Below are positions 1 through 64,000 of a stretch of DNA of 64,000 nt, one piece after another (positions within the stretch are counted from its first letter, which is position 1; every line of letters begins with the position of its first letter). The notes under the pieces were generated by a model. That model saw only the letters and a program-made list of their open reading frames with translations, was not told the origin of the DNA and ran no database searches. The DNA is from Acidithiobacillus ferridurans (GTDB taxonomy: Bacteria; Pseudomonadota; Gammaproteobacteria; Acidithiobacillales; Acidithiobacillaceae): NCBI RefSeq assembly GCF_003966655.1, contig NZ_AP018795.1, positions 2,187,501 to 2,251,500 of the forward strand, in the 5' to 3' direction. The position numbers and the translations under genes are program-made.

Positions 1-393
1 GCCCTGGCGGAGTTCAAGGAAGGCAAAGTGCAGGTCCTGGTGGCGACGGATATCGCTGCCCGCGGTATCGACATCAGCGAGCTGCCCCACGTGGTGAACT
101 TTGAACTTCCCCATGTGCCGGAAGATTATGTCCATCGTATCGGGCGGACCGGTCGCGCCGGTAACAACGGCCAGGCCGTATCGCTGGTGAGCAGCGAGGA
201 GCGTAAGCAGTTACAGGATGTGGAGAAGCTCCTGCGTCGCTCCTTTGACCGGGAGATCGTCGTCGGTTTCGAGCCGCGACAGTCTTTCTCCGGTCATGCA
301 CCGTCAGGGGTGCCGCGTCGTCCGGCTCAGGCCGCAGGGCGGGGTCGGCCCGGTTCAGGAGCGGTGCCTTCGGGTCGTGCCCGCCGCACCTGA
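1..393 (+). CDS. rhlE: DEAD-box RNA helicase, C-terminal part (RhlE-like), cut by window edge
   Basis: The reading frame is already open at base 1, so only the last 130 residues are present. They hold the end of the RecA-like helicase domain 2: motif V ([13 protein letters not shown]) and motif VI ([10 protein letters not shown]), the ATP-sensing arginine region of DEAD-box proteins. A basic, proline- and glycine-rich tail of about 60 residues follows, as is usual for RhlE-type helicases that act in RNA remodelling and ribosome assembly. Assignment to RhlE rather than another DEAD-box paralogue rests on the short tail and the wording around motif V, and is tentative. It is separated from phoB by about 120 bases. 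Confidence 0.85.
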
Positions 394-446
394 GAACATG
401 ATTCTTCCCATCCTGTACTGACGGGGTTATTTTGGTGTGCAACGCC

Positions 447-476
447 TTGGCATTCCGCCAGGGCTTGCGCCACAAT
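447..476 (+). promoter_or_regulatory. Candidate sigma-70 promoter for phoB
   Basis: TTGGCA (447-452) and CACAAT (471-476) are separated by 18 bases. Transcription would start near 483, about 30 bases before the proposed phoB start. No convincing Pho box is seen here. The match is moderate and unproven. Confidence 0.3.
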
Positions 477-512
477 AAGCGGACGATGGGCGTGTCCGGG
501 CAAAAGGCAGGT

Positions 513-1244
513 ATGGACGAAGACAAGGTATCCTCCCGTGTCCTGGTAGTGGAGGATGAGGAAGGCATTCAGGAACTTCTGCGCGTTACCTTGGAGCGTA
601 ATGGCTTTGACGTTCGCTGTGAGGGCAGCGTCGAATCGGCGGAAGCGGTACTCCAGACCTGGGGGCCGCAGTTGCTGGTGCTCGACTGGATGCTTCCCGG
701 CAAAAATGGCTTGGTATGGTGCCGTATGCTGCGCCGTCGTGAAGAGACCCGGAAGCTGCCCATCATCCTCCTTACCGCACGCGGTGAAGAGGGTGACAGG
801 GTGCATGGTCTGGAGTCAGGTGCGGATGATTATCTGGCCAAACCCTTTTCTCCGCGGGAACTGGTGGCGCGGGTCAATGCCCTGCTGCGGCGCAGTTACG
901 GTGGCACGGCGGCGGGCCGGGTACGGCTTGGCGATCTGCAGGTGGATCTGCGCGCGCATCGGGTCTACGCCGGTGAGGTACAGGTTCATCTCGGGCCTAC
1001 CGAGTTTCGTCTTTTGCGTCTTTTTGTGACCAACCCGGAACGGGTCTTTTCGCGGGATATGCTACTCGATCAGATCTGGGGGCGGCAGAGTTTTGTCGAA
1101 GAGCGTACGGTCGACGTCCACATTCGCCGCTTGCGTCGGGGGCTGGAGCACCACGGTTACGCCCAGATCATCGAAACTGTCAGGGGCGAAGGCTATCGCT
1201 GTAGCGCCTTGGGTTTTCAGCGAGAAGTGGTGGACGAGCGATGA
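513..1244 (+). CDS. phoB: Phosphate regulon response regulator PhoB
   Basis: 243-residue OmpR/PhoB-family response regulator. The receiver domain (about residues 9-125) has the acidic pair ED at 14-15, the phosphoacceptor Asp58 in VLDWMLPG, the conserved Thr in LLTARG and the Lys in YLAKPFSP. A winged-helix DNA-binding domain follows (about 145-240, with RTVDVHIRRLRR as recognition helix). It activates pst and other Pho genes under phosphate starvation. I chose ATG 513 because conservation begins there and a purine-rich AAGGCAGG precedes it; the frame runs open up to 432, but the extra residues do not look conserved. The neighbours phoR and pstSCAB-phoU support phoB over other OmpR-type regulators. 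Confidence 0.93.
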   Translation: MDEDKVSSRVLVVEDEEGIQELLRVTLERNGFDVRCEGSVESAEAVLQTWGPQLLVLDWMLPGKNGLVWCRMLRRREETRKLPIILLTARGEEGDRVHGLESGADDYLAKPFSPRELVARVNALLRRSYGGTAAGRVRLGDLQVDLRAHRVYAGEVQVHLGPTEFRLLRLFVTNPERVFSRDMLLDQIWGRQSFVEERTVDVHIRRLRRGLEHHGYAQIIETVRGEGYRCSALGFQREVVDER

Positions 1245-1305
1245 CTGGTGTGGCGGCTTTCGCGCATTCAGCAGGCCGCAGCACACCCCGGCATATCTTT
1301 CCGGC

Positions 1306-2634
1306 GTGAAGTACCTCCGTGCCTGGTTTTACCCCTTGGCGCTCTGGGCGTTGATTCCGATTTTTCTGGCCGCCGATGATCTGCACGCCTGGTCCTACCT
1401 CCCACTGGTGATCATCGCTTTCTTGCTAGCGCTCTGGGTCGGCTGGCATCGCCAGCAATCCCTGAATTTCAGCGCTTGGTTCCGTAACCCGTATACCTCG
1501 TTGCCACCGCTGGCGGGGGGGATATGGGAGGAGACCTTTGCCGAGGGCTACCACTGGCGGCGTGATCAGGAGGCGCAGCACCGCCAGCTCAGTGCCCAGA
1601 TCGTACAGTTGCGTGACGCCTTGCAGGCGATGCCCGACGTTGTGGTATTGATGGACGAGCGTGGCCAATTGCTCTGGGTGAATCCTTCGGGTATCCGCTT
1701 GCTGCAACTGCAATGGCCCGATGACGCGGGTAAGCCGCTGGCTTTCTGGCTGCGAACTCCGCATCTGCGCGCCTTTCTCGCCGGCGAAGGGCCACCCAGC
1801 CTGCAGCTCCCGGCCCCGGCAGATGCACAACAGATTTTGGAGGGCATGCGCTATCCCCTCGCCGATGCGGGTGCTTTGGTTATCTTCCGGGATGTGACCC
1901 GTATCCGTCAGCTTGAACAGGTCCGTCAGGACTTCGTAGCCAATGTCTCCCATGAGTTGCGCAGCCCGCTGACGGTAGTGCGCGGTTTCCTGGAAAACAT
2001 GCTGGACAGTCCTATCGCTGCCGACGATGAGGTGAGTAGTCAACTCCGTCTCATGGAACAGCAGACGCTGCGCATGCAGTCTTTGGTCGAAGACTTGCTG
2101 TCTCTGGCACGTATGGAGGCCGCCGAGGCGAATCCGGAACACTGCGAAACGCTCATGATCGCGACTATGATACACAACACGCTGGATACCCTGGCGCCCG
2201 CCATAGTGCAAAAACGGTTGCAGATCGACACGGCGCTGGATGGCGACTTGGGCATTTTCGCAGAAACCATCGATCTGACCAGTATCATCCGAAACTTGTT
2301 GGAAAACGCCATCAAATATACCCCGGCAGACCGCGCCGTCAACGTGCGCTGGGAGCGTCGCTCGGGCGATCTGCGTTTGGTGGTGCAGGATACCGGTGAT
2401 GGTATCGCTGCCGAGCACTTGCAGCGTATCACCGAGCGTTTTTATCGGGTGGACAAAGGTCGCTCCCGACGCATGGGAGGTACGGGGCTGGGATTGGCCA
2501 TTGTCCGTCACGCTGTCGAGCGTTATCAGGGGCATCTGGAAGTGACTAGTGAAGTGGGTAAGGGAACCACTTTTACTGCGCATTTTCCGCCCCATCTCGC
2601 CCGCAGTTTTCCCTCCGACTCCGCAGTGTCATAA
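1306..2634 (+). CDS. phoR: Phosphate regulon sensor histidine kinase PhoR
   Basis: 442-residue membrane histidine kinase, the partner of PhoB. Two hydrophobic segments lie near the N-terminus (about residues 5-48) without a large periplasmic domain, typical of PhoR, which senses through the Pst complex and PhoU. A PAS-like region follows (about 105-190), then the dimerisation/phosphoacceptor motif VSHELRSPLTVV with His216, and a HATPase domain with N box NLLENAIKYTP, DTGDGIA and GGTGLGLAIV. No ATG is in frame downstream of the phoB stop. GTG 1306 gives a protein that begins just before the first membrane segment, but its ribosome-binding site is weak. The stop codon lies inside the pstS Pho box. 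Confidence 0.9.
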   Translation: MKYLRAWFYPLALWALIPIFLAADDLHAWSYLPLVIIAFLLALWVGWHRQQSLNFSAWFRNPYTSLPPLAGGIWEETFAEGYHWRRDQEAQHRQLSAQIVQLRDALQAMPDVVVLMDERGQLLWVNPSGIRLLQLQWPDDAGKPLAFWLRTPHLRAFLAGEGPPSLQLPAPADAQQILEGMRYPLADAGALVIFRDVTRIRQLEQVRQDFVANVSHELRSPLTVVRGFLENMLDSPIAADDEVSSQLRLMEQQTLRMQSLVEDLLSLARMEAAEANPEHCETLMIATMIHNTLDTLAPAIVQKRLQIDTALDGDLGIFAETIDLTSIIRNLLENAIKYTPADRAVNVRWERRSGDLRLVVQDTGDGIAAEHLQRITERFYRVDKGRSRRMGGTGLGLAIVRHAVERYQGHLEVTSEVGKGTTFTAHFPPHLARSFPSDSAVS

Positions 2635-2659
2635 AACGGTAATAAAACCTTGCTATAGT
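2626..2659 (+). promoter_or_regulatory. Pho box and -10 element in front of pstS
   Basis: Two seven-base half-sites, GTGTCAT (2626-2632) and CGGTAAT (2637-2643), are each followed by AAAA. This gives the 11-base period and the CTGTCAT-N4-CTGTCAT layout of PhoB sites. An extended -10, TGCTATAGT (2651-2659), lies seven bases further on with no sigma-70 -35 hexamer, as expected for a PhoB-activated promoter. The box overlaps the phoR stop codon (2632-2634). Confidence 0.8.
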
Positions 2660-2700
2660 CCCTATGCAGCTTTTAACTAAACCTGTATAGGGGGCGTGAT

Positions 2701-3723
2701 ATGATGAAGACCAAGGGTGTGGCTTTTGTGTTGGGCGTGATGAGCCTGGGTGTAGCAGGGCTGGCGCAGGCGGAGACCATTTCCGCCGCAGGTGGCACGG
2801 CCATTTATCCCGTCCTGTCCAAATGGGCGGAAACTTACAAACAGAAAACCGGCATCATGGTGAATTATCAGGCCATCGGTTCTGGTGGCGGGATTGCCCA
2901 AATCAAGGCAAAAACCGTCGCTTTCGCCAACAGCGACATGCCTCTCCAGCCTGAATACCTCAACAAAGACCATCTCGTCCAGTTTCCGGCTGTGATTATT
3001 GGCATTACCCCCGTCGTGAATGTCCCCGGTATAAAGCCCGGTGAACTGACCTTCAACGGCACCGTGCTCACCGGTATTTACCTGGGCAAGATCAAGAAAT
3101 GGAACGACGCAGCCATTGCCGACCTCAATAAGGGCGTTAAGCTGCCGGATATGAATATCACGGTGGTCCATCGTTCTGACGGTTCCGGCACCACCTTCAA
3201 CTTTACCAATTATCTAGCCAAGGTCAGCCCGGAATGGAAGCAACGTGTAGGTGATAACACGGCTGTTTCCTGGCCCGTCGGTGTGGGTGGCAAGGGTAAT
3301 GCGGGCGTCGCTGCATATGTACAACGGATTCCTGGTGCCATCGGCTACGTGGAATATGCCTACGCCAAGGAAAACCACCTGGCTTACGGCAAAATGATCA
3401 ATGCCGCGGGCAAAGTGGTGGCCCCTGATCTGGCTACTTTCCAGGCCGCTGCGGCGAATGCGGACTTTACCAAGGTGGAGGATTTCTACATGATTCTCAC
3501 CAACCAGGCGGGTGCCCAGAGTTGGCCCATTTCCGCTGCGACTTACATCCTGATGCGCCAGGATGCCGATAAGGCGGTCAATGCCGGAGTCCTGGCGTTT
3601 TCGCGCTGGTTCCTGACAGCCCCGCAGGCGCAAGCGGAAGCCAGGAGCCTGGATTATGTGCCATTACCAAAAACTACGGTGACGCAGATTGAGACGTACT
3701 GGAAAAGGAATCTGGGCCAGTGA
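2701..3723 (+). CDS. pstS: Periplasmic phosphate-binding protein PstS
   Basis: 340-residue precursor with a cleavable signal peptide (cut probably after GLAQA, about residue 28). The mature part starts with ISAAGGTAIYPVLSKWAE, the phosphate-binding loop region. Further PstS hallmarks are the YLGKIKKWND stretch, the HRSDGSGTTFNFT phosphate-binding motif and SWPVGVGGKGN. It captures phosphate in the periplasm for PstCAB. It is first in the Pho-box-driven operon pstSCAB-phoU-ppx. A tandem ATG-ATG occurs at 2701 and 2704; the purine run AGGGGGCG just upstream serves either. Confidence 0.97.
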   Translation: MMKTKGVAFVLGVMSLGVAGLAQAETISAAGGTAIYPVLSKWAETYKQKTGIMVNYQAIGSGGGIAQIKAKTVAFANSDMPLQPEYLNKDHLVQFPAVIIGITPVVNVPGIKPGELTFNGTVLTGIYLGKIKKWNDAAIADLNKGVKLPDMNITVVHRSDGSGTTFNFTNYLAKVSPEWKQRVGDNTAVSWPVGVGGKGNAGVAAYVQRIPGAIGYVEYAYAKENHLAYGKMINAAGKVVAPDLATFQAAAANADFTKVEDFYMILTNQAGAQSWPISAATYILMRQDADKAVNAGVLAFSRWFLTAPQAQAEARSLDYVPLPKTTVTQIETYWKRNLGQ

Positions 3724-3731
3724 GCTGAGAT

Positions 3732-4751
3732 ATGGAAGATACCCGCGACGCAGAGTTGGGAGTGCGGATGGTGGTGCCGTCCCCCGCTGTGCCACCTCGC
3801 CATAGTCCTGCGCGACCGCGACGCTTGCATGCCATGGATCGGAGCTTCCGCGGACTGACGGCCGGACTCGCCTTTTTGGTCCTGCTCCTGCTGGTCGGGG
3901 TGGCATTGTCCCTTTTTTTGCGCGGGTGGGAAGCTTTTCATCGGTTTGGCTTCGCTTTTTTCTGGAGTGACACCTGGGATCCGGTTACCGAGAACTTCGG
4001 CGCTCTGGTACCGATTTATGGAACTTTGGTCAGCTCCGTGATCGCCCTGCTGATCGCCGTGCCCATCAGTTTCGGCATCGCGTTATTTATCAGTGAACTC
4101 GCACCCGAATGGTTACGCCAACCGGTCGGCAGCGCCATTGAACTGCTGGCGGGTATCCCCAGTATCATCTTCGGCATGTGGGGTCTTTTCGTCTTTGCAC
4201 CGGTTTTGGGCAGTGCAGAGCCTTGGCTCAATGACCATCTGGGTGCTCTGCCCGGTATCGGGACACTGTTTCGCGGTCCGCCGATGGGCATTGGTATGCT
4301 GACTGCCGGTATTATTCTGGCCATCATGGTGATCCCCTTTATTTCCGCGATCATGCGCGATGTTTTTCTGGTTGTGCCAGAGATGCTCAAAGAGTCGGCC
4401 TATGGCCTGGGTGCCACGACTTGGGAAGTGGCACGCCATGTGGTTCTCCCTTATACCCGTACGGCGGTAGTCGGCGGGGTGTTCCTTGGTCTGGGTCGTG
4501 CCCTTGGTGAAACTATGGCGGTAACCTTTGTGATCGGTAATGCCCACGACCTCCATATCTCTTTGCTCGACGCCGGAAACTCCATCGCCGCCGCGCTGGC
4601 AAACGAGTTTGCGGAGGCCTTTTCACCCATGTACAAGTCGGCGCTCATGGCCTTGGGTTTCATTCTCTTCATCATTACCTTCGTGGTGCTGGTGCTGGCC
4701 AAACTGATGCTCTGGCGTCTCGGTCGGGGACAAGGGAAGGTGGGTTTATGA
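3732..4751 (+). CDS. pstC: Phosphate ABC transporter permease PstC
   Basis: 339-residue inner-membrane permease. About 37 hydrophilic residues, rich in Pro and Arg, precede the first membrane helix, followed by about six helices in total. The binding-protein-dependent transport signature lies around SAYGLGATTWEVARHVVLP (the EAA loop that contacts the ATPase) and continues into GRALGETMAVTFVIGN. It forms the channel with PstA. The start follows the pstS stop by eight bases, and the 3' end overlaps pstA by four (ATGA), indicating translational coupling. Confidence 0.95.
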   Translation: MEDTRDAELGVRMVVPSPAVPPRHSPARPRRLHAMDRSFRGLTAGLAFLVLLLLVGVALSLFLRGWEAFHRFGFAFFWSDTWDPVTENFGALVPIYGTLVSSVIALLIAVPISFGIALFISELAPEWLRQPVGSAIELLAGIPSIIFGMWGLFVFAPVLGSAEPWLNDHLGALPGIGTLFRGPPMGIGMLTAGIILAIMVIPFISAIMRDVFLVVPEMLKESAYGLGATTWEVARHVVLPYTRTAVVGGVFLGLGRALGETMAVTFVIGNAHDLHISLLDAGNSIAAALANEFAEAFSPMYKSALMALGFILFIITFVVLVLAKLMLWRLGRGQGKVGL

Positions 4752-5602
4752 ATACGGCCAGGAGCGCCCATTATCTGCGCCGTCGCTTCTGGAATATCTT
4801 CAATCTGGGTATGGCCATGGCAACGACGCTGTTTGGCCTCTTCTGGCTGGTCTGGATTCTTTGGACCACTCTCGCTTATGGTGCTGGCGCCCTCAACCTG
4901 GAACTGTTTACAGGTGACACGCCGGCGCCTGGCAGTATCGGGGGCTTGCGCAATGCCTTCGTGGGCAGCCTGCTAATGATCGGCGTGGCGGTGATGATTG
5001 GCACCCCTGTGGGAATCCTGGCCGGCACCTATCTCGCGGAGTTTGCGCAAGGCAGCCGACTTGCGGCAGTCATCCGTTTTTTTAATGACATTCTGCTCAG
5101 TGCACCATCCATCGTGATCGGTCTGTTTATTTACGCAGTGGTGGTGGTGCCCATGGGGAGTTTCTCGGGTCTTGCCGGGGCCTTGTCGCTGGCTATTTTG
5201 CTTTTACCGGTCGTCCTGCGCACTACGGATGAGATGCTGGGCATGGTCCCCGGCACCATGCGCGAGGCGGCTCTGGCCCTGGGGGCGCCTCACTGGAAGA
5301 TGATCGTTCAGGTGAGTTATCGGGCCGCACGTTCTGGTATACTCACCGGGGTTCTGCTGGCGGTGGCGAGAATCAGTGGCGAGACCGCACCACTGCTGTT
5401 CACGGCGCTTAGTAATCAGTTTTTCAGCACGAATCTGGACAAGCCGATCGCCAATGTCCCGGTAGTCATTTTTCAATTTGCCATGAGTCCCTATCCAGAA
5501 TGGCAGCATCTGGCCTGGGCGGGCGCGTTGATAGCTGCCATGGCTGTGCTAGTCTTGAGCCTTGTGTCCCGCTTCCTTATCAAAGACAGGAGCCCGCGTT
5601 GA
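4748..5602 (+). CDS. pstA: Phosphate ABC transporter permease PstA
   Basis: 284-residue permease with six predicted membrane segments and the EAA-type loop [18 protein letters not shown] near residue 180, followed by [20 protein letters not shown], typical of PstA. It pairs with PstC. The start overlaps the pstC stop (ATGA) and the stop overlaps the pstB start, so pstC, pstA and pstB form a tightly coupled unit. Confidence 0.95.
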
Positions 5603-6369
5603 TGTCGGAACCCCAGAAAACCAAAATATCCGTCCGCCACCTGGACTTTTTTTATGGGAGCAACAAGGCCCTCATAGATATCAATCTGGAAATACCCGAG
5701 AATCAGGTGACCGCGTTCATCGGGCCGTCGGGCTGCGGCAAGTCGACGCTTCTGCGGGTATTTAATCGCATGTATTCTCTATACCCTGGGCAACGGGCGA
5801 CCGGCGAAGTACTGCTGGATGGTGAGAATATTCTCGCTCCCGGCATGGATGTGAACATGCTGCGCGCTAAAATCGGCATGGTATTTCAGAAACCAACGCC
5901 TTTCCCCATGTCCATCTATGACAATATCGCCTTTGGCATCAAACTTTATGAAAAATTACGCAAGGTGGAGATGGACGAGCGGGTGGAGCAGGCGTTGCGT
6001 CAGGCCGCTCTCTGGGAAGAGGTGAAGGACAAACTCAAGACGAGCGGGCTGGGGTTGTCCGGTGGGCAGCAGCAACGCCTGTGTATCGCGCGCGCGGTGG
6101 CGGTGAAACCGGAGGTGATCCTGCTCGATGAACCGACCTCCGCACTGGACCCCATCGCCACCCTCAAGATTGAAGAACTGGTGAGCGAACTGCAGAAACA
6201 GTTTACCATCCTGATCGTCACCCACAACATGCAACAGGCAGGGCGAGTATCTGATTATACAGCATTTATGTATATGGGCGAGATGGTGGAATTTGATTCC
6301 ACCCATCAGTTATTCACTAATCCCGGCAAGAAGCAGACCGAAGACTACATCACGGGTCGCTACGGTTAA
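5602..6369 (+). CDS. pstB: Phosphate ABC transporter ATPase PstB
   Basis: 255-residue ABC ATPase. Walker A is GPSGCGKST, the Q-loop is [10 protein letters not shown] (the F-x-K-P-x-P-F form is characteristic of PstB), the signature is LSGGQQQRL, Walker B is [13 protein letters not shown] and the switch His sits in VTHNMQQA. It powers phosphate import. The start is ATG 5602, overlapping the pstA stop, with GACAGGAGC as ribosome-binding site; the frame is open further upstream, but that part is out of register with the family. Confidence 0.97.
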
Positions 6370-6380
6370 GGAGCGCAGCT

Positions 6381-7094
6381 ATGGACAAAGAACCACATAT
6401 TTCCCAGCGTTTTGAAGAAGAACTCCATGAGGTCCACGCCCTGGTGCTCGCCATGGGTGGGGTGGTGGAGGAGCAGATCACGAATGCCATCAAGGCACTG
6501 CAGGAGTCAGATGCCGAACTGGCCCGTGAAGTGATCGGGCGTGACCACGAGGTGAATGGTTACGAGGTGCGTATTGAAGAGGAGTGCATCAATATTCTGG
6601 CTACGCGTCAGCCTGCCGCCAGCGATCTGCGTCTGGTGATGACCCTGATCAAGACTATCGCGGATCTGGAGCGTATGGGCGACAAGGCCAGCAAGATTGC
6701 CGATATGGCCTTGGCTATGGGACATGGCGCGCGTAACGACAATCCGGCCTTTCTCAGAGACGTGGGCGTGATGGCCGACTATGCCTTGAATATGTTGCGC
6801 CGCGCCATGGATGCCCTGGCCCGTGCGGATGCGGAGGAAGCCATTGCCGTCGCCAAAGGCGATGAGGTGCTCAATCAGGAATACCGCTCTGCCTTGCGCC
6901 GTCTGATTACCTACATGATGGAAGATCCGCGCACCATCACCCCGGCCATCGATGCGCTCTTTATCGCCAAAGCCATCGAGCGTATTGGAGATCATGCTCG
7001 GAACATTTGCGAATACGTCATTTATCTTGCCAAAGGGAAAAGTGTCCGGCATCTTCCGTTGGACGAGGTAGAACAAAGCATCCAGGGGAAATAG
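6381..7094 (+). CDS. phoU: Phosphate signalling protein PhoU
   Basis: 237-residue all-helical protein made of two PhoU repeats. The metal-binding motifs are ETIADLERMGDKA-like in repeat 1 (here KTIADLERMGDKAS) and AKAIERIGDHARNICEY in repeat 2. PhoU links Pst transport activity to PhoR and keeps the Pho regulon off when phosphate is plentiful. It starts 11 bases after pstB with an AAGGAG ribosome-binding site, in the expected operon position. Confidence 0.95.
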   Translation: MDKEPHISQRFEEELHEVHALVLAMGGVVEEQITNAIKALQESDAELAREVIGRDHEVNGYEVRIEEECINILATRQPAASDLRLVMTLIKTIADLERMGDKASKIADMALAMGHGARNDNPAFLRDVGVMADYALNMLRRAMDALARADAEEAIAVAKGDEVLNQEYRSALRRLITYMMEDPRTITPAIDALFIAKAIERIGDHARNICEYVIYLAKGKSVRHLPLDEVEQSIQGK

Positions 7095-7096
7095 CG

Positions 7097-8608
7097 GTGG
7101 CAGAATCCGCAGCCACAGCAGGGCTCGAAAATTTTCTGGCGGCGGTGGACCTGGGTTCCAACTCTTTTCATATGGTGGTAGCAGAAGAAGTCGGCTCTGA
7201 TATCCGTCTGCATGATCGTTTGCGCGAAGGCGTTCGGCTGGCGGAGGGCTTACGCGACGACGGCAGTCTCGATCCGGAAGTCGAAAAACGCGCGCTGGAT
7301 TGTCTGGCCCGCTTCGGGCAGCGTCTACGGGGCATTCGTCCGGAGCGGGTACGGGTAATCGGCACCAATACCCTGCGTCAGGCGAGCGCTACGGAAGGCT
7401 TCATCCGTGCTATTGAAAACACCCTCGGCTATCCGCTGGAAATCGTGGCCGGCCGTGAAGAAGCCCGTCTGGTCTATCTGGGCGTTGCGCACAGTCTTGC
7501 GGTGGACGCCCGTGAACGACGTCTGGTAGTGGATATTGGAGGGGGCAGCACCGAGTTGATCGCGGGCCAAGGGTTTATCCCTGACCTGCGGGAGAGTCTG
7601 CATTTCGGCTGCGTGGCCTCCACCCGAGCCTATTTCCCCGATGAGCAGATTACGGCGCCTGCCTGTGAGCGCCTGGAAAAGCGGGTACGCATGGCGGTGG
7701 AACCCATGCTGGAGGATTTTGCCAGCCACGGCTGGGATCAGGCGGTGGGTTCATCAGGCACGATCAAGTCGATTGGCCGTATCCTTGCCGAGGGCGGTCA
7801 GGGCCCGCGCATCACCCGCGCAGGCCTACATTGGCTGCGTGAACAGATGATGCGTCTTGGTTCGGTGCGTGCGCTGACCCGGTTGAAAGGCCTGAAGCCC
7901 GATCGTGCTGCAGTCTTCCCAGGCGGCTTCATCATCCTTTTTGCGCTCTTCGAGTCATTGGGCCTGCAGGAAATGCGCTTTTCCGAGGGGGCATTGCGCG
8001 AGGGGGCCATTTACGATCTGCTTGGCCGCATCCATCAGGAAGATACCCGAGAGATGAGCATCTGCAGCCTGCAGGAACGTTTTCACAGCCAGGTATTGCG
8101 TAATCAGAGCGTGGCGCGGTGGGCGGAACGCTTTTTTACCTCTGCGACCCGGACCTGGCCGCTCCACGGAGGGCATCAGCAATGGCTGCACTGGGCGGCC
8201 TTAACCCACGATATCGGTCTGGACATCGCCCATTCAGGATTTCACAAGCATGGTGAATATGTCTGGCGGAACGCGGATATCGCGGGTTTTTCGCGTCGTG
8301 AGCAGGGTGTCGTTGCGGCGTTGCTCCGTGCCCAGCGTAAACGCTTGCCTGGTCTTGCCCAGTTGCGTTCTTTGGGAGTCGCTGCCGAGGATGTGGCGCC
8401 TCTTCAGCAGTTAGCGATCCTGCTCCGCATGGCCATCCTTTTTCATCGGGGCGCGCTCCCGCTGGCGGTTCCGCCGGAGTTGACGGTGACTGGTCGGCAT
8501 GTCGTTCTGCACCTGCCAGCGCGCTGGCTGACGGATATGCCGCTACTGGCCGCTGATCTCGAACAGGAGCAGGAATGGATCACGCCGGATTTCCACCTGC
8601 AGTGGTAA
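7097..8608 (+). CDS. ppx: Exopolyphosphatase / guanosine pentaphosphate phosphatase (Ppx/GppA)
   Basis: 503-residue Ppx/GppA-family phosphatase. The N-terminal actin-like ATPase fold has AAVDLGSNSFHMVVAEE (phosphate 1 motif) and VDIGGGSTELIAG (phosphate 2 motif). The C-terminal HD-type part includes WAALTHDIGLDIAHSGFHKH. It hydrolyses polyphosphate from its end and links polyphosphate to the Pho regulon. GTG 7097 is chosen with AGGGG upstream, two bases after phoU; the frame extends further upstream inside phoU without conservation. Activity as GppA cannot be excluded. Confidence 0.92.
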   Translation: MAESAATAGLENFLAAVDLGSNSFHMVVAEEVGSDIRLHDRLREGVRLAEGLRDDGSLDPEVEKRALDCLARFGQRLRGIRPERVRVIGTNTLRQASATEGFIRAIENTLGYPLEIVAGREEARLVYLGVAHSLAVDARERRLVVDIGGGSTELIAGQGFIPDLRESLHFGCVASTRAYFPDEQITAPACERLEKRVRMAVEPMLEDFASHGWDQAVGSSGTIKSIGRILAEGGQGPRITRAGLHWLREQMMRLGSVRALTRLKGLKPDRAAVFPGGFIILFALFESLGLQEMRFSEGALREGAIYDLLGRIHQEDTREMSICSLQERFHSQVLRNQSVARWAERFFTSATRTWPLHGGHQQWLHWAALTHDIGLDIAHSGFHKHGEYVWRNADIAGFSRREQGVVAALLRAQRKRLPGLAQLRSLGVAAEDVAPLQQLAILLRMAILFHRGALPLAVPPELTVTGRHVVLHLPARWLTDMPLLAADLEQEQEWITPDFHLQW

Positions 8609-8851
8609 CCGCTGGCGGCAAGTCCGACCTGGCGGCAATTGGCGAGTTTTTCGCTGGAGGCCATGGCCAGCACCTTGCCGGTACCGGCCTACGATACCGC
8701 TGGAGTCAATGAACATTCTAGCGGATGGCGACGCAGTCTTGATGGCGTTGATTGATCGGCCCCCGAACCAATTTGCGTCTGTCGGCACCTTTGTTATTGT
8801 TGCCCATGCCGGAGACGCTCCCGGCCGATCGGGGAGGATGCAACCATCGAT

Positions 8852-9454
8852 GTGATCAACGAGATGCTGAGCTGGCTGCGTCTTCAACCCATTACCCTGG
8901 AGATGATCGTCACCTTTCTGCGCCAGTATGGTTACTGGATTCTCTTCATTGGTACGCTGCTCGAGGGGGAGGCGGTCGTGATTATCGCTGGTGCCCTGGC
9001 CCATGCCGGAGTGCTGGATCTCCCCCTGGTGATATTTGTCTCCTGGTTGGGCAGTACTCTCAATGATCAGGTGCTTTATCAGCTTGGTTACCGGTATGGC
9101 GGACGCCTGCTGAATATGTTGCCGCGCTTTCTGCGCCGCCACGTGGATCAGGCCGAGGGTTTGATCCGCCGCTTTGGTGACTGGGTGACGCTGTTTTTCC
9201 GTTTTATCTATGGCACCCGCACCATTACCCCCATCCTGCTGGGGGTGCATCGCTATCCAGCGCAGCGCTATCTGTGGATGAACCCGGCTGCCGCAGCGGT
9301 GTGGGCGGCCGCCATCGCCGGGATCGGGTATGCCCTTGGTGCCTCGCTGCGGAGTCTGCTGAAAAGTGTTCAACATGTGCAGATTGTGCTCCTGCTGCTG
9401 TTGATCGCGGTAGCGTTGGCGTACTGGTGGTGGCATCGGCGCCATGGTGAATGA
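8852..9454 (+). CDS. DedA-family inner membrane protein
   Basis: 200-residue DedA/SNARE-associated family protein. It has the family pattern of a first helix around GYWILFIGTLLEGEAVVIIAG, a conserved acidic residue in the entrant loop, and the GDWVTLFFRFIYGTRTITPILLG stretch (the F-x-R-x-x-x-G-x-R motif). The last helix lies near the C-terminus. DedA proteins act in membrane lipid (undecaprenyl phosphate or phospholipid) translocation and membrane homeostasis. GTG 8852 follows GGGGAGGAT by about 12 bases. It stands alone; the 243 bases before it hold no gene I can support. Confidence 0.88.
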   Translation: MINEMLSWLRLQPITLEMIVTFLRQYGYWILFIGTLLEGEAVVIIAGALAHAGVLDLPLVIFVSWLGSTLNDQVLYQLGYRYGGRLLNMLPRFLRRHVDQAEGLIRRFGDWVTLFFRFIYGTRTITPILLGVHRYPAQRYLWMNPAAAAVWAAAIAGIGYALGASLRSLLKSVQHVQIVLLLLLIAVALAYWWWHRRHGE

Positions 9455-9584
9455 AGCGCCGCGGTCGTACCAGCGGGGCAGGGCAGATGCTTGATTCGCA
9501 TACCTCGGATGATTTGCCAGAGCCCCCGGTTTTATGCTAAAAAGCGCTGGGCTTAGGCCTAATACTCACACGTGCCAATACAGG

Positions 9585-9612
9585 GCAGCCGGGTGTCCGT
9601 AAGGATGGCTGC
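9585..9612 (+). promoter_or_regulatory. Stem-loop in the rpsB leader
   Basis: GCAGCC (9585-9590) pairs with GGCTGC (9607-9612), with an inner TCC-GTAA-GGA hairpin. It lies 45 bases before rpsB. In gammaproteobacteria the rpsB leader folds into conserved hairpins that ribosomal protein S2 binds to repress rpsB-tsf. This hairpin is a candidate for the same role, judged by position and pairing only. Confidence 0.35.
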
Positions 9613-9657
9613 ATGGGGCGCGTGGCGGATCATAACCCTGAATACTGGAGAAAACCT

Positions 9658-10410
9658 ATGAGCAGCAATGTTACCATGCGCGCCCTGTTGGAAGCCGGCG
9701 TCCACTTTGGTCACCAATCCCGTTACTGGCACCCGAAAATGGCACCGTACCTTTTCGGTGAGCGTAATCGCATTCACATCATCAATCTCGAACACACTTT
9801 GCCCATGCTGCGCACGGCGCTCAGCTTTGTCGAACAGATTTCCCGCAAGCACGGCCGCATCCTTTTTGTCGGTACCAAACGCCAGGCGCGCGAGGCCGTC
9901 GAGCAGGAAGCTCGACGCAGCGGCGCCTTCTTTGTGAATCAGCGCTGGCTGGGTGGTACCCTGACCAATTTCAAGACCATCCGCCAGTCCATTCGCCGTC
10001 TTGATGAACTGGATCAGATGACGGCTGATGGCACTATGGAAAAACTCACCAAAAAAGAGGGGCTCACCCTGACCCGCGAGCGCGACAAGCTGGAGCGCAG
10101 CCTCGGTGGCATCAAGGATATGAATGGTCTGCCGGATGCCATCTTCGTCATCGATGTTGGTCATGAAAATATCGCAGTTCTGGAAGCTCGAAAGCTGGGT
10201 ATCCCGGTGATCGGTGTGGTGGATAGCAACTGTGATCCGTTGCTCATCGACTTCCCCATCCCCGGTAATGATGATGCCACCCGCGCCATTCGCCTGTACG
10301 CCTCGCTGGTAGCCGATGCCATTCTCGATGGTCGTCAGGGTGGAGAGTCCGGGCTGCTTGACGAGTTTGTCGAGGTGGACGAAGAAACCATCGAAATCGA
10401 CGCAGACTAA
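9658..10410 (+). CDS. rpsB: 30S ribosomal protein S2
   Basis: 250-residue S2 protein. The family signatures are [20 protein letters not shown] at the N-terminus and [20 protein letters not shown] plus [13 protein letters not shown] in the second half. It is the last-joining protein of the small subunit and helps dock S1. ATG 9658 is selected, preceded by CTGGAG at seven bases, because the family begins there. It is followed by tsf after 27 bases, the standard rpsB-tsf pair. Confidence 0.98.
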
Positions 10411-10437
10411 CCCATTCATCATAACCAAGGAGCATTC

Positions 10438-11316
10438 ATGGCTATCAGTGCACAACAAGTCAAGGAACTGCGTGAGCGCAGCGGCGCCGGCATGATGGAA
10501 TGTAAAACGGTGCTGACCGAAGCCAATGGCGATATGGAGGTGGCTATCGACCTTTTGCGCGCACGCGGTCTGGCCAAGGCCGATAAAAAGGCGAACCGGG
10601 TGGCCGCAGAGGGCGTCATCGTCACCGCCCTCAGCGAGGATCAAAAGCGGGGTGTCGTTCTCGAGGTCAACTGCGAAACGGATTTTGTCGCCAAAAATGA
10701 AGATTTCCTGGCGCTGGCGAAGGACTGCGTCGGGCAGGCCTTGGCGCAGGGGCTCAAAGATGCCGAAGCCCTGCTCGCGGATGCCGGAGTGGAAGAGCGG
10801 CGTAAAAGTCTGGTCAGCAAACTGGGCGAGAATATCAGTCTGCGTCGCCTGCAGCACCTACAGGTCATGGATGGTGTGATCGGTGCCTATGTTCACGGCA
10901 GTCGCATCGGTGTGCTCGTGGCCCTGGAGGGCCGGGCGGCCACCAGTGAACTTGGCCGCGATGTGGCCATGCATGTGGCTGCGGCGCGCCCCGAAGTGAT
11001 TCATCCCGGCGAAGTATCCCCGGAACGTCTGAATCGTGAAAAGGAAATTTTGATCACCCAGGCGGCAGCCAGCGGCAAGCCGGCAGACATCATTGAAAAG
11101 ATGATCTCCGGACGTCTGAACAAACTGCTCAACGAAATCGCCCTTACCGGACAGCCGTTTGTCAAAGACCCTGACCGCAGTGTCGGCCAGTTGATACAGA
11201 GCTTTCCTGGCGTCGAGGTGCTGGAGTTCGTCCGCTTTGAAGTGGGGGAGGGGATAGAAAAGGCCCCCACCGCAGATTTTGCGACCGAGGTCATGGCGCA
11301 GGTCCGGGGGTCCTGA
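10438..11316 (+). CDS. tsf: Elongation factor Ts
   Basis: 292-residue EF-Ts, the nucleotide exchange factor for EF-Tu. The signatures are VKELRERSGAGMMECKTVLTE (UBA-like N-terminal domain), GVVLEVNCETDFVAKNEDF (the TDFV motif that contacts EF-Tu) and, in the core domain, HVAAARPEVI. A strong AAGGAG ribosome-binding site precedes ATG 10438. The length matches the family (about 283-295). Confidence 0.98.
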   Translation: MAISAQQVKELRERSGAGMMECKTVLTEANGDMEVAIDLLRARGLAKADKKANRVAAEGVIVTALSEDQKRGVVLEVNCETDFVAKNEDFLALAKDCVGQALAQGLKDAEALLADAGVEERRKSLVSKLGENISLRRLQHLQVMDGVIGAYVHGSRIGVLVALEGRAATSELGRDVAMHVAAARPEVIHPGEVSPERLNREKEILITQAAASGKPADIIEKMISGRLNKLLNEIALTGQPFVKDPDRSVGQLIQSFPGVEVLEFVRFEVGEGIEKAPTADFATEVMAQVRGS

Positions 11317-12599
<1,283 letters not shown>

Positions 12600-12602
12600 G
12601 CC

Positions 12603-13364
12603 ATGCCTTCCGCCGACCTGACCCCGCCTGCCATGCCCCGCCACATTGCCGTCATCATGGATGGCAATGGTCGGTGGGCGTACCGTCGGCACTTGCCACG
12701 GGTGGCCGGTCATCGCCGCGGTGCCGAGGTGGTCCGGGAGATGGTGCAGTCCTGCGCGGATCTCGGTATTCCCTACCTGACGCTTTTCGCTTTCAGCACC
12801 GAGAACTGGCGACGTCCAGCCATTGAGGTTCGTTTGCTGATGAATCTGTTCCGTCTTTTGCTGCGGCGGGAAGCACGCAAGTTGCATGAGAATGGCGTTC
12901 GTCTGCATATCATCGGTGATCGCAGCGCACTGGATCCGGAGATATGCCAGCTCATCGATGAGGCGGAGACGCTCACCCGCAACAATCAGCGACTCCAGCT
13001 CAATCTGGCGGTGAATTATGGCGGACGTTGGGATATTGCACAGGCAGCACGAGCGGCGATGGCGGCGGTACAGGCGGGGGATCTCTCCCTTGAAGATTTC
13101 TCCGCCGCACATATTGCCCGGCATCTTTGTCTGGCAGACATCCCCGAGCCCGACCTGCTGATCCGTACCGGTGGCGAGGAGCGTATCAGTAACTTTCTGC
13201 TTTGGCAGTTGGCTTATACCGAGTTTTACTTCAGCGATACGCTGTGGCCGGATTTCAACCGCGCAGCTCTGGAGCATGCGCTGCATTCTTTCGCGCATCG
13301 GCAACGGCGCTTCGGACGGACGGGCGATCAGGTGCTGGAGGGCGATTGCTCCGTCAGCGACTGA
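12603..13364 (+). CDS. uppS: Undecaprenyl diphosphate synthase (cis-prenyltransferase)
   Basis: 253-residue UppS. The diphosphate-binding motif HIAVIMDGNGRWAYRR lies at residues 14-29, with catalytic Asp in MDGN. Also seen are GHRRGAEVVREMV, TLFAFSTENWRRP and, near the C-terminus, PDLLIRTGGEERISNFLLWQ with YTEFYFSDTLWPDF. It extends farnesyl diphosphate to the C55 lipid carrier for peptidoglycan and O-antigen. GGAGGTCTGAGCC precedes the ATG. The 3' end overlaps the proposed cdsA start. Confidence 0.97.
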   Translation: MPSADLTPPAMPRHIAVIMDGNGRWAYRRHLPRVAGHRRGAEVVREMVQSCADLGIPYLTLFAFSTENWRRPAIEVRLLMNLFRLLLRREARKLHENGVRLHIIGDRSALDPEICQLIDEAETLTRNNQRLQLNLAVNYGGRWDIAQAARAAMAAVQAGDLSLEDFSAAHIARHLCLADIPEPDLLIRTGGEERISNFLLWQLAYTEFYFSDTLWPDFNRAALEHALHSFAHRQRRFGRTGDQVLEGDCSVSD

Positions 13365-14158
13365 TTACCGCTTCTTTGTTATTCCTGCTGGTTCTTGTGC
13401 TGATCTTTTGGGCACCTTTCCTCGTTTTCCTCGTTTTCCTCATGTTGCTGGCGTTCCTGGCAGGACAGGAGTGGGGTCATCTCAGTCTGATAGCCTGGCC
13501 AAACGGGCTGGCGCTGGTATTGGCAGCACTGCCTGCGATGCTCATCTTCTCGCAGCATCTTCCCTGGTACACCCTGGCACAGGGCAGCGTGATCTGGTGG
13601 GTGTTACTCGCGGTGTTGCTGATGCTGATGCCGCCCTCTCTGTTACGCGGGGCCGCGGCCTGGCAGCGTCCGGTGAGCGCTATGGCGGTCTTTCCTGTGC
13701 TTTTGCCTGCTTTGTTATTCAGTCTGTCCTTGCAGCAGCGTGCTCCACAGTTTTTGTTATGGGTGATTCTGGTCATCAGTGCGGATGATGTAGGTGCGAT
13801 GACATTTGGTAAAATCTGGGGGCGTCACCGATTAGTGCCACGTATCAGCCCTGGCAAGACTTGGGAGGGCTTACTGGGCGGCTTGCTTGGCAGCGCCATT
13901 ATGGGCACACTGGGCGCGTGGATATGGGTAGGTGCGGCCACGCCGATACTCCTTTCCGGCACCTTCTTGGGTTTGATTACGGGTGCTTTCGCGATCTTGG
14001 GAGATCTTTCCGAGAGTTTTTTGAAACGCCGCGCCGATTGCAAGGATAGTGGCCAGTTGTTGCCGGGGCATGGCGGCCTGCTGGATCGCTTGGACAGCAT
14101 GAGCGCAGGCATCCCGGTGTTTGTCGCCGGGCTTTATTATCTGGATTGGTGGAAATGA
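13346..14158 (+). CDS. cdsA: Phosphatidate cytidylyltransferase (CDP-diglyceride synthase)
   Basis: 270-residue polytopic membrane enzyme with about eight hydrophobic segments. The CdsA signature sits at the C-terminus: [20 protein letters not shown] followed by [15 protein letters not shown]. It makes CDP-diacylglycerol for phospholipid synthesis. No ATG fits. TTG 13346, inside the end of uppS, gives an N-terminus (LRQRLITA) that matches the family's usual M-L-x-Q-R-x-I-T-A; the GGAGGG just before it is unusually close, so the exact start is uncertain. The stop overlaps dxr (ATGA). Confidence 0.93.
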
Positions 14159-15330
14159 CACGAGGCATCTGCATACTCGGGGCTACGGGCTCCATTGGCA
14201 AAAGCACCCTGGATGTGGTGTCGCGCCACCCGGACCAATTCCGGATCGTCGCGCTTACCGGCAATCACCGTGTGGCAGAGATGCAGTTGCTTTGTCAGCA
14301 ACATCATCCCGAGTTGGTGGTTATGGCTGCCCCGGAAGCGGCGCAGCAGTTGCGGATGGGGCTAGGCGATGCTGGCCTCAAGAACATCCAGGTGGAGAGT
14401 GGCCCGGAGGCGCTTGCCGAAGCGGCGCGCATGTCCGGCGTCGATGAGGTGATGGCAGCCATTGTGGGCGCTGCCGGTCTGTTACCGACCCTGGCCGCCG
14501 TAGAAGCCGGGAAAAAGGTCTATTTGGCTAACAAGGAATGTCTGGTGATGGCGGGCAACCTCTTCATGGAGCGCGTGCGACAGCATCAGGTGACGTTGCT
14601 TCCCATCGATAGTGAGCATAATGCTGTATTCCAGTGCTTTGCAGATGGCAAAGGCGTGCGCCGTATTCTGCTGACGGCTTCCGGAGGACCGTTCAGGACC
14701 TGGTCGGCGGAGCATCTGGCGGTGGTGACGCCGGACCAGGCCTGTGCCCATCCCAACTGGGTCATGGGCCGAAAAATCTCCGTAGACTCTGCAACCATGA
14801 TGAATAAGGGGCTGGAGGTCATCGAGGCGCATTGGCTCTTTGACCTCCCCGCCTCCCGGATCGACGTGCTGATTCATCCTCAGAGCATTATCCATTCCAT
14901 GGTGGAATATGTGGATGGTTCCGTGCTGGCGCAATTGGGCAACCCCGATATGCGCACTCCCATTGCCCATGCTCTGGCTTTTCCAGAGCGCATGGAAAGT
15001 GGGGTTTCGTCTCTGGATCTGGCGCATGGGCCGGACCTTCAGTTCGAGACACCAGACTTACAGCGGTTCCCTTGCCTGGCCCTCGCCTTTGATGCCCTGC
15101 AGGCAGGGGGAGCCGCAGCGACGGTGCTGAACGCGGCGAATGAGATTGCCGTACACGCCTTTCTGGAAGGATACCTGCCGTTTCTGCGAATTGCGGCCGT
15201 CGTTGAAGATACCCTTGGTGAATTGCAGCCCGCCGCCCCGAACTGTCTGGACGATGTGCTGGCTATCGACCAACTGGCACGGGAGGTGGCGCTCCGCCAC
15301 CTGGCCCGGCATGGATCGGGTATGCAGTGA
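14155..15330 (+). CDS. dxr: 1-deoxy-D-xylulose 5-phosphate reductoisomerase
   Basis: 391-residue Dxr (IspC), the committed step of the MEP isoprenoid pathway: DXP to MEP using NADPH. Seen are the NADPH-binding [16 protein letters not shown] at the N-terminus, [11 protein letters not shown], the metal and substrate motif [24 protein letters not shown] and [20 protein letters not shown]. It starts at ATG 14155, overlapping the cdsA stop. It is next to uppS and cdsA, the other lipid-precursor genes. Confidence 0.97.
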
Positions 15331-15345
15331 TTCCTCTGACCGCGC

Positions 15346-16710
15346 ATGCAGATTCTTGAGACCATAGGGGCCTTTATTCTGGCTATCGGCACCCTTGTGC
15401 TGATTCATGAGTCGGGCCATTTCATCGTCGCCAAAACAATGGGCGTCAAGGTGCTCAGGTTCAGCATCGGTTTTGGACCGGCCCTGATTAGCCATCGCTG
15501 GGGAAGGGATCAGACGGAGTATGTGATTGCCGCGCTTCCCCTCGGTGGCTACGTCAAAATGCTCGGTGAGCAGGAGCAGGAAGGTGAACCGGTTTCGGCG
15601 GAGGACAGCAAACGGGCCTTTGTCAACCTTGCTCCCGGCAAACGTTTTCTGATTGCGCTGGCGGGACCGTTGGCCAATCTGCTTTTTGCCGTGGTTGCTT
15701 ATGCGGGTGTGGCGTGGCTCGGCATTCCGGGTTTGGCGCCCATTGTCGGTCTGGTACAGGATCATTCTCCGGCGGCCCACGCGCAGTTGCAGCCCGGCGA
15801 ACGCATCGCGACGCTCAACGGACAGGCCGTACATACCTGGGAGGATGTGCGTCTGGGACTGCTGTCTGCGGCTATTGCGCGTACCCCGGTGACCCTGCAG
15901 ACGATAGGTGGCAACGGCGCCCGGCTCAACCATGTGCTGCGCCTGCAGACCCTTACCGCAGATAGTGTCGGACCGGATTTTGTCAGTAAAGTCATTGGCA
16001 TGGAGCCATACCTGCCGGCCGTCATCGGCGCCGTGCAGCCCCATAGTCCGGCGCAGCAGGCCGGGTTGGCGGCGGGAGATCGCATCCTTGCGGTCGATGC
16101 GCAGGAGATTTTCAGTTGGGAGGGGTTGGCGCGGCAGGTCGAGTCCCATCCTGGCAAGGCCATCCAGTTGCGTTATCTGACCGCGCAGGGTCTCGCGAAA
16201 ACGGTGCATCTCACTCCACAGATGTTTCTCGACAAGTCCGGAAAGCCCGTTGGTCGTATTGGTATCCTCATGGCGCCGTTGCCCGAAAACCTGATCGTTC
16301 TGCGGCAACGCGGCCCTCTGGAGGGGTTCATCTACGGGGCGCGAACGACCTGGCAAATGTCGCTGATGACTGTCGTGATGATCGTGCGAATGGTGCAGGG
16401 CTTTGTTTCTCCGTCCAATATCAGTGGACCCATCACCATCGCGGAGTATGCCGGGCAGTCGGCGCATGCCGGTCTCGCGCCGTTTTTATCCTTTCTCGGG
16501 TTGGTCAGTATCAGTCTGGGGGTGCTCAACCTTCTCCCTATTCCGATTCTGGATGGCGGGCATCTGATGTTTTACGCCGTGGAGATGGTGCGCGGCAAGG
16601 CGCTCCCTGCGGTAGTGGTGCAAAAAGCGCAGCAGATCGGTATAGTGCTGCTTCTGATGCTCATGTCCTTCGCCTTCTACAATGATATTATGAGATTGCT
16701 GACACCGTGA
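15346..16710 (+). CDS. rseP: Site-2 intramembrane zinc metalloprotease RseP
   Basis: 454-residue site-2 protease. The zinc site HESGHF (HExxH) is in the first membrane helix; the third ligand Asp is in PIPILDGGHLMF near the C-terminus. Two PDZ domains lie between (about residues 115-205 and 215-290). It cleaves the anti-sigma factor RseA in the envelope-stress pathway and clears signal peptides. ATG 15346 fits the family start. The end overlaps bamA (GTGA). Confidence 0.96.
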   Translation: MQILETIGAFILAIGTLVLIHESGHFIVAKTMGVKVLRFSIGFGPALISHRWGRDQTEYVIAALPLGGYVKMLGEQEQEGEPVSAEDSKRAFVNLAPGKRFLIALAGPLANLLFAVVAYAGVAWLGIPGLAPIVGLVQDHSPAAHAQLQPGERIATLNGQAVHTWEDVRLGLLSAAIARTPVTLQTIGGNGARLNHVLRLQTLTADSVGPDFVSKVIGMEPYLPAVIGAVQPHSPAQQAGLAAGDRILAVDAQEIFSWEGLARQVESHPGKAIQLRYLTAQGLAKTVHLTPQMFLDKSGKPVGRIGILMAPLPENLIVLRQRGPLEGFIYGARTTWQMSLMTVVMIVRMVQGFVSPSNISGPITIAEYAGQSAHAGLAPFLSFLGLVSISLGVLNLLPIPILDGGHLMFYAVEMVRGKALPAVVVQKAQQIGIVLLLMLMSFAFYNDIMRLLTP

Positions 16711-19052
16711 AAAAATTCAGCCTCAGCTCCGCCCCCGTCATCCTCCTTTCCGCCGGAGTGGCTTGTGTCACCGCCGCATGGGCAGCACCGGCCTGGGCAT
16801 TTACGCCCTTTACGGTCAGGAATATAGAAATTCGTGGTCTGGAGCATATCGCACCGGGCACGGTCTACAACTACCTGCCCATTCACATCGGCGAGCAGGT
16901 GGATGATCAGAAGGCGCAGCAGGCCATCAAGGATCTCTATTCCACGGGATTCTTCAAGGATGTGACCATCGCCCGTTCTGACAACAATCTGCTGGTCATC
17001 GTGCAGGAGCGACCCATCATCTCCAGCATCAAGATGACGGGCATCAAGGCTTTTTCCAAAAGCGAAGTGAACGGCACGCTCAAGGGCGTCGGTCTGGTGG
17101 ATAGACACATCTTCAATCATTCGATCCTGGATCAGGTGATTCATGGTCTGCAGGAACAATATGAGGGCATGGGCTATTACAACGCCCGGATTCATGCGCG
17201 GGTGGAAAAATTGCCGCGCAATCGGGTGGCCATCCATATCGACGCTAAGGAAGGCGAGCAGGCGACCATTAAGCAAGTGACCATTGTTGGTAATCATGCC
17301 TTCAGTGAAAGCCGTTTGCGTGGCCTTTTTAGTATCGGTGCGCCGGATGCTTTTTCCTTCTTCACCAAAAATGATCGTTATTCGCGTGAAAAACTCATGA
17401 AGGGTCTGGAGAAACTGCATAATTTTTATCTGGACCGGGGCTATCTCAACTTCGATGTTGAATCCACTCAGGTGCAGGTGACGCCGGATCGCCGCTTTGT
17501 GTATATCACCGTTAACGTGCATGAGGGTAGTCTCTATCATATCCAGTCGGTGGGCCTGACGGGTAACCTGATCGTGCCGAGGCCGGAACTGGAAAAACTG
17601 GTGGAGATCAAACCTGGCGAAGTGTTTTCCCGGGCTAAAATCAACGACACCAATAATGCCATTGCAGATAAGCTTGGAAACCTGGGTTACGCGTTCGCCA
17701 ATACCACACCGGTGCCCAAGGTGAATGAAAAAACGCATGAGGTGGCGCTGAACTTCGAGGTGGATCCCGGTCGCAAGGTCTATATCCGCCGCATCGAGAT
17801 CACCGGCAATGACAAAAGCCGGGACTATGTGGTCAGGCGCCAATTCCGGCAGATGGAGGGTGCGCTTTATGACGGCTCGCTGATCCGGCGTTCCAAGATG
17901 CGTCTGCAGCAGACGGGTTTTTACGACAAGATCGATACAAAAACCGTACCGGTCCCGGGGCATCCTGACCAACTGGACCTGGATGTTCACGTGAGCGAAA
18001 GGCCTACAGGCAGTTTCAGCATCGGTGTCGGCTATTCCAATGCCCAGGGTATCCTATTCAACGGCTCGATCAGCCAGAACAACTTTATGGGTACGGGTAA
18101 CGCCCTGGCGTTCTCGGCTAACGTAGGCGGTCTGGGGACGGCGTATAACCTGTCTTTTACCGATCCGTATTTTACGCCGGACGGCATCAGTCTGGGCGTT
18201 AATCTGTATCGCAACGATACCAACCTCTCTACCCTGATGGTGGCACCATATCAGGAGATCGATTACGGCGCGACCGTTACCCTGGGTATTCCGGTGATGC
18301 AGTATGTCTATGATTACATGTCGTTGGGGTTCAGTAATACGAATATCAATCTGACTTCTGGAAGTCCACAAATATATACTGACTATGTAAACACGTTTGG
18401 CAATACCGCCACTGCGGTGACGGTTGGCAACGATCTTACCTATGACAGCCGTAACTCACCGATTTTTCCCACCAAAGGGGTTTATGGGACTTTATCGCTG
18501 AGGGCTGCAGTACCTCCTGCAAAGCTCCGCTGGTATAAGGCGGAGATCAAAGGGGAATATTATCATCCCATTACCTCCTGGCTGACGGGCGGATTGAGCG
18601 GGCGTTATGGTTTTATCAACGGTTATGGCGGGCTAAAGGTGCCATTCTTTAATAACTTCTATCTGGGTGGTCCGACCACCTTGCCGGGTTATCAGACCTA
18701 CTCGTTGGGCCCACAGATAGGTGGTTATCCAGTGGGTGGCACGCGCGAGCTACTTTTTAACGCCAATCTGTATTTCCCGCTGCCGGGTCTGGCGGATAAT
18801 AACAACTTCCGGATGTCGGTATTTCTCGCAAGTGGTTGGGTCTATGGCGTGAATTCCAACACGAGTGGTTCAATATATAATTATAGCAATAATTACTTCC
18901 CGAATTTAAGCGAAATGCGGACCACAGCGGGCATCGGCTTCATGTGGATCAGCCCGATGGGGCCGCTGCGCCTGTCTTTGGCCGTCCCGCTGGACAAGAA
19001 GCCGGGTGACCTGACCCAGCCCTTGCAGTTTACTGTGGGTAACAACTTTTGA
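16707..19052 (+). CDS. bamA: Outer membrane protein assembly factor BamA
   Basis: 781-residue Omp85 protein with a signal peptide (cut probably near AAPAWA, residues about 25-31). Five POTRA domains follow (starting FTVRNIEIRGLEHIAPGTVY) and then a 16-strand beta-barrel, with the conserved loop 6 V-R-G-F/Y region and a terminal strand ending in Phe (QFTVGNNF). It is the core of the outer-membrane protein insertion machine. GTG 16707 overlaps the rseP stop. It is followed by skp and lpxD as in most proteobacteria. Confidence 0.96.
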   Translation: MKKFSLSSAPVILLSAGVACVTAAWAAPAWAFTPFTVRNIEIRGLEHIAPGTVYNYLPIHIGEQVDDQKAQQAIKDLYSTGFFKDVTIARSDNNLLVIVQERPIISSIKMTGIKAFSKSEVNGTLKGVGLVDRHIFNHSILDQVIHGLQEQYEGMGYYNARIHARVEKLPRNRVAIHIDAKEGEQATIKQVTIVGNHAFSESRLRGLFSIGAPDAFSFFTKNDRYSREKLMKGLEKLHNFYLDRGYLNFDVESTQVQVTPDRRFVYITVNVHEGSLYHIQSVGLTGNLIVPRPELEKLVEIKPGEVFSRAKINDTNNAIADKLGNLGYAFANTTPVPKVNEKTHEVALNFEVDPGRKVYIRRIEITGNDKSRDYVVRRQFRQMEGALYDGSLIRRSKMRLQQTGFYDKIDTKTVPVPGHPDQLDLDVHVSERPTGSFSIGVGYSNAQGILFNGSISQNNFMGTGNALAFSANVGGLGTAYNLSFTDPYFTPDGISLGVNLYRNDTNLSTLMVAPYQEIDYGATVTLGIPVMQYVYDYMSLGFSNTNINLTSGSPQIYTDYVNTFGNTATAVTVGNDLTYDSRNSPIFPTKGVYGTLSLRAAVPPAKLRWYKAEIKGEYYHPITSWLTGGLSGRYGFINGYGGLKVPFFNNFYLGGPTTLPGYQTYSLGPQIGGYPVGGTRELLFNANLYFPLPGLADNNNFRMSVFLASGWVYGVNSNTSGSIYNYSNNYFPNLSEMRTTAGIGFMWISPMGPLRLSLAVPLDKKPGDLTQPLQFTVGNNF

Positions 19053-19075
19053 CGGTGTGGTGTCGGGGTATGGGT

Positions 19076-19612
19076 ATGAAATGGCGACTGCGTCTCGGGG
19101 TGGTTCTCCTGTTTACGCTGACGTCTGTTGCAGCGTGGGCGGACCCGCTGAAGATCGGTTTTGTGGATCTCGACCGCGCGTTGCGCGAATTGCCTGAGGC
19201 ACAGGCTGGCGCAGCCAGCCTCAACAAGCAGGTAGAGGCGAAGCAGAAAGAGATGGAGGCCAGGCGCCAGCAGATCGACGCATTGCAAAAGACCCTGGAA
19301 AAAGATTTTCCACATTTGACGAATGCACAGCGGCAGGAAAGGGAGGCGCAATTGCAGGGCATGATTCTCCATTTGCAGCAGTTCCAGCGCCAAGCCCAGG
19401 ATAGCCTCAATTATCAGCGTAATCAGATTCTGAAAAGCATTCAGGACCGGTTGGTCAAAGTGGTGAGCAGGATCGGGCGCGCCGGGCATTATACGGTGAT
19501 CCTCAATGACAAGTCTGTGCTTTATGTCAATGGCGCCATCGATATCACTCCGCAGGTGGTGGCAGCGATGGAGAACAAACTTGCCACCGGTAAAATGAAC
19601 GGTGGTAAATAG
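19076..19612 (+). CDS. skp: Periplasmic chaperone Skp/OmpH
   Basis: 178-residue precursor with a signal peptide (cut probably after SVAAWA) and a mature part that opens with LKIGFVDLDRALRELPEA, the OmpH motif. A long central coiled coil follows, rich in Lys, Glu and Gln (about residues 55-130). The trimeric chaperone carries unfolded outer-membrane proteins across the periplasm to BamA. Two ATGs are possible (19070, 19076); the GGGG at 19064-19068 is better spaced for 19076. Confidence 0.9.
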   Translation: MKWRLRLGVVLLFTLTSVAAWADPLKIGFVDLDRALRELPEAQAGAASLNKQVEAKQKEMEARRQQIDALQKTLEKDFPHLTNAQRQEREAQLQGMILHLQQFQRQAQDSLNYQRNQILKSIQDRLVKVVSRIGRAGHYTVILNDKSVLYVNGAIDITPQVVAAMENKLATGKMNGGK

Positions 19613-19613
19613 G

Positions 19614-20675
19614 GTGGCGCGCGGGGTGTATCTCCTAGGTGATCTTGCGCAGGTGGCGGGCGCTGAATTGCGCGGCGACGCCGGGTATCAGATCAGCGCT
19701 GTGGCGCCGCTCGATACAGCCGGCAGTGGAGATCTCACTTTTTATCACGACATGCATTTGCGAGGTCTGTTAAAATCGAGCAAAGCAGGCGCCATACTGA
19801 TTGCTCCCCAGGATGCGGAGCAGTTTTCCGGAAACTGCCTTTTGACGGACAATCCCTACGCGGCATTTGCGCGAGTCATGCAGCACATCTATCCGCAGGT
19901 CGCCCCTCGGCCCGGATTGCATCATACGGCACAACTGGCGCGTGACGCCCAGGTGGATCCGGACGCGCGCATCGATGCGTATGTACAGATCGGAGCCGGG
20001 GCGGTGATAGCGAAAGGTGTCTGGCTGGAGGCTGGTACCTTTGTTGGCGCGGGTGCGGAGGTGGGGCAGGGGTCGCATCTTTATCCCGGCGTGAAGATTT
20101 ATGGGGGCTGCAAAGTGGGCGCCGACTGCGTCCTGCATGCGGGTGTGGTGATTGGCGCCGATGGTTTTGGTTTTGCGGAGGCAGACGGCCGCTTTTTGAA
20201 GATTCCCCAGGTGGGTCGGGTACTTATTGGAAATAACGTGGAGGTTGGCGCCAACTCCTGTATCGACCGCGGTGCGCTGGCAGATACGGTGATCGAAGAC
20301 GGGGTGAAAATAGACAATCTGGTGCAGATCGGACACAACGTCCAGATCGGCGCCCATACGGTGGTCGCCGGACAGACAGGAATTGCGGGGAGCGCGCGGA
20401 TTGGCCGGCACTGCCGTATCGGCGGCCAGGTGGGTATTGCCGGTCACCTGGAAATCGCCGATGGCTGTGTGATCGCCGGGCAGAGCGCGGTGACCCATTC
20501 CTTGCGTCGCGCTGGTGTCTATTCGGGGGTGATCCCGGTACAGGAGGCAAGCCACTGGAGACGTATCGCCGCGCGTCTCGACGGACTGGACACCCTGTTC
20601 CGCCGAATGAAGCGCGTCGAGCATACACTTGAACAGGATTTATCTACCAACGGAGAGCCCCCTGACCGTGAATGA
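19614..20675 (+). CDS. lpxD: UDP-3-O/N-acylglucosamine N-acyltransferase LpxD
   Basis: 353-residue left-handed parallel beta-helix acyltransferase. The N-terminal uridine-binding domain ends around PYAAFARVMQ. Hexapeptide repeats run from about residue 105 to 320, including the catalytic His in QIGHNVQIGAHTVVAGQ. It adds the second acyl chain in lipid A synthesis. With GnnA and GnnB present the substrate is probably the 3-amino sugar nucleotide. GTG 19614, directly after the skp stop, is the likely start; GTG 19602 is also possible. The stop overlaps fabZ. Confidence 0.94.
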   Translation: MARGVYLLGDLAQVAGAELRGDAGYQISAVAPLDTAGSGDLTFYHDMHLRGLLKSSKAGAILIAPQDAEQFSGNCLLTDNPYAAFARVMQHIYPQVAPRPGLHHTAQLARDAQVDPDARIDAYVQIGAGAVIAKGVWLEAGTFVGAGAEVGQGSHLYPGVKIYGGCKVGADCVLHAGVVIGADGFGFAEADGRFLKIPQVGRVLIGNNVEVGANSCIDRGALADTVIEDGVKIDNLVQIGHNVQIGAHTVVAGQTGIAGSARIGRHCRIGGQVGIAGHLEIADGCVIAGQSAVTHSLRRAGVYSGVIPVQEASHWRRIAARLDGLDTLFRRMKRVEHTLEQDLSTNGEPPDRE

Positions 20676-21114
20676 GCTGAATATTCAGGATATTCTTAAA
20701 CGCTTGCCACATCGCTACCCATTTCTGCTGGTGGATCGTGTCGTTGAAATGGAGATAGGAAAACGTTTGCGCGCACTGAAAAACGTCACCATGAACGAAC
20801 CGCATTTTCAGGGGCATTTTCCGGGATTTCCGGTGATGCCGGGCGTACTCATCATTGAAGCGCTTGCCCAGGCGGCGGCGATCCTTGCCTTTGTTTCCGA
20901 GGATAAGTACGGAGACAATGCGGCTGTTTATTTTGCCGGGATCGACAAGGCCCGCTTCCGCAGACCGGTGACGCCGGGTGATCAACTGGAGCTCATCGCC
21001 AACGTGAGCCGCCGGCGTTCCGGCATGTGGCAGATGGAAACGGCGGCGCTGGTCGACGGGGAGGAAGTCGCCTCTGCATTGCTGATGGCCACCTTGCGCG
21101 AGCATGTCCAATGA
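20668..21114 (+). CDS. fabZ: 3-hydroxyacyl-ACP dehydratase FabZ
   Basis: 148-residue hot-dog-fold dehydratase. LPHRYPFLLVDRV contains the family start; the active-site His is in NEPHFQGHFPGFPVMPGVLIIEALAQ and the catalytic Glu is the one in that helix. It dehydrates 3-hydroxyacyl-ACP in type II fatty-acid synthesis and competes with LpxA for 3-hydroxyacyl-ACP. GTG 20668 overlaps the lpxD stop, with GGAG about 12 bases upstream. The ATGA overlap with lpxA follows. Confidence 0.96.
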   Translation: MNELNIQDILKRLPHRYPFLLVDRVVEMEIGKRLRALKNVTMNEPHFQGHFPGFPVMPGVLIIEALAQAAAILAFVSEDKYGDNAAVYFAGIDKARFRRPVTPGDQLELIANVSRRRSGMWQMETAALVDGEEVASALLMATLREHVQ

Positions 21115-21893
21115 CGGTGCAGATTCATCCACAGGCCATCGTCGACCCCTCGGTTCAGATTGGAGAAGGATGCGCCATCGGACCTTTTGCCGTCATTGGG
21201 GCTGGAGTGGAAATCGGCGATCACTGCAGGATCGGCGCGAATACGGTCATCGAAGGCCCTTGCCGCATCGGTGCCCATAACCAAATTTTTCAGTTTGCGT
21301 CCGTCGGCACGGCTCCACAGGATCTGGGCTACGCGGGTGAACCTACGATACTCGAAATTGGATCGCATAATACGATACGCGAGTTTGTGACCATCAATCG
21401 CGGCACTGTGAAGGGTGGCGGGATAACACGGATCGGTCATCACAACCTCCTCATGGCTTACTGCCATGTGGCGCACGACTGTTCTATTGGCGATCAGGTG
21501 GTAATGGCCAATGCCGCAACGCTTGCTGGTCATGTCCGTGTCGAAGATCACGCCATCCTCGGCGGCCTGTCGGCGGTACATCAGTATGCTCGGGTGGGGG
21601 CGCACGCGATATTGGGCGGCGGGACCATGGCACCTTTGGATATTCCACCTTTTATGATGGCAGCAGGCAACCATGCCAGCCTGCATGGGATCAATGTACG
21701 CGGCCTCGCACGTCGCGGTATTCCCCGGGAGACCATCTTGCAGATCAAACGGGCGTATCGCCTGCTTTTCCGTTCCGGGCTGAGACTGGAGGATGCCATG
21801 GATGAGGTGTCGCAACGTGGTCTGAATGCGCCGGAAGTCGCCTATCTCCTGGACTTTATTCGTAATAGCCGACGCGGGATTACCCGGCCATGA
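21111..21893 (+). CDS. lpxA: Acyl-ACP:UDP-GlcNAc(3N) acyltransferase LpxA
   Basis: 260-residue left-handed beta-helix acyltransferase. Hexapeptide repeats occupy residues about 1-190, the catalytic His lies in YCHVAHDCSIGDQ and a helical C-terminal domain includes INVRGLARRGI. It is the first step of lipid A synthesis. In A. ferrooxidans LpxA is known to prefer UDP-GlcNAc3N and to make an amide; gnnA and gnnB directly downstream imply the same here. It starts at ATG 21111, overlapping the fabZ stop. Confidence 0.96.
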   Translation: MTVQIHPQAIVDPSVQIGEGCAIGPFAVIGAGVEIGDHCRIGANTVIEGPCRIGAHNQIFQFASVGTAPQDLGYAGEPTILEIGSHNTIREFVTINRGTVKGGGITRIGHHNLLMAYCHVAHDCSIGDQVVMANAATLAGHVRVEDHAILGGLSAVHQYARVGAHAILGGGTMAPLDIPPFMMAAGNHASLHGINVRGLARRGIPRETILQIKRAYRLLFRSGLRLEDAMDEVSQRGLNAPEVAYLLDFIRNSRRGITRP

Positions 21894-22831
21894 TCCATAT
21901 GAGAACCGGAGTCATCGGTGTGGGCCATCTGGGGCGCTTTCACGCGCAGAAATATGCCGCAATCTCACAACTCGCAGGGGTTTTTGACGAGAACGCGGAA
22001 CGGGCCACAGAGGTTGCCGCCGAATTGAGGTGCCGTGCTTTCCCGAGCGTTGATGCGTTACTGGCTGAAGTGGATGCGGTGTCCATTGTCACCCCCACCT
22101 CCACCCACTTCGCGGTAGCGGAAGTGGCGATGCAGGCAGGGGTGCATTGTCTGATCGAAAAACCCTTTACCCTGGATACCGAAGAAGCAGATGCCCTGAT
22201 TGGTATGGCGCAGGAGCGCCATCTGGTGCTGGCGATTGGTCATATCAAGCGGGTACACCCAGCCATTCAGTACTTGCGGCAGGCGAGCTTTGGTGCGCCC
22301 CGCTACCTGGAGGCGGAGCGCCTGGCGCCTTTCAAGCCACGCTCGCTGGATATCGACGTAATCATGGATCTGATGATTCATGATCTGGACCTGACATTGC
22401 TGCTGACCGGTGCCGAACCCGTGGACGTGCGTGCCGTGGGGGTCGCGGCGGTAACGGACAAGGCGGACATGGCCAACACCTGGATGACCCTGAACAACGG
22501 TACCGTGGCCAACCTGGCGGCCTCTCGGGTAGTGCGGGAGCCTGCGCGGCGCATGCGTATCTTTTGGCAGGATCGTTATGCTTCGGTGGATTTCCTCAAC
22601 AATACCCTGCATATCTACCATCGCGGTGCGGGAACCGTGCCGGGAATTCCCGGCGTACGTGATGAGGCTGTGGACCTGCCCAAACGCGATGCCCTGGCGG
22701 CGGAGATCGAGGATTTCCTGAACGCCATCGTAGCGCACCGGCCGGTGTTTTGCGATGGCGTCGCGGGTCGGCGGGTGCTGGCCGCGGCGCTGCAGGTGCG
22801 GGTAGCCGTGGAGGCCTTTCTGCAGCATTGA
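21890..22831 (+). CDS. gnnA: UDP-GlcNAc 3-dehydrogenase GnnA (Gfo/Idh/MocA family)
   Basis: 313-residue NAD(P)-dependent oxidoreductase. A Rossmann motif lies at the N-terminus (GVIGVGHLGRFHA) and the family motif EKPFTLD at about residue 90, with the C-terminal sheet domain after that. By location between lpxA and lpxB and pairing with an aminotransferase, it fits GnnA, which oxidises the 3-hydroxyl of UDP-GlcNAc so that GnnB can aminate it. The overlap with lpxA (ATGA) supports co-translation. A second ATG at 21899 could be the start. Confidence 0.88.
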   Translation: MIHMRTGVIGVGHLGRFHAQKYAAISQLAGVFDENAERATEVAAELRCRAFPSVDALLAEVDAVSIVTPTSTHFAVAEVAMQAGVHCLIEKPFTLDTEEADALIGMAQERHLVLAIGHIKRVHPAIQYLRQASFGAPRYLEAERLAPFKPRSLDIDVIMDLMIHDLDLTLLLTGAEPVDVRAVGVAAVTDKADMANTWMTLNNGTVANLAASRVVREPARRMRIFWQDRYASVDFLNNTLHIYHRGAGTVPGIPGVRDEAVDLPKRDALAAEIEDFLNAIVAHRPVFCDGVAGRRVLAAALQVRVAVEAFLQH

Positions 22832-22876
22832 GCGTATGCCGGTGCGGGTTTTGACGTTTCTTTCGGACGGTGATGC

Positions 22877-23986
22877 ATGACTCAAAATACAGCAATTCCC
22901 ATGGTCGATTTGCGTGCGCATTTTGCGCCGCTGCGGGATGAAATATTGACGGGGATAGGGAAAATTCTCGACGATGCTAGTTTTATCCTGGGAAATCAGG
23001 GGCGTGCGCTGGAGGCGGAGGTGGCGGGTCTTTCCGGTGTTGCCCACGGTGTGGGCTGTGCTTCCGGTACGGACGCCCTGACGCTGGCCCTGCGTGCCCT
23101 GGAAATCGGTCCCGGCGACGAGGTGATCGTCCCCACCTTCACCTTCATTGCGACTGCGGAAGCGGTTCTTTATGTGGGTGCCACGCCGGTTTTTGTGGAT
23201 GTGGATGATCGTTTTTACGCCATGACAGTGGCCGGTATCGAGGCCGCCATTACGCCGCGGACCAAAGCGATCATCCCTGTACATCTCTACGGATTACCGG
23301 CAGATATGCCCGGCATCATGGCGCTTGCTCACAAGCATGGCTTGCGGGTGATTGAGGATTGTGCCCAGGCTATTGGTGCCCAAATTAACGGACAAGGGGT
23401 GGGCAGCTTTGGCGACATCGGTTGTTTTTCTTTTTTCCCCAGCAAAAATCTTGGCGCTGCCGGAGACGGCGGCATGGTGGTAACGGCGGATGCGGAGCTG
23501 GAACGCAAATTGCGCGGGCTGCGCAACCATGGTTCCTGGCAGACCTACCATCATGACGTATTGGGCTATAACAGTCGTCTCGACGAAATGCAGGCGATGA
23601 TTCTTCGGGCGGAGTTTCCACATCTCGCAGCCTATAACGACGGACGGCGGCAGGCGGCAGGGTGGTACGCCGAGCATCTGGTGGGTCTCGACCTGCAATT
23701 GCCGGAAGCTCCAGCAGGTTATCACCACGTATTCCATCAGTTCACCATTCAGTTGAATGCGCGGGATGCGGTGAAGACCGCCCTCCATGCCGAAGGCATT
23801 GCCAGCGCCATTTACTATCCGATTCCAGGACACCAGCAAAAGATGTTTGCACACCAGGCCCAAACCCATTGTCCGGTGGCAGAGCATCTGGCGGAGCGGG
23901 TGCTCTCCCTGCCCATGTTCCCGGAACTGCGTGAGGAGCAGATAGCCAGGATCGCTACCGTGATCCGTCGCACCCTGCACGGCTAG
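22877..23986 (+). CDS. gnnB: UDP-GlcNAc3N transaminase GnnB (DegT/DnrJ/EryC1/StrS family)
   Basis: 369-residue PLP-dependent sugar aminotransferase. The PLP lysine is Lys190 in FFPSKNLGAAGDGG. Also seen are GCASGTDALTLALRAL, IVPTFTFIATAEAV and IEDCAQAIGA. GnnB transfers an amino group (glutamate as donor) to the 3-keto sugar from GnnA, giving UDP-2-acetamido-3-amino-2,3-dideoxyglucose for lipid A with amide-linked primary acyl chains. The assignment follows from the lpxA-gnnA-gnnB-lpxB order; the family alone would not fix the substrate. Confidence 0.88.
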   Translation: MTQNTAIPMVDLRAHFAPLRDEILTGIGKILDDASFILGNQGRALEAEVAGLSGVAHGVGCASGTDALTLALRALEIGPGDEVIVPTFTFIATAEAVLYVGATPVFVDVDDRFYAMTVAGIEAAITPRTKAIIPVHLYGLPADMPGIMALAHKHGLRVIEDCAQAIGAQINGQGVGSFGDIGCFSFFPSKNLGAAGDGGMVVTADAELERKLRGLRNHGSWQTYHHDVLGYNSRLDEMQAMILRAEFPHLAAYNDGRRQAAGWYAEHLVGLDLQLPEAPAGYHHVFHQFTIQLNARDAVKTALHAEGIASAIYYPIPGHQQKMFAHQAQTHCPVAEHLAERVLSLPMFPELREEQIARIATVIRRTLHG

Positions 23987-23990
23987 GGCC

Positions 23991-25118
23991 TTGAGCAAGG
24001 CCTTTATCCTCGCGGTAGAGCGTTCCGGCGAAAATCTCGGGCTGGAAATCATGGCGAATGCCGCGCAGGCGGGACTTGATCTGCAATGGTCCGGGGTGGT
24101 CGGGTCCCGTCTACAGGCGGCGGGCGTGCAAAATATTGCCAATGGTGAAGTGCTGGCGATGATCGGGTTGGTCGAAGTCTTGCGGCACTACGGTCGCTTG
24201 CGCAGGCTTTATGGGCAAATTCGGCAGCATCTGCAGGCGGAGCGGCCGGCTTGCGTGGTGCTGATTGACCATCCTGCTTTCAATCTGCACGTTGCCAAGA
24301 TGGCTAAGCAGATGGGCATTCGAGTGCTCTATGTGGTGGGTCCACAGATCTGGGCCTGGCGCTCGCAGCGAATTCATCAGATCAAGCGCGTCGTGGACCA
24401 CATGCTGGTGCTTTTTCCTTTTGAGGTGCCCATTTATGCACAGGCGGGGGTGCCGGTGCATGTGCTGGCCCATCCCTTGCTGGCGCAGACTGCGACGGCG
24501 CAGTATGGGATGGATGCGCGGGCAGCACTGGGACTGACGGCAGGGGGGCCGGTGCTGGCGCTCCTGCCGGGCAGTCGCCGCGGCGAGCTGGAACGTCTGA
24601 CTCTACGCTATGCGGAAACGGCGCGACGTTTGCGCAACCAAATGCCGGAACTGCGGATTCTGGTGGCCTTGGCGAGGGAGGAGTTGCGCCCCCTCTGGGA
24701 GCGACTCTGGAAACAGGGTGCGGGGCCGGAAGATGCGCAGTTGGTGGTCGCTCAGACGCAAACCGTGCTGGCAGCCGCTGATGTGGTGCTGGTCGCCTCC
24801 GGTACCGCCACACTGGAAACGGCACTCATGCGGCGCCCGGCGGTTGTCGTTTATATTTTGAACGCACTCACCTTTGCTGTCGTCCGAAGACTGGTGAAAA
24901 CTCCCTTCGTGGCCATGCCCAATATTTTGCTCAAAGAGGCCGTATATCCGGAATTCCTCCAGGACGCCTTCGAGCCCGCCCAAGTGGCTGGTGCACTGGC
25001 GGCGCTTTTGGGGCCGGCGGGTTCCGAGCAGGTGGCGAAATTGCAGAAACTGCGTGGCCTGCTGGAAGGCAATCCCCCCGAGCAGTTGCAGCAGGTGCTC
25101 CGAGAGATGCTGGCATGA
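23991..25118 (+). CDS. lpxB: Lipid-A-disaccharide synthase LpxB
   Basis: 375-residue GT19 glycosyltransferase that joins two acylated glucosamine units. Recognisable are FILAVERSGENLGLEIM (usually A-G-E-x-S-G-D), VVLIDHPAFNLHVAK, VVGPQIWAWRSQRIHQIK, LLPGSRRGELERL and the C-terminal VASGTATLETAL. Some usually invariant positions differ (VLAHPL instead of F-V-G-H-P-L, and the divergent N-terminal motif), which may reflect the 3-amino substrate. TTG 23991 is the only good start, four bases after gnnB. Confidence 0.92.
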   Translation: MSKAFILAVERSGENLGLEIMANAAQAGLDLQWSGVVGSRLQAAGVQNIANGEVLAMIGLVEVLRHYGRLRRLYGQIRQHLQAERPACVVLIDHPAFNLHVAKMAKQMGIRVLYVVGPQIWAWRSQRIHQIKRVVDHMLVLFPFEVPIYAQAGVPVHVLAHPLLAQTATAQYGMDARAALGLTAGGPVLALLPGSRRGELERLTLRYAETARRLRNQMPELRILVALAREELRPLWERLWKQGAGPEDAQLVVAQTQTVLAAADVVLVASGTATLETALMRRPAVVVYILNALTFAVVRRLVKTPFVAMPNILLKEAVYPEFLQDAFEPAQVAGALAALLGPAGSEQVAKLQKLRGLLEGNPPEQLQQVLREMLA

Positions 25119-25131
25119 AAACGGTAACGCC

Positions 25132-25722
25132 ATGAAAAGCGCCCCCATCCTGGAACACTATGGACCCTGGTGCGCGGGTGTGGATGAGGTGGGGCGAGGG
25201 CCCTTGGCGGGTCCGGTGGTGGCAGCGGCGGTGATTCTGCGCGTACCTCTTCACGGTCTGGACGATTCCAAGAAAATGACGGCAGCCGCACGGACATATT
25301 GGGCCGCACGTATCCGCCATGAGGCCCTGGCCTGGTCGGTAGCCCGGGCTGCAGTCTGGGAGATCGAGCGCTACAATATTCTCCAGGCGTCGTTGCGTGC
25401 CATGGCGAGGGCTATCGTCGGCCTGCCCAGGCAGCCTCGGCGGATTCTCGTCGATGGCAATCAATCGCCTCCCGGTTGGCAGGTAGAGACGCTGGTGGGC
25501 GGCGATGGCCGGGTGGACGCCATCGCTGCCGCAGGTATTCTGGCCAAAGTGACACGGGATGAGGAGATGCAGTTGCTCGACCGATATTATCCTCAATATG
25601 GGCTGGCGCGGCATATGGGTTACGGCACGGCGGTGCATCTCCAGGCATTGTGGCGCTGGGGTCCCTGTGCCCTGCATCGGCGCGGCTTCAGACCTGTCGA
25701 CCAGGCCTGGGAGGCGCAATGA
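25132..25722 (+). CDS. rnhB: Ribonuclease HII
   Basis: 196-residue RNase HII. The first two catalytic acidic residues are in GVDEVGRGPLAGPVV; further ones are in ILVDGNQ and in the region IAAAGILAKVTRDEEM. It removes single ribonucleotides and RNA-DNA hybrids. It starts at ATG 25132, 14 bases after lpxB, and overlaps dnaE by four bases (ATGA). Confidence 0.96.
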   Translation: MKSAPILEHYGPWCAGVDEVGRGPLAGPVVAAAVILRVPLHGLDDSKKMTAAARTYWAARIRHEALAWSVARAAVWEIERYNILQASLRAMARAIVGLPRQPRRILVDGNQSPPGWQVETLVGGDGRVDAIAAAGILAKVTRDEEMQLLDRYYPQYGLARHMGYGTAVHLQALWRWGPCALHRRGFRPVDQAWEAQ

Positions 25723-28700
25723 TGGGTGCGCCGCAGTTTGTCCATCTGCACGTACACTCCGAATATTCCCTGGAAGACGGAATCATTCCGGTCAAGGCAC
25801 TGGCCAGACGCTGCGCGGAGCGGGGCATGCCAGCCGTGGCGATCACGGATCACGGCAACCTTTTTGCCCTGGTGAAATTTTATAATGCGGCCCGGGCACA
25901 GGGCGTCAAGCCATTGATTGGCAGTGAAGTCTGGGTGCATGACGGGGCAGAACCGGAACAGCCGGTCGGCCTTATCCTGCTGTGCATGGACAAAACCGGC
26001 TATCGTAATCTCAGCCGCCTGCTCAGCCGGGCTTACCTGGAGGGCAGTCGCCACGGCCGTCCGCAGATCGACGCGGCATGGCTGGAAGGGGCGAGCGACG
26101 GTCTCATTGCCCTGTCTGCGGCTGGGCAAGGGGAGATCGGGCGTGCCCTGCAGCGCCATCCGCAACAGGCGGAAAGCCGGGCGCGATACTACGCAAGGCT
26201 TTTCCCGGAACGTTTTTATCTGGAAGTGCAGCGCAACGGTGAGGCGGGGCAGGAGGCCCTGGTCCAGGCCACGGTGGCGTTGGCGGAAAAACTGGATTTA
26301 CCGTTGGTGGCCACCAACAATGCCCACTTTCTCGATGCGGCGGACTTTGCGGCCTTCGATGCGCGACAGTGTATTTCTGCAGGTGTTACCCTGGACGACC
26401 CGCGCCGTCCACGGCGTTTTACGCCGGAGCACCGCCTGCCGGACCCCGAAGAAATGCGAGAGCGTTTTGCGGACCTGCCGGAAGCTTGCGACAACACCGT
26501 CGAAATTGCGCGACGCTGTAATATGGAGCTGGTGCTCGGGCGTTATGCGCTACCAGACTATCCCATTCCCGCCAGCCAGTCCGTGGATGAATATTTGCAC
26601 GACGCGGCGCAAAATGGTCTGCAGGAACGCTTGCGGGAGCTGCGTATCAGTGGCGACGCCACGCTGCCTTATCACGAGCGCCTGTTGCGTGAGGTCGGCG
26701 TCATTCAGCAGATGGGCTTCCCCGGTTATTTTCTCATCGTCGCGGATTTCATCCAGTGGGCAAAAAATAATGGCGTGCCGGTGGGACCTGGGCGTGGTTC
26801 CGGCGCCGGATCGCTGGTGGCCTACGCCCTGCGGATCACCGATCTCGATCCCATCGGCAATGGCCTGTTGTTCGAGCGCTTTCTCAACCCCGAACGCGTT
26901 TCCATGCCTGACTTTGACGTGGATTTCTGCATGGATCAGCGTGACCGTGTCATTCAGTATGTGGCCGACAAATATGGTCGTGACCGGGTCGGCCAGATCA
27001 TCACCTTCGGGACGATGAAGGCGCGGGCGGTAGTGCGTGATGTCGGCCGGGTGCTGGGTCTACCTTATGGCTTTGTCGACCAGTTGGCCAAGCTGGTGCC
27101 GGGTGATCTGGGAATGACCCTGGCGAAGGCCCTGGAGGAATCGGAGGAGCTGCGGCGACGCCAGGCTGAGGAAGACGACGTCCGCGACCTGCTGGACATC
27201 GCCCTGCGCCTGGAGGGTTTGCCACGTCACGCCTCGACCCATGCGGGTGGCGTAGTGATCTCTCCGGAGCCGCTGGCCGACCGTCTGCCGCTCTTTAACG
27301 ACGGCTCTGAAGGGGGTGGTAATGTCACCCAGCTCGATAAGGACGATGTCGAAAAGATGGGGTTGGTGAAGTTCGATTTTCTCGGTCTGCGTACCTTGAC
27401 CATCATCGATATGGCGGTCAAGCTCATCAACGCCGATGCGGCAGCGGCGGGTCGTGAAGCCGTGAATATTCAGCAATTGCCTTTGGACGATGCGGCGACT
27501 TTTGCCCTGCTCAAGTCCACCGAGACGGCGGCGGTCTTCCAACTGGAATCATCGGGTATGCGCGATCTGGTGCGGCGCCTGCAGCCGGATACCTTTGAAG
27601 ATATTGTTGCCCTCGTCGCCTTGTTTCGGCCGGGACCGCTACAGTCGGGTATGGTGGATGATTTCATCGCCCGCAAACACGGCAAGGCGCAGGTAACCTA
27701 TCTGCATCCGGATCTGGCACCGATTCTCCGGGAAACCTATGGGGTGATTGTCTATCAGGAACAGGTCATGCAGTCCGCCCAGGTGCTGGCGGGTTATTCC
27801 CTCGGCGGTGCCGATTTACTGCGGCGGGCCATGGGCAAGAAAAAGCCGGAGGAAATGGCCAAACAGCGCAGCATTTTTCTGGAGGGAGCCCACAAGAACG
27901 GTTTGGTCGCGGACCAGGCCGGGGCCATCTTCGACCTCATGGAAAAGTTTGCCGAATATGGCTTTAACAAATCCCACTCGGCAGCCTATGCCCTGGTGTC
28001 CTACCAAACCGCTTATCTGAAGGCCCACTATCCACAATTTTTTATGTCTGCCGTGCTGACCGCAGATATGGACCACACCGACAAAGTGGTGGCGATGATT
28101 GCCGAGTGCGCGCGCATGGGCCTGCGCATCGCTCCACCGAGCGTTCAGCACAGTGTGCTGGAGTTTCGTCCGGAGGGGGATGGTGACATCCGCTTTGGTC
28201 TGGGTGCCATCAAGGGCTTGGGACGGGCGGCCATTCAGGCGATTCTCGACGCCCGTAAGGGGGGCGCCTTCCTGAATCTTTTCGATCTGCTCTGCCGGGT
28301 GGATACCCAGAAAATCAATCGTCGTGCCCTGGAGGCATTGATTCGCGCCGGAGCCATGGATGACTGGGGCGTGTCGCGGGCCAGCCTGATCGCGTCCGTG
28401 GACCGTTGTATGGAAGCAGCAGCGCAGTTTCAGAGCAGTCAGGCGAGCCTGCAGGAATCATTGTTTAGCGGACAGGAGGCGTTGCGGGTAGCGCCGCCGC
28501 TGGTGTCGGCCGAGGCATGGAGTCTCACTGAAACCCTGCGTCAGGAACGGGAAACTCTGGGTTTTTATCTCAGTGGTCACCCCATGGACAGTCTGCGGGA
28601 TGATCTGGCGGCGCTGGGAACGATGCCTCTTGGAGACGTCTGTGTCGGGGCCACGGTATTGGTGGCGGGGTTGGTGGTAGCGCGGCGCAGCACCCGGACC

Positions 28701-29222
28701 AAGCGCGGTGATCGTATCTATTTCCTGACCCTCGATGATGGTCGGGGGCGGCTGGAGGTCGTCGTCTTTGGCGAAGTCTGGGCGCAGGCCGGCAAGATCC
28801 GAGAGGGCGAGGAGCCGGTGCTGGTTCTGGGTGAGGTGGGCGAGGACAGCTATTCCGGTGGCCTGCGGCTCAGTGCCATGCGTCTGCTGGATATGGCACA
28901 GGCGCGGGAGGAATTGGCTGCACAATTGACCTTGGAACTGGGACTTACGGCAGATATGGCTCCGCAAGATCTGCTTGCCGTGCTCCGTAAATACCCCGGC
29001 CAAACAGCCTTGCGCCTGCGTTTGCGGGTCGCAGACGACATTATCGCGCAATTGCGGGTGACGGAAAACCTGAGCTTTGCGGCGAGTCCCGCCGCCATTG
29101 CCGCCCTGACGGCGTTAGCACCCACGGCACACTGGCACTGGAGCTATCGGCCGGTGACCCTTCTCGTCAATAATGTCGTCCCCCTGGAGCGTGCGCGGCA
29201 CGCGGCGCGACGCCCGGCCTGA
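25719..29222 (+). CDS. dnaE: DNA polymerase III alpha subunit
   Basis: 1167-residue replicative polymerase, of normal DnaE length. The PHP domain is at the N-terminus (HLHVHSEYSLEDGI). The polymerase core holds PGRGSGAGSLVAYAL and the catalytic-acid motif MPDFDVDFCMDQRD, followed by the YGFNKSHSAAYALVSYQTA region. A C-terminal OB fold contains VLVAGLVVARRSTRTKRGDR. GGGAGG lies five bases before ATG 25719; ATG 25722 is an alternative. Confidence 0.98.
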   Translation: MMGAPQFVHLHVHSEYSLEDGIIPVKALARRCAERGMPAVAITDHGNLFALVKFYNAARAQGVKPLIGSEVWVHDGAEPEQPVGLILLCMDKTGYRNLSRLLSRAYLEGSRHGRPQIDAAWLEGASDGLIALSAAGQGEIGRALQRHPQQAESRARYYARLFPERFYLEVQRNGEAGQEALVQATVALAEKLDLPLVATNNAHFLDAADFAAFDARQCISAGVTLDDPRRPRRFTPEHRLPDPEEMRERFADLPEACDNTVEIARRCNMELVLGRYALPDYPIPASQSVDEYLHDAAQNGLQERLRELRISGDATLPYHERLLREVGVIQQMGFPGYFLIVADFIQWAKNNGVPVGPGRGSGAGSLVAYALRITDLDPIGNGLLFERFLNPERVSMPDFDVDFCMDQRDRVIQYVADKYGRDRVGQIITFGTMKARAVVRDVGRVLGLPYGFVDQLAKLVPGDLGMTLAKALEESEELRRRQAEEDDVRDLLDIALRLEGLPRHASTHAGGVVISPEPLADRLPLFNDGSEGGGNVTQLDKDDVEKMGLVKFDFLGLRTLTIIDMAVKLINADAAAAGREAVNIQQLPLDDAATFALLKSTETAAVFQLESSGMRDLVRRLQPDTFEDIVALVALFRPGPLQSGMVDDFIARKHGKAQVTYLHPDLAPILRETYGVIVYQEQVMQSAQVLAGYSLGGADLLRRAMGKKKPEEMAKQRSIFLEGAHKNGLVADQAGAIFDLMEKFAEYGFNKSHSAAYALVSYQTAYLKAHYPQFFMSAVLTADMDHTDKVVAMIAECARMGLRIAPPSVQHSVLEFRPEGDGDIRFGLGAIKGLGRAAIQAILDARKGGAFLNLFDLLCRVDTQKINRRALEALIRAGAMDDWGVSRASLIASVDRCMEAAAQFQSSQASLQESLFSGQEALRVAPPLVSAEAWSLTETLRQERETLGFYLSGHPMDSLRDDLAALGTMPLGDVCVGATVLVAGLVVARRSTRTKRGDRIYFLTLDDGRGRLEVVVFGEVWAQAGKIREGEEPVLVLGEVGEDSYSGGLRLSAMRLLDMAQAREELAAQLTLELGLTADMAPQDLLAVLRKYPGQTALRLRLRVADDIIAQLRVTENLSFAASPAAIAALTALAPTAHWHWSYRPVTLLVNNVVPLERARHAARRPA

Positions 29223-29256
29223 GCGCCGGCCCTGTTCGGAATGGTAAGGAGTGAAC

Positions 29257-30207
29257 ATGAAGATCAGTTATCTGGACTTTGAACAATCGGTGGCGGAGCT
29301 GGATGCCAAGGTGGAGGAACTCCATGCCCTGAATCAGCCGGGTATCGCCGATGACATCAGTCGTCTGGAAGTCAAGGCGCGCAAGGAGTTGCAGCGTATT
29401 TACAGCAAGCTAGGTGCCTGGCAGACGGTACAGGTGGCCCGTCATCCACAGCGGCCCTACACCCTGGATTACGTGCAGGCCCTGTTCACGGAAGTACAGG
29501 TGCTGGCAGGCGACCGTGCCTTCGCTGATGATCAGGCTATTATCGGCGGCCTGGCCCGCTTCAACGGACAGCCTATCGTCTGGATGGGACATCAGAAGGG
29601 CCGCGACACCAAGGAAAAGATTCAGCGCAACTTTGGGATGCCGCGTCCGGAAGGTTATCGTAAGGCCTTGCGTCTGCTTCGCCTTGCCGAGCGTTTTGCC
29701 TTGCCGGTATTTACGTTCATCGATACGCCCGGAGCCTACCCGGGTATTGGTGCCGAAGAGCGCGGCCAGAGTGAGGCCATAGCCCGTAATCTCGCAGTGA
29801 TGTCTGACCTGGCGGTACCCATTATCTGCACGGTCATTGGTGAAGGTGGCTCCGGCGGGGCCCTGGCGATTGGCGTGGGTGACCGGATGCTGATGCTGGA
29901 GTATGGAGTGTACTCCGTCATTTCGCCGGAAGGCTGCGCCTCCATCCTCTGGAAGAACGCGGCTATGGCCGCCGAGGCAGCGGAAACTCTGGGTATCACC
30001 GCACGTCGTTTGCAAGGAATGGGTCTGGTCGATGAAGTGCTGGCCGAACCCCTCGGTGGCGCGCATCGAGATCCGGAAGCGGTCTTTGCGCTGGCACGCG
30101 AGCGTTTCGCCCATCACCTGCAGGAGTTGCAGGCGATGGATATCAGCAAGTTGCTGACCACCCGTTACGAACGTCTGATGCACTATGGAGTCGTCGGCGC
30201 TGCCTGA
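29257..30207 (+). CDS. accA: Acetyl-CoA carboxylase carboxyltransferase subunit alpha
   Basis: 316-residue AccA. The N-terminal helical part begins [20 protein letters not shown]; the carboxyltransferase core has [51 protein letters not shown] and [20 protein letters not shown]. With AccD it transfers CO2 from biotin to acetyl-CoA. A GTG lies at 29251, but ATG 29257 fits the family and the AAGGAG. It follows dnaE as in many proteobacteria. Confidence 0.97.
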
Positions 30208-31579
30208 ACTGGAGCGGCGTCTCCAGGCACGTCTGCAGGGGGATCTGCGCCCACCGTGGGGACGCACCCTCTATGTGGCTTACAGTGGCGGCGGGGACTC
30301 CACGGCGCTGCTCGTGGCACTGCTTTCTTTAGGGTACGAGATCCAGGCCTTGCATGTGGATCACGGCTGGCACCCGGACAGCGCTCAATGGGCCCGGTTC
30401 TGTCAGCAGCGGGCCAAGGCTCTGGGGGTTCCTTTCACCCTGCTGCATCTGGCTGCAGATACACCGGGCGAGGGGCCGGAGGATCAGGCCCGGCGTGCCC
30501 GCTATGCCCTCATGGCGGCGCAGCTGCGGCAGGGGGACTGGCTGTTCACGGCGCAGCACCTCGAAGATCAGGCGGAAACCGTGCTTTTGCAACTGTTGCG
30601 CGGTACCGGCGTGGCGGGGCTGGCGGCCATGCCCCGGCAGCGCCCGCTGGGAGCCGGGCTTCTGGTTCGGCCCCTGCTGGACGTACCCCGGCAGGTGTTG
30701 CGGGATTATCTGGAACAGCGGCACTTACTCTTTCTGAATGATCCGGCCAATGCCGATATGCGCTACGACAGGGTGCGGATACGTCGCATCCTGCTCCCGC
30801 AACTGCAGGAACTGGGTTGGCCCCACGCGGCGATCAGTATCGCCCGCGCTGCGGACAATCTCGCCGACATGGGGGAAATTGCGGCGGACTGGTTTGACCT
30901 GCGTTGGCAACAGTATCGGGTAGACCATCCGGATCTCTCTGCCGAGGTGCTCCCTCTGGGGTATCTCCATACGCTTTCTGTTGCGGCACAGCGGGTTTTT
31001 TTGCGCGGCTGGCTTCAGCATCTGCGGATACCCGTGCCGGGCCGGGAGCGTCTGGAGGTGCTGCGGAACGCGGTGACGCAGGGACGCGGGGGCACGAGGA
31101 TTCAGTGGGAAGGGGGACAGGCTTGGCTGCAGGGTGGAATACTGCGCGCCTGGCCACAACCGCGCGCTACGGCGGAAAGGGAATGGCAAGCAGGCCCCTG
31201 GTGTGCCGCTCCGGGAAAACCGCTGCCGATCCCCGGCTGGGAGTGTGCCATCCGGGCCACGCCACCGGCCGACCTGCATCACCCATTGGCTGAGCGTTTT
31301 ACAGGGACGACGCTGTACTGGCGCCGTCGCCGCCAGGGGGAACTCACCCTGAACGGACAGGGGCAGCATCGGTCGCTGAAGAAACTGCTGCTGGAGGCGG
31401 GGGTCCCACCGGATCTGCGTGCGGATGTACCCCTGCTCTGGGACGAAACGGGGCATTTGCTAGTTATTCTGGGCTACTATACCGCACCCTGGGCGAGTGC
31501 CCCCCGCGGAGAGCCGGCACTCTGCCTCTGGAATACCGGCAGTCAGTCTACCGCCGGCAGTGGCGTCGGCTCGATATAG
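30185..31579 (+). CDS. tilS: tRNA(Ile)-lysidine synthetase
   Basis: 464-residue TilS. The PP-loop is [32 protein letters not shown] and [18 protein letters not shown] are the family motifs. A TilS C-terminal domain follows (about residues 365-450, with [20 protein letters not shown]). It converts the wobble C of a minor tRNA-Ile to lysidine so that AUA is read correctly. The start overlaps accA by 23 bases, and the 3' end overlaps the convergent dihydroorotase gene by 37. Confidence 0.95.
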
Positions 31580-32874
31580 CGCAGCGGCTGCCCGTGGGCA
31601 TTGGGGAGAATTTCACCTTTGTCGAAAACCACCCGGCCGCCGACAATGGTGGTAACGGGCCAACCCGTCAGGACCCAGCCATTGAAGGGACTCCAGCCCA
31701 CTCTGGTAAACATCTCCTCATTGCGGACGGGCCTTTCATGGACCATATCGACCAGGGTGAGATCGGCATCCCAGCCGATGGCAATACGCCCCTTGTTTGC
31801 CACGCCATAGAGGCGCGCCGGGTTATAGCACATCCAGCGCTGCAATTCGGCGAGACTGCAATGACCGTCGCGCATGGCGGTGAGCATCAGGGGTAGGCTG
31901 GTTTCCACGCCGGGCATACCGGAGGGTGCGCGGGGATACCCCAAGGCCTTGTCCGTCAGCAGATGCGGGGCGTGATCCGTAGCGATACAATCGATTACAC
32001 CGCTGCGCAGCCCTTCCCAGAGGACCAGACGATCCTGCTCACTGCGGATGGGGGGATTCATCTGCGCCAGGGGACCCATTTTGGCATAGGCATCGGTCGT
32101 CAGGAAAAGATGGTTGGGAATCGCCTCACAACTGATGTAAGGCGTCTTCTCCTGCCGTAAGAATTCGGTCTCCACGCCTGTGGAGAGATGCAGGATGTGT
32201 AGACGGCGCTGATATTTTTTGGACAACCGGACGGCTCGCCGGGTAGCCATCAGTGCCGATTCTTCGTCGCGGATACGGGAATGATCTGCGGGTTCGCAAC
32301 TGCCGCTGAACTGGGCGCGCCGCTCGCGGATGCGAGCCTCGTCTTCCGCATGGACCGCTATCAGTTTGCGGCCATGCGCGAAAATACGGTCCAGGTCCTT
32401 TTCCTGGTCCACCAGCAGGTTGCCGGTACTGGCGCCCATAAAAATCTTGATGCCGCAGGCGGCGTCGGCCGCCAGAAGACTGTCGAGGTTATCCGGGGTG
32501 GCCCCGATAAAAAACCCGTAGTTGACCACGGATTTTTCGGCTCCGCGCGCCAGTTTGTCCGCCAGAGCGGCGGGGCTGGTGGTGGACGGATTGGTGTTGG
32601 GCATTTCCAGAAAACTGGTGACGCCGCCCTTGGCCGCTGCCCGCGAGCCACTGGAAATATCTTCCTTTTGTTCATTGCCGGGTTCGCGGAAATGTACCTG
32701 CGGGTCCATAACGCCAGGCATCAGCATATGGCCTTTGGCGTCAATCACCGTATCGGCAGTGCGGTCTATATCCCGACCGATGGCAACGATACGGCCATCT
32801 TCGGAAAAAAGATCCCCGTGATACAGTTCACCGGAGGGCAGTGCGATGCGCGCGTTACGGATCAGCAGGCGCAT
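31543..32874 (-). CDS. pyrC: Dihydroorotase (class I, PyrC)
   Basis: 443-residue amidohydrolase. The metal motif reads DPQVHFREPG, with Gln where many family members have the first His; this Q variant occurs in a known dihydroorotase subgroup. Also seen are FLEMPNTNPST, GIKIFMGASTGNLLV (candidate carboxylated Lys), HLSTGVETEFL, CEAIPNHLFLT and CIATDHAPH (catalytic Asp). It closes the dihydroorotate ring in pyrimidine synthesis. ATG 32874 was chosen over a 44-residue upstream extension that lies inside dksA. It is four bases after dksA, so both are probably co-transcribed. Confidence 0.88.
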   Translation of the reverse strand: MRLLIRNARIALPSGELYHGDLFSEDGRIVAIGRDIDRTADTVIDAKGHMLMPGVMDPQVHFREPGNEQKEDISSGSRAAAKGGVTSFLEMPNTNPSTTSPAALADKLARGAEKSVVNYGFFIGATPDNLDSLLAADAACGIKIFMGASTGNLLVDQEKDLDRIFAHGRKLIAVHAEDEARIRERRAQFSGSCEPADHSRIRDEESALMATRRAVRLSKKYQRRLHILHLSTGVETEFLRQEKTPYISCEAIPNHLFLTTDAYAKMGPLAQMNPPIRSEQDRLVLWEGLRSGVIDCIATDHAPHLLTDKALGYPRAPSGMPGVETSLPLMLTAMRDGHCSLAELQRWMCYNPARLYGVANKGRIAIGWDADLTLVDMVHERPVRNEEMFTRVGWSPFNGWVLTGWPVTTIVGGRVVFDKGEILPNAHGQPLRYIEPTPLPAVD

Positions 32875-32878
32875 GGCA

Positions 32879-33343
32879 TCAGTCTTGCGCCATCTGCTTC
32901 TCGCGTTTTTCTTCCAGCGTTTTGCAATCGATGCACAGGGTGGCGGTAGGGCGGGCTTCGAGGCGGCGCAGACCAATCTCCACACCACAGCTTTCGCAGT
33001 AGCCATATTCGCCGGCCTTGATGCGGTCGAGAGCCTGGGTGATCTTGCGGATCAGCTTGCGTTCCCTGTCGCGGGCGCGCAACTCCAGACCCATATCGGT
33101 CTCCAGGCTGGCCCGGTCGTTGGGGTCGGAATAGTTGACGTTTTCCATCTGCATGTGCTGCACGGTACGGTCGACTTCCGCCATCAGTTCACCGCGCCAG
33201 TCTTCCAGAATCTTCTGGAAATGGGCGATCTGCGCCGGGCTCATGTATTCTTCGCCGGGAACGGGCTCGTAGGGAGTGAACGCGGTGAACTGCTGGGCGG
33301 CGCCGGGCGCTACTGGCGTTGGCGGGAGCATGCTTTGGTCCAT
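32879..33343 (-). CDS. dksA: RNA polymerase-binding transcription factor DksA
   Basis: 154-residue DksA. A long coiled coil (about residues 35-110) carries the tip motif NYSDPNDRASLETD with the acidic residues that enter the RNA polymerase secondary channel. The zinc finger is CESCG-x17-CIDC near residues 117-141. With ppGpp it tunes rRNA and amino-acid promoters. The first 30 residues are Pro- and Ala-rich. The first gene of a dksA-pyrC unit, it runs divergently from the HAD phosphatase gene. Confidence 0.96.
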   Translation of the reverse strand: MDQSMLPPTPVAPGAAQQFTAFTPYEPVPGEEYMSPAQIAHFQKILEDWRGELMAEVDRTVQHMQMENVNYSDPNDRASLETDMGLELRARDRERKLIRKITQALDRIKAGEYGYCESCGVEIGLRRLEARPTATLCIDCKTLEEKREKQMAQD

Positions 33344-33398
33344 GGAAGCTTCCTGTCTTTGCGATAAATCCGGTTACGTTTAACAGAGAAAAGCCGTT

Positions 33399-33427
33399 TT
33401 GGCAATCCATGACATGCTGGGTACAAT
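33399..33427 (+). promoter_or_regulatory. Sigma-70 promoter for the HAD phosphatase gene
   Basis: TTGGCA (33399-33404) and TACAAT (33422-33427) are separated by exactly 17 bases, close to consensus at both hexamers. It would give a leader of about 75 bases before ATG 33508. Confidence 0.6.
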
Positions 33428-33507
33428 GGTCCGGCCAGACTGCGGGGATTTTGCGGATTGCGGATGGTTTTGGTGGTTTTCCTTATAAACTCAGGGGATA
33501 ACGATTT

Positions 33508-34272
33508 ATGCCTTTGCGCGCGCTGATCTTTGATGTGGATGGTACCCTCGCCGATACCGAGAGGGATGCCCATCGGGTGGCCTTCAACCGGGCTTTTGCA
33601 GAAATGAGCCTTCCTTTTCGCTGGGATGTGCCGACCTACGGACACTATCTGAAGGTTACCGGCGGCAAGGAGCGCCTCAGGGCTTTCCTGAACGATCATC
33701 CCCAGTTGCCGCAACTGAGCGATGCTGATATTGCCTCTATCCACCGTCAAAAGACGGGGCATTACGTGGAGATGATGAATGCCGGGCTATTACCGCTACG
33801 CCCCGGGGTGGAGCGTTTGCTGAACGCGGCGCGGGATCATGGTCTGCTTCTGGCCATCGCCACGACCACCACGCCAGCCAATGTCGAGTCGCTGTTAAAG
33901 AGCACCCTGGGCGCGGAGGCGCCGCAGCGCTTTCATACCATCGGTGCCGGAGATATCGTTCCCCACAAAAAGCCGGCACCGGACATTTATACCCATGTGC
34001 TGGGTCAATTGGGTTTGTCTGCCGCAGACTGCCTCGCGATCGAAGATTCGGCGAACGGGCTGCAATCAGCCTGCGGCGCGGGGCTCGCCACCGTTATTAC
34101 CCAGACAGAATATACCCAAGGACAGGACTTCAGCGCAGCGCTGAGGGTGCTGGATCATCTGGGAGAAAAGGCATCCCCTGCGCAGGTCTTGCAGGGTCGT
34201 TCCGCCGGGGAACGGGTGATCGTGGATATTCCCACCCTGCGAGAGTGGTGGGCAGAGAGCCGTGAACATTGA
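33508..34272 (+). CDS. HAD-superfamily phosphatase, CbbY-like
   Basis: 254-residue HAD subfamily IA hydrolase. Motif I is FDVDGTLADTERDAH (nucleophile Asp and acid/base Asp), motif II is ATTTTPANV, and the Lys plus acidic motifs are PHKKPAPDIYTHVL and AIEDSANGLQSA. The cap domain lies between motif I and motif II. The D-G-T-L-A-D-T-E-R/D start is typical of CbbY, a phosphatase of the RuBisCO by-product xylulose 1,5-bisphosphate; that role fits an autotroph but is not proven here, and no cbb genes are adjacent. AGGGG precedes the ATG. Confidence 0.82.
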   Translation: MPLRALIFDVDGTLADTERDAHRVAFNRAFAEMSLPFRWDVPTYGHYLKVTGGKERLRAFLNDHPQLPQLSDADIASIHRQKTGHYVEMMNAGLLPLRPGVERLLNAARDHGLLLAIATTTTPANVESLLKSTLGAEAPQRFHTIGAGDIVPHKKPAPDIYTHVLGQLGLSAADCLAIEDSANGLQSACGAGLATVITQTEYTQGQDFSAALRVLDHLGEKASPAQVLQGRSAGERVIVDIPTLREWWAESREH

Positions 34273-34333
34273 GTATGTGGGAACAATGACGGGCCTCCGA
34301 CCGGACTTTTGGGTACCGTCAGGGAAGGCGCAC

Positions 34334-34363
34334 CGGGTATCTGTCGGGTACCCGTCAGTTTTT
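34334..34363 (+). terminator. Intrinsic terminator after the HAD gene
   Basis: CGGGTA (34334-34339) pairs with TACCCG (34349-34354) across a nine-base loop, followed by TCAGTTTTT (34355-34363). It lies 61 bases after the HAD stop codon; its T-run overlaps the end of the convergent Fur-family gene. Confidence 0.55.
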
Positions 34364-34831
34364 GGGGGGCGGTGCCTTGCCGCAGTGGGCGCAGACCCCG
34401 TTGACCACCAGTTCCATTTCAATCATGGAATAGTCGGCTGGCAAGCGGGGCGCCGGGACACTGCTCTCAGGCAGGCAGAACACCCGACCGCAGGAGACAC
34501 AATGAAAATGCGGGTGTTGGGTGGCCATCTCTTCACGGCGGGCGCTGAAACGCCATACCCGGTCGTCTGCCGTGATCCGGTGGGCCAGCCCGATCTGTAC
34601 CAGCCATTCCAGATTACGGTAGAGACTGACGCGATCCACCCCCCCTGTTTCCGAGGCTTCCAGGCGCTGCTGGAGCTCGGGGTGACTGAGGGGTTGCTCG
34701 GCTTCCAGAAGCGTCTTGAACACCACCACCCGTAAACGCGTGACACGTTGTCCGGCAGCGCGGAGACGCTGCGCCGCGTCAGTATCGGAAACTGTTGCAG
34801 CGAGGGGGTAAGGGACTGATGAATGCGCCAT
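34355..34831 (-). CDS. Fur-family metalloregulator (Fur/Zur type)
   Basis: 158-residue Fur-family repressor. A winged helix with recognition region GGVDRVSLYRNLEWLVQIGL is followed by the dimerisation domain with HPHFHCVSCG and VNGVCAHCGK, the two CxxC pairs of the structural zinc site. The metal-sensing H-x-H-F-x-C motif is present. The CxxCG at the very C-terminus resembles Zur as much as Fur, so the sensed metal (iron, zinc or peroxide) is open. It is divergent from the peroxiredoxin gene, which could be a target. Confidence 0.88.
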   Translation of the reverse strand: MAHSSVPYPLAATVSDTDAAQRLRAAGQRVTRLRVVVFKTLLEAEQPLSHPELQQRLEASETGGVDRVSLYRNLEWLVQIGLAHRITADDRVWRFSARREEMATQHPHFHCVSCGRVFCLPESSVPAPRLPADYSMIEMELVVNGVCAHCGKAPPPKN

Positions 34832-34890
34832 GGAGTCATGCTAGAGCAGAAGATGGGAAGCGCGCAAGCAAGGGTTCTACCGGGCTTCTC

Positions 34891-34920
34891 TGGACAGCGC
34901 CCCACCCGCCGCGCTAGATT
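34891..34920 (+). promoter_or_regulatory. Candidate sigma-70 promoter for the peroxiredoxin gene
   Basis: TGGACA (34891-34896) and TAGATT (34915-34920) lie 18 bases apart in the 117-base gap between the divergent fur-family and peroxiredoxin genes, about 29 bases before the ATG. Confidence 0.4.
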
Positions 34921-34948
34921 TTCAGTCAGGCCCACTCAGGAGTTCCCC

Positions 34949-35428
34949 ATGTCTTCAGAAACCATTACCGTCGGTCAACCTGCACCCCGGTTTCATGCCG
35001 CCGCCTATGGTAAGGCGGCTTCCATCAGCCTCGATGACCTGCGCGGAAAGGTTGTGGTGCTCTATTTTTACCCCAAGGATGACACACCGGGTTGTACGAC
35101 AGAGGGCCAGGAGTTCACGGCGCTCTACCCGGAATTCCAGGACGCTGGCGCGGAAATTCTGGGGGTTTCCCGAGATACCCTCGCCAGCCATGAAAAGTTT
35201 TCCTGCAAGTTCAATTTCCCGTTCCCGCTCTTGGCAGATACCGACGAAGCACTTTGCAACGCCTTTGATGTGCTCAAAAAAAAGAACAATTACGGCAAAG
35301 TCAGTATCGGTGTCGAACGCAGCACTTTCGTGATCGACCGGGAGGGCAAGATTGCCTACATCGGGCGCAAGGTAAAGGCCGCCGGACATGCGGCCGCCAT
35401 TCTGCAAATCGTCAAGCAGCTACCATGA
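34949..35428 (+). CDS. bcp: Thiol peroxidase, Bcp/PrxQ family
   Basis: 159-residue peroxiredoxin. The active site is YPKDDTPGCTTEGQEF, with the peroxidatic Cys in P-G-C-T. The resolving Cys found five residues later in Bcp is missing (Gln here); the Cys in KFSCKFNFPFPLL is placed like the helix-3 resolving Cys of the other PrxQ subtype. It reduces peroxides with thioredoxin, useful in an iron-rich acidic habitat. ATG 34949 follows AGGAG; the frame is open upstream without conservation. The end overlaps the PIN-PhoH gene (ATGA). Confidence 0.92.
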   Translation: MSSETITVGQPAPRFHAAAYGKAASISLDDLRGKVVVLYFYPKDDTPGCTTEGQEFTALYPEFQDAGAEILGVSRDTLASHEKFSCKFNFPFPLLADTDEALCNAFDVLKKKNNYGKVSIGVERSTFVIDREGKIAYIGRKVKAAGHAAAILQIVKQLP

Positions 35429-36834
35429 GTCCCCGGGAAGTGGCAGCCTCACAGGAGGTAAAGGCACGCCTTTATATTCTGGACACCAACGTGCTGATGC
35501 ACGACCCCTCAGCACTGTTCCGTTTCCAGGAACATGACATCCTGCTGCCGATGGTCGTGCTGGAGGAATTGGATCAGCACAAAAAGGGCCTGAGTGAACA
35601 GGCGCGCAACGTGCGCCAGGTCAGCCGTTATCTGGATGAGATGCTGACAGATACCGCTGATCTGGATCGAGGTTTGGTGCTGCCTTATGCTCAGGGACGA
35701 CTTTATTTCCAGACGGCTGCGCATCAGCAGGCGCTGCCGGAAGACCTGGCCAGCGGCAAGGCGGATAATGAAATCCTCGCGGTGACTCTGGCCTTACAGA
35801 ATCGCCATCCCGAAAAGGATGTGATTCTGGTCAGCAAAGACATCAATTTACGCATCAAGGGGCGCACCCTTGGCATCCGGGTGGAGGATTATCAGAACGA
35901 TCGCGCCCTGGACGACGTGGATCTGCTCTACACCGGCGCAGAGACCCTGAGCGCGGATTTCTGGGACTTGCACAGCCGCGATCTGGATGCCTGGCAGGAA
36001 AGCGGGCGCAGCTACTACAAGATCAGCGGGCCGGCCATTCAGCGCTGGCATTCCAACCAGTTTATCGCCATCAATATGGAGGAGGAGGCCACCGAGGACT
36101 TCGCGGCGATCGTCCGGGAAGTACATCCGGAACACGCCATCATCGAACGCATTACCGACTATCGGAGCGACCGGCACGCCGTATGGGGCATCCTGGCGCG
36201 TAATCCGGAGCAGAATTTTGCCTTGAATCTGCTCATGGATCCGGACATCGATTTTGTCACCCTGCTGGGTCATGCGGGCACGGGCAAGACGCTGCTGACG
36301 CTGGCGGCGGCGCTGCATCAGATTTTCGAACAGAAGCGCTACTCGGAGGTCATCATCACCCGTGCGACGGTGCCTGTGGGTGACGAGATCGGTTTTCTGC
36401 CTGGTACGGAAGAAGAGAAAATGCTGCCGTGGATGGGGGCGCTGGAGGACAACCTGGAAATTCTGGCGCGTGGCAGCGATGAGGGCGGCAGTTGGGGGCG
36501 CAGCGCGACGCAGGACCTGATCAACAAGCGGATTCGCATCAAATCCATGAGTTTTATGCGTGGGCGTACCTTTCTGGAGAAATTCGTCATCATTGACGAG
36601 GCGCAGAATCTGACTTCCAAGGAAATGAAGACCCTGATCACCCGTGCCGGTCCGGGGACCAAAATCGTCTGCCTGGGTAATATTGCCCAGATCGACACGC
36701 CCTATCTGACCGAAACCACCTCCGGTCTGACCTATGTGGTGGATCGCTTCAAGGACTGGGCCTACAGCGGACATATCACCCTGCGTCGTGGGGAGCGTTC
36801 GCGTCTGGCGGATTTTGCCAATGATGCCTTGTGA
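35425..36834 (+). CDS. PIN domain - PhoH-like ATPase fusion (PhoH2/YlaK type)
   Basis: 469-residue two-domain protein. The N-terminal PIN domain (about residues 15-145) has ILDTNVLMHDP, VVLEELDQHKKG, DNEILAVTLAL and ILVSKDINLRIK, the four acidic positions of PIN ribonucleases. The C-terminal PhoH-like ATPase has Walker A GHAGTGKTLL near residue 284, RATVPVGDEIGFLPGT and Walker B FVIIDEAQNLT. Family members are described as RNA helicase/ribonucleases. It is translationally coupled to bcp, which hints at stress-related expression. Confidence 0.92.
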   Translation: MSPREVAASQEVKARLYILDTNVLMHDPSALFRFQEHDILLPMVVLEELDQHKKGLSEQARNVRQVSRYLDEMLTDTADLDRGLVLPYAQGRLYFQTAAHQQALPEDLASGKADNEILAVTLALQNRHPEKDVILVSKDINLRIKGRTLGIRVEDYQNDRALDDVDLLYTGAETLSADFWDLHSRDLDAWQESGRSYYKISGPAIQRWHSNQFIAINMEEEATEDFAAIVREVHPEHAIIERITDYRSDRHAVWGILARNPEQNFALNLLMDPDIDFVTLLGHAGTGKTLLTLAAALHQIFEQKRYSEVIITRATVPVGDEIGFLPGTEEEKMLPWMGALEDNLEILARGSDEGGSWGRSATQDLINKRIRIKSMSFMRGRTFLEKFVIIDEAQNLTSKEMKTLITRAGPGTKIVCLGNIAQIDTPYLTETTSGLTYVVDRFKDWAYSGHITLRRGERSRLADFANDAL

Positions 36835-36898
36835 TCCCCTTGTCTCCTGACCCGCTGAGCCCGTAGACTGCGCGCAGGGCATCGGGGGGAGTGAGCGC

Positions 36899-38812
36899 AT
36901 GACATGGTCGGTCGCGGATAGTCGCCATCTGTATAACCTGCCGCATTGGGGTGAAGGGTATTTCGACGTGGGGGCGGACGGGCAGATCATCGTCCGTCCC
37001 GACGCCAACCCGCAGGGTGCGGCCATCGGGCTGGCCGATGTTGCGGCGGTACTGGGTGAGCATTCCCTCGGTTTGCCCTGCCTCCTGCGTTTCCCGCAGA
37101 TTCTTGGGGATCGGGTTGCGCGTTTGCACGGCGCCTTTGGTGATGCCATCCGCGCCCTCGATTACAAGGGCAGCTACACCCCCGTTTATCCGATCAAGGT
37201 CAATCAGCAGCGGCGCGTCGTGGAGGAGATTTTGCGGACCGGTGCGGGCAGCGTCGGTCTGGAGGCAGGTAGCAAACCGGAGCTGTTGGCGGTCATCGGG
37301 CTGATGCCGGTAGGCGGTACCATCATCTGCAATGGTTACAAAGACAACGAGTATATTCGTCTGGCTCTGACGGGTGAGAAGTTGGGCATGCAGGTCTACC
37401 TGGTGGTGGAAAAACCATCGGAATTGCCCCTGATCCTGAATGAGGCCCGCAAGCTTGGCGTCAAACCCCGGATCGGGGTGCGCGCGCGGCTGGCATCCGC
37501 CGGTTCCGGAAAGTGGCAGAATACCGGTGGCGAAAAGTCCAAATTTGGCCTGTCTACGGCGGACATCCTGGAACTCGTCCACCGCCTGCGGGCAGAAAAT
37601 GCGCTGGATAGCCTGCAATTACTGCACTTCCATCTCGGCTCCCAGATTCCCAATATTCAGTTCATCAAGGGCGGTATGCGCGAATGCGCTCGCCTCTATG
37701 CCGAACTGCGGCGCCTGGGCGCGGCCCTGGAGGTGGTGGATGTGGGCGGCGGGCTCGGTGTGGACTATGAAGGGACGCACTCCCGCGCCTACTGCTCCAC
37801 GAACTATCATGTCTCGGACTATGCCCATGCCATCGTCGCCACGCTGGCCGATGTATCACGCCAGGAAGGTCTGCCGGAGCCGCGTATCATCTCTGAATCG
37901 GGACGGGCGCTGACGGCTCATCACGCCGTCTTGCTGGCGAATGTCAGCGATGTGGAGATGGCGGCGGGAGAGCATCCGCCGTCAACCCCTTCCGCCGACT
38001 TGATGGAGGGCGAATGGGGCCGTCTGCTCACCCGGCTGGATCATGGTAACGCCGCTGCCGCGCTGGAAGTCTATCAGGAGGCCCTCTATCTGCTGGCGGA
38101 GATTCACCAGCAATTCAACCTCGGTATCATTCACATTGAAGGGCGGGCCGAAGCCGAAGGCGTTTACGCCCAACTGCTCTGGCGGGTGCGCGGCTTTCTT
38201 GACCCGCACAATCGCGCGCATCGTGACATCCTTGACGAACTCGACGAAAAGTTGGTGGACAAATATTTCGTTAACTTTTCCCTGTTTCAGTCGCTGCCCG
38301 ATGTTTGGGCCATTGATCAGATTTTCCCGATATTGCCCATACAGCGGCTGAATGAAGAGCCGACCCGGCGGGCTCGTCTCGAAGATATCACTTGTGACTC
38401 CGATGGCAGAATCGATGCGTACGTCACGGCCGAAGGCCTGACGCCGGCGCTGCCGGTACATGCGCTACAGGAGGGGAGGCCTTATCTCCTCGGGATTTTT
38501 CTGGTGGGCGCTTATCAGGAAATCCTCGGGGATATGCATAATCTGTTCGGCGACACGGACTCGGTGAATGTGCTCTGTGATGCCTCGGGCGCCATGCGTC
38601 TGGAGCAGCCGCTGGCGGGGGATACGGTGGAATCCGTCCTGCAATACGTACAATTTTCCGCCATCGACCTGCTGGCCCGTTATCAGAAAAAAGTGGAAGC
38701 CTGCAGCCATCTCGACGATGTGGAGCGTCGTGAGTTTCTACAGCAGTTTGCGGATGGGCTGCATGGTTATACCTATTTAACCGCCCAGAATCAGATCGAA
38801 GACCTGACGTAG
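36899..38812 (+). CDS. speA: Biosynthetic arginine decarboxylase
   Basis: 637-residue PLP enzyme of the SpeA type. PLP Lys100 lies in VYPIKVNQQR, and the N-terminus with YNLPHWGEGYFDV is characteristic. Also seen are GLEAGSKPELLA, CNGYKDNEYIRLAL, the His in HFHLGSQI, the glycine-rich VDVGGGLGVDY and the SESGRALTAHHA motif. It produces agmatine for polyamine synthesis. The start is preceded by a GGGGGGAG purine run. The 3' end overlaps a convergent gene by 36 bases. Confidence 0.96.
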   Translation: MTWSVADSRHLYNLPHWGEGYFDVGADGQIIVRPDANPQGAAIGLADVAAVLGEHSLGLPCLLRFPQILGDRVARLHGAFGDAIRALDYKGSYTPVYPIKVNQQRRVVEEILRTGAGSVGLEAGSKPELLAVIGLMPVGGTIICNGYKDNEYIRLALTGEKLGMQVYLVVEKPSELPLILNEARKLGVKPRIGVRARLASAGSGKWQNTGGEKSKFGLSTADILELVHRLRAENALDSLQLLHFHLGSQIPNIQFIKGGMRECARLYAELRRLGAALEVVDVGGGLGVDYEGTHSRAYCSTNYHVSDYAHAIVATLADVSRQEGLPEPRIISESGRALTAHHAVLLANVSDVEMAAGEHPPSTPSADLMEGEWGRLLTRLDHGNAAAALEVYQEALYLLAEIHQQFNLGIIHIEGRAEAEGVYAQLLWRVRGFLDPHNRAHRDILDELDEKLVDKYFVNFSLFQSLPDVWAIDQIFPILPIQRLNEEPTRRARLEDITCDSDGRIDAYVTAEGLTPALPVHALQEGRPYLLGIFLVGAYQEILGDMHNLFGDTDSVNVLCDASGAMRLEQPLAGDTVESVLQYVQFSAIDLLARYQKKVEACSHLDDVERREFLQQFADGLHGYTYLTAQNQIEDLT

Positions 38813-39205
38813 CAGCGCCAACTCCGTCGTCGGCAGGCGCCGCAGCTCACTGATGGGCTTGAAAACGCCATCGTGGGGAGCGATGGCCTCGTGTGGGGCT
38901 TCAAATGTCGTGAAGCGCGCGAGGTGGATCTGAATTGGACCGGTGTCGGTAGACAGCCAAGCCTCGAAACCGTCGTCCAGATCTATCTGGCTGGGATTTA
39001 TGTTCAATTTCTCCAATACCGCATGCAGTACGTCAGTGGGCGTATCGCCGATCTCCGTGGGTGTCGCAACCATACTGGTGTTCTCCGGCAGTGGCGCTGG
39101 CAGCATCACACTGTCGTTGATGCGAACAAAACGCAGGGCAGCACTGTAGCTGTCGAAGTGACAGAAGATCAGGCGATTGCGTTCGAGGAGATCGGATGTG
39201 GGCAT
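38777..39205 (-). CDS. Hypothetical protein, last gene of the fix-downstream operon
   Basis: 142-residue protein that I do not recognise. It is acidic and soluble, with no signal peptide or membrane segment. The C-terminal half (GPIQIHLARFTTFEAPHEAI followed by an ISELRRLPTTELALLRQVFD helix) looks like a compact folded domain. It has a clear AGGAA ribosome-binding site and coding-like composition, and it lies in the same orientation 35 bases after the FAH-family gene. Its 3' end overlaps speA by 36 bases. Confidence 0.7.
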   Translation of the reverse strand: MPTSDLLERNRLIFCHFDSYSAALRFVRINDSVMLPAPLPENTSMVATPTEIGDTPTDVLHAVLEKLNINPSQIDLDDGFEAWLSTDTGPIQIHLARFTTFEAPHEAIAPHDGVFKPISELRRLPTTELALLRQVFDLILGG

Positions 39206-39240
39206 TGGGTTATTCCTGTTTCGGTTGGGGGGTGATCGGC

Positions 39241-39924
39241 TTAGCCGATGGTGATGGTCAGCGGTTCAAGCCCGGCAACAGCAGCCTCGATTACGTCGCC
39301 TTTCACCACGGGACCCACGCCGGCGGGGGTGCCGGTGAAGATGATGTCTCCGGGAAAGAGTTCGATCTGATTAGACAGGAAATGGACGATCTGCGGAATT
39401 TTCCAGAGCATGTCACCGACATCGGCGCTCTGGCGGATTTGACCATTCACCTTGAGTTCGATCTTACCGCGGGCGATGGTTCCCGAATAAAACTCGGGCG
39501 TGATGGCCGTGCAGGGCGCCGAATGGTCGAATGCTTTGGCCATCTCCCAGGGCTGGCCCTTTTCGCGGGCCACGCGTTGCAGGTCGCGGCGGGTCATGTC
39601 CAGACCCACGGCATAGCCGAACACATAGTCATAATCGACCTTGTCCATGGGGATATTTTTGCCACCCTTATGTAGCGCCACCACCAGTTCTACCTCGGGC
39701 TGCAGGTCGGTAGTGCCGGGCGGGTAGGGCAGCACTGAATTATTCTGCAGGATGGCGCTGGCCGGTTTCATGAAAAAGAGGGGTTCGGTATCGGGCGCGC
39801 TGCCCATTTCCCGGACGTGATCAGCGTAGTTCTGCCCGACGCAAAAAATACGGCGCACCGGGAAAGGGTTGCTGGACATGGCGTCCAGAGTCACGACAGG
39901 GGCGGGCGGGAAGGCGTAGTTCAT
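39241..39924 (-). CDS. Fumarylacetoacetate hydrolase family protein (acylpyruvase/fumarylpyruvate hydrolase-like)
   Basis: 227-residue FAH-fold enzyme. RIFCVGQNYADHVREMG, PLFFMKPASAIL, LQPEVELVVALHKGG (metal-binding E-x-E), YAVGLDMTRRDLQ, GQPWEMAKAFDHSAP and IIFTGTPAGVGPV match the FAHD1/YcgM group, which cleaves acylpyruvates or decarboxylates oxaloacetate. The ATG overlaps the stop of the upstream 91-residue gene (ATGA). Why it sits in a fix operon is not clear. Confidence 0.9.
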   Translation of the reverse strand: MNYAFPPAPVVTLDAMSSNPFPVRRIFCVGQNYADHVREMGSAPDTEPLFFMKPASAILQNNSVLPYPPGTTDLQPEVELVVALHKGGKNIPMDKVDYDYVFGYAVGLDMTRRDLQRVAREKGQPWEMAKAFDHSAPCTAITPEFYSGTIARGKIELKVNGQIRQSADVGDMLWKIPQIVHFLSNQIELFPGDIIFTGTPAGVGPVVKGDVIEAAVAGLEPLTITIG

Positions 39925-40196
39925 GGACGGACTCCTGTGCCGGGTGAAATGGAGGGATAACAGGTATCTGCTCCCATTTCTTGATAACTGATCCTGAAGC
40001 GGAATTCAATGTGCTTTTCATCGAGGATTCGGTCGCGGCACTCGGGGTAACGTTGTACCAGACGGTTTCGGTGCACCTGCCAAGCGTGGAGCAGGGCGCG
40101 GCGGGCCGCCTCCCGATCCTCGCCGGTGCCCTGAAAGGTGAAATGATGGGTGCGCATTTCCGCCAGAACAAAGCAGTTTGCGCTTTCCGTTGTCAT
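39921..40196 (-). CDS. Small hypothetical protein (91 aa)
   Basis: 91-residue protein of unknown function. It contains MRTHHFTFQGTGEDREAARR, an Arg-rich helix and a middle section with FRFRISYQEMGADTCY. It is flanked on both sides by four-base ATGA overlaps (gst before, FAH gene after), strong evidence that it is translated. The start is the in-frame ATG 40196; the 24 residues upstream in the open frame belong to the antisense of the gst 3' end. Confidence 0.72.
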   Translation of the reverse strand: MTTESANCFVLAEMRTHHFTFQGTGEDREAARRALLHAWQVHRNRLVQRYPECRDRILDEKHIEFRFRISYQEMGADTCYPSISPGTGVRP

Positions 40197-40813
40197 CGAT
40201 AGCCTTCCTCGCGCAGTACGCGCTGCACGGCAGGCCTGGTCCGCAGGCGTTGGTAGTGGGCGTCGCAATGTTCAGGTAGCGGGATGCCCAGCCGGTCTGC
40301 CCAGAACTCCACGTAAAACAGTGCCGCATCGGCGATGGAGAAGCCGCCGGTGACATAATCCAAGCCGGCAAGGGCGTCATTCAGGATGGCGAATCCTTGA
40401 TTGACGATTTCCCGTCCGCGCGCCTGCACGGCTGCGTGATCGGCGACGTTGGGGGTGAAGGTGTCCGTAATGAAAATGCGGGCGAAGCCCTGGCCGTGCA
40501 GGGTGCCGACAACATAGTCCATGACTTCCAGCACGCGCGCCTCGCCGTCGGGATACTCTGGCAGCAGTTTCGCCTTGGGGTGGGCGCGTGCCAGCCACCA
40601 GGCGATGGCCTGGAATTCAGTCAGCGCCGTGCCGTCCTGACGCACCAGGGTGGGGATGGTGGACTTCGGATTGATGGCGCGGTACTCGGGCTTGTGGTGC
40701 TCGCCGGCTGGCAGATTGACGATCCAGGCCTCGAAGGGGAGATCCAGTTCTTCCAGCAGAATATGGATGCCGGTGGAGCACGATCCGGGGGTCATATAGA
40801 AGCGCATTGCCAT
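40193..40813 (-). CDS. Glutathione S-transferase family protein
   Basis: 206-residue GST. The N-terminal thioredoxin-like domain is MRFYMTPGSCSTGIHILLEE, with the Ser/Cys catalytic region of beta-class or YfcG-like enzymes. NPKSTIPTLVRQDGTALTEF carries the cis-Pro and the glutathione-binding E-S-like motif. The helical C-terminal domain has GGFSIADAALFYVEFWADR (the conserved Asp of the folding motif). GSTs of this type occur in nitrogen-fixation gene clusters, where they are often called nifM-neighbour or FeMo-co-associated GSTs; the role is unproven. Confidence 0.9.
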   Translation of the reverse strand: MAMRFYMTPGSCSTGIHILLEELDLPFEAWIVNLPAGEHHKPEYRAINPKSTIPTLVRQDGTALTEFQAIAWWLARAHPKAKLLPEYPDGEARVLEVMDYVVGTLHGQGFARIFITDTFTPNVADHAAVQARGREIVNQGFAILNDALAGLDYVTGGFSIADAALFYVEFWADRLGIPLPEHCDAHYQRLRTRPAVQRVLREEGYR

Positions 40814-41166
40814 CAGTTGTCCTCTTTAAACCATTCCGGCTGGTTTTTGCGGTATACCCGCAGCCACATCAAGGTATCTGGTGCCAGCGCGCGCACCGCG
40901 AGCCAAAGCAGGGTGTCCTCTGCTTTATCACTGGTTGCGAGGCGCTGGTCGAGGGCGCGCCAGCCTTCCCAGTCTATTTCCACCAACAGGGCGTGGATCT
41001 CTGGCGACAGGAGCAGGGCGGACTTGCTCATGAGGCGAAGCTGGCGTCGAGTTTCTGCGCGGGTGAGGCGCGACGCGAGAAACTCTTCCTCCTCCAGCCC
41101 TTCAGTCAGCGTGAGTACGGCAATCCCCGCCTCTTCAATCGCGTTAAAGAGCGAGATGCTCAGCAT
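40813..41166 (-). CDS. DUF86/HEPN-like small helical protein
   Basis: 117-residue all-helical protein. The pattern TEGLEEEEFLASRLTRAETR, then RQLRLMSKSALLLSPEI, then EIDWEGWRAL follows the layout of the HepT/DUF86 HEPN family (F-x-x-D-x-x-x-x-x-A-x-x-R-x-L, G-E-A, I-x-W). The catalytic R-x4-6-H of HEPN ribonucleases is not visible, and no MNT-type nucleotidyltransferase antitoxin gene is adjacent. It is therefore either a non-catalytic HEPN relative or an unrelated helical protein. It is one base from gst, in the same direction. Confidence 0.65.
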   Translation of the reverse strand: MLSISLFNAIEEAGIAVLTLTEGLEEEEFLASRLTRAETRRQLRLMSKSALLLSPEIHALLVEIDWEGWRALDQRLATSDKAEDTLLWLAVRALAPDTLMWLRVYRKNQPEWFKEDN

Positions 41167-41214
41167 GGGGGTGTCCCGGGAGGGTATTCCATCTTGTATG
41201 CCACACCGCCAGAC

Positions 41215-41709
41215 TCAATGCGCCGTCAGACCATCGGCATAGGCGCGGATGACGGAGGCCCCTATCAGATCGTGGGGGTCCAGTTCGCCGATCTTTTCCA
41301 GAACCTCGCGGCATTCGTCCAGTCGCTTGCGGCGTAACAGGATGAAACTCAGGGCCTTCAGGGTGAAGAGATAAAAATGGGCAGGGCTGTGAATCATGGA
41401 CCAGTCTGCCGTATTTGGAGCGAGGTGCTGCCAGTTGGGCGGGAAGCCGCCCAGTCGCGCTCCTCTATCCATGGCGTTGCGCGCTATCTCTTCGGCTTCT
41501 GCCAATCGGGACTGACGAAACAATAACTTGTATAGGGCAAAATAAGCAGGTAGATAATCCGGTTCATTCAGGAGATGATGCCTCAGCAGTTTTTCCACCT
41601 CGGTCGGGTGTGTGCTACTGGCCAGTGCGGCCTCCAGCAGCGAAGCCGCCTGCCCGGCAGGGTCGGCAAAGGGCAGGATGATCTCGCCGAGGGTACCGTC
41701 AGGGCTCAT
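41215..41709 (-). CDS. Tetratricopeptide-repeat-like protein
   Basis: 164-residue helical repeat protein. Two TPR-like hairpins are visible: EVEKLLRHHLLNEPDYLPAY with ALYKLLFRQSRLAEAEEIAR, and ALSFILLRRKRLDECREVLE with a terminal helix. It has no signal peptide. It starts inside the end of the upstream ferredoxin gene (11-base overlap, with GGAGG before the ATG). Proteins of this kind accompany the thioredoxin-fold ferredoxin next to fixABCX in diazotrophs; a scaffold role is inference. Confidence 0.75.
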   Translation of the reverse strand: MSPDGTLGEIILPFADPAGQAASLLEAALASSTHPTEVEKLLRHHLLNEPDYLPAYFALYKLLFRQSRLAEAEEIARNAMDRGARLGGFPPNWQHLAPNTADWSMIHSPAHFYLFTLKALSFILLRRKRLDECREVLEKIGELDPHDLIGASVIRAYADGLTAH

Positions 41710-42034
41710 TGGACCAAGCCTCCGGTGTCGGGTAGAGGCGGGTGACGGGGGTGCCGCCGATCAGATGTTCGTCGATAATGACGTCGATATCATCCTGACG
41801 TACTCCCGCGTAAAGGATGCCTTCGGGATAAACCAGCACATTGGGACCCTCGCCGCAGGGTCCCAGACAACCGCACTGCGTCAGGGCGAAACGCCCCCAG
41901 AGTTTGCGTGCTTCAAAGGTGTCTTGAAAAGCACGGAGTAGATCCGCAGAGCCTTGGGCGCCGCAGGAGCCCTTGGGATGGCTCGGCGGCCTGGACTGGA
42001 CGCAGACAAAGACGTGGCGTTCTGGTTTGCTCAT
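41699..42034 (-). CDS. Thioredoxin-fold [2Fe-2S] ferredoxin (Shethna I type)
   Basis: 111-residue protein. The cluster ligands fit the thioredoxin-like ferredoxins of Azotobacter and Aquifex: VFVCVQSRPPSHPKGSCGAQ supplies two Cys, and LTQCGCLGPCGEGPNVLVYP supplies the others. It carries one [2Fe-2S] cluster. This ferredoxin type is repeatedly found in nif or fix clusters and is thought to assist nitrogenase electron transfer or protection. It lies 13 bases after fixX. Confidence 0.9.
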   Translation of the reverse strand: MSKPERHVFVCVQSRPPSHPKGSCGAQGSADLLRAFQDTFEARKLWGRFALTQCGCLGPCGEGPNVLVYPEGILYAGVRQDDIDVIIDEHLIGGTPVTRLYPTPEAWSNEP

Positions 42035-42047
42035 GAAATGCCCCCAC

Positions 42048-42335
42048 TTAACCGAACTTGAAGAGGATGCCGTGACCGCCCCGTGGATAAGACCAGTCCA
42101 CGTTGTGATGTTCGGTACAAATGATCCGACAGGTGCCGCACTCCAGACAGCCGTCCGTGGTCAGGACCACACCACCGCCCTCGTCTTTGGCGTAACAGGC
42201 CGCAGGACAGGCGAAAGTGCAGGACTGTGTTTTACAATCATCGGCGCAGACCTGAGGGTCGCTGATCCGGATATGCGGCCGACCTTCATCGACCCGGTAG
42301 CGGTTTTGAAACAGTTTCTCTTCGATCTTGATCAT
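42048..42335 (-). CDS. fixX: Ferredoxin-like protein FixX
   Basis: 95-residue FixX. The cluster motif [11 protein letters not shown] holds the [4Fe-4S] ligands; [18 protein letters not shown] gives further Cys residues of the degenerate second cluster. The protein ends with [15 protein letters not shown], typical of FixX. It accepts electrons from FixC. The start is ATG 42335, overlapping the fixC stop (ATGA); an extension of 15 residues inside fixC is not used. Confidence 0.95.
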
Positions 42336-43630
42336 CGTGTTGCCCTCCACATGCGGTAAGCGTCTCCCACCAAACCCCACAACGAGCGTTGCTGTATAAA
42401 GCTGCCACGAATGGTCTTCTCCTTGCTGTGCTTATCCTGACCATCGACCATCAGCATGGTATGCGCGGCGCGGTTGAGGAGTTGCGGATACACCGAAAAG
42501 AAATGCGGATTGCCGTGCAGGATATCGGGCAACTCCTTGTACTTCCGCAAGTCTTTCATGACGAAACTGTCGTCCAGCGCGGTTTTGTAACGGGCAAGAT
42601 GGGAGGCCGTACAGGGGAGCTTCATTTCTTTCAGCGCAATAACCGTTTCTGCGGCCAACCGGCCACTGGTCATCGCCAGGTTGGAGCCTTCACGGTGGAC
42701 TGCATTTACCAGTCCGGCGCTGTCCCCCGCAATCATCCAGCCCTCGCCGTAGAGGGTCGGAACCGCCTTGTAGCCCCCTTCGGGAATCAGGTGGGCGGCA
42801 TATTCCTTCATTTCGCCCCCCTCGATCAACGGGGCAATGGCCGGATGTGTCTTGAGTTCTTCGAGGAGGGTATAGGGCGCGATGCCCCCTTTTTTGAAGT
42901 CGGACAAGAGGCAACCGATGCCCAGCGTGATGGATTCCTTGTTGGTATAGAGGAAGGCGGTGCCGACCATGCCGTGGGTGACGGCACCGGCGATCTCAAT
43001 GACCACCCCTTCGTTGCCCTTGATGTTGAAACGGCTTTGCACGACCTCCTCGGGCAGAAAGTGAATTTCCTTGACCGCAAGCGCGACGTTTTTGGCGTCG
43101 AGTTCGCCATGGAACCCGGCTTTTTTGGCTAACAGCGAATTGACGCCATCCGCCAGGATCACCACATCGGCATAAATGTCGCCTCCCTCACGGTCGGTAC
43201 GGACGCCGATGACCTTTTTGCCTTCCTGGATGAGCTCGGTGACCGTCGTCTCGCAGATGACCAATGCCCCCGCCTCCTTGACCTTCCCGGAGAACCACTT
43301 GTCGAAAGGCGCCCGGAGGATGGTATAACGATTGGGCTGGTCGCTGTTAAAGGCATCCGAGCGATAGTTGGTACCGATGAAGGATTTGTCATCCAGCACC
43401 CACATGCGCTGTTCGATGATATGGCGTTCCAACGGGGCATCGTCGCGGAAATCGGGAATGATGCGCTCCAGCGCGTCGGCGTAGAGAATGGCCCCCTGGA
43501 CATTTTTGGTACCAGGGGTTTCACCGCGTTCCAGTTGCAATACGCTCAGACCTGCCTTGGCCATGGTATACGCGGCTGCATTACCGGCGGGGCCGGCACC
43601 TACCACAATGGCATCAAATTTTTCGGCCAT
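42332..43630 (-). CDS. fixC: Flavoprotein-quinone oxidoreductase FixC
   Basis: 432-residue FAD protein related to ETF:quinone oxidoreductase. The dinucleotide motif is [20 protein letters not shown] at residues 5-24, with [34 protein letters not shown] and the second FAD site [20 protein letters not shown]. In the FixABCX complex it takes electrons to quinone on one branch and passes low-potential electrons to FixX. Ribosome-binding site AGGAG. It lies between fixB and fixX. Confidence 0.95.
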
Positions 43631-43646
43631 GTCATGACTCCTGTAA

Positions 43647-44741
43647 TTAACCGGCCCGGCGGTTCACAGCCAGACGGCTGCGAAAGGCGTCGGTGAGGAC
43701 GGGAAGGATCTGCACGGCGTCGCCGACAATGCCATAAGTGGCAAAATCGAAGATGGGCGCATGGGGATCGTTGTTGATGGCGATGATGACGTCGGAGGCT
43801 TCCATGCCGACGCGGTGCTGAATCGCCCCGGAGATGCCCGCGGCAATATAAAGCTTGGGACGCACGGTCTTGCCCGATTGCCCGACCTGACGATCTGCGG
43901 GCAGCCAGCCGGCATGAGTCACTGGACGCGATCCGCCCACTTCGGCGCCGAGCACGGCCGCCAGGTCCCAGATCAGACGAAAGTTTTCGGCTTTGCCCAT
44001 GCCCCGGCCGCCCGCCACGATAACGTCGGCATAGGCGAGTTGCGCCTGCTCCTGGGCCTCGTCGGGGATGAACTCCAGGACTTTGGCGATAATGTCATCT
44101 TCCTGCATCTGCAGGTTTTCAGAAATGATACGACCACTGCGTTCTGGCAGGGGGTCGGGCATGGCCATGACCCGGGGGCGAATGGTCGCCATCTGCGGGC
44201 GGTAGTTCAGGGTCTGGATGGTGCAGAGCAGGCTGCCGCCAAAGGTCGGACGGGTGGCGAGGAGTCCGCGGTTGTCCGGATCAATGGCGAGTTCGGTACA
44301 GTCTGCGGTCAAACCCGTGAGCAGAGTGGTCGCCACACTGCCGGCGAGATCGCGGCCCAGGGTGGTGGCGCCCAGCAGCAGAATCTCCGGCTGGTACTTA
44401 TTGACCAGGTCCGTCATGGCCTTGGTGTAGGGCTCGTTGCGATAGTCTGTGAGAATGGGATCGGCCACGATATAGGCCACATCCGCGCCATAGGTGAAAG
44501 CGCTGCGGGCAGCGGCGGCAAGTTCATCGCTGCTGCCGCCGAGGATGACGGCGCTCAGTTCGACCTTCAGAATATCGGCCAGCTTGCGCCCTTCGCCCAG
44601 TAGCTCCCAGGATACCTGGTGTACCTGGCCCCGTTCCATTTCGACAAACACCCAGATTCCCTTGTAGGCCGCCAGGCGGGGGTCCAGCTCCAGGCGCTTT
44701 TTGCCTTTGGGCTTTGCGGGTGCGGTAGTGTTCTCGCTCAT
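43647..44741 (-). CDS. fixB: Electron transfer flavoprotein alpha subunit FixB
   Basis: 364-residue ETF-alpha. An N-terminal domain starts after a 25-residue Lys- and Pro-rich extension. The FAD-binding C-terminal domain has [52 protein letters not shown] and the terminal [17 protein letters not shown]. It pairs with FixA in the bifurcating flavoprotein. AAGGAGC precedes the ATG. Confidence 0.95.
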
Positions 44742-44760
44742 GCGGATGCTCCTTGTGCGT

Positions 44761-45603
44761 TTATACGGTGATCAGGCCGAGTTCCTGCGCCAGGCGCGGG
44801 TGCTGGCTGCTGAGAATATCCAGGATGGCGTTGGCGGTGCCACCGGCGTCCAGATCGGCGCCGATCATCTGTGCCTTCACGGCCCTGGGCTTGGGGGTGA
44901 ATATCTTGCTGACCACTGTAGGCGAGCCCTTGAGGCCGATTTTGCTCACATCCTCAATACCGGCGCGCTCTTTATTCCATTTCGGCACCTCAAAGCGGGC
45001 CGAGCGGAACATATCACCCATGCTCGCAAAACGAATCTGGTTGCTGCCTTCCAGCATGGTGATCAGGGCGGGCAGGCGGGTCTGGATCACCTGTACACCA
45101 CCTTCAGAACGGCGTTGTACGGTGATGCTGCGCTGCGCAAGGTCCAGAGAGTCGATAGCCGATACGTAGGTGAGGAGTTGCAGGCCCAGGCGCTTGGCAA
45201 TGCCCGGCCCGACCTGCGCGGTATCGCCGTCAATGGTCTGCTTGCCAGTAAACACCAGATCAACGGGATGTTCCTCACCAATTTTACGGATGGTCTGTGC
45301 CAGGGCGAAGGAGGTCGCCAGGGTGTCGGCGCCGGCGAAGGCGCGGTCGGTCAGGAGTATCACGTCGTCGGCACCATAGGCGACGGCCTTGCGCAGTGCG
45401 TCTTCCGCTTGGGGCGGCCCCATGGTCAGCACGGTGACGCGCCCGCCGAAACGGTCTTTGAGGCGCAAGGCTTCTTCGATGGCGAAAACGTCGAAGGGAT
45501 TGATGATGGCGGGTACGCCCTGCCGCATGATGGTATTGGTGACTGGATGCACCCGGATCTGGGCGCTGTCGGGAACCTGTTTGATACAGACGACAATGTG
45601 CAT
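44761..45603 (-). CDS. fixA: Electron transfer flavoprotein beta subunit FixA
   Basis: 280-residue ETF-beta, the site of NADH oxidation in the bifurcating complex. [60 protein letters not shown] and [20 protein letters not shown] fit the FixA/EtfB signatures. It is the first gene of the operon, with AGGAG six bases before the ATG and a -24/-12 promoter about 60 bases upstream. The nif-type FixABCX uses NADH to reduce ferredoxin or flavodoxin for nitrogenase. Confidence 0.95.
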
Positions 45604-45660
45604 GGTGTACTCCTGTTACCGACCTGTCGGTGATCTGAAGAAGCTGTTGCAGTGATCTAA

Positions 45661-45675
45661 GCAATCTTCATTCCA
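45661..45675 (-). promoter_or_regulatory. Sigma-54 (-24/-12) promoter of fixABCX
   Basis: Read on the minus strand: TGGAATG-AAGA-TTGC. The GG and GC dinucleotides have the required 10-base spacing and the -12 TTGC is exact; two positions of the -24 block differ from TGGCACG. Transcription would start near 45650, 47 bases before the fixA ATG. Confidence 0.7.
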
Positions 45676-45752
45676 GATACGCAGGTCTTGTTAATCTCAA
45701 GATAAACAGTCTGTTGGATAAAATGCACCAGAAAAGCAACGCAAGCAGCGGA

Positions 45753-45768
45753 TGTAGGCTTTGCGACA
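45753..45768. promoter_or_regulatory. NifA-type upstream activating sequence (TGT-N10-ACA)
   Basis: TGTAGGCTTTGCGACA is an exact match to the NifA site. Its centre is about 110 bases upstream of the predicted fixA start site, the usual distance, and about 290 upstream of the globin-side start. A chance match in a region this size is possible (roughly one in seven), but the position relative to two sigma-54 promoters supports function. Confidence 0.6.
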
Positions 45769-46022
45769 AAATGCATGCTTTATCACGGTAAACTCCATGC
45801 ATCCGCTGGCGCTCTGCGGCGGGATTGGGGAGTGCGCAGGAACTACGGTGGAAGACGAGGGCCTCACTGACCAGCGTCTGATGAACGGTTGCGAAAGGTG
45901 CATGGTTGGAGAGGTTCTTGTTGATGGGACCAGGTCCACAAGAAGGTAACAAAGCGTACAAGATGTTCAATCTCTTACGGGACGATAAAAAATAACCATA
46001 TGATAATATTGCGGTTACATTT

Positions 46023-46037
46023 TGGCGCGGATATTGC
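46023..46037 (+). promoter_or_regulatory. Sigma-54 (-24/-12) promoter of the globin-TonB-ABC operon
   Basis: TGGCGCG-GATA-TTGC differs from the consensus TGGCACG-N4-TTGC at one position only and has exact GG-N10-GC spacing. Transcription would start near 46048, giving a leader of about 140 bases before the globin start. Confidence 0.72.
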
Positions 46038-46187
46038 CTGCCAAAATGTTGTTGCTGTCCCTATCGAACAACGCTATATTCCGATAAACATATCATATTC
46101 GGGGCAGGCTTCTGCGGGTCTCGGTTCGGTTTCGCTGGGGAGGTGCGCGTCGTGCGTCATATCCGGCCATATATGGAGAGGGAGAAA

Positions 46188-46799
46188 ATGAATATGGAAC
46201 AGGAAAGATCTGTCGTCCTGAAGTTGTCCGTTCACAATGACGCTGTCCTCTCGGTACAGGGTCCGCACTGCCCCGGTTCGGAGACGCTGGATATCCGCCG
46301 TTTTGGCGATGAGGATTCCATAGTGCGTCCTGCCATCACCGATATGCATTTCCCCGAAGTGATTTTTCCCACCCGCCGGGTAGGCCGGGTAGCCGGGGTG
46401 GAAAAGGTCCGGGAACTGGTCGTGGAGCACCATCGCCTCATCTGGCATAGCCCGCTACAACCCATCTTCGGCAACAACGAAAAGCATTTCTGGAAGGCCG
46501 TGGAATTGACGGCGGATTTTCATGCAGAAGTCTGCGGCGGCCCCAAGCTCTATACGGAGCGGCGGGGGCGTCCCCATCTGCGCGAACGGCACTTTCCCTT
46601 CACCATCCGGGAGAAGGATCGTGAACTCTGGCTGGATCTCTATGTGCAGGCCCTGCGCAACGTCGCCTTCCCGCTGGAAGTGGCGGAGGAGTACTGGCGC
46701 TGGGTGGAATCTCTGTCCATCCGCATGATCAACCGCCGCACCACCTTCGCGGAACCGGTGCGGGTGCCTTACAGCCAAATCGCCGCACAGTTGGCCTGA
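46188..46799 (+). CDS. Truncated-haemoglobin-like globin with N-terminal extension
   Basis: 203 residues; a globin domain of about 120 residues (75-195) follows an extension of about 70 with no recognised domain. The core reads SPLQPIF, KLYTERRGRPHLRERHFPF (His in RERH is the expected proximal haem ligand) and LWLDLYVQAL, like group II/III truncated haemoglobins. The usual B10 Tyr appears replaced (EHHRLIW), so ligand chemistry may differ. In-frame starts exist at 46143, 46173, 46188 and 46194; GGAGAGGGAG fits 46188 best. It is first behind a sigma-54 promoter and 10 bases before a TonB-receptor gene. Oxygen or NO handling for nitrogenase, or haem-based sensing, is inference. Confidence 0.72.
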   Translation: MNMEQERSVVLKLSVHNDAVLSVQGPHCPGSETLDIRRFGDEDSIVRPAITDMHFPEVIFPTRRVGRVAGVEKVRELVVEHHRLIWHSPLQPIFGNNEKHFWKAVELTADFHAEVCGGPKLYTERRGRPHLRERHFPFTIREKDRELWLDLYVQALRNVAFPLEVAEEYWRWVESLSIRMINRRTTFAEPVRVPYSQIAAQLA

Positions 46800-46809
46800 G
46801 GAGAGAGTC

Positions 46810-49080
46810 ATGCAACATTTAGCGCGCACTGCATTATATATGTCCATAGCCAGCGTGTTGGCCTGCATCCCGTCTACCGATGCCGACGCCGATGGCGCCC
46901 TGCCAAAACTCGGTACCGTAACCGTGGAGGGGCATCAGAAAAATACCCTGGAAAGCCCTGCCAGCGGCGCTGAGCAGGGGGCCACCATCAGCGGCCATGC
47001 ATTGGACATTCTCGGTGGAGCAGGGCAGACCAATCCTTACGCCGCCATCTCCCTTCTGCCGTCGGTCATGGCCCAGAACCCGGATCCCTATGGTCTGGCC
47101 AACGTACCCGGCGGCAACAAGGGTGTGCGCATCCGGGGCGAGCGCAATCCCCACGGAGGGATTGGCACGGTAGAGGGATTACCCTTGTCCGCCGTCAACC
47201 CCGGCCCCGGCGAGCAGTTTCTGTTCGACATGGAAAACATCCGCAGTATCACGCTGTTGGCACCGCCCTTTTCGCCGGACAAACTGGCCGTATTCACCAC
47301 CCAGGGCTATCTCAACAGCCATGTGCTGTGGCCCCGGGCCAAGTTTGGCGGCGAAGTGGATCAGAGCTTTGGATCCTATGATTTTCATCGCAGCTTCATC
47401 CGCCTGGACTCCGGCACCTTACCCACCGGCACCCGCGTCTTCATCTCCGGGTCGTATACCCATGCGGATCAGTGGCGCGGCCCGGGCGCATCGCCGGACT
47501 ATCGCTATAACGGCGAGATCGGGATCAGCCAGGATTTAGGCCGCACCCTGAGCGCCAAGGTTTATGCAGCCTATGGTTCCATGAAGGAGAACAATTATCT
47601 GCCTCTGACCTATACCCAGGCCAGTAATCTGGGGCAGTACTACAATCTCGGCTATAACAGCACACTCACCGGGAATGTCGCCAACGACGTGAATTATTAC
47701 GGATATAACCGGCAGAAATTCCAGGATTACGCGGTATTCGGGGAACTCAACTGGCATCCCGATGATCAGAACACACTCGTTATCAAGCCCTTCTACAGTC
47801 AGGAAAACGGCTATTACCTGCAGGGATTGAGTAATCTGGGAGGAAAGCCGGGCATACGGGACTGGATCATCGACCATTCCCTCTATGGCGTGGTGGCCCA
47901 ATACGACACCCAATGGCATGGTAATCACTTTTCAGTCGGTTACTGGTTTGAAAATCTAACCCCTCCCGGCCCCCCTACGGATTTCAAGATTTATCGCATG
48001 GTCAACGGCCAGCTCGTTTTTGGTGGTTATGGCCTATTGGCCCGCGCTACGGCGAACCACGTCTTCAACAGTCCCTATTTCCAATGGCGGCGGAAGGTCG
48101 GTCCGGTAACGTTTACGGCAGGCGCTCGTTATCTGATGGAGCAAACGCCATCCTTCAGCGTCTACAATACCGCGGGGATTCCTGACGCATCCTATGCCAA
48201 TGCCTTGAATCTGGCCACCTCCATCAATTCAGCCCGCAGTGTGGAAGGTAGAACCTTCTATCAGTGGCTACCTTATTTTTCGGCGGTTTATGCCGTCAAC
48301 CCAGATCTGGACACGGTCTTTGCCTATGGTCGCAATAATGGTGCTCCTGCCTTCAATAGTTGGCCCTCCGTACAAATGAACTTTGCCGCTTTTCAAAAGG
48401 CTGGGGTGACCGCGCAGCGTGCCTGGGATCAACTGGCGCCGGAAACCTCCAACAGTTTCAGTCTGGGGCTCAAATGGCACGAAGCGGCGTGGTATGTGAA
48501 TCCCACCTTCTTTTACGCCACCTATCGCAATAAATATGTGAATGCCTACGACCCGTTGGTGGGTATCAGTTACGATCAGAACGCAGGCATGGGTCGCGCC
48601 TGGGGCTTTGAACTGGCGGCCGGAGCCAAGCTCTGGCATCGGCTATCCGTGTTCAGCAACCTGGCCTATGACCGCGCCTATTTCACTCAGGATCTGCGTA
48701 CCGGCAGCGGCGCGTTCTTGCCTGTTACCGGCTTGCAGTTTCCTGATACCCCACGCTTCATTGGTAGTCTGGGTGCATTATACGAATATGGCCGGTTCAG
48801 TATTGCGCCCACGTTGCAGTATATGGGCAGCCGCTATGCGGATACCCTGCATACCCAACCCGTGCCGGGCTATCTGCTGGCGAACCTGAACATGGGTTAT
48901 CACTGGCGGATTACCCATGTGGGCGAGCTGACGGTGAATCTGAGTATCCTGAACCTCTTCAACCGCCACTATATCGGCCTCATCGACAGTAGTTATTTGA
49001 GCACTGCGGCATCTGGCGGTGCCAGTTTCTATCCCGGCGCGCCCATCACCGTCGCAGGGACGATAGGGCTACGTTTTTAG
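46810..49080 (+). CDS. TonB-dependent outer membrane receptor 1
   Basis: 756-residue precursor with a signal peptide (about 27 residues) and a TonB-box-like LGTVTVEG. A plug domain (about 50-170) contains GVRIRGERNPHGGIGTVEG and EQFLFDMENIRSITLL; a 22-strand barrel follows and ends with a C-terminal Phe (AGTIGLRF). Such receptors import scarce chelated metals, vitamin B12 or other large ligands using proton-motive force through TonB. GAGGAGAGAG precedes the ATG. It is a paralogue of the next gene; the ligand is unknown. It is the second gene after the sigma-54 promoter. Confidence 0.9.
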   Translation: MQHLARTALYMSIASVLACIPSTDADADGALPKLGTVTVEGHQKNTLESPASGAEQGATISGHALDILGGAGQTNPYAAISLLPSVMAQNPDPYGLANVPGGNKGVRIRGERNPHGGIGTVEGLPLSAVNPGPGEQFLFDMENIRSITLLAPPFSPDKLAVFTTQGYLNSHVLWPRAKFGGEVDQSFGSYDFHRSFIRLDSGTLPTGTRVFISGSYTHADQWRGPGASPDYRYNGEIGISQDLGRTLSAKVYAAYGSMKENNYLPLTYTQASNLGQYYNLGYNSTLTGNVANDVNYYGYNRQKFQDYAVFGELNWHPDDQNTLVIKPFYSQENGYYLQGLSNLGGKPGIRDWIIDHSLYGVVAQYDTQWHGNHFSVGYWFENLTPPGPPTDFKIYRMVNGQLVFGGYGLLARATANHVFNSPYFQWRRKVGPVTFTAGARYLMEQTPSFSVYNTAGIPDASYANALNLATSINSARSVEGRTFYQWLPYFSAVYAVNPDLDTVFAYGRNNGAPAFNSWPSVQMNFAAFQKAGVTAQRAWDQLAPETSNSFSLGLKWHEAAWYVNPTFFYATYRNKYVNAYDPLVGISYDQNAGMGRAWGFELAAGAKLWHRLSVFSNLAYDRAYFTQDLRTGSGAFLPVTGLQFPDTPRFIGSLGALYEYGRFSIAPTLQYMGSRYADTLHTQPVPGYLLANLNMGYHWRITHVGELTVNLSILNLFNRHYIGLIDSSYLSTAASGGASFYPGAPITVAGTIGLRF

Positions 49081-49171
49081 AAGCGCGTTATGGTTCAACT
49101 ATACCAACCGCGTGGCTCTACAAAAACCGTCCCTTTCATAGATATCCAGGATAGATGCAGCAGGAGGCATT

Positions 49172-51403
49172 ATGAAAATTAAGGCCGTCATGCGTTACAC
49201 CGTGTACACGCTCATAATGGCCGCAACGGTGAAGTCGAGCCTCGCGTGGGCGGAAGATGGCGCAAACGCCCCAAAGCTCCAAGCCATTACCGTAACGGGG
49301 AGTGGTCAGACGCCCCTCGTGCTGCCGTCCCTGGGTGCAGGCACAGGTGCCACCATCCCCAACTCCAGCTTCGATCTCTTTCAAAGCCCCGGTGGGACCA
49401 ATGCCTATAGCATCGTCAGTGGACTACCCTCGGTCATGGTGCAGACCACGGACCCATACGGCTTGTCCAGTAGCGGCCCTGTAGGCATCAGCATCCGTGG
49501 TGAAACGAGCATCAAAGGGGCCATCGGCACCGTGGAAGGCATTCCCATCTCCGCCATCGATCCGGGAGCGGGCCAACAATTTTTATTCGATAGCGAAAAC
49601 TTGCGGAGCGTCAGCCTCCTGACTCCTCCTTTCGCGCCAGAGCATATTTCCGTATTCACGCAGGAAGGATATCTCAACCGGAACATTCGCTGGGCTGCGG
49701 ATCATTTCGGCGGCGAAGTCTCCCAAAGCGCCGGTTCCTTCGGTTTTCACAAGACCTTTCTGCGTTTGGACTCTGGGCTGCTGGCCACCGGCACCAAGTT
49801 TTTCATTTCATCCTCCTATGCCCATGCCGACGCCTGGCGCGGGAATGGAGCCGCTCCGGATTATCGGTATAACGGGACATTTGGGGTCACCCAGCGGATC
49901 ACCCGTCGGCTCACGGCAAAACTCTTTGCCGTCTACGACGACATGAAGGGCGCCAGCTACCTTCCCCTCAGCTATGCTCAGGCATCCAATCTTGGTGCCA
50001 ATTATAACCTGGGGTACAACGCGAACCCGCAAAGCCTCAATTATTCCGGATACAACCAGCAAAAATTTCAGGACTATGCCTTGATGGGTGAAATTCGCTG
50101 GCGCACGAGTTCCCATGGCACATTGCTCATAAAGCCTTTTTACATTCAGGAAAACGGTTACACCATGGGTACGGGACTTCCGGGAGTAAAACCCAATCAA
50201 ATTGGTTATTGGAGTATCAATCACCATCTGTATGGCGTTCTGGCCAAATATGATTTTCATTATGCCCAGACGAAATTTTCCCTGGGGTACTGGTACGAAA
50301 ACATTCAGCCGCCAGGGCCCCCCACTGCGGTCAAGGCGTTCAATATTGCTCCTGACGGCTTGCAATTTAGCAACTGGACGCCGTTGCTGGTTAATCCTGT
50401 ATCCAACAATGTTTTCAACAGCCCATATTTTCAGGCGAAGCGAGCATTCGGTCCGGTGACGGTCACCGCAGGTGTCCGCTATTTAACGGAACAAATCCCC
50501 ACGCTCAGTGTTTATAACGGCAGCGGGGTGGGAGATGTGTCACCCAGCCAGGCGATCCGTGATGCGGCATTTAAATACACCATCAATGGCCATACGGATT
50601 ATCAATGGCTCCCCTATATCGGTGCACTCTACCGATTCACGCCGCATGTCAGCCTTACCGCTGCGTATGGCCGGGACAATGGGGGCCCTGCTCTGGAGAT
50701 GTGGCCGAAACTGGTGCTGTCCGGAATGCCGGCAGCGGCTGCCCAAAACGCCTGGAACACCACGCGGCCAGGTACGTCCAACGCTTTTTCCCTGGGTCTG
50801 GCCATTACTCATACGCGCTGGTATCTGCGCCCGGATGTGTTTTACACCACCTACAATCATAAGGACATCCCCATCAATGTACCGGGAACGTCCGCATTTT
50901 ATAATCAGAACCTCGGCGTAGGGAAGGCTTGGGGTCTGGAAATCCAGGGCGCCGTCCAGCCGTTGGATGATCTTCAGGTTTTCGGCTCTGCCGCTTACGA
51001 TCGCGCCTACTTCACTCAAAATATCCCCGACGGCCAAACCATCCTTCCAGTCAGCGGATTGCAATTCCCCGATGTTCCAAAATTCCTGGCCACCCTGGGA
51101 CTTCGTTATCGTTATCACCGATTCACGGTCAGCCCGGTTATTCAATACACGGGCCTGCGTTATGCAGATTCATTGCACACTCAGCCGGTGCCGGCCTATT
51201 GCATTACCAATCTGAATTTCGCCTATCATCAGCCGCTACGGCATGTCGGCGAACTAACCGCAAGGCTGCAGTTCCTGAATCTATTCAATCGTCATTATAT
51301 TGGCCTCATCAGCCAAAACTATGTGCAAACCGGAGCCAGTGCGGCGACTTTCTATCCCGGCGCGCCACTGACCGTGGTCGGTTCCTTGGCATTACGATTC
51401 TAA
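49172..51403 (+). CDS. TonB-dependent outer membrane receptor 2
   Basis: 743-residue precursor. The signal peptide ends near SLAWA, then comes the TonB-box-like LQAITVTG. The plug region (GISIRGETSIKGAIGTVEGI, QQFLFDSENLRSVSLLTPPF) and the barrel align closely with receptor 1 throughout, including the last strand (VGSLALRF), so the two arose by tandem duplication. The 91 bases between them contain an AGGAGG ribosome-binding site but no evident terminator. Ligand unknown; divergence of the loops could give two ligand forms. Confidence 0.9.
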   Translation: MKIKAVMRYTVYTLIMAATVKSSLAWAEDGANAPKLQAITVTGSGQTPLVLPSLGAGTGATIPNSSFDLFQSPGGTNAYSIVSGLPSVMVQTTDPYGLSSSGPVGISIRGETSIKGAIGTVEGIPISAIDPGAGQQFLFDSENLRSVSLLTPPFAPEHISVFTQEGYLNRNIRWAADHFGGEVSQSAGSFGFHKTFLRLDSGLLATGTKFFISSSYAHADAWRGNGAAPDYRYNGTFGVTQRITRRLTAKLFAVYDDMKGASYLPLSYAQASNLGANYNLGYNANPQSLNYSGYNQQKFQDYALMGEIRWRTSSHGTLLIKPFYIQENGYTMGTGLPGVKPNQIGYWSINHHLYGVLAKYDFHYAQTKFSLGYWYENIQPPGPPTAVKAFNIAPDGLQFSNWTPLLVNPVSNNVFNSPYFQAKRAFGPVTVTAGVRYLTEQIPTLSVYNGSGVGDVSPSQAIRDAAFKYTINGHTDYQWLPYIGALYRFTPHVSLTAAYGRDNGGPALEMWPKLVLSGMPAAAAQNAWNTTRPGTSNAFSLGLAITHTRWYLRPDVFYTTYNHKDIPINVPGTSAFYNQNLGVGKAWGLEIQGAVQPLDDLQVFGSAAYDRAYFTQNIPDGQTILPVSGLQFPDVPKFLATLGLRYRYHRFTVSPVIQYTGLRYADSLHTQPVPAYCITNLNFAYHQPLRHVGELTARLQFLNLFNRHYIGLISQNYVQTGASAATFYPGAPLTVVGSLALRF

Positions 51404-51415
51404 AGGGAGCATGTC

Positions 51416-52069
51416 ATGGAGGTTTTATTCCACCTTGCCGCCGTATCCGGGGGTATTCTTTATCTGATGCCGCTTCTGTTGCTGGCGGTACTTTTCGTGG
51501 CCTTGGAGCGAGGCTGGGCGTTGGCCATGATCCGGCGCAAGGGCGACGATCTGTTACGCGATCTGCAAAACAGAAAAGGCCGAGAATCCCTGGAAACGGA
51601 ACTGGCCAAGACGCCGTTCTGCCCGCAACAGGCCGTATTCGCAGCGGTTCTCGCATCCCATGATCTGGCAAGTGGCGAAGCCTACGCCGAGGAGGCGATG
51701 CTGGCCCAGGCGACCTTGCTGGACCGGGGCTTATGGATTCTGGATACGGCAGTCACCCTGGCACCTCTACTCGGCCTGCTAGGTACCATCATCGGGATGT
51801 TCAATGCCTTTCAGATATTGGGTAATCCGGATACCGCGCCAACGGCCATTACCGGTCATGTGGCGGAAGCCCTGGTGGCCACGGCAACGGGTTTGGCCAT
51901 TGCCATTGTGGGCCTGGTGTTTTTTAACGGACTTCAGCAACGGGTCCGTCTGGTGCTGCATCAGATGGAAAGGATCGAGGTGAGCACCCTGAATCGTCTC
52001 TACCGACAGCCTGTCAGGACCCATGGAGATGCCTCTGTCAGCCTGCTGGCACGGCGAGGGGAGGTCTGA
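51416..52069 (+). CDS. exbB: ExbB/TolQ-family proton channel
   Basis: 217-residue membrane protein of the MotA/TolQ/ExbB family. The first membrane helix is YLMPLLLLAVLFVALERGWA. The second and third lie in the family block ILDTAVTLAPLLGLLGTIIG and TGLAIAIVGLVFFN. With ExbD it energises TonB. It follows receptor 2 after 12 bases with AAGGGAG upstream and sits directly before exbD. Confidence 0.93.
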   Translation: MEVLFHLAAVSGGILYLMPLLLLAVLFVALERGWALAMIRRKGDDLLRDLQNRKGRESLETELAKTPFCPQQAVFAAVLASHDLASGEAYAEEAMLAQATLLDRGLWILDTAVTLAPLLGLLGTIIGMFNAFQILGNPDTAPTAITGHVAEALVATATGLAIAIVGLVFFNGLQQRVRLVLHQMERIEVSTLNRLYRQPVRTHGDASVSLLARRGEV

Positions 52070-52070
52070 G

Positions 52071-52466
52071 ATGCGTTATTTCGAGGCCCGCAAGGGGCGT
52101 ATCGAGATCATTCCCATGATCGACATCATGCTTTTTCTGCTGGTGTTCTTCATCATGATCACCTTGCGCATGATTCCCGCGACAGGGATCAGCACCCGCT
52201 TGCCGACCAGCAGCAACGCCCAGGTTTTGCCCAAAACGCCTCTGGTGGTGGAGTTGCGCAGCGACGGCCGTCTGCTTTTTCACGATAAAGCGGTGACGCT
52301 GACCCAACTGGAGCAGCAGTTGGCCCAAAACTACGCCAATCACCCGCAGGTCATCCTGGCGGGCGCGAAAAATGTGACTCTGCAGCAGTTGGTGACCGTC
52401 ATGGACGCCTGCCGCCACGCCGGCATCAGCCAGATGGGCATCGCTACCCGTGCGGGGCGGCCGTGA
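52071..52466 (+). CDS. exbD: ExbD/TolR-family protein
   Basis: 131-residue protein with one N-terminal membrane helix: EIIPMIDIMLFLLVFFIMIT, where the conserved Asp (MID) is the proton-carrying residue. The periplasmic domain follows with LVVELRSDGRLLFHDKAVTL. ATG 52071 comes after GGGGAGG; a longer frame from 52023 runs inside exbB. The GTGA overlap with tonB indicates coupling. Confidence 0.93.
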   Translation: MRYFEARKGRIEIIPMIDIMLFLLVFFIMITLRMIPATGISTRLPTSSNAQVLPKTPLVVELRSDGRLLFHDKAVTLTQLEQQLAQNYANHPQVILAGAKNVTLQQLVTVMDACRHAGISQMGIATRAGRP

Positions 52467-53200
52467 GCACTCTGGCGCTCCCCTCCAGCCCGCAGCCGCC
52501 CAGGGCCGTGGTTTTTCTGCTGGCCCTGATCCTGGAGTCGGGCATTCTGGCGGTTCTGGCCGTCTGGATGCGGGCATCTCCTCTACCCACGCCGGTGATC
52601 ACCCCGCCCATGGCGGTCCAACTGGTTTCCTGGCCGCAGCCCAGCGCCACCCCACAACCCACCCCTCACCCGCCAGCACCCCGGACCGCCGCGTCGATAC
52701 CGCGAAAACCCGTTCCCACCCCGCCCAAGCTGTCGCCAAGACCGCCGCGAGAGGCCAAAGTGCCGGTCCGCACCCCGCTCTCGGCACCGAGTGCGCTGGC
52801 GGCAACTGCAGCCCCATCCACAATCTCCCGGATGCCCGCACCGGTGACATCTGCCGCAGCCACGCCTGCCACACCCGCTTTACCTCCATCCGCTCCCGCT
52901 CCGGCGGCGGAAACCCGCCCCAGCATCCCTGCCTATGTCCACAACCCCGCACCGGAGTATCCCCAGTCGGCGCGTTGGGATGGGGAAGAGGGCACCGTAC
53001 TGCTGCGGGTGCTGGTCAACGTGTCCGGCCTGCCGGAAAAAATAACGGTAGCCCACAGTTCCGGCTATACCAGCCTGGATCGCGCGGCCGAAAAGGCCGT
53101 GCGGCACTGGCGCTTCACCCCCGGCACCCGCGACGGGAAACCAGTGGCCATGCAGGTGGAAGTCCCGATTCGTTTTCGTCTGACGGACGCCAACCCATGA
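52463..53200 (+). CDS. tonB: TonB energy-transducing protein
   Basis: 245 residues. An N-terminal membrane anchor (about 14-37), then a Pro- and Ala-rich periplasmic spacer (about 45-155, with PPKLSPRPPREAKVP), then a C-terminal TonB domain with PAPEYPQSARWDGEEGTVLL and AAEKAVRHWRFTPGTRDGKP. It carries energy from ExbBD to the receptors. The start is GTG 52463, overlapping the exbD stop; the end overlaps the ATPase gene. The dedicated TonB system next to two receptors suggests a specialised substrate. Confidence 0.93.
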   Translation: MSTLALPSSPQPPRAVVFLLALILESGILAVLAVWMRASPLPTPVITPPMAVQLVSWPQPSATPQPTPHPPAPRTAASIPRKPVPTPPKLSPRPPREAKVPVRTPLSAPSALAATAAPSTISRMPAPVTSAAATPATPALPPSAPAPAAETRPSIPAYVHNPAPEYPQSARWDGEEGTVLLRVLVNVSGLPEKITVAHSSGYTSLDRAAEKAVRHWRFTPGTRDGKPVAMQVEVPIRFRLTDANP

Positions 53201-54747
53201 TGCTGCGTGCTGCGCATTTGGCCTATGCCCATGGCCATCGCATGGTCCTGGAAGATGTCTCCCTGCAGTTGAATGCCGGAGAGTCGGTGGCCCTGCTTGG
53301 GGCAAACGGCAGCGGCAAAAGCACCCTCATTCGTCTGCTTCTCGGCATCCTGAAACCGCTGAGGGGCGAGATTCGCCTTCGCGATAGCGACTTGCATGCC
53401 CTATCGGCCAAAGAGCGGGCGCAACGACTGGCTTATGTACCCCAGGACCATGGCGTGGTCTTTCCCTTCCTGGTGCGAGACGTGGTGCTCATGGGCCGCC
53501 TGCCCCACCAATCCTGGCTGGGGGTTGCCAGTGCCCATGATCGGGAGCAGGCGGAAGCGGCGCTCGCCCGGCTGGGTATCAGCGGTCTTGCGGAGCGCTC
53601 CTACATGGAACTGAGCGGGGGTCAGCGGCAACTGGTCATCATCGCCCGCGCATTGGCCCAGGAGACACCGATACTGATTCTCGATGAGCCGGTAACCGGG
53701 CTGGATTATGGCAATCAACATCGCCTGATGGCGCAGATCCAGGACTTGGCGGACAGCGGTTATGCCATCCTTCAGAGCAGTCATTATCCGGAACACGCTC
53801 TTTCCACGGCAAACCGGGTCATTCTGCTGAAGGATGGGCGGGTGCTGGCTGACGGTCCTCCGATAGAGGTGCTTCATCCGCAACACCTACGCGCACTTTA
53901 CGATATAGACACGGAGTGCCTCGAAACCAGCGACGGTCGCCGCGTTATCTTGCCTAAAGCGCTTTCTTCCGCCCTGTCCCAGAGCAGACGCGGAGCCTGT
54001 TTGAACCTGTCTTCTGAGGAATATCCCATGACCCATACTTTACACATTTTTGCCTCCCTCACATTGGCGGAACCTTTTCAGGAAATCATCCAGGGCTTTA
54101 CCAGCGCCCACCCGGATGTCTCTGTGAAACCCACCTATGGTTTTTGCGGTGCGTTGATGGAACAAATGGCGGCGGGTGCGTCCGTCGATGTGTTTGCCCC
54201 CTCTTCGGAGCCCATGCTGGCAAAGGCTGCGGCGCAGGGGTTCGTGCAGACCGATACGGCGGTGAACTATGCACGGAATCGGCTCGTACTCGTCAGTTTG
54301 ATGAGGGATTATCCGCTGGCGCCCAAGCTCGAAGCGCTCATGGAAGAGCGCTATGCGCGCATTGCCATTGGTGATCCAGAATCGGTTCCGCCCGGACGTT
54401 ATGCGCGCATGGCGCTGGAAAAGGCTGGGTTGTGGCAAGACCTGGAAGCGCGCATGCAGAAATACCCCGATGGTCTCCAACCCCTGCAAGCGGTGCTGGA
54501 GGGAAATGCGGATGCGGCCTTTGTTTTTGCCTCGACGGCCAACAGCGCATCGGGAAAAGTCCATATCGTGGATATTCCAGTCGGCGTTTCCATGCATTAT
54601 CCCGTGGCGGTGACGACCAAGAGCGCAGAACCAGAACTGGCCCGCGCTTTTGTCGTCTATCTGCAGACGGACGCTGCACAGAAAGTCCTGGAAATTACGG
54701 GTTTCGCGCCCGCCCTCAGCGCTCAGCCGCTGCTGAACGCTTTCTGA
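53197..54747 (+). CDS. FecE/MolC-type ABC ATPase fused to a ModA-like domain
   Basis: 516 residues in one uninterrupted frame. Residues 1-255 are an ABC ATPase: Walker A LLGANGSGKST, Q-loop PQDHG, signature LSGGQRQL, Walker B ILILDEPVTGLD, switch His in QSSHYPEH; it resembles siderophore, cobalamin and MolBCA molybdate transporters. A linker of about 22 residues leads to residues 278-516, a ModA-like binding domain (HIFASLTLAEPFQEI; GASVDVFAPSSEPML; ARNRLVLVS) lacking a signal peptide. Tethered to the ATPase it would be cytoplasmic, suggesting a substrate sensor. An internal ATG (54028) with GAGGA upstream could also yield the second part alone. ATG 53197 overlaps the tonB stop; ATG 53200 is an alternative. 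Confidence 0.85.
   Translation: MMLRAAHLAYAHGHRMVLEDVSLQLNAGESVALLGANGSGKSTLIRLLLGILKPLRGEIRLRDSDLHALSAKERAQRLAYVPQDHGVVFPFLVRDVVLMGRLPHQSWLGVASAHDREQAEAALARLGISGLAERSYMELSGGQRQLVIIARALAQETPILILDEPVTGLDYGNQHRLMAQIQDLADSGYAILQSSHYPEHALSTANRVILLKDGRVLADGPPIEVLHPQHLRALYDIDTECLETSDGRRVILPKALSSALSQSRRGACLNLSSEEYPMTHTLHIFASLTLAEPFQEIIQGFTSAHPDVSVKPTYGFCGALMEQMAAGASVDVFAPSSEPMLAKAAAQGFVQTDTAVNYARNRLVLVSLMRDYPLAPKLEALMEERYARIAIGDPESVPPGRYARMALEKAGLWQDLEARMQKYPDGLQPLQAVLEGNADAAFVFASTANSASGKVHIVDIPVGVSMHYPVAVTTKSAEPELARAFVVYLQTDAAQKVLEITGFAPALSAQPLLNAF
54014..54030 (+). promoter_or_regulatory. Possible internal translation start of the ModA-like part
   Basis: GAGGA (54014-54018) lies nine bases before ATG 54028, which begins exactly where ModA homology begins (MTHTLHIFASLTLAEPF). 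It would give a free 239-residue protein, 54028-54747, in the same frame as the fusion. Since no stop codon separates the two parts, both a fusion and a free domain are possible products. Confidence 0.45.
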
Positions 54748-54766
54748 AAGTCAAGGAGAACACGAC

Positions 54767-55807
54767 ATGTTGAATACTTTGCCAGGCAAATGGCGTTTAT
54801 CTATTGCGGCGTTGGGCGCCAGCCTCTTGCTCTCATTGCCCTCGTGGGCGGCCACGGCCCCTACCCAACTCCCGCCCCACAGTGTTTACGGCACCGCGCC
54901 GCCAGTGACCCTGCTGATTTACAGTCTCGCCCCGGATTTGCTGGCCGGGTGGAATTTCCCGCTGAATAAAATGGCGGGCCTGGGCATGAGTACGAATTCC
55001 AAGTACCTCTTGCCGGCTACGCGCAATCTGCCGGTACTGGGTGGCTGGGACCCCGGCGACAAACCGGAGCTGGAACGTGTGCTCGCCATTCATCCCAAGC
55101 TGGCCTTGCTCTGGGCGCCTTACCTGGATGATGCCCGCCTGCGTAGCGAGTTACAGCGCATCGATGTGCCCACGCTGACCGTCAATCTGCAAAGTCTGAA
55201 CGACTATCCGGCCGCATACCGTCTGCTGGGAGATCAGTTGGGGCAAGGCGCGCGCGGTGAGGAACTGGCCACGGCCTTTCAAAATATTTTGAGTCGCCTT
55301 AAGGACTTGCGCAGCACCATTCCACAGGCACAGCGCCAGACAGTCTATTACGCGGAAGGCGTGGATGGCCTGATGACCGACACGGCGAATTCTCCCCATA
55401 CCGAAGTGATCCGTGCCGCAGGCGGTGATAACGTCTTTACCGGCAAGGCGACGGCACTGAAGGGGATGGAACGGGTGAGTATGGGGCAGGTGCTGGCCTG
55501 GAATCCCGACGTGATTCTGGTGCAGGACCCGGTGTTTTACCGGCGCGTGTATAGCCTTCCGGCCTGGCAGGGCCTCCAGGCGGTAAAAGCACATCGGGTT
55601 TACCTGGTGCCCCGGCAGCCTTTTAACTGGATGGATCGTCCACCTTCCTTCATGCAGGGCTTGGGGGCTCTCTGGCTCGCGCACGTGTTGTATCCGCAGG
55701 CATTCAAAATCCATCTGAATCAGGAGATACAGGACTTCTTCAAGACATTTCTGCAGGTCAACGTGAGCAAGGCGCAGGCGCAGGCGCAGGCGATGTGGCG
55801 CCCGTGA
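54767..55807 (+). CDS. Periplasmic binding protein of FecB/BtuF/MolA type
   Basis: 346-residue precursor with a signal peptide (cut probably after PSWAA, about residue 29). The two-lobed class III binding fold is visible in VLGGWDPGDKPELERVLAIHPKLALLW, LTVNLQSLNDYPAAYRLLGD and GMERVSMGQVLAWNPDVILVQ. Such proteins bind ferric siderophores, haem, cobalamin or, in the MolA branch, molybdate and tungstate. It has a strong AAGGAG. It overlaps the permease gene. A short AQ repeat (CAGGCG units, 55771-55792) encodes the C-terminus. Confidence 0.88.
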   Translation: MLNTLPGKWRLSIAALGASLLLSLPSWAATAPTQLPPHSVYGTAPPVTLLIYSLAPDLLAGWNFPLNKMAGLGMSTNSKYLLPATRNLPVLGGWDPGDKPELERVLAIHPKLALLWAPYLDDARLRSELQRIDVPTLTVNLQSLNDYPAAYRLLGDQLGQGARGEELATAFQNILSRLKDLRSTIPQAQRQTVYYAEGVDGLMTDTANSPHTEVIRAAGGDNVFTGKATALKGMERVSMGQVLAWNPDVILVQDPVFYRRVYSLPAWQGLQAVKAHRVYLVPRQPFNWMDRPPSFMQGLGALWLAHVLYPQAFKIHLNQEIQDFFKTFLQVNVSKAQAQAQAMWRP

Positions 55808-56829
55808 GGATAACGGCACTACCAGAGTCGGCCAGGAGGCTGACTTTACCACTGTTGCTCTTGCTTCTGGCCGCCATGGCGGTGCTGGAGATGTCCTGGG
55901 GGCACTACCCGCTGTCCTGGCTGCAATTCTGGCAATGGCTGCGGGGCAGCCCTTTGTTGGCGCCGGACAAAGCCATGCAGATCCATTTGTTGATGGTGGA
56001 GATCCGCCTGCCGCGCCTCTCCGTGGCGATCCTCGTGGGTGCGGCGCTGGCGGCCAGTGGTACCGTCTTTCAGGCGGTGTTCCGCAACCCGCTGGCGGCC
56101 CCAGATATTCTGGGCGTCATGGCAGGAGCCGCCTTCGGGGGCGCCTTGGGCATCATCCTGGGCGGTCCCTGGTGGACGATACAGATGGCGGCCTTTGTTT
56201 TTGGGCTGATCGCCGTGGCGATGGCTTACCTGATCGCCCGCCATTTTCCGGGGCAGCCCACTCTGATGCTGGTGATTGGCGGCATCCTGGCCGGAGCCTT
56301 GTTTACCGCACTGCTTTCCCTGGTGAAATATGCCGCCGATCCGTACCAGCAGCTACCCAGTATCGTTTTCTGGTTGATGGGCAGTCTTTCCAACGTGCCC
56401 CTGCGCCAGATACCCTACTTCGCCCTGCCGGTTTTTGCCGGGATCGCGCTGTTGATGTTGCAAGGGCATCGCCTCGATGCCCTCAGTCTGGGGGACGAGG
56501 AAGCACACAGTCTTGGTCTGCCAGTGCGCCAGATCCGTTTGCTGGTCATCGTGCTCGCAACGTTGTTGGCGGCCATGGCGGTGATGATGGCGGGGATGAT
56601 CGGCTGGATCGGGCTCATCATCCCCCATCTGGGACGTCTGCTGCTCGGGCCGGGCAACCGCCGTCTGTTGCTGGGAAGCAGTATTCTCGGTGCCGCGTAC
56701 CTTTTGCTCGCAGACGCCCTGGCCCGCAATCTGTTCTCCGTGGATGTTCCGGTGGGCGTATTTGCGGAACTTCTGGGGGTGCCAGCGTTTTTGCTGGTGC
56801 TCCGGCAGATACGGAAGGCGTGGGTCTGA
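55795..56829 (+). CDS. FecCD-family ABC transporter permease
   Basis: 344-residue polytopic permease, about ten hydrophobic segments, of the FecCD/BtuC/MolB family. Motifs include VEIRLPRLSVAILVGAALAA, GTVFQAVFRNPLAAPDILGV, FWLMGSLSNVP and GMIGWIGLIIPHLGRLLLGP (the coupling region). One gene is expected to form a homodimer. GTG 55795 and GTG 55804 are both possible starts, inside the end of the binding-protein gene. It is the last gene of the plus-strand series that begins at the globin gene. Confidence 0.92.
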   Translation: MAPVRITALPESARRLTLPLLLLLLAAMAVLEMSWGHYPLSWLQFWQWLRGSPLLAPDKAMQIHLLMVEIRLPRLSVAILVGAALAASGTVFQAVFRNPLAAPDILGVMAGAAFGGALGIILGGPWWTIQMAAFVFGLIAVAMAYLIARHFPGQPTLMLVIGGILAGALFTALLSLVKYAADPYQQLPSIVFWLMGSLSNVPLRQIPYFALPVFAGIALLMLQGHRLDALSLGDEEAHSLGLPVRQIRLLVIVLATLLAAMAVMMAGMIGWIGLIIPHLGRLLLGPGNRRLLLGSSILGAAYLLLADALARNLFSVDVPVGVFAELLGVPAFLLVLRQIRKAWV

Positions 56830-56891
56830 GTTTGCCCCGTTGCGTGGCACCGGGATTGGGGTTCCTGTGGCCAATGACTCCCGCATGGCTT

Positions 56892-58103
56892 TCACTCGGC
56901 GTGCGCTGGGAGAGGGAGGGGCTCGTCAATCACCAGTGTCACTCCCGCCGCCGAGAGCAATGCCTCCAGGGCCGGTTCCAACTGCCCGGCGCGCATGTGA
57001 ATTTCGTCCGCCCCCTGGGCGATGAGCCATGCCGCCAGCCGTATGCCGCGCCCTTTTTCGGCGCCGGGTACGGGGTTGTTCAGGGTTTGGGTATTCACCA
57101 GGACACCTTCGTGGTTTTCGTCCTCAAAACGAATACGCTGCGCCATGCCAAAGCGCGTGGCCAGCGCCGATCCCTCCTCGGTCAGAAGGAATGCCCGCCT
57201 TTTATAGGGCTTGAAGGGCGGCTCATAATGAAGCGTGATGTTTTCCAGCTCGGGGAACGCCTCTTGCAGACGTTGCTGGGCGCGGTCGGCTACTTCATGG
57301 GCGTGCGCGAAGTTCGCCGCGGCGATACCGATGGTGGCGTCCGCGAACAGGACACTCCCGGCATGGCGCAGACGCAGTCCCTCCACGGTTTCCACTTCCG
57401 GCGTGGTCAGCAGCAGATTTTTCGCCTTCGCGTACAGTTCGGATTCCACCGAGGCGTCCAGCAGGGAGAGGATGGCGTTTTTCAGCACCCCCCAGGTGCC
57501 CTCCAGAATCAGGAAGAGGATGATGAGGACGGCAATCTCCTGGGCAAAGGGTATCCGCAAGAGATGCCCGCCGATTCCGGCGATGACCACGACACCGGCG
57601 CCGATATCGCCCAGCCAGTTGACCACATCGCTTTGTAGTCCGGGGGAGTGGAGGCGGGCGGCGGCGCGTCGTTCGAAAACATAAAAAATCCCCTCGGCCA
57701 CCAGAACGACCGTCATGAACCCCATGGTGGCCAAGGGATTGTCAGGTGGCCGCGCACCGCCGGAGAAAAACACCGCGCGGGCGATCTCATAGGCGGCAAT
57801 GACGACCAGCAAGGCACCGCCCAGGGCAGCCATGTCCTCCACCTTATGGAGACCGTACGGAAACCGCAAGGAGCGGTGGCGGGAAAAGCGGATGGCCGCA
57901 AGGATGAGCAGGGCGCCCAATACATCGGAAATGCTATGCACGGCGTCGGCGATGACGACGGTGCTGCCGGAATAAACGCCCCAGCCGATTTTTGCTATGG
58001 AAAGCAGGCCATTGAGCCCCGTCGATGCCATCATCCAACGGGATTTCTGCCGTTCCGCCAGGTCAGAGGGGGTGGTTTTTTTCGGTGTATCCATCGCCTC
58101 CAT
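56892..58103 (-). CDS. Cation diffusion facilitator transporter with C-terminal NifX/FeMo-co-binding-like domain
   Basis: 403 residues from ATG 58103 (ATGs at 58094 and 58151 are alternatives). CDF membrane part, about 20-215: metal site A would be HSISD in helix 2 and NWLGD in helix 5 (HxxxD plus NxxxD, not a standard set for one metal). A ZT-dimer-like cytoplasmic domain follows (about 215-298), then about 95 residues with TRFGMAQRIRFEDENH, NPVPGAEKGRGIRLAAWLIA and a GADEIHMRAGQLEPALEAL helix, like the dinitrogenase FeMo-cofactor-binding (NifX/NifB C-terminal) fold. It lies 74 bases after the porin gene, convergent with the uptake operon. A link between metal transport and cofactor metal is inference. 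Confidence 0.82.
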   Translation of the reverse strand: MEAMDTPKKTTPSDLAERQKSRWMMASTGLNGLLSIAKIGWGVYSGSTVVIADAVHSISDVLGALLILAAIRFSRHRSLRFPYGLHKVEDMAALGGALLVVIAAYEIARAVFFSGGARPPDNPLATMGFMTVVLVAEGIFYVFERRAAARLHSPGLQSDVVNWLGDIGAGVVVIAGIGGHLLRIPFAQEIAVLIILFLILEGTWGVLKNAILSLLDASVESELYAKAKNLLLTTPEVETVEGLRLRHAGSVLFADATIGIAAANFAHAHEVADRAQQRLQEAFPELENITLHYEPPFKPYKRRAFLLTEEGSALATRFGMAQRIRFEDENHEGVLVNTQTLNNPVPGAEKGRGIRLAAWLIAQGADEIHMRAGQLEPALEALLSAAGVTLVIDEPLPLPAHAE

Positions 58104-58177
58104 GGTCCCCGTCTGCCCAGCCTCCGGCAATGATACCTTAATGCAGTCCATCTTCCACGCATCATCTATGATCGGCG

Positions 58178-59506
58178 CTAAAACTTGTACGTCATCATCA
58201 CTCGGTTGTACACAAAGGAGTGTTGTCCTGAGCCCGGAAACAGTCCGACCGCACCACCATTCCCCACCTCCACCTGATCCCGTAAACACAGTCCCTTAAA
58301 CATGCCTTGGGGGAAATAGCTCACGTTAAAGTGGGTCCAGTTGCTGTTCCCCGAAAAATAGGTAGTGAATTGTGAGTAGCCTGCAGTCAGTTGGACTTGC
58401 TCAGGCAGCACCCAGTAAGCGGCCCGCACCCGCCAGCCATGACCCGGACCCACGCCGACCAGGCCCTGCATCATGCTATTCACATACAGCGGGTCTGCTG
58501 TATAGCCGATGGTATAGGGAGAAATAATGGCGCCGCCGCCCAAGGCGTGAGCATGCAATTCTGTAGCATCATAACCCCACCACAGACTTCCGTGAGGAAA
58601 TGCGATGCCGGTCTTGATACCCCAGTTGGTACTGTTGACGCCCTGGCCCGGTTGCCCGAAAAGCGTAGTGGCGGTATTGGCAAAGGTCTCTCCGGCACCC
58701 CATTCCCGGGTGAATTGCGCATCCACAAAGGGCTTGAGGACGAAGGATGTCGGCAGGGCGTAGTGACCGTTCCAGTAGAACATGTTGGCGAATTGATCAA
58801 ACTGATAAAACCAGGCGGCGGTTTCTGCGTGATATGCGTGATATTGGGCGCCAAAGGCGAGCGCTCCGTTGGTGGGTGGGGTACCGGCGGGTAGCACGTT
58901 GGGTCCGCCATAGAGGGAGTCACCCTCATAGTGGCCGGGATAATAGAGGTTATCCCGGTAGAACTGGTCGGTGGTGCGGTCTTTCCAGCGGAAAATCCGC
59001 AGCGCGCTGAGTTGCACGCCGCGGAAGGGATGGGCCTCCAGGGTTACTCCCTGATAGGTGACGGGGATCACCCGCCCACCGACCCGGTTTAGCCAGGGGG
59101 TATCTACCAACTGATTGCCTGCCTTGGCGGTGATCCATTTGTCCTGATATTCCAGATAGGCCTGACCCAGTGCATTGACGGAAGGACTGGTACCCATGAG
59201 GGTCTTGTCGATCCGGGCCGGATTGCTGGGCTGTGTGCCGAGAGCATTGGCGGTGTAAAAACTGACGCCGATACGGAAGCCCGAGAGAAAGGGCGCGGTG
59301 ACGACGTTGATGCGTCCGGCCAGGGAGTAGGCATACGCATTGACGGTGTTGGGGGTGCCATAGAGGCGACTGAAGTAATAGGAACGGATTTGTCCATCAA
59401 TATGACTTTTCGCAAAAAACTGGGACAGGGTTTCGGCGTGGGCACTGGCGTTGAAGGCACCCATCAGGCTGGCTGCTGTCATCAGATGAAGGATGTTTTT
59501 CTGCAT
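58178..59506 (-). CDS. Outer membrane porin, OprD-like
   Basis: 442-residue precursor with a signal peptide (cut probably after ASAHA, residue 23) and a beta-barrel rich in aromatic residues, ending with Phe (VMMTYKF). The start of the mature chain, LSQFFAKSHIDGQIRSYYFSRLYG, and the mid-barrel AFGAQYHAYHAETAAWFYQ resemble OprD-family substrate-specific porins. It lies between the WtpA-type binding protein and the CDF gene in the same orientation, so it may admit the same oxoanion or metal. AGGAGC precedes the ATG. Confidence 0.8.
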   Translation of the reverse strand: MQKNILHLMTAASLMGAFNASAHAETLSQFFAKSHIDGQIRSYYFSRLYGTPNTVNAYAYSLAGRINVVTAPFLSGFRIGVSFYTANALGTQPSNPARIDKTLMGTSPSVNALGQAYLEYQDKWITAKAGNQLVDTPWLNRVGGRVIPVTYQGVTLEAHPFRGVQLSALRIFRWKDRTTDQFYRDNLYYPGHYEGDSLYGGPNVLPAGTPPTNGALAFGAQYHAYHAETAAWFYQFDQFANMFYWNGHYALPTSFVLKPFVDAQFTREWGAGETFANTATTLFGQPGQGVNSTNWGIKTGIAFPHGSLWWGYDATELHAHALGGGAIISPYTIGYTADPLYVNSMMQGLVGVGPGHGWRVRAAYWVLPEQVQLTAGYSQFTTYFSGNSNWTHFNVSYFPQGMFKGLCLRDQVEVGNGGAVGLFPGSGQHSFVYNRVMMTYKF

Positions 59507-59636
59507 GGGAATAGCTCCTGCGAATCAAGTATGGTGGTTTTCATTGCGGTAATTTAAATATAACGCGGCATGATTAGCCGGGTCGTGGAGGAATACCTCA
59601 CCCCAACGGACCGGCAAACTGTCTGCTGAACTATTT

Positions 59637-59662
59637 GCGCCAGGCGCGGAACGCGCCGGCGC
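59637..59662 (-). terminator. G+C-rich hairpin after the WtpA-type gene
   Basis: GCGCC-A-GGCGCG-GAA-CGCGCC-GGCGC folds into an 11-base-pair stem with one bulged base. It begins 9 bases after the binding-protein stop (minus strand) and lacks a T-run, so it may attenuate or stabilise the transcript rather than fully terminate it. Confidence 0.4.
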
Positions 59663-59671
59663 GGAGCCGCT

Positions 59672-60595
59672 TTATTTCAGTACGTCACCCTTGGGTGGGT
59701 TGTAGCCGGTCTCTTTGAACATGGTCTGTCCCTGGGGACTGGTCATGAAGTGGATAAAGGCCATGCCCAGTTGGGGATCGGGCGCGTCCACAGGTACTGC
59801 CGCATAAAAGACCAGCGGCTGGGTGTGGACGGTTTTGGGTTTGCCATCCACATTCAGGGTGAAGTGGACTTTGCTGTACCAGTCTTTGACCATGGCCGGA
59901 TTGCTGAGATTGATCTGATCGGGCAGAGTGATATAAGGCAGATGCAGGGATTTTACCGCGCTGAGATAACCCGATGAGGCGGCCATCTGCCCACTCTTGA
60001 GGCGGGAAAGCAACGACGCCTCCGTGAATATCTGCCGGGGGTTCTCGACCGCTCCGAGGACTTTGTTCACTAGATCCGGTTGGTGGTAATACCTTTCCGC
60101 CAGCATGAAGGTGAAGACGATATTTTGCCCTTGGGGGTCGGTTTTGGGATCGGTGCGGCCGAAGACCACCCCCGGCTTCTGCAGGATTTTATACCACGGC
60201 ACCTTGCCCTCCGCAGCTTCCTTGAAATCTTTGGCGTAGGGGCTGCTGGGACTATAAGCGATGCACATGGCTGTACTGGCGACCGGGAAGGCCTCCTTGA
60301 CCAGGCCGGCCTTGATCAGCACCTCGATGGGGCCGGGGGTGATGGAGACAAAAACGTCAGTGCGCAGTTTGTGGGCGGCGATGAGCCGGGCGAGGCCATA
60401 AGCGCCCTGGCCCTCCCCCTGATATTGCACATTATGGGCTTTGGCGAAGGCCGGTCCAAGATGCAGGTCCATGACGGTACCCATGGAGCCTGCGTAAGCG
60501 ACATGCAGGTCTTTGGCCATGGCCTGGAGCGATAAACCCAGCAGGCTGGCGGCGACGATCAGCGCAAGGGAACTTTGATGGTGACGGTGTTTCAC
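59672..60595 (-). CDS. WtpA/ModA-type periplasmic oxoanion-binding protein
   Basis: 307-residue precursor with a signal peptide ending near LQAMA. The mature part has LHVAYAGSMGTVMDLHLGPA, the phosphate-loop-like site of tungstate/molybdate-binding WtpA proteins, plus YQGEGQGAYGLARLI, DVFVSITPGPIEVL, FGRTDPKTDPQGQN and a C-terminal FIHFMTSPQGQTMFKETGY. GTG 60595 is chosen with AGGAG upstream; the 48-residue upstream extension lacks conservation. No wtpBC or modBC permease/ATPase is adjacent, so its partner may lie elsewhere. Molybdate or tungstate is the expected ligand, but sulfate-like anions are possible. Confidence 0.85.
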   Translation of the reverse strand: MKHRHHQSSLALIVAASLLGLSLQAMAKDLHVAYAGSMGTVMDLHLGPAFAKAHNVQYQGEGQGAYGLARLIAAHKLRTDVFVSITPGPIEVLIKAGLVKEAFPVASTAMCIAYSPSSPYAKDFKEAAEGKVPWYKILQKPGVVFGRTDPKTDPQGQNIVFTFMLAERYYHQPDLVNKVLGAVENPRQIFTEASLLSRLKSGQMAASSGYLSAVKSLHLPYITLPDQINLSNPAMVKDWYSKVHFTLNVDGKPKTVHTQPLVFYAAVPVDAPDPQLGMAFIHFMTSPQGQTMFKETGYNPPKGDVLK

Positions 60596-60621
60596 GTGCT
60601 CTACTCCTGTGGTTTGCGAAA

Positions 60622-60661
60622 TATATGGATGAATATACCGGCAACTATTTTTTGCTGTCAA
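60622..60661 (-). promoter_or_regulatory. Sigma-70 promoter of the WtpA-type gene with overlapping palindrome
   Basis: On the minus strand: TTGACA (60661-60656), an 18-base spacer, TATATT (60637-60632). TATAT-GGATGA-ATATA (60622-60637) is an inverted repeat over the -10 and start site, similar in form to ModE operators (TATAT arms) but short-armed. Repression by a molybdate-responsive regulator is a guess. Confidence 0.5.
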
Positions 60662-60702
60662 CAGGTTTTTTAAGCTGGTTATACCCCGATGTGTCATGAA
60701 TA

Positions 60703-60717
60703 TGGCATCTTTTTTGC
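60703..60717 (+). promoter_or_regulatory. Sigma-54 (-24/-12) promoter of the AAA+ ATPase operon
   Basis: TGGCATC-TTTT-TTGC has exact GG-N10-GC spacing and a strong -24 and -12. Transcription would start near 60729, 76 bases before the start codon. No perfect NifA site is seen upstream; TGT-N10-ATA at 60608-60623 (one mismatch) is at a suitable distance. Confidence 0.68.
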
Positions 60718-60804
60718 TGCATCTTCCACGCGGTCCCATTACCCACTTATTTGTTCGATTTATGACAATAATGTGTATTTATTGACATTTTAAGGAGAGG
60801 CTTT

Positions 60805-62502
60805 GTGAACCTGCGGATACGGCGGGCGCATGTCGAGGCGATGGTGCAGGAGTTCCCGCATCTGGCGAGCTTGCGGGAACAGCTTCGTTTCGGGGATGTT
60901 GCCGAATTGTCTTTTCAGCAATTGGCATATTCTGAACTTGGTTTTCTCGCCACGCTGTATCAGGCAGCGGGACCAGAGTTGCATGCACAGTCCGCCATAT
61001 TACTTGCCCTGCAAAAATCCAGGCAGGGTAATGATCTGCGTTTTGGACCGGATGATGACCTCGAACTGTTATTGCCAGCGCTGGCTAGCCTGCTGATTGA
61101 AGACGCCATCCGGGGCTGGCTGTTCAGTATCAATGTGGATGGTAAAGCCCTGGCTTACGTCATCACCAGACTGGACTTTGTGGCACCGGGAAATGACGAA
61201 ACTGGCAAGATCGTCGTAGAACTGAAAGCGAACGCTAAAGGCGTCATTGCAAGCCCGACCATTCGTATTTCCGCGGGCGATATGGCCAATCGTTCAGTAA
61301 GGGAAATACTCGCTGCAAAGGGATTTTTGAAAGAAACTCCGGAGCTGATTGCTGCCTATGACGCAGAAGTCTCCCGTTATTTTGAATGGCGGGGACATTA
61401 TGGCGCACAGTATTCGGCGCTCGGGGTCGGCTTCTATGCCGAAGATCCCAGTGCGACACATCGGGATACCGACTGGTCACGAAAAGACGTGATCATTTTG
61501 TCGGCGGGAGAGGGCAGGGCACGTCTGGTCAATGATGAGGGTATTCTGACCGCCAGGGTCACAGCACTGGAAGTGACGGGGGATATTCTCGGCCCCTATT
61601 TGCGCAAAGCGGCAAAAAGCAATCGCTATAGCGCCGAAGAAGAGATGGGGCAATTCCAGTCTGTTATCGAGAATGGGTTGTTCACGAAAATCCCCGTGCA
61701 TCCCTATTTATTCATGTTTCACCTGGAGCTTCATCATTACCTCTGGGTGCATGTCAGCGATATCGCGCCTTACGCTTACCAGCCCACATTGAAGCAAAAG
61801 CTGATTTTACCCGCTGAACAGACAGATCTTATTGATATTTTGACGGCCGAGATGGATGTCCTGATGGACGATATCATTACCGGGAAGTCCGGCGGGACCA
61901 CAGTGCTCTGCGCCGGACCCGCCGGTGTAGGAAAAACGCTCACCGCCGAGGTGTATTCTGAAATTATTCAGCGACCGCTGTATCGGGTGCATTCAGGACA
62001 ACTCGGACTGAATGTGGCCAGTATGGAGACCGCGCTGAAGGAGATACTGACCCGCGCCCAACGCTGGGGCGCCGTTATGCTGATTGATGAAGCGGATGTC
62101 TATATCAAGCGCCGGGACGACAATATGACGATGAACGCGGTGGTGGGCGTTTTTCTGCGGGTGCTGGAGTATTTTAATGGTTTGTTGTTTTTGACCACGA
62201 ACCGGGTGGATGACATTGATGAAGCCATTATCTCCCGTTGCATCGCCCTGATTAAATACAATCCCCCGGATGGCAATGGACGCCGACAAATCTGGCAGGT
62301 GATGTGCGATCAGTTTTGTCTCGATATCTCCATGTCGGCCATTGACGAATTGGTGGATATTTTTCCTGTAGCCACTGGCAGGGATATTAAGGGACTGGCC
62401 AAACTGGTGGCCAAATACTGTAAACAGAAACAGGTGCTGCCGACTGTGGAGGTCTTTAAACGCTGTTCGGTATTTCGCGGGCTGGAACCAGTCGCTGCGT
62501 GA
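60805..62502 (+). CDS. AAA+ ATPase with unknown N-terminal region
   Basis: 565 residues. The first 330 have no recognised domain (soluble, mixed helix and strand). The AAA+ module follows: Walker A GPAGVGKT at 371-378, Walker B VMLIDEADVY at about 424, sensor 1 LFLTTNRVDD and Arg finger region AIISRC. A helical lid ends the protein. The module resembles BCS1- and CbbX-like remodelling ATPases. GTG 60805 follows AAGGAGAGG. The gene lies under a sigma-54 promoter, overlapping a 55-residue gene and upstream of a Rieske ferredoxin; an assembly or quality-control role for a metalloenzyme is inference. Confidence 0.85.
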   Translation: MNLRIRRAHVEAMVQEFPHLASLREQLRFGDVAELSFQQLAYSELGFLATLYQAAGPELHAQSAILLALQKSRQGNDLRFGPDDDLELLLPALASLLIEDAIRGWLFSINVDGKALAYVITRLDFVAPGNDETGKIVVELKANAKGVIASPTIRISAGDMANRSVREILAAKGFLKETPELIAAYDAEVSRYFEWRGHYGAQYSALGVGFYAEDPSATHRDTDWSRKDVIILSAGEGRARLVNDEGILTARVTALEVTGDILGPYLRKAAKSNRYSAEEEMGQFQSVIENGLFTKIPVHPYLFMFHLELHHYLWVHVSDIAPYAYQPTLKQKLILPAEQTDLIDILTAEMDVLMDDIITGKSGGTTVLCAGPAGVGKTLTAEVYSEIIQRPLYRVHSGQLGLNVASMETALKEILTRAQRWGAVMLIDEADVYIKRRDDNMTMNAVVGVFLRVLEYFNGLLFLTTNRVDDIDEAIISRCIALIKYNPPDGNGRRQIWQVMCDQFCLDISMSAIDELVDIFPVATGRDIKGLAKLVAKYCKQKQVLPTVEVFKRCSVFRGLEPVAA

Positions 62503-62666
62503 CCTTGGAGATACCAGTCCAGGATGTGGGATTGGTGAGTGAAAACGATATGGCCCTCGCCATACAGGCGGCTGAGGAAGTTTTTACACAGCATGGGATT
62601 GACCCTATGGCTTGCGAAGTGGCCAATCAGAGCAGTGTGCTACAGCAGATGGCATGGATGTCCTAA
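62499..62666 (+). CDS. Small protein (55 aa) coupled to the AAA+ gene
   Basis: A 55-codon frame starts at GTG 62499, overlapping the AAA+ stop by four bases (GTGA), and ends with TAA 62664-62666. The product is acidic, with a helix MALAIQAAEEVFTQHGIDPM followed by a C-terminal Met- and Gln-rich stretch, and one Cys. The four-base overlap and helix pattern argue that it is real. I do not recognise the family. It lies 47 bases before the Rieske gene. Confidence 0.6.
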   Translation: MTLEIPVQDVGLVSENDMALAIQAAEEVFTQHGIDPMACEVANQSSVLQQMAWMS

Positions 62667-62713
62667 CAGCATAATCTTCTGATGGTTTTCTGGATTGAAA
62701 AGGAGTTTTCACC

Positions 62714-63043
62714 ATGTTTGGTAAAGCCTGTGATTTTAATGAGCTGCGACAAGGAAAATATGAAGTAGCGGTGGTTAACCGGATACTGCACATGATTGTG
62801 TGGCCCACCCGGGGTGAACCCCGGGCTTTTCATGGGATGTGTCCCCACGCCAATGAACCACTGGCCGATGCCCGTTTCGATGGGGAGACTCTGACCTGTG
62901 CACACCATGACTGGGCGTTCAGCAGTGAAACCGGCGCGTGCATCAAGGGCCAGCCCTGTACCCTCAGGGAGTTTCCGCTGAAGATTGAAAACGATGAAGT
63001 GTTGGTGGATATCGGCGATTTTGCACCCAATGGACCCTGCTAA
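62714..63043 (+). CDS. Rieske-type [2Fe-2S] ferredoxin
   Basis: 109-residue soluble Rieske protein. The cluster ligands are in MCPHANEPLADA (Cys-x-His) and CAHHDWAFSSETGAC (Cys-x2-His). The overall layout is that of NirD- or dioxygenase-type ferredoxins. AAGGAG lies nine bases before the ATG. In this context it is probably an electron carrier of the nif-associated set; the partner is unknown. Confidence 0.93.
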   Translation: MFGKACDFNELRQGKYEVAVVNRILHMIVWPTRGEPRAFHGMCPHANEPLADARFDGETLTCAHHDWAFSSETGACIKGQPCTLREFPLKIENDEVLVDIGDFAPNGPC

Positions 63044-63066
63044 AGCCATTGGCAAATAGAGGCTAA

Positions 63067-63300
63067 CTAAAACCCGTCCCTCTTGCTTCCCCAGGGATGA
63101 GAGCCGGGAACCACTTCCGCTTTGATTCCGGCTTTTTCAACATCGGTGAGGGTTTTATAGAGGGTCGCTTCATGGGCTAATATACTGCCCTGCATTACTG
63201 CGACATAGCGTGCTGGCAGGTCGACATCGCAAACGTAACCGCCTCCCGGATCCTCAACGCTGCGTAAATTGCCATCCCAATCCATGAAAAAACCACTCAT
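63067..63300 (-). CDS. Hypothetical protein (77 aa) downstream of fmdB-like gene
   Basis: 77-residue protein with no recognised domain. It begins SGFFMDWDGNLRSVEDPGGG and has a helical middle part (HEATLYKTLTDVEKAGIKAE). GAGGA is seven bases before ATG 63300; a longer frame upstream covers the intergenic space and part of the zinc-ribbon gene. It is 59 bases after that gene and ends 23 bases from the convergent Rieske gene. Confidence 0.65.
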   Translation of the reverse strand: MSGFFMDWDGNLRSVEDPGGGYVCDVDLPARYVAVMQGSILAHEATLYKTLTDVEKAGIKAEVVPGSHPWGSKRDGF

Positions 63301-63359
63301 GATAAATCCTCGCTGCTGTTGTTCCAAAAGTCGGTGGGGGTGAAACGATGCCTCTCGAG

Positions 63360-63590
63360 TCAGCGTGATTTGCGCTCGGCGGGCGAAAAATTGCTCAGGT
63401 GTCCCTCTTTCGCCGCTTGCGCACGAGTACGCGCCATCAGTCCGGCGCTGCGACCAGGTGCGGCCACCCGCGAAAGCTGCTTTTCCAGGTGTTGGCTGCC
63501 ACATTGCGGGCAGTTTGGGATGGTTGAGCCCATGACCAGTAATTCAAAGTCGGCGTCGCAATCGCAACAATGGTAATCGAAAATAGGCAT
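63360..63590 (-). CDS. FmdB-family zinc-ribbon protein
   Basis: 76-residue protein. The N-terminal zinc ribbon is YHCCDCDADFELLV with CPQCGSQHLEKQLS (two CxxC pairs), as in FmdB/regulatory zinc-ribbon proteins. The tail is basic and Ala-rich. ATG 63590 follows AAAGGAAC. FmdB-like ribbons are common next to nif genes and formamidase; a regulatory or chaperone role is unproven. A sigma-54-like site lies 52 bases upstream. Confidence 0.85.
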   Translation of the reverse strand: MPIFDYHCCDCDADFELLVMGSTIPNCPQCGSQHLEKQLSRVAAPGRSAGLMARTRAQAAKEGHLSNFSPAERKSR

Positions 63591-63641
63591 TTTTGTTCCT
63601 TTGTCAGGTTATGGCCAAAACCGCATCTGTTACCCGGTACA

Positions 63642-63656
63642 GCAATAATGATGCCT
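63642..63656 (-). promoter_or_regulatory. Sigma-54-like promoter of the FmdB-type gene
   Basis: Read on the minus strand: AGGCATC-ATTA-TTGC, exact GG-N10-GC spacing; the first base is A instead of T. It lies just after the ankyrin-repeat gene stop and 52 bases before the fmdB-type start. Confidence 0.5.
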
Positions 63657-63658
63657 GT

Positions 63659-64000
63659 TCAGGTGACGGCTTTTATCCGCCTCGGTGTTTCGCGCAACAA
63701 ATTCAGACATTCCAGATTGGCCGCCATATCCAGTGCGGTGAAATCATCGAGCGAAAGGAGGCTCCGGTGCGCACCGAATGCCAGCAAACGCGCCACTACC
63801 GACGTCTTGCCAGCGGATGCAGCATACATCAGGCAAGTGGCGCCATTGTCATTCTGGTGGTTGAGGTTGGCGCCAACCGCGACCAGCAGGTCCAGTATGT
63901 CCAGATTCTCACTGACACATGCGAACCAGAGGGCCTGATTGCCGTCGTTATTGCGTTGGTGCGGGTCGGCACCGGCGGCGAGCAATTCAGCCACCCGTTC
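63659..64000 (-). CDS. Ankyrin-repeat protein, C-terminal part (cut by window edge)
   Basis: Open to the right edge; the last 113 residues are present. Ankyrin repeats: VAELLAAGADPHQRNNDGNQ, DLLVAVGANLNHQNDNGATC and VARLLAFGAHRSLLSLDDFT with intervening helices, followed by a short C-terminal helix with LNLLRETPRR. Ankyrin proteins bind partner proteins. Its neighbours suggest it is part of the nif-linked set. Confidence 0.88.
   Translation of the reverse strand, partial: ERVAELLAAGADPHQRNNDGNQALWFACVSENLDILDLLVAVGANLNHQNDNGATCLMYAASAGKTSVVARLLAFGAHRSLLSLDDFTALDMAANLECLNLLRETPRRIKAVT

Follow-up and report, generated by a model that had tools for sequence, protein, structure and literature searches.

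On balance, the intergenic region between fixA and gloA in this Acidithiobacillus genome seems to carry two back-to-back sigma-54 promoters, each with activator sites of its own, and Fur probably also acts at gloA. At fixA there is a clear, conserved nitrogen-fixation switch, and gloA probably has a separate switch of the same type. The idea that a single NifA site serves both operons, put forward in an earlier note on this DNA, is thereby corrected.

The window, i.e. the whole stretch of 64,000 nucleotides that was analysed, comes from Acidithiobacillus; relatives identified in the comparison included A. ferruginosus, A. ferrivorans, A. ferrianus and A. sulfuriphilus, the last of which belongs to a sister genus and not to Acidithiobacillus. 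The host genome contains nifH about 17 kb outside the window, and profile searches placed both nifA (705.6 bits) and rpoN (516.7 bits) above the curated cut-offs. Positions 45604-46187 make up the entire gap between fixA (44761-45603, minus strand) and gloA (46188-46799, plus strand). The product of fixA matches the Pfam ETF family (151 bits); it is the first gene of fixABCX, with fixB (43647-44741), fixC (42332-43630) and fixX (42048-42380) also on the minus strand, and its orthologues form a block in the relatives. gloA encodes a truncated globin with an N-terminal extension (Pfam Bac_globin, 59.9 bits) that is related to PDB 4nk1, a hemoglobin-like protein (155 residues matched, 156.7 bits). 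It is followed on the plus strand by an uptake operon (46810-56829), recognised by domain searches, the A. ferrooxidans version of which has been described (PMC2631029). All three motifs listed in the earlier note were present where it placed them, and both promoters and the TGT-N10-ACA site do fall within this one gap.

The -24/-12 element of fixA, TGGAATGAAGATTGC (TGGAATG-N4-TTGC; 45661-45675, minus strand), has GG and TTGC at the correct spacing and predicts a transcription start at about 45650 (minus strand). A perfect TGT-N10-ACA, TGTAGGCTTTGCGACA (TGTCGCAAAGCCTACA as entered for the fixA strand), is found at 45753-45768 on the minus strand. Its centre lies at -110, inside the range of ~80-150 bases upstream that is typical of NifA-dependent sigma-54 promoters. 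The ~110 bases given previously hold for the predicted transcription start of fixA; measured to the start codon, the distance is about 157 bases.

Both elements are highly conserved. Eight Acidithiobacillus members and A. sulfuriphilus keep them, and in an alignment of nine genomes 14 of the 15 promoter columns and all six core bases of the NifA-type site are invariant. A. sulfuriphilus keeps 15/15 promoter bases and 6/6 site bases, again at -110, and the remaining columns upstream of the -12 element match at 51 of 113 (45%). Two further loci, with FixA proteins ~82% identical, have the site at -111. Among 74 more distant fixA loci a recognisable promoter was seen directly upstream in 7, every one of which has a site at -99 to -111, while controls drawn from coding sequence yielded 9 promoter-like matches and no pairs. 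Within the genus, the promoters of nifH, the nifB-like gene that follows nifA and the hesB-like gene display the same layout, with sites at -84 to -137, and TGTAGGCTTT is common to the fixA site and a nifH site. Based on this conservation, the constant spacing, the resemblance to nif promoters and the distant fixA loci, NifA/sigma-54 control of fixABCX, which is a known kind of control, is very likely. The earlier note had proposed such control together with a scan of related genomes; on the fixA side the -24/-12 element and the TGT-N10-ACA are kept in the eight genus members compared and in A. sulfuriphilus, and the proposal is strongly backed. In all probability, NifA occupying 45753-45768, 110 bases ahead of the start, would enable RpoN-polymerase to open the promoter. 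An IHF site is often, although not always, found between activator site and promoter; at fixA the best match (7/9) was no better than in shuffled sequence. IHF-site matches were mostly of this kind, and none stood out.

Motif counts alone carry little meaning here. The window contains 6 TGT-N10-ACA, against 9.0 expected from shuffling, and 29 TGG-N8-TTGC, against 13.9 (0 of 100 shuffles as high). This roughly twofold excess of the latter over positions 1-64000 may perhaps be caused by codon usage. At promoter spacing, chance would supply only ~0.03 promoters for every 300 bp on one strand and 0.012 TGT-N10-ACA for every 85 bp. The pairing of an activator site with a -24 element was considered as a specific marker and rejected, as genome-wide counts gave several chance pairs in each nif-less member of the genus. 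These counts covered gaps of 45-106 bases, and the inner site of the gloA block described below, 43 bases from the -24 element, falls just outside that range. Because neither motif is rare and pairs are also present in nif-less genus members, conservation was chosen as the main test, and it raises the fixA pair well above chance. In this genome, 6 of the 9 pair matches from two genome-wide searches lie in the nif/fix region of roughly 100 kb (one at fixA, two at nifH, two after nifA and one at the hesB-like gene).

On the other side of the gap, the -24/-12 element of gloA, TGGCGCGGATATTGC (TGGCGCG-N4-TTGC; 46023-46037, plus strand), predicts a start at 46048 (plus strand) and is kept in 5/5 nif-bearing genomes with a readable gloA upstream region. 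The -24 elements of these genomes read TGGCACT, TGGCACC (twice), TGGAACG and TGGCGCG, each followed by N4-TTGC; GG and TTGC are fixed and the bases between them vary. This pattern makes it quite probable that 46023-46037 is a sigma-54 promoter, and it argues against a fortuitous match upstream of a gene that is really transcribed by sigma-70 under Fur control. Such an arrangement seems unlikely, but it has points in its favour: a sigma-70-like TTGCTG-N17-TATATT can be read from the sequence at 46052-46080 (plus strand), with TATATT invariant in the five genomes, and the literature (PMC2631029, PMC2621215, PMC11910503) includes a predicted Fur box at gloA and a citation of gel-shift binding. 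PMC2621215 states that such a box lies upstream of gloA, and its gel-shift validation is cited in PMC11910503 (2025). A 19-base Fur consensus gave no significant match at gloA, so that the box could not be placed in this way, and Fur control would in any case be compatible with sigma-54. From the literature, Fur probably acts on gloA too and, since Fur binding is reported there, several regulatory inputs at gloA are likely. In this genome, but in none of four relatives, the -24/-12 element lies within an inverted repeat, CATTTTGGC...GCCAAAATG (46018-46048, plus strand).

The most conserved stretch upstream of gloA in the five genomes is a tandem block at 45945-45979. It consists of two near-consensus sites on the plus strand, GGTAACAAAGCGTACA (45945-45960, centre at -95) and TGTTCAATCTCTTACG (45964-45979, centre at -76), each a 5/6 match. 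In this genome both halves deviate from the consensus, each at one of its six positions, which is why the block escaped the earlier note. In three relatives (G008, G010 and G014) the second site is a perfect TGT-N10-ACA at -76 or -77, the block there being GGTAACAAAGCGTACA-AGA-TGTTCARTCTCTTACR with one additional base change in G010. In A. ferrianus the first half lacks one base. In the nif-less relative G005, which has kept parts of the cluster, a deletion takes out the gloA promoter and the tandem block is eroded. We regard it as an even call whether gloA is activated from these tandem sites, most plausibly by NifA. Matches of 5/6 are common by chance and both sites reach only 5/6 in this genome, and -76 is nearer than the other sites of the genus (-84 to -137). 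Conservation at gloA also weighs less than at fixA, because the five gloA genomes are closely related.

The block might instead be bound by another enhancer-binding protein, with gloA still dependent on sigma-54. The fully invariant core, AAGCGTACAAGATGTTC, reaches past the TGT and ACA triplets, as it might for a different activator, and 11 loci in this genome besides nifA match the central region of the NifA model. We consider this improbable in view of the perfect TGT-N10-ACA in the block of three relatives and the loss of both promoter and block in nif-less G005.

A sigma-54 promoter at gloA, as claimed in the earlier note, is thus likely given the conserved -24/-12 element; its dependence on a NifA site shared with fixA was not backed. 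For one site to serve both operons, 45753-45768 would have to loop to the promoter on either side. In favour of this, the TGT-N10-ACA there is perfect and conserved, and this genome, G010 and G014 all have it inside the shared region; enhancers are able to work across some hundreds of bases. However, its position relative to the predicted gloA start is -287 here, -211 in G014, -301 in G010 and -1994 in A. ferrianus, which retains the gloA -24/-12 element although the fixA site is 2 kb distant. The -287 and -1994 spacings are outside the -84 to -137 of the genus, and gloA has a block of its own. On the gloA side the earlier note was thus right in part. The fixA site is unlikely as an activator of gloA, and we hold it very doubtful that one site drives both promoters.

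The shared arrangement itself appears to result from gene loss. In A. ferrianus gloA and fixA are separated by an intact amine-oxidase-like gene, one also found upstream of fixA in genus members without gloA at this place. A remnant of it is present in the window (45811-45904, minus strand; 94-base match, 82-86% identity). Given the intervening gene in A. ferrianus and the remnant in the window, the divergent region is best read as a deletion product in which a gloA control region once apart from that of fixA has been brought next to it, and this too speaks against a shared site. Loss of the amine-oxidase-like gene would have united two control regions with no common site required. The expected outcome of two adjacent switches would be that electron supply to nitrogenase and Fe/Mo uptake are turned on under the same nitrogen-fixing conditions.

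A palindrome-like sequence, CGCTATATT-N6-AACATATCA, is located in the gloA leader (46072-46095, plus strand). A better palindrome, CGATATATT-N6-AATATAACG, lies upstream of the gloA remnant of G005 (L171) and recalls the box of a molybdate repressor. A ModE-regulated operator was considered for the suggestive palindrome in the leader and rejected, as a full-length molybdate-binding ModE was not found in the genome. The sole ModE-like protein is a helix-turn-helix protein of 123 aa, encoded away from the mod genes, that scored 86.1 bits against a cut-off of 98.5.

The uptake operon encodes two TonB-dependent receptors, ExbB, ExbD, TonB, an ATPase-ModA fusion, a FecB-like protein and a FecCD permease. 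The second receptor (49172-51403, plus strand) is intact here, whereas the G014 copy shows an internal gap and G010 retains only fragments. At 53197-54747 (plus strand) a single reading frame of 516 aa joins a FecE/BtuD-type ABC ATPase to a ModA domain, the latter scoring above its cut-off. The fusion is also present in G006; G014 encodes ATPase and ModA separately, on either side of another receptor gene, and the fusion thus looks like a deletion product. A cation diffusion facilitator (56892-58289, minus strand), noted earlier as CdfB (PMC2631029), has a C-terminal stretch that resembles a FeMo-cofactor (NifX-like) domain but scores below the Pfam cut-off. For the wtpA-like gene (59672-60739) no sigma-54 promoter was seen, only a sigma-70-like TTGACA-N18-TATATT. 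At 60703-60787 (plus strand) a sigma-54-like promoter, TGGCATCTTTTTTGCT, faces an AAA-ATPase gene, and its predicted start is followed at ~30 and ~50 bases by two tandem TGT-N10-ACA. Five genomes keep the promoter and both sites, with a single-base exception in the second site of G013. It would be unusual for activator sites to lie on the downstream side of a start. The distant genome G171, without nifH above cut-off, contains two tandem globins of the gloA type (L188, 5334-10640) adjoining a related receptor and three FecB-like genes, with no sigma-54 promoter upstream of the globin. Given its occurrence in G171, the module of globin, receptor and binding protein is not tied to nitrogen fixation.

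As a tentative interpretation, a globin-led, TonB-dependent Fe/Mo uptake operon could have been recruited to the NifA/sigma-54 regulon by way of a tandem block of its own, with Fur control retained. If so, metal supply would answer to both iron status and nitrogen-fixation status, the sigma-54 part being missing in the non-diazotrophic relative. The Fe/Mo uptake operon of iron-oxidising acidithiobacilli would then belong to the nitrogen-fixation regulon, which would explain how metal import is matched to nitrogenase demand in acidophiles of iron-rich water. No earlier statement to this effect was found in the searchable literature, and the available portions of PMC2631029, PMC2621215 and PMC11910503 contained no mention of sigma-54 or NifA for the fixA or gloA promoters.

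The A. ferrooxidans gloA cluster has been described as Fe and Mo transport dedicated to nitrogenase (Osorio 2008, PMC2631029). As far as that source could be consulted, genes, order and neighbourhood beside fixABCX and nif are alike, and for regulation it turns to Fur and a globin sensor rather than to sigma-54 or NifA. A further difference is that ATPase and ModA form a single reading frame here (two genes in G014). In proteobacterial diazotrophs, nif and fix promoters that depend on NifA and RpoN have TGGCACG-N4-TTGCW with TGT-N10-ACA (PMC4999443). The fixA -24/-12 element and its perfect site at -110 agree with this, as do the nifA and rpoN genes of the host, but the fixA -24 element is TGGAATG rather than TGGCACG and the gloA sites are imperfect here. 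In some Alphaproteobacteria modABC is predicted to be under NifA (PMC4999443), which likewise places nitrogenase metal supply under this activator; unlike modABC, the operon here combines TonB-dependent receptors, a FecCD-type permease and a globin. The fixA and gloA switches fit the known biology of nitrogen-fixing bacteria, to which they would add a testable link to metal supply.

Follow-up and report, generated by a model that had tools for sequence, protein, structure and literature searches.

Nine plus-strand genes lying opposite fixABCX in the window, the 64,000-nt stretch analysed here (bases 2187501-2251500 of the single-contig 2.92 Mb genome G000), probably constitute a NifA-activated sigma-54 operon that encodes a TonB-dependent, MolBC-type molybdenum importer, together with a globin and a cytoplasmic ModA-like part. 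From gene set, order and spacing, the conserved promoter and activator box, the family placement of the proteins and the missing export signal of the ModA-like part, all of them read from the sequence, we infer co-transcription, NifA activation, molybdenum as substrate, and the roles of the globin and the ModA-like part, which would fit together as follows.

During nitrogen fixation at low oxygen, the nine genes would be transcribed together with fixABCX and nif. The receptor TBDR1 (and TBDR2) would bind a molybdenum species outside the cell, in all likelihood molybdate complexed with a chelator; this cargo would enter the periplasm at the expense of the proton-motive force, for whose delivery the operon has an ExbB-ExbD-TonB set of its own. 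A MolA-type solute-binding protein (SBP) would then pass it to the FecCD permease and the ATPase, a class-II importer of the MolBC type. GloA would buffer or deliver oxygen around nitrogenase, and the ModA-like part would stay in the cytoplasm, be it as oxyanion trap, as sensor, or as decaying remnant. TonB-dependent molybdenum uptake has been suggested before; we know of no experimental proof.

Gene Set and Operon Layout

The genes lie downstream of a -24/-12 site at 46023-46037, end at 56829, and appear in the order globin, two TonB receptors, ExbB, ExbD, TonB, ATPase-ModA-like, type-II SBP, and FecCD permease. The features are:

45661..45675, minus strand: fixA -24/-12 site TGGAATGAAGATTGC, with the fixA ATG 72 bp further on; same sequence in G010 and G014
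45753..45768, unstranded: NifA-type box TGTAGGCTTTGCGACA in the fixA-gloA interval, 93 bp upstream of the -24 element of fixA
45964..45979, plus strand: operon NifA-type box TGTTCAATCTCTTACG (TGT-N10-ACR), aligned in relatives
46023..46037, plus strand: predicted sigma-54 -24/-12 promoter TGGCGCGGATATTGC, conserved in five nif-bearing genomes
46188..46799, plus strand: gloA (truncated globin); Bac_globin, related to Hell's Gate globin IV
46810..49080, plus strand: TBDR1, TonB-dependent outer-membrane receptor; barrel domain
49172..51403, plus strand: TBDR2, receptor paralogous to TBDR1 (52%); barrel domain
51416..52069, plus strand: ExbB; PF01618
52071..52466 (longer ORF from 52023), plus strand: ExbD; PF02472
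52463..53200, plus strand: TonB; sequence reading, orthologs in relatives
53197..54747, plus strand: ABC ATPase (about 53197-54000) continuing in frame into a ModA-like domain; domain profiles
54028..54747, plus strand: ModA-like domain with its own start and Shine-Dalgarno sequence; ModA family profile
54767..55807, plus strand: type-II SBP, MolA clade, signal peptide present; Peripla_BP_2, tree
55795..56829, plus strand: FecCD-family permease, nearest solved relative MolB; FecCD

The original prediction of nine plus-strand genes with gaps of at most 91 bases and several four-base overlaps is borne out by the coordinates, with two overlaps of 4 and one of 13 bases. In order, the junctions are gaps of 10, 91, 12 and 1 bp, two 4-bp overlaps, a 19-bp gap and finally a 13-bp overlap; seven of the eight overlap or are separated by no more than 19 bp, and the exception is the 91 bp between TBDR1 and TBDR2. 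Domain profiles (Bac_globin, two TonB-dependent barrels, ExbB, ExbD, ABC ATPase with SBP_bac_11/ModA, Peripla_BP_2, and FecCD) confirmed the globin, both receptors, ExbB-ExbD and the ABC parts that had been named. TonB was recognized by reading its sequence, which has an N-terminal hydrophobic segment, a proline-rich linker and a C-terminal domain, and completes the set of a TonB-dependent system (beta-barrel receptor, ExbB, ExbD, TonB). Pfam reported no receptor plug domain at 0.001; the barrels were clear.

Terminator-like hairpins inside the operon are not in excess (12 found versus 11.0 ± 3.3 in shuffles), in line with the earlier statement that it holds no terminator. No plus-strand sigma-70 match was found inside it, and an Rfam scan of 41-63 kb gave no match, B12 riboswitch included. 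The postulated divergence from fixABCX was recovered: fixA, fixB, fixC and fixX lie opposite the operon, with Fer4_ETF_QO in the fixX ORF. nifH is located at 2268346-2269170 on the minus strand, about 34 kb from the operon, and the next 40 kb encode nifN, nifX, a NifX-associated protein, NifQ, NifA, ModD and Mop.

Promoter and NifA-Type Boxes

The near-consensus promoter claimed at 46023-46037 is present: TGGCGCGGATATTGC deviates by one mismatch from TGGCACN5TTGC and keeps the GG-N10-GC spacing, which would place the transcript start at about 46048. A single motif of this kind is not evidence, because some seven are expected per window (9 sites with one mismatch in the 64 kb versus 7.1 by chance); its conservation together with a NifA box is. 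Each of the five nif-bearing Acidithiobacillus genomes found with the operon (G000, G006, G008, G010, and G014) has a TGG-N8-TTGC site 161-165 bp before the gloA ATG, and in the same five a TGT-N10-ACR box is found 59-60 bp upstream of the promoter; these species are related and so are not independent observations, but the stretches between and beside the elements differ in sequence. The box ends in an exact ACA in three relatives and in ACG in G000 and G006. A second, exact TGT-N10-ACA box is located in G000 at 45753 (TGTAGGCTTTGCGACA) and resembles the nifH box TGTAGGCTTTCAAACA. Promoter and box so placed arose in 0.17% (G000) and 0.03% (G014) of dinucleotide shuffles of 400 bp. Upstream of gloA in the nif-less G005, neither the -24/-12 site nor the NifA-type box was found.

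The nifH gene of the same genome has the same promoter type with two TGT-N10-ACR-type boxes, and NifA itself is encoded there (705 bits). Control of the operon by NifA and sigma-54 is thus likely, since promoter and box are kept in five nif-bearing genomes and are both missing in the nif-less relative; together with the NifA gene, this supports the sigma-54 control that had been proposed from the promoter. Also conserved is an AT-rich element, 10-40 bp above the operon -24 element, whose core is GATAATATTATA-like.

Distribution Among Relatives

TBDR1 is intact in five of five operons; TBDR2 has an internal deletion in G010 and G014 and is missing from G006. G014, besides its truncated TBDR2, has a second ABC cassette, a third receptor and a separate ModA-like gene. 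The core seems to be gloA, TBDR1, ExbBD-TonB, and one SBP-FecCD-ATPase set. Six nif-bearing relatives are devoid of the operon. The module is not strictly bound to nitrogenase, since the related G005, which has no nifH and a broken gloA start, keeps relatives of ExbBD-TonB, SBP, FecCD and ATPase.

Substrate of the Importer

The best solved matches of the SBP are 4pag (ligand not given in the match) and MolA (3psa). In the tree, it belongs to a 25-member clade with 99/98 support, comprising H. influenzae MolA (a long branch), 4pag, and homologs from Alphaproteobacteria and others; 22 control SBPs, taken from the same Pfam family, fall outside it. Across 398 evenly drawn Pseudomonadota genomes, an automatic scan found molybdenum markers within about 7 kb of three of seven SBP-homolog loci versus none of 33 control loci (p=0.0035). 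The other four homologs had no marker in the scan; by hand inspection, one of them, in L088, adjoins a ModE-like regulator that is divergent from TBDR-DUF2478-SBP-FecCD-ATPase. Such inspection also revealed receptors in L085 and L086; by tblastn, the receptors of these three loci have no detectable similarity to TBDR1 or TBDR2. Further neighbours, locus by locus, are ModA with a TOBE/Mop protein, Glp with Mop, and Glp with Mop and ModA, while single loci lie beside MoeA, ModA, or MsrPQ.

The permease scores 218 bits pairwise to MolB versus 157 to the heme and 122 to the B12 permease; the base of the permease tree does not resolve a grouping of the Acidithiobacillus sequences with MolB, and the tree is not used as proof. 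The best solved match of the ATPase is MolC.

Receptor neighbourhoods add to this. In G001, which lacks nif, modC, modA and modB come after a TBDR1 relative (31%) on the same strand, and the TBDR1 relatives of Methylosinus sp. C49 and Methylocystis lie in an operon ahead of SBP-FecCD-ATPase. In M. trichosporium OB3b, the closest TBDR1 relative (38%) lies beside STN/sigma-70/FecR genes. Receptor relatives at 34-35% in G001 (contig 11), G005, G009 and G016 adjoin a two-domain ABC-F-like ATPase and are uninformative.

No ModB above the curated cut-off was found in the own genome, and no ModE either, the only candidate being a ModE-like HTH protein of 127 aa below the cut-off. Elsewhere in the genome there is a sub-threshold WtpBC-like permease/ATPase pair. 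The gene at 59672-60598 that had been called WtpA scores under the curated WtpA cut-offs; this WtpA-like protein and the WtpBC-like pair may form a separate oxyanion route. Absence of ModB as a complement to the operon was considered and dropped: ModB is present in two of the six nif-bearing genomes without the operon (too few for a complementarity test), and the own genome has the WtpBC-like pair.

Taken from these sequence comparisons, molybdenum is most likely the substrate and the best supported one. The earlier choice of molybdenum as leading substrate is supported by the SBP clade, the homolog neighbourhoods and the receptor-modCAB operon; the ModA-like domain, which had been counted in its favour, has no export signal and carries Cys for Ser.

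Globin and ModA-Like Domain

ATG 46188 is the most likely globin start, rather than GTG 46143. The nearest relative of GloA is Hell's Gate globin IV (4nk1, 157 bits), a truncated-globin reference with a His-His motif (PMC4476040); in an alignment that leaves out the G014 row, the EHH and RHF motifs of GloA represent the His-His motif and the proximal His. At 1e-15, the own genome alone among 398 Pseudomonadota gave a GloA match. The sole plasmid homolog, from Paraburkholderia, lies between nifQ and modBAC and is without an aligned proximal His. In several nif-bearing relatives, the contig with nif also encodes a second truncated globin, at a distance of about 17-20 kb from nifH. Most likely GloA serves in oxygen delivery or protection while nitrogen is being fixed.

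Membership of the ModA-like domain in the ModA family is clear (TIGR01256, 124.9 bits versus a cut-off of 62.5; ModA matches in the PDB). ATPase and ModA-like domain share one open frame with an internal ATG at 54028, preceded by the ribosome-binding sequence GAGGA. The domain is in frame with the ATPase in G000 and G006, a separate gene in G014, and decayed in G010; owing to its own ATG and GAGGA in G000 and G006, it could be made fused to the ATPase as well as separately. In G000, G006 and G014 it starts at the mature domain with no signal peptide, and no hydrophobic segment was found at its N-terminus or at the ATPase junction. All three intact copies carry Cys40 where ordinary ModA has Ser at the oxyanion site, YGFCG standing against mostly FAASG or FGGSG in ModA relatives (rows of minus-strand loci left out of the alignment). 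In P. aeruginosa ModA, a Thr at the corresponding lobe-A site, equivalent by alignment only, hydrogen-bonds the oxyanion (PMC9171197). A scan of the genome collection gave one relative, in A. ferrianus (G006). The Cys-bearing form looks confined to Acidithiobacillus, since the 398 Pseudomonadota genomes and the plasmids yielded ordinary ModAs at 28-36% only.

Because there is no signal peptide and Cys replaces the Ser of the molybdate site, a periplasmic molybdate binder, as proposed in 2008, is unlikely. A cytoplasmic part, trapping or sensing oxyanions or else decaying, is most likely on sequence grounds. We consider it a long shot that this ModA-derived domain on the ATPase senses internal molybdenum at an oxyanion site that contains Cys and closes the TonB-MolBC importer, within a dedicated TonB route that NifA controls and that takes up molybdenum chelates in acid.

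Comparison with Described Systems

The original prediction knew of no system wired this way. That claim fails in part, since the A. ferrooxidans locus has been published as a predicted Fe-Mo importer: AFE1482-1495, orthologous to the operon, is presented as a nitrogenase-dedicated Fe-Mo transport operon (PMC2631029, Osorio et al. 2008; PMC2621215). The parts of these papers drawn on here describe the same gene types (gloA, two receptors, a TonB system, ABC genes, and a ModA-like protein) beside fixABCX and nif, and propose the same general function. They differ from our view in a predicted Fur box upstream of gloA (PMC2621215), in GloA as an oxygen sensor and in a periplasmic ModA-like protein (PMC2631029, PMC2621215), and sigma-54/NifA control is not mentioned in these parts. 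We found no experimental test of the 2008 proposal in the literature searched. New here are the predicted NifA promoter, the MolA placement of the SBP, and a ModA-like part without signal peptide and with Cys for Ser.

H. influenzae MolBC-A is likewise a class-II importer, with its SBP in the same supported clade and with MolB and MolC as best solved matches. As described in the portion of PMC4031551 used here, it is a low-affinity molybdate system, in contrast to the present one with no mention of a TonB receptor, ExbBD-TonB, or nif control; the low affinity counts against the molybdenum reading. Another described diazotroph system, likened by its description, combines a TonB receptor, an ABC importer and mod genes, whereas the description at hand names neither globin nor ExbBD-TonB. 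Globin-like genes reside within nif clusters of Herbaspirillum and Burkholderia as well, that of H. seropedicae having a putative NifA-regulated promoter in a cluster with molybdenum uptake genes; the sections of PMC3093359 cited for this describe no TonB receptor operon.

Alternative Explanations

Close to the published view is a bifunctional or iron-first importer, which under Fur and NifA control would supply nitrogenase with ferric, possibly molybdenum-loaded, siderophores. The excerpts of PMC2631029 and PMC2621215 used here favour it through two receptors of different predicted siderophore affinity, the proposed Fe+Mo bifunctionality, and the Fur box, which points to iron and is itself a prediction. 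Weak matches of TBDR1 and TBDR2 to siderophore and PqqU/CntO/FoxA receptors agree with it, as does the AT-rich conserved element with its GATAATATTATA-like core. The SBP clade and the neighbours of its homologs, however, point to molybdenum. Iron is abundant in acid habitats, which also speaks against an iron importer, though equally so for the other TonB systems of this species. On balance, we give this explanation perhaps one chance in a few.

Chance proximity to nif of an importer for corrinoids, heme, or another organic chelate is highly improbable: the NCBIfam models listed for SBP, permease and ATPase do include BtuF, BtuC, heme and F420-0 transporters, but all score under their curated cut-offs, mostly far under, the SBP stands apart from the controls with 99/98 support, and neither a B12 riboswitch nor another Rfam match turned up in 41-63 kb. 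The genes might also not form one operon, with sigma-54 serving gloA (perhaps TBDR1) only and internal promoters driving the TonB and ABC genes independently of nitrogen. This would suit the 91-bp TBDR1-TBDR2 gap and G005, which keeps exbB-exbD-tonB without a sigma-54 site; the seven close junctions, and an interior with no plus-strand sigma-70 match and no terminator excess, make it improbable. A single operon of nine co-transcribed genes is rather to be expected, as part of the best overall explanation.

Implications

In very acid water, molybdate is protonated and binds ferric iron. The putatively NifA-controlled molybdenum importer favoured here would bear on how nitrogenase is supplied with molybdenum in a diazotroph of such water. 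Whether TonB-dependent molybdenum uptake exists becomes directly testable with a putatively NifA-controlled receptor, its energy module and an importer of the MolA type, all in one genome that has no ModB above the cut-off. Should the feedback reading of the ModA-like domain be true, ABC importers would gain a novel type of substrate-feedback domain. The receptor-modCAB operon and the ModE-linked one, both from other bacteria, suggest that the idea is wider than Acidithiobacillus.

Operon counterparts and neighboring genes

In A. ferrianus, the gloA promoter and the NifA-type box are retained despite a fixA-gloA distance of approximately 2.3 kb (L029, 10728-13022). The nif-less genome G005 retains exbBD-tonB and the genes of the solute-binding protein (SBP), the FecCD permease and the ATPase (L032, 9500-13200); of its globin genes there, the first is broken, and a second one (51%) is also present; this locus is a version of the operon, either relic or repurposed. 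A convergent gene at 56892-58289 of the window encodes a cation-diffusion facilitator whose C-terminal domain gives a weak, below cut-off match resembling nitrogenase-cofactor binding (PF02579).

The nif region holds a second truncated globin (Bac_globin; L058, 14434-14823), with counterparts about 17-20 kb from nifH on the same contig in several nif-bearing relatives. On Paraburkholderia plasmid pBN1, nifQ and modBAC flank a gene for a globin-like protein (L068, 5878-6507). This protein lacks the aligned proximal His, so any heme binding may be atypical.

Links to molybdenum genes

In G001, an Acidithiobacillus genome without nifH, a TBDR1-family receptor fragment is followed on the same strand by modC, modA and modB (L069, contig 78, 2-3534). 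Repeatedly, genes of LLM-class flavin oxidoreductases occur near the Mo or TonB-ABC cassettes of L067, L068, L123 and L124.

A permease and an ATPase at L075 (972-2808) are WtpB/WtpC-like, and no binding-protein gene was seen beside them; the chromosomally distant WtpA-like protein (window 59672-60598) could be their partner.

At L088 (2993-8602), genes for a TonB receptor, DUF2478, SBP, FecCD and ATPase diverge from a ModE-like regulator composed of an HTH and two TOBE domains, which makes this locus a candidate TonB Mo system under ModE control.

Follow-up and report, generated by a model that had tools for sequence, protein, structure and literature searches.

The closest described system is the FepA2-FecA4 cluster of Acidithiobacillus ferrooxidans, which Osorio et al. 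2008 treat as a nitrogenase-linked bifunctional Fe/Mo transporter (PMC2631029). The Acidithiobacillus ferridurans locus analysed here lies in the same island beside nif/fix genes, and shares with that cluster a globin, two receptors, a TonB system, FecB/FecCD and a ModA-like ortholog. The two differ in the state of the ModA-like gene, which is fused to an ATPase gene in A. ferridurans, whereas in the FepA2-FecA4 cluster it is separate and its product is called periplasmic (PMC2631029).

Solute-binding domains of ABC importers normally lie outside the inner membrane. Another point of comparison is MolBC-A, a BtuCD-type transporter which resembles the present system in having a FecB-type binding protein; to our knowledge, MolC of Haemophilus influenzae carries no ModA-fold domain, unlike the A. 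ferridurans ATPase. MolBC-A of H. influenzae is a molybdate importer (PMC4031551). The importer ATPases ModC and MetN share with the A. ferridurans fusion an extra C-terminal domain on the cytoplasmic side, but their regulatory domains have other folds (PMC10710835).

In the literature searched, a limited open-access body that included the accessible part of Osorio et al. 2008 (PMC2631029), no description was found of the fusion, the missing export signal or the altered pocket reported below. The architecture, new to the author of the preliminary description of this DNA, is not wholly new: the unfused gene and its cluster have been known since 2008.

The fused gene and its surroundings

The window, that is, the whole stretch of 64,000 nucleotides analysed, sits in a single contig of 2,921,399 bases. 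It contains an operon-like run of genes for a globin, two TonB-dependent receptors, ExbB, ExbD, TonB, the fusion, a FecB-type binding protein and a FecCD permease:

46143-46799, + strand: truncated-globin-type protein (Bac_globin domain match); by position, gloA of Osorio et al. 2008 (PMC2631029)
46810-49080, + strand: TonB-dependent receptor 1 (domain match)
49172-51403, + strand: TonB-dependent receptor 2 (domain match)
51416-52069, + strand: ExbB (MotA/TolQ/ExbB domain match)
52071-52466, + strand: ExbD (domain match)
52463-53200, + strand: TonB-type protein (TIGR01352), whose stop overlaps the ATPase start
53197-53952, + strand: FecE/BtuD-type ABC ATPase core, fusion residues 1-252 (ABC_tran)
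53953-54027, + strand: linker, residues 253-277, PKALSSALSQSRRGACLNLSSEEYP; no known domain matched
54018-54030, + strand: putative internal ribosome-binding site GAGG with the ATG at 54028, orthologous to the A. ferrooxidans gene start
54028-54747, + strand: ModA-fold domain of 239 aa without signal peptide (SBP_bac_11, TIGR01256, AlphaFold model)
54767-55807, + strand: FecB/BtuF-type periplasmic binding protein with an apparent signal peptide (Peripla_BP_2)
55795-56829, + strand: FecCD/BtuC-type permease, start codon uncertain (FecCD, 1.4e-80)

The open reading frame at 53197-54747 (+ strand) comprises 516 codons and a stop, with no internal stop, and places the ATPase and the ModA-fold domain in one frame. 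In the ATPase part, ABC_tran was matched over fusion residues 18-166 (4.9e-34, domain search), the nearest profiles being TIGR03873, PRK13548 and PRK09536, and the motifs are intact: Walker A GANGSGKST, signature LSGGQ, Walker B ILILDEP and the H-loop His in SSHYPEH. With FecCD and FecB genes adjoining, these are the features of a FecE/BtuD-type importer ATPase, and the extra domain is C-terminal to it, as in importer ATPases of the ModC/MetN type.

An open in-frame junction of 24 codons has a probability of about 15% by chance, from base composition alone. The open frame alone therefore carries little weight; the telling evidence is that it recurs in a second species. In Acidithiobacillus ferrianus MG (G006), the fusion is present end to end, with 516 aa, 92% identity and no indel in the linker, and the DNA of the two species is 96% identical through the junction. 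The fusion proposed in the preliminary description is thus genuine: the same frame in A. ferrianus rules out a sequencing error. The search for the same fusion in other genomes, also proposed there, yielded the A. ferrianus gene; at the level of the phylum (398 genomes), the class (369) and the order (31), no further fusion was found among the matches listed, which are the stronger ones. A contig search of genomes gave matches in A. ferrianus and A. ferruginosus only. On plasmids, all matches were below 60% identity, and the annotated ones among those listed were ModA or ModB.

Upstream of the run are two electron-transfer-flavoprotein subunits and a FAD oxidoreductase, consistent with fixABC, and some 26 kb separate nifH from the fusion. 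In the A. ferridurans genome, no ModB permease scored above the curated cut-off, and the permease adjoining the fusion is FecCD. In this nifH-bearing genome, the fused domain is the sole ModA match. Close to the cluster, three further genes lie on the - strand: a cation efflux protein (56892-58289) with a C-terminal Nitro_FeMo-Co match that is weak and below cut-off (22.9 bits), a porin-like protein (58178-59506), and a WtpA-like binding protein with a signal-like N-terminus (59672-60739). Mo or Fe efflux was suggested for this trio by Osorio et al. 2008 (PMC2631029). Among 17 Acidithiobacillus genomes, 10 have nifH over cut-off and only three have a full ModA-like gene, which rules out that the latter is needed wherever nifH occurs.

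Fold, location and pocket of the ModA-like domain

In the second domain, SBP_bac_11 was matched over fusion residues 282-503 (7.3e-49), and the TIGR01256 modA score of 126-129 bits is about twice the curated cut-off of 62.5; the sequences of the other two species that have the domain score 129.6 and 124.8 bits, and two ordinary relatives about 194. The AlphaFold model of the isolated domain (pLDDT 90.8) predicts a ModA fold, with Z 29.6 to 4kd5 over 226 residues (rmsd 1.6) and Z 24.8 to 1wod. Fold, length and family score are therefore those of ModA (TIGR01256, PF13531; 1amf, 4kd5), from which the domain differs by the lack of a signal peptide, by the alteration of most contacts, and by a permease of the FecCD rather than the ModB type.

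As claimed in the preliminary description, the export signal is missing: the domain opens at its first strand (MTHTLHIFASL...), with nothing hydrophobic upstream. Scored by a hydrophobicity window rather than by a trained signal-peptide predictor, no N-terminal export signal was found in the three Acidithiobacillus sequences. In contrast, nearly all other ModA relatives examined have a hydrophobic stretch upstream, the exceptions being fragments or matches starting inside the domain. Since the domain is joined to an ATPase and has no export signal, this topology would place it in the cytoplasm, and the missing signal argues against the periplasmic reading of Osorio et al. 2008.

Contact residues were taken from a published list for Escherichia coli ModA (PMC7604516; precursor numbers less 24); S12, S39, A125, V152 and Y170 are also given elsewhere (PMC8895017). 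The alignment was made with a provisional E. coli ModA sequence, which agrees with the published numbering at the five key residues. Only 3 of the 11 contact positions keep the E. coli residue (V123, P124 and D151), and eight are changed (A10S, A11L, S12T, S39C, A58S, A125P, V152G and Y170F), so that the contacts as a set are not conserved. In domain numbering, the oxyanion pocket reads T12, C40, P122, G149 and F167. In an alignment made without the E. coli sequence, C40, P122 and G149 (that is, S39C, A125P and V152G) were shared by all three Acidithiobacillus sequences but by none of 27 relatives; F167 (Y170F) also occurs in six ordinary relatives, and is no argument. In ModA, A125 and V152 contribute backbone NH groups, which proline cannot do, and the proline at A125 thus makes the usual binding of molybdate less likely. 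Judging from the alignment, we consider binding in the ordinary mode unlikely. The idea that the domain senses molybdate, raised in the preliminary description, is not supported: with most contact positions altered, A125 among them, such sensing is doubtful.

Fused, free and lost forms in related species

The comparison covers three species with the domain and one with a remnant, at one genome each. In A. ferrooxidans (G014, which we take to be ATCC 23270), the ModA-like part is a separate, signal-less gene of 239 aa, 88% identical to the A. ferridurans domain, with a stop 9 codons upstream and a good Shine-Dalgarno sequence of its own (-8.8). Between TonB and this gene, there is a cassette of FecB', FecCD', ATPase' and a third receptor (L023:4537-9524). 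The same cassette constitutes the system of another genome, G005 (L059), where its proteins are 83-91% identical to those of A. ferrooxidans and where there is no ModA-like gene. This common cassette appears to have replaced the ATPase of the operon in A. ferrooxidans.

In A. ferruginosus CF3 (G010), two deletions, corresponding to window positions 54016-54278 and 54391-54727, take out most of the ModA-like part, and the ATPase, FecB and FecCD frames are still open. The second TonB-dependent receptor is shortened in two species, to 398 aa in A. ferrooxidans (L023:1370-2566) and 157 aa in A. ferruginosus (L024:8022-8495), compared to 743 aa in the window. The outgroup G024, of another genus of the same family, has the globin, receptor, ATPase, FecB and FecCD genes with no ModA-like gene between them, the ATPase stop overlapping the FecB start. 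ATPase lengths vary in these relatives, with 266 aa in A. ferrooxidans and G005 and 293 aa in G024. A full ModA-like gene is absent from most Acidithiobacillus.

Because in G024 the ATPase is followed directly by FecB, the A. ferrooxidans group probably acquired the ModA-like gene by insertion between ATPase and fecB. The simplest history suggested by these arrangements would be this insertion, followed by later loss in A. ferruginosus and replacement of the ATPase in A. ferrooxidans. The ModA-like part is optional: its free form in A. ferrooxidans and its loss in A. ferruginosus show that the system can persist without the covalent tether. That A. ferruginosus has lost it also means that the domain may be of little importance.

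Where the domain is kept, it evolves under purifying selection. The omega values of the ModA-like part (Nei-Gojobori) were 0.19 for A. ferridurans/A. ferrianus, 0.19 for A. ferridurans/A. ferrooxidans and 0.22 for A. ferrianus/A. ferrooxidans, compared to 0.13 for the ATPase and 0.14-0.15 for FecB. For the linker, omega was 0.69, calculated by the same method from just 6 substitutions, so that no clear constraint is measurable. Its residues 263-277 have pLDDT below 50 in the AlphaFold model of the whole fusion; this model is itself poor, with pLDDT below 50 over most of the ATPase part, and useless for contacts between the domains. The internal GAGG is a moderate Shine-Dalgarno sequence (-6.1 kcal/mol, a value equalled by 16% of internal in-frame ATGs), but the ATG at 54028 corresponds by orthology to the position where the separate A. 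ferrooxidans gene starts. A second start there, as had been proposed, is plausible.

Possible roles of the domain

We give about an even chance to the reading that the domain is a ModA-fold accessory that assists the uptake system from the cytoplasm and that two species have tethered to the ATPase. On this reading, the A. ferrooxidans group gained a signal-less ModA-fold domain between ATPase and fecB of a TonB-FecB-FecCD uptake operon, and the domain would serve that system as a cytoplasmic accessory binding domain. A. ferridurans and A. ferrianus would produce it as the flexible C-terminus of their ATPase and probably also, from the internal start, as some free protein; A. ferrooxidans would produce the free protein alone. 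With two ATPases per transporter, two ModA-fold domains would be present on the inner face. Since the pocket no longer matches ModA, molybdate held in the ordinary manner is probably not their ligand. The fusion, the missing signal, the fold, the purifying selection, the optional occurrence and the altered pocket are results of the analysis, whereas cytoplasmic location, accessory role, change of ligand and use of the internal start are all points that we infer from them.

It is conceivable, if rather unlikely, that the ATPase is gated by the fused domain in response to a cytosolic ligand which the latter senses. Such gating is possible because the C-terminal domains of MetN and ModC, which occupy the same position, can gate importer ATPases (PMC10710835), and the purifying selection on the domain and the retention of the fusion in two species with unchanged linker length are in keeping with it. 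However, the MetN C2 and ModC regulatory domains differ in fold and work via a dimer interface (PMC10710835), of which there is no sign here, the fusion model being too poor to judge; moreover, A. ferrooxidans has the domain free beside a different ATPase, A. ferruginosus has none, and the molybdate pocket is not retained.

An accidental fusion, in which the ATPase stop was lost after the ModA-like gene had landed behind it, would leave a neutral tail, the working product being free protein from the ATG at 54028. The free ortholog in A. ferrooxidans, the variable ATPase C-termini (266 aa, 293 aa), the linker omega of 0.69 and the chance of about 15% for an open junction all fit; but two species retain the fusion with neither stop nor indel in the linker, and the internal Shine-Dalgarno sequence is just moderate, so that we consider this account improbable.

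Export by another route, the domain then being the periplasmic molybdate-binding protein of the Fe/Mo transporter of Osorio et al. 2008, agrees with the published view of the A. ferrooxidans gene (PMC2631029), with the nearby nitrogenase genes and with the lack of a ModB over cut-off in the A. ferridurans genome; it is nevertheless highly improbable given a signal absent in all three species (in A. ferrooxidans, a stop precedes the gene by 9 codons), attachment to a cytoplasmic ATPase in two, an operon that already encodes a FecB-type binding protein, and an altered pocket. Decay of a gene with no present function, as the two A. ferruginosus deletions and its absence from most Acidithiobacillus might suggest, is hardly credible for full-length frames in three species with an omega of about 0.2, near the FecB value.

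A more far-reaching proposal, which we regard as unlikely, is this: a solute-binding-protein fold would have moved to the cytoplasmic side, joined a type II importer ATPase, come to bind a new ligand and to control the transporter, and would thus represent a new class of importer regulatory domain, free, fused or lost within one genus. The findings speak against the periplasmic reading of a protein whose gene lies, in these biomining bacteria, in an uptake cluster linked to nitrogenase. The hosts of the fusion are two acid-loving, iron-oxidising bacteria, and sister species in which the domain is free, fused or lost offer a natural test of the role of the tether. If true, sensing or substrate handling would have been added to an importer in an unusual way, by an internal ModA fold that is under selection, has a rebuilt pocket and is joined to the ATPase.
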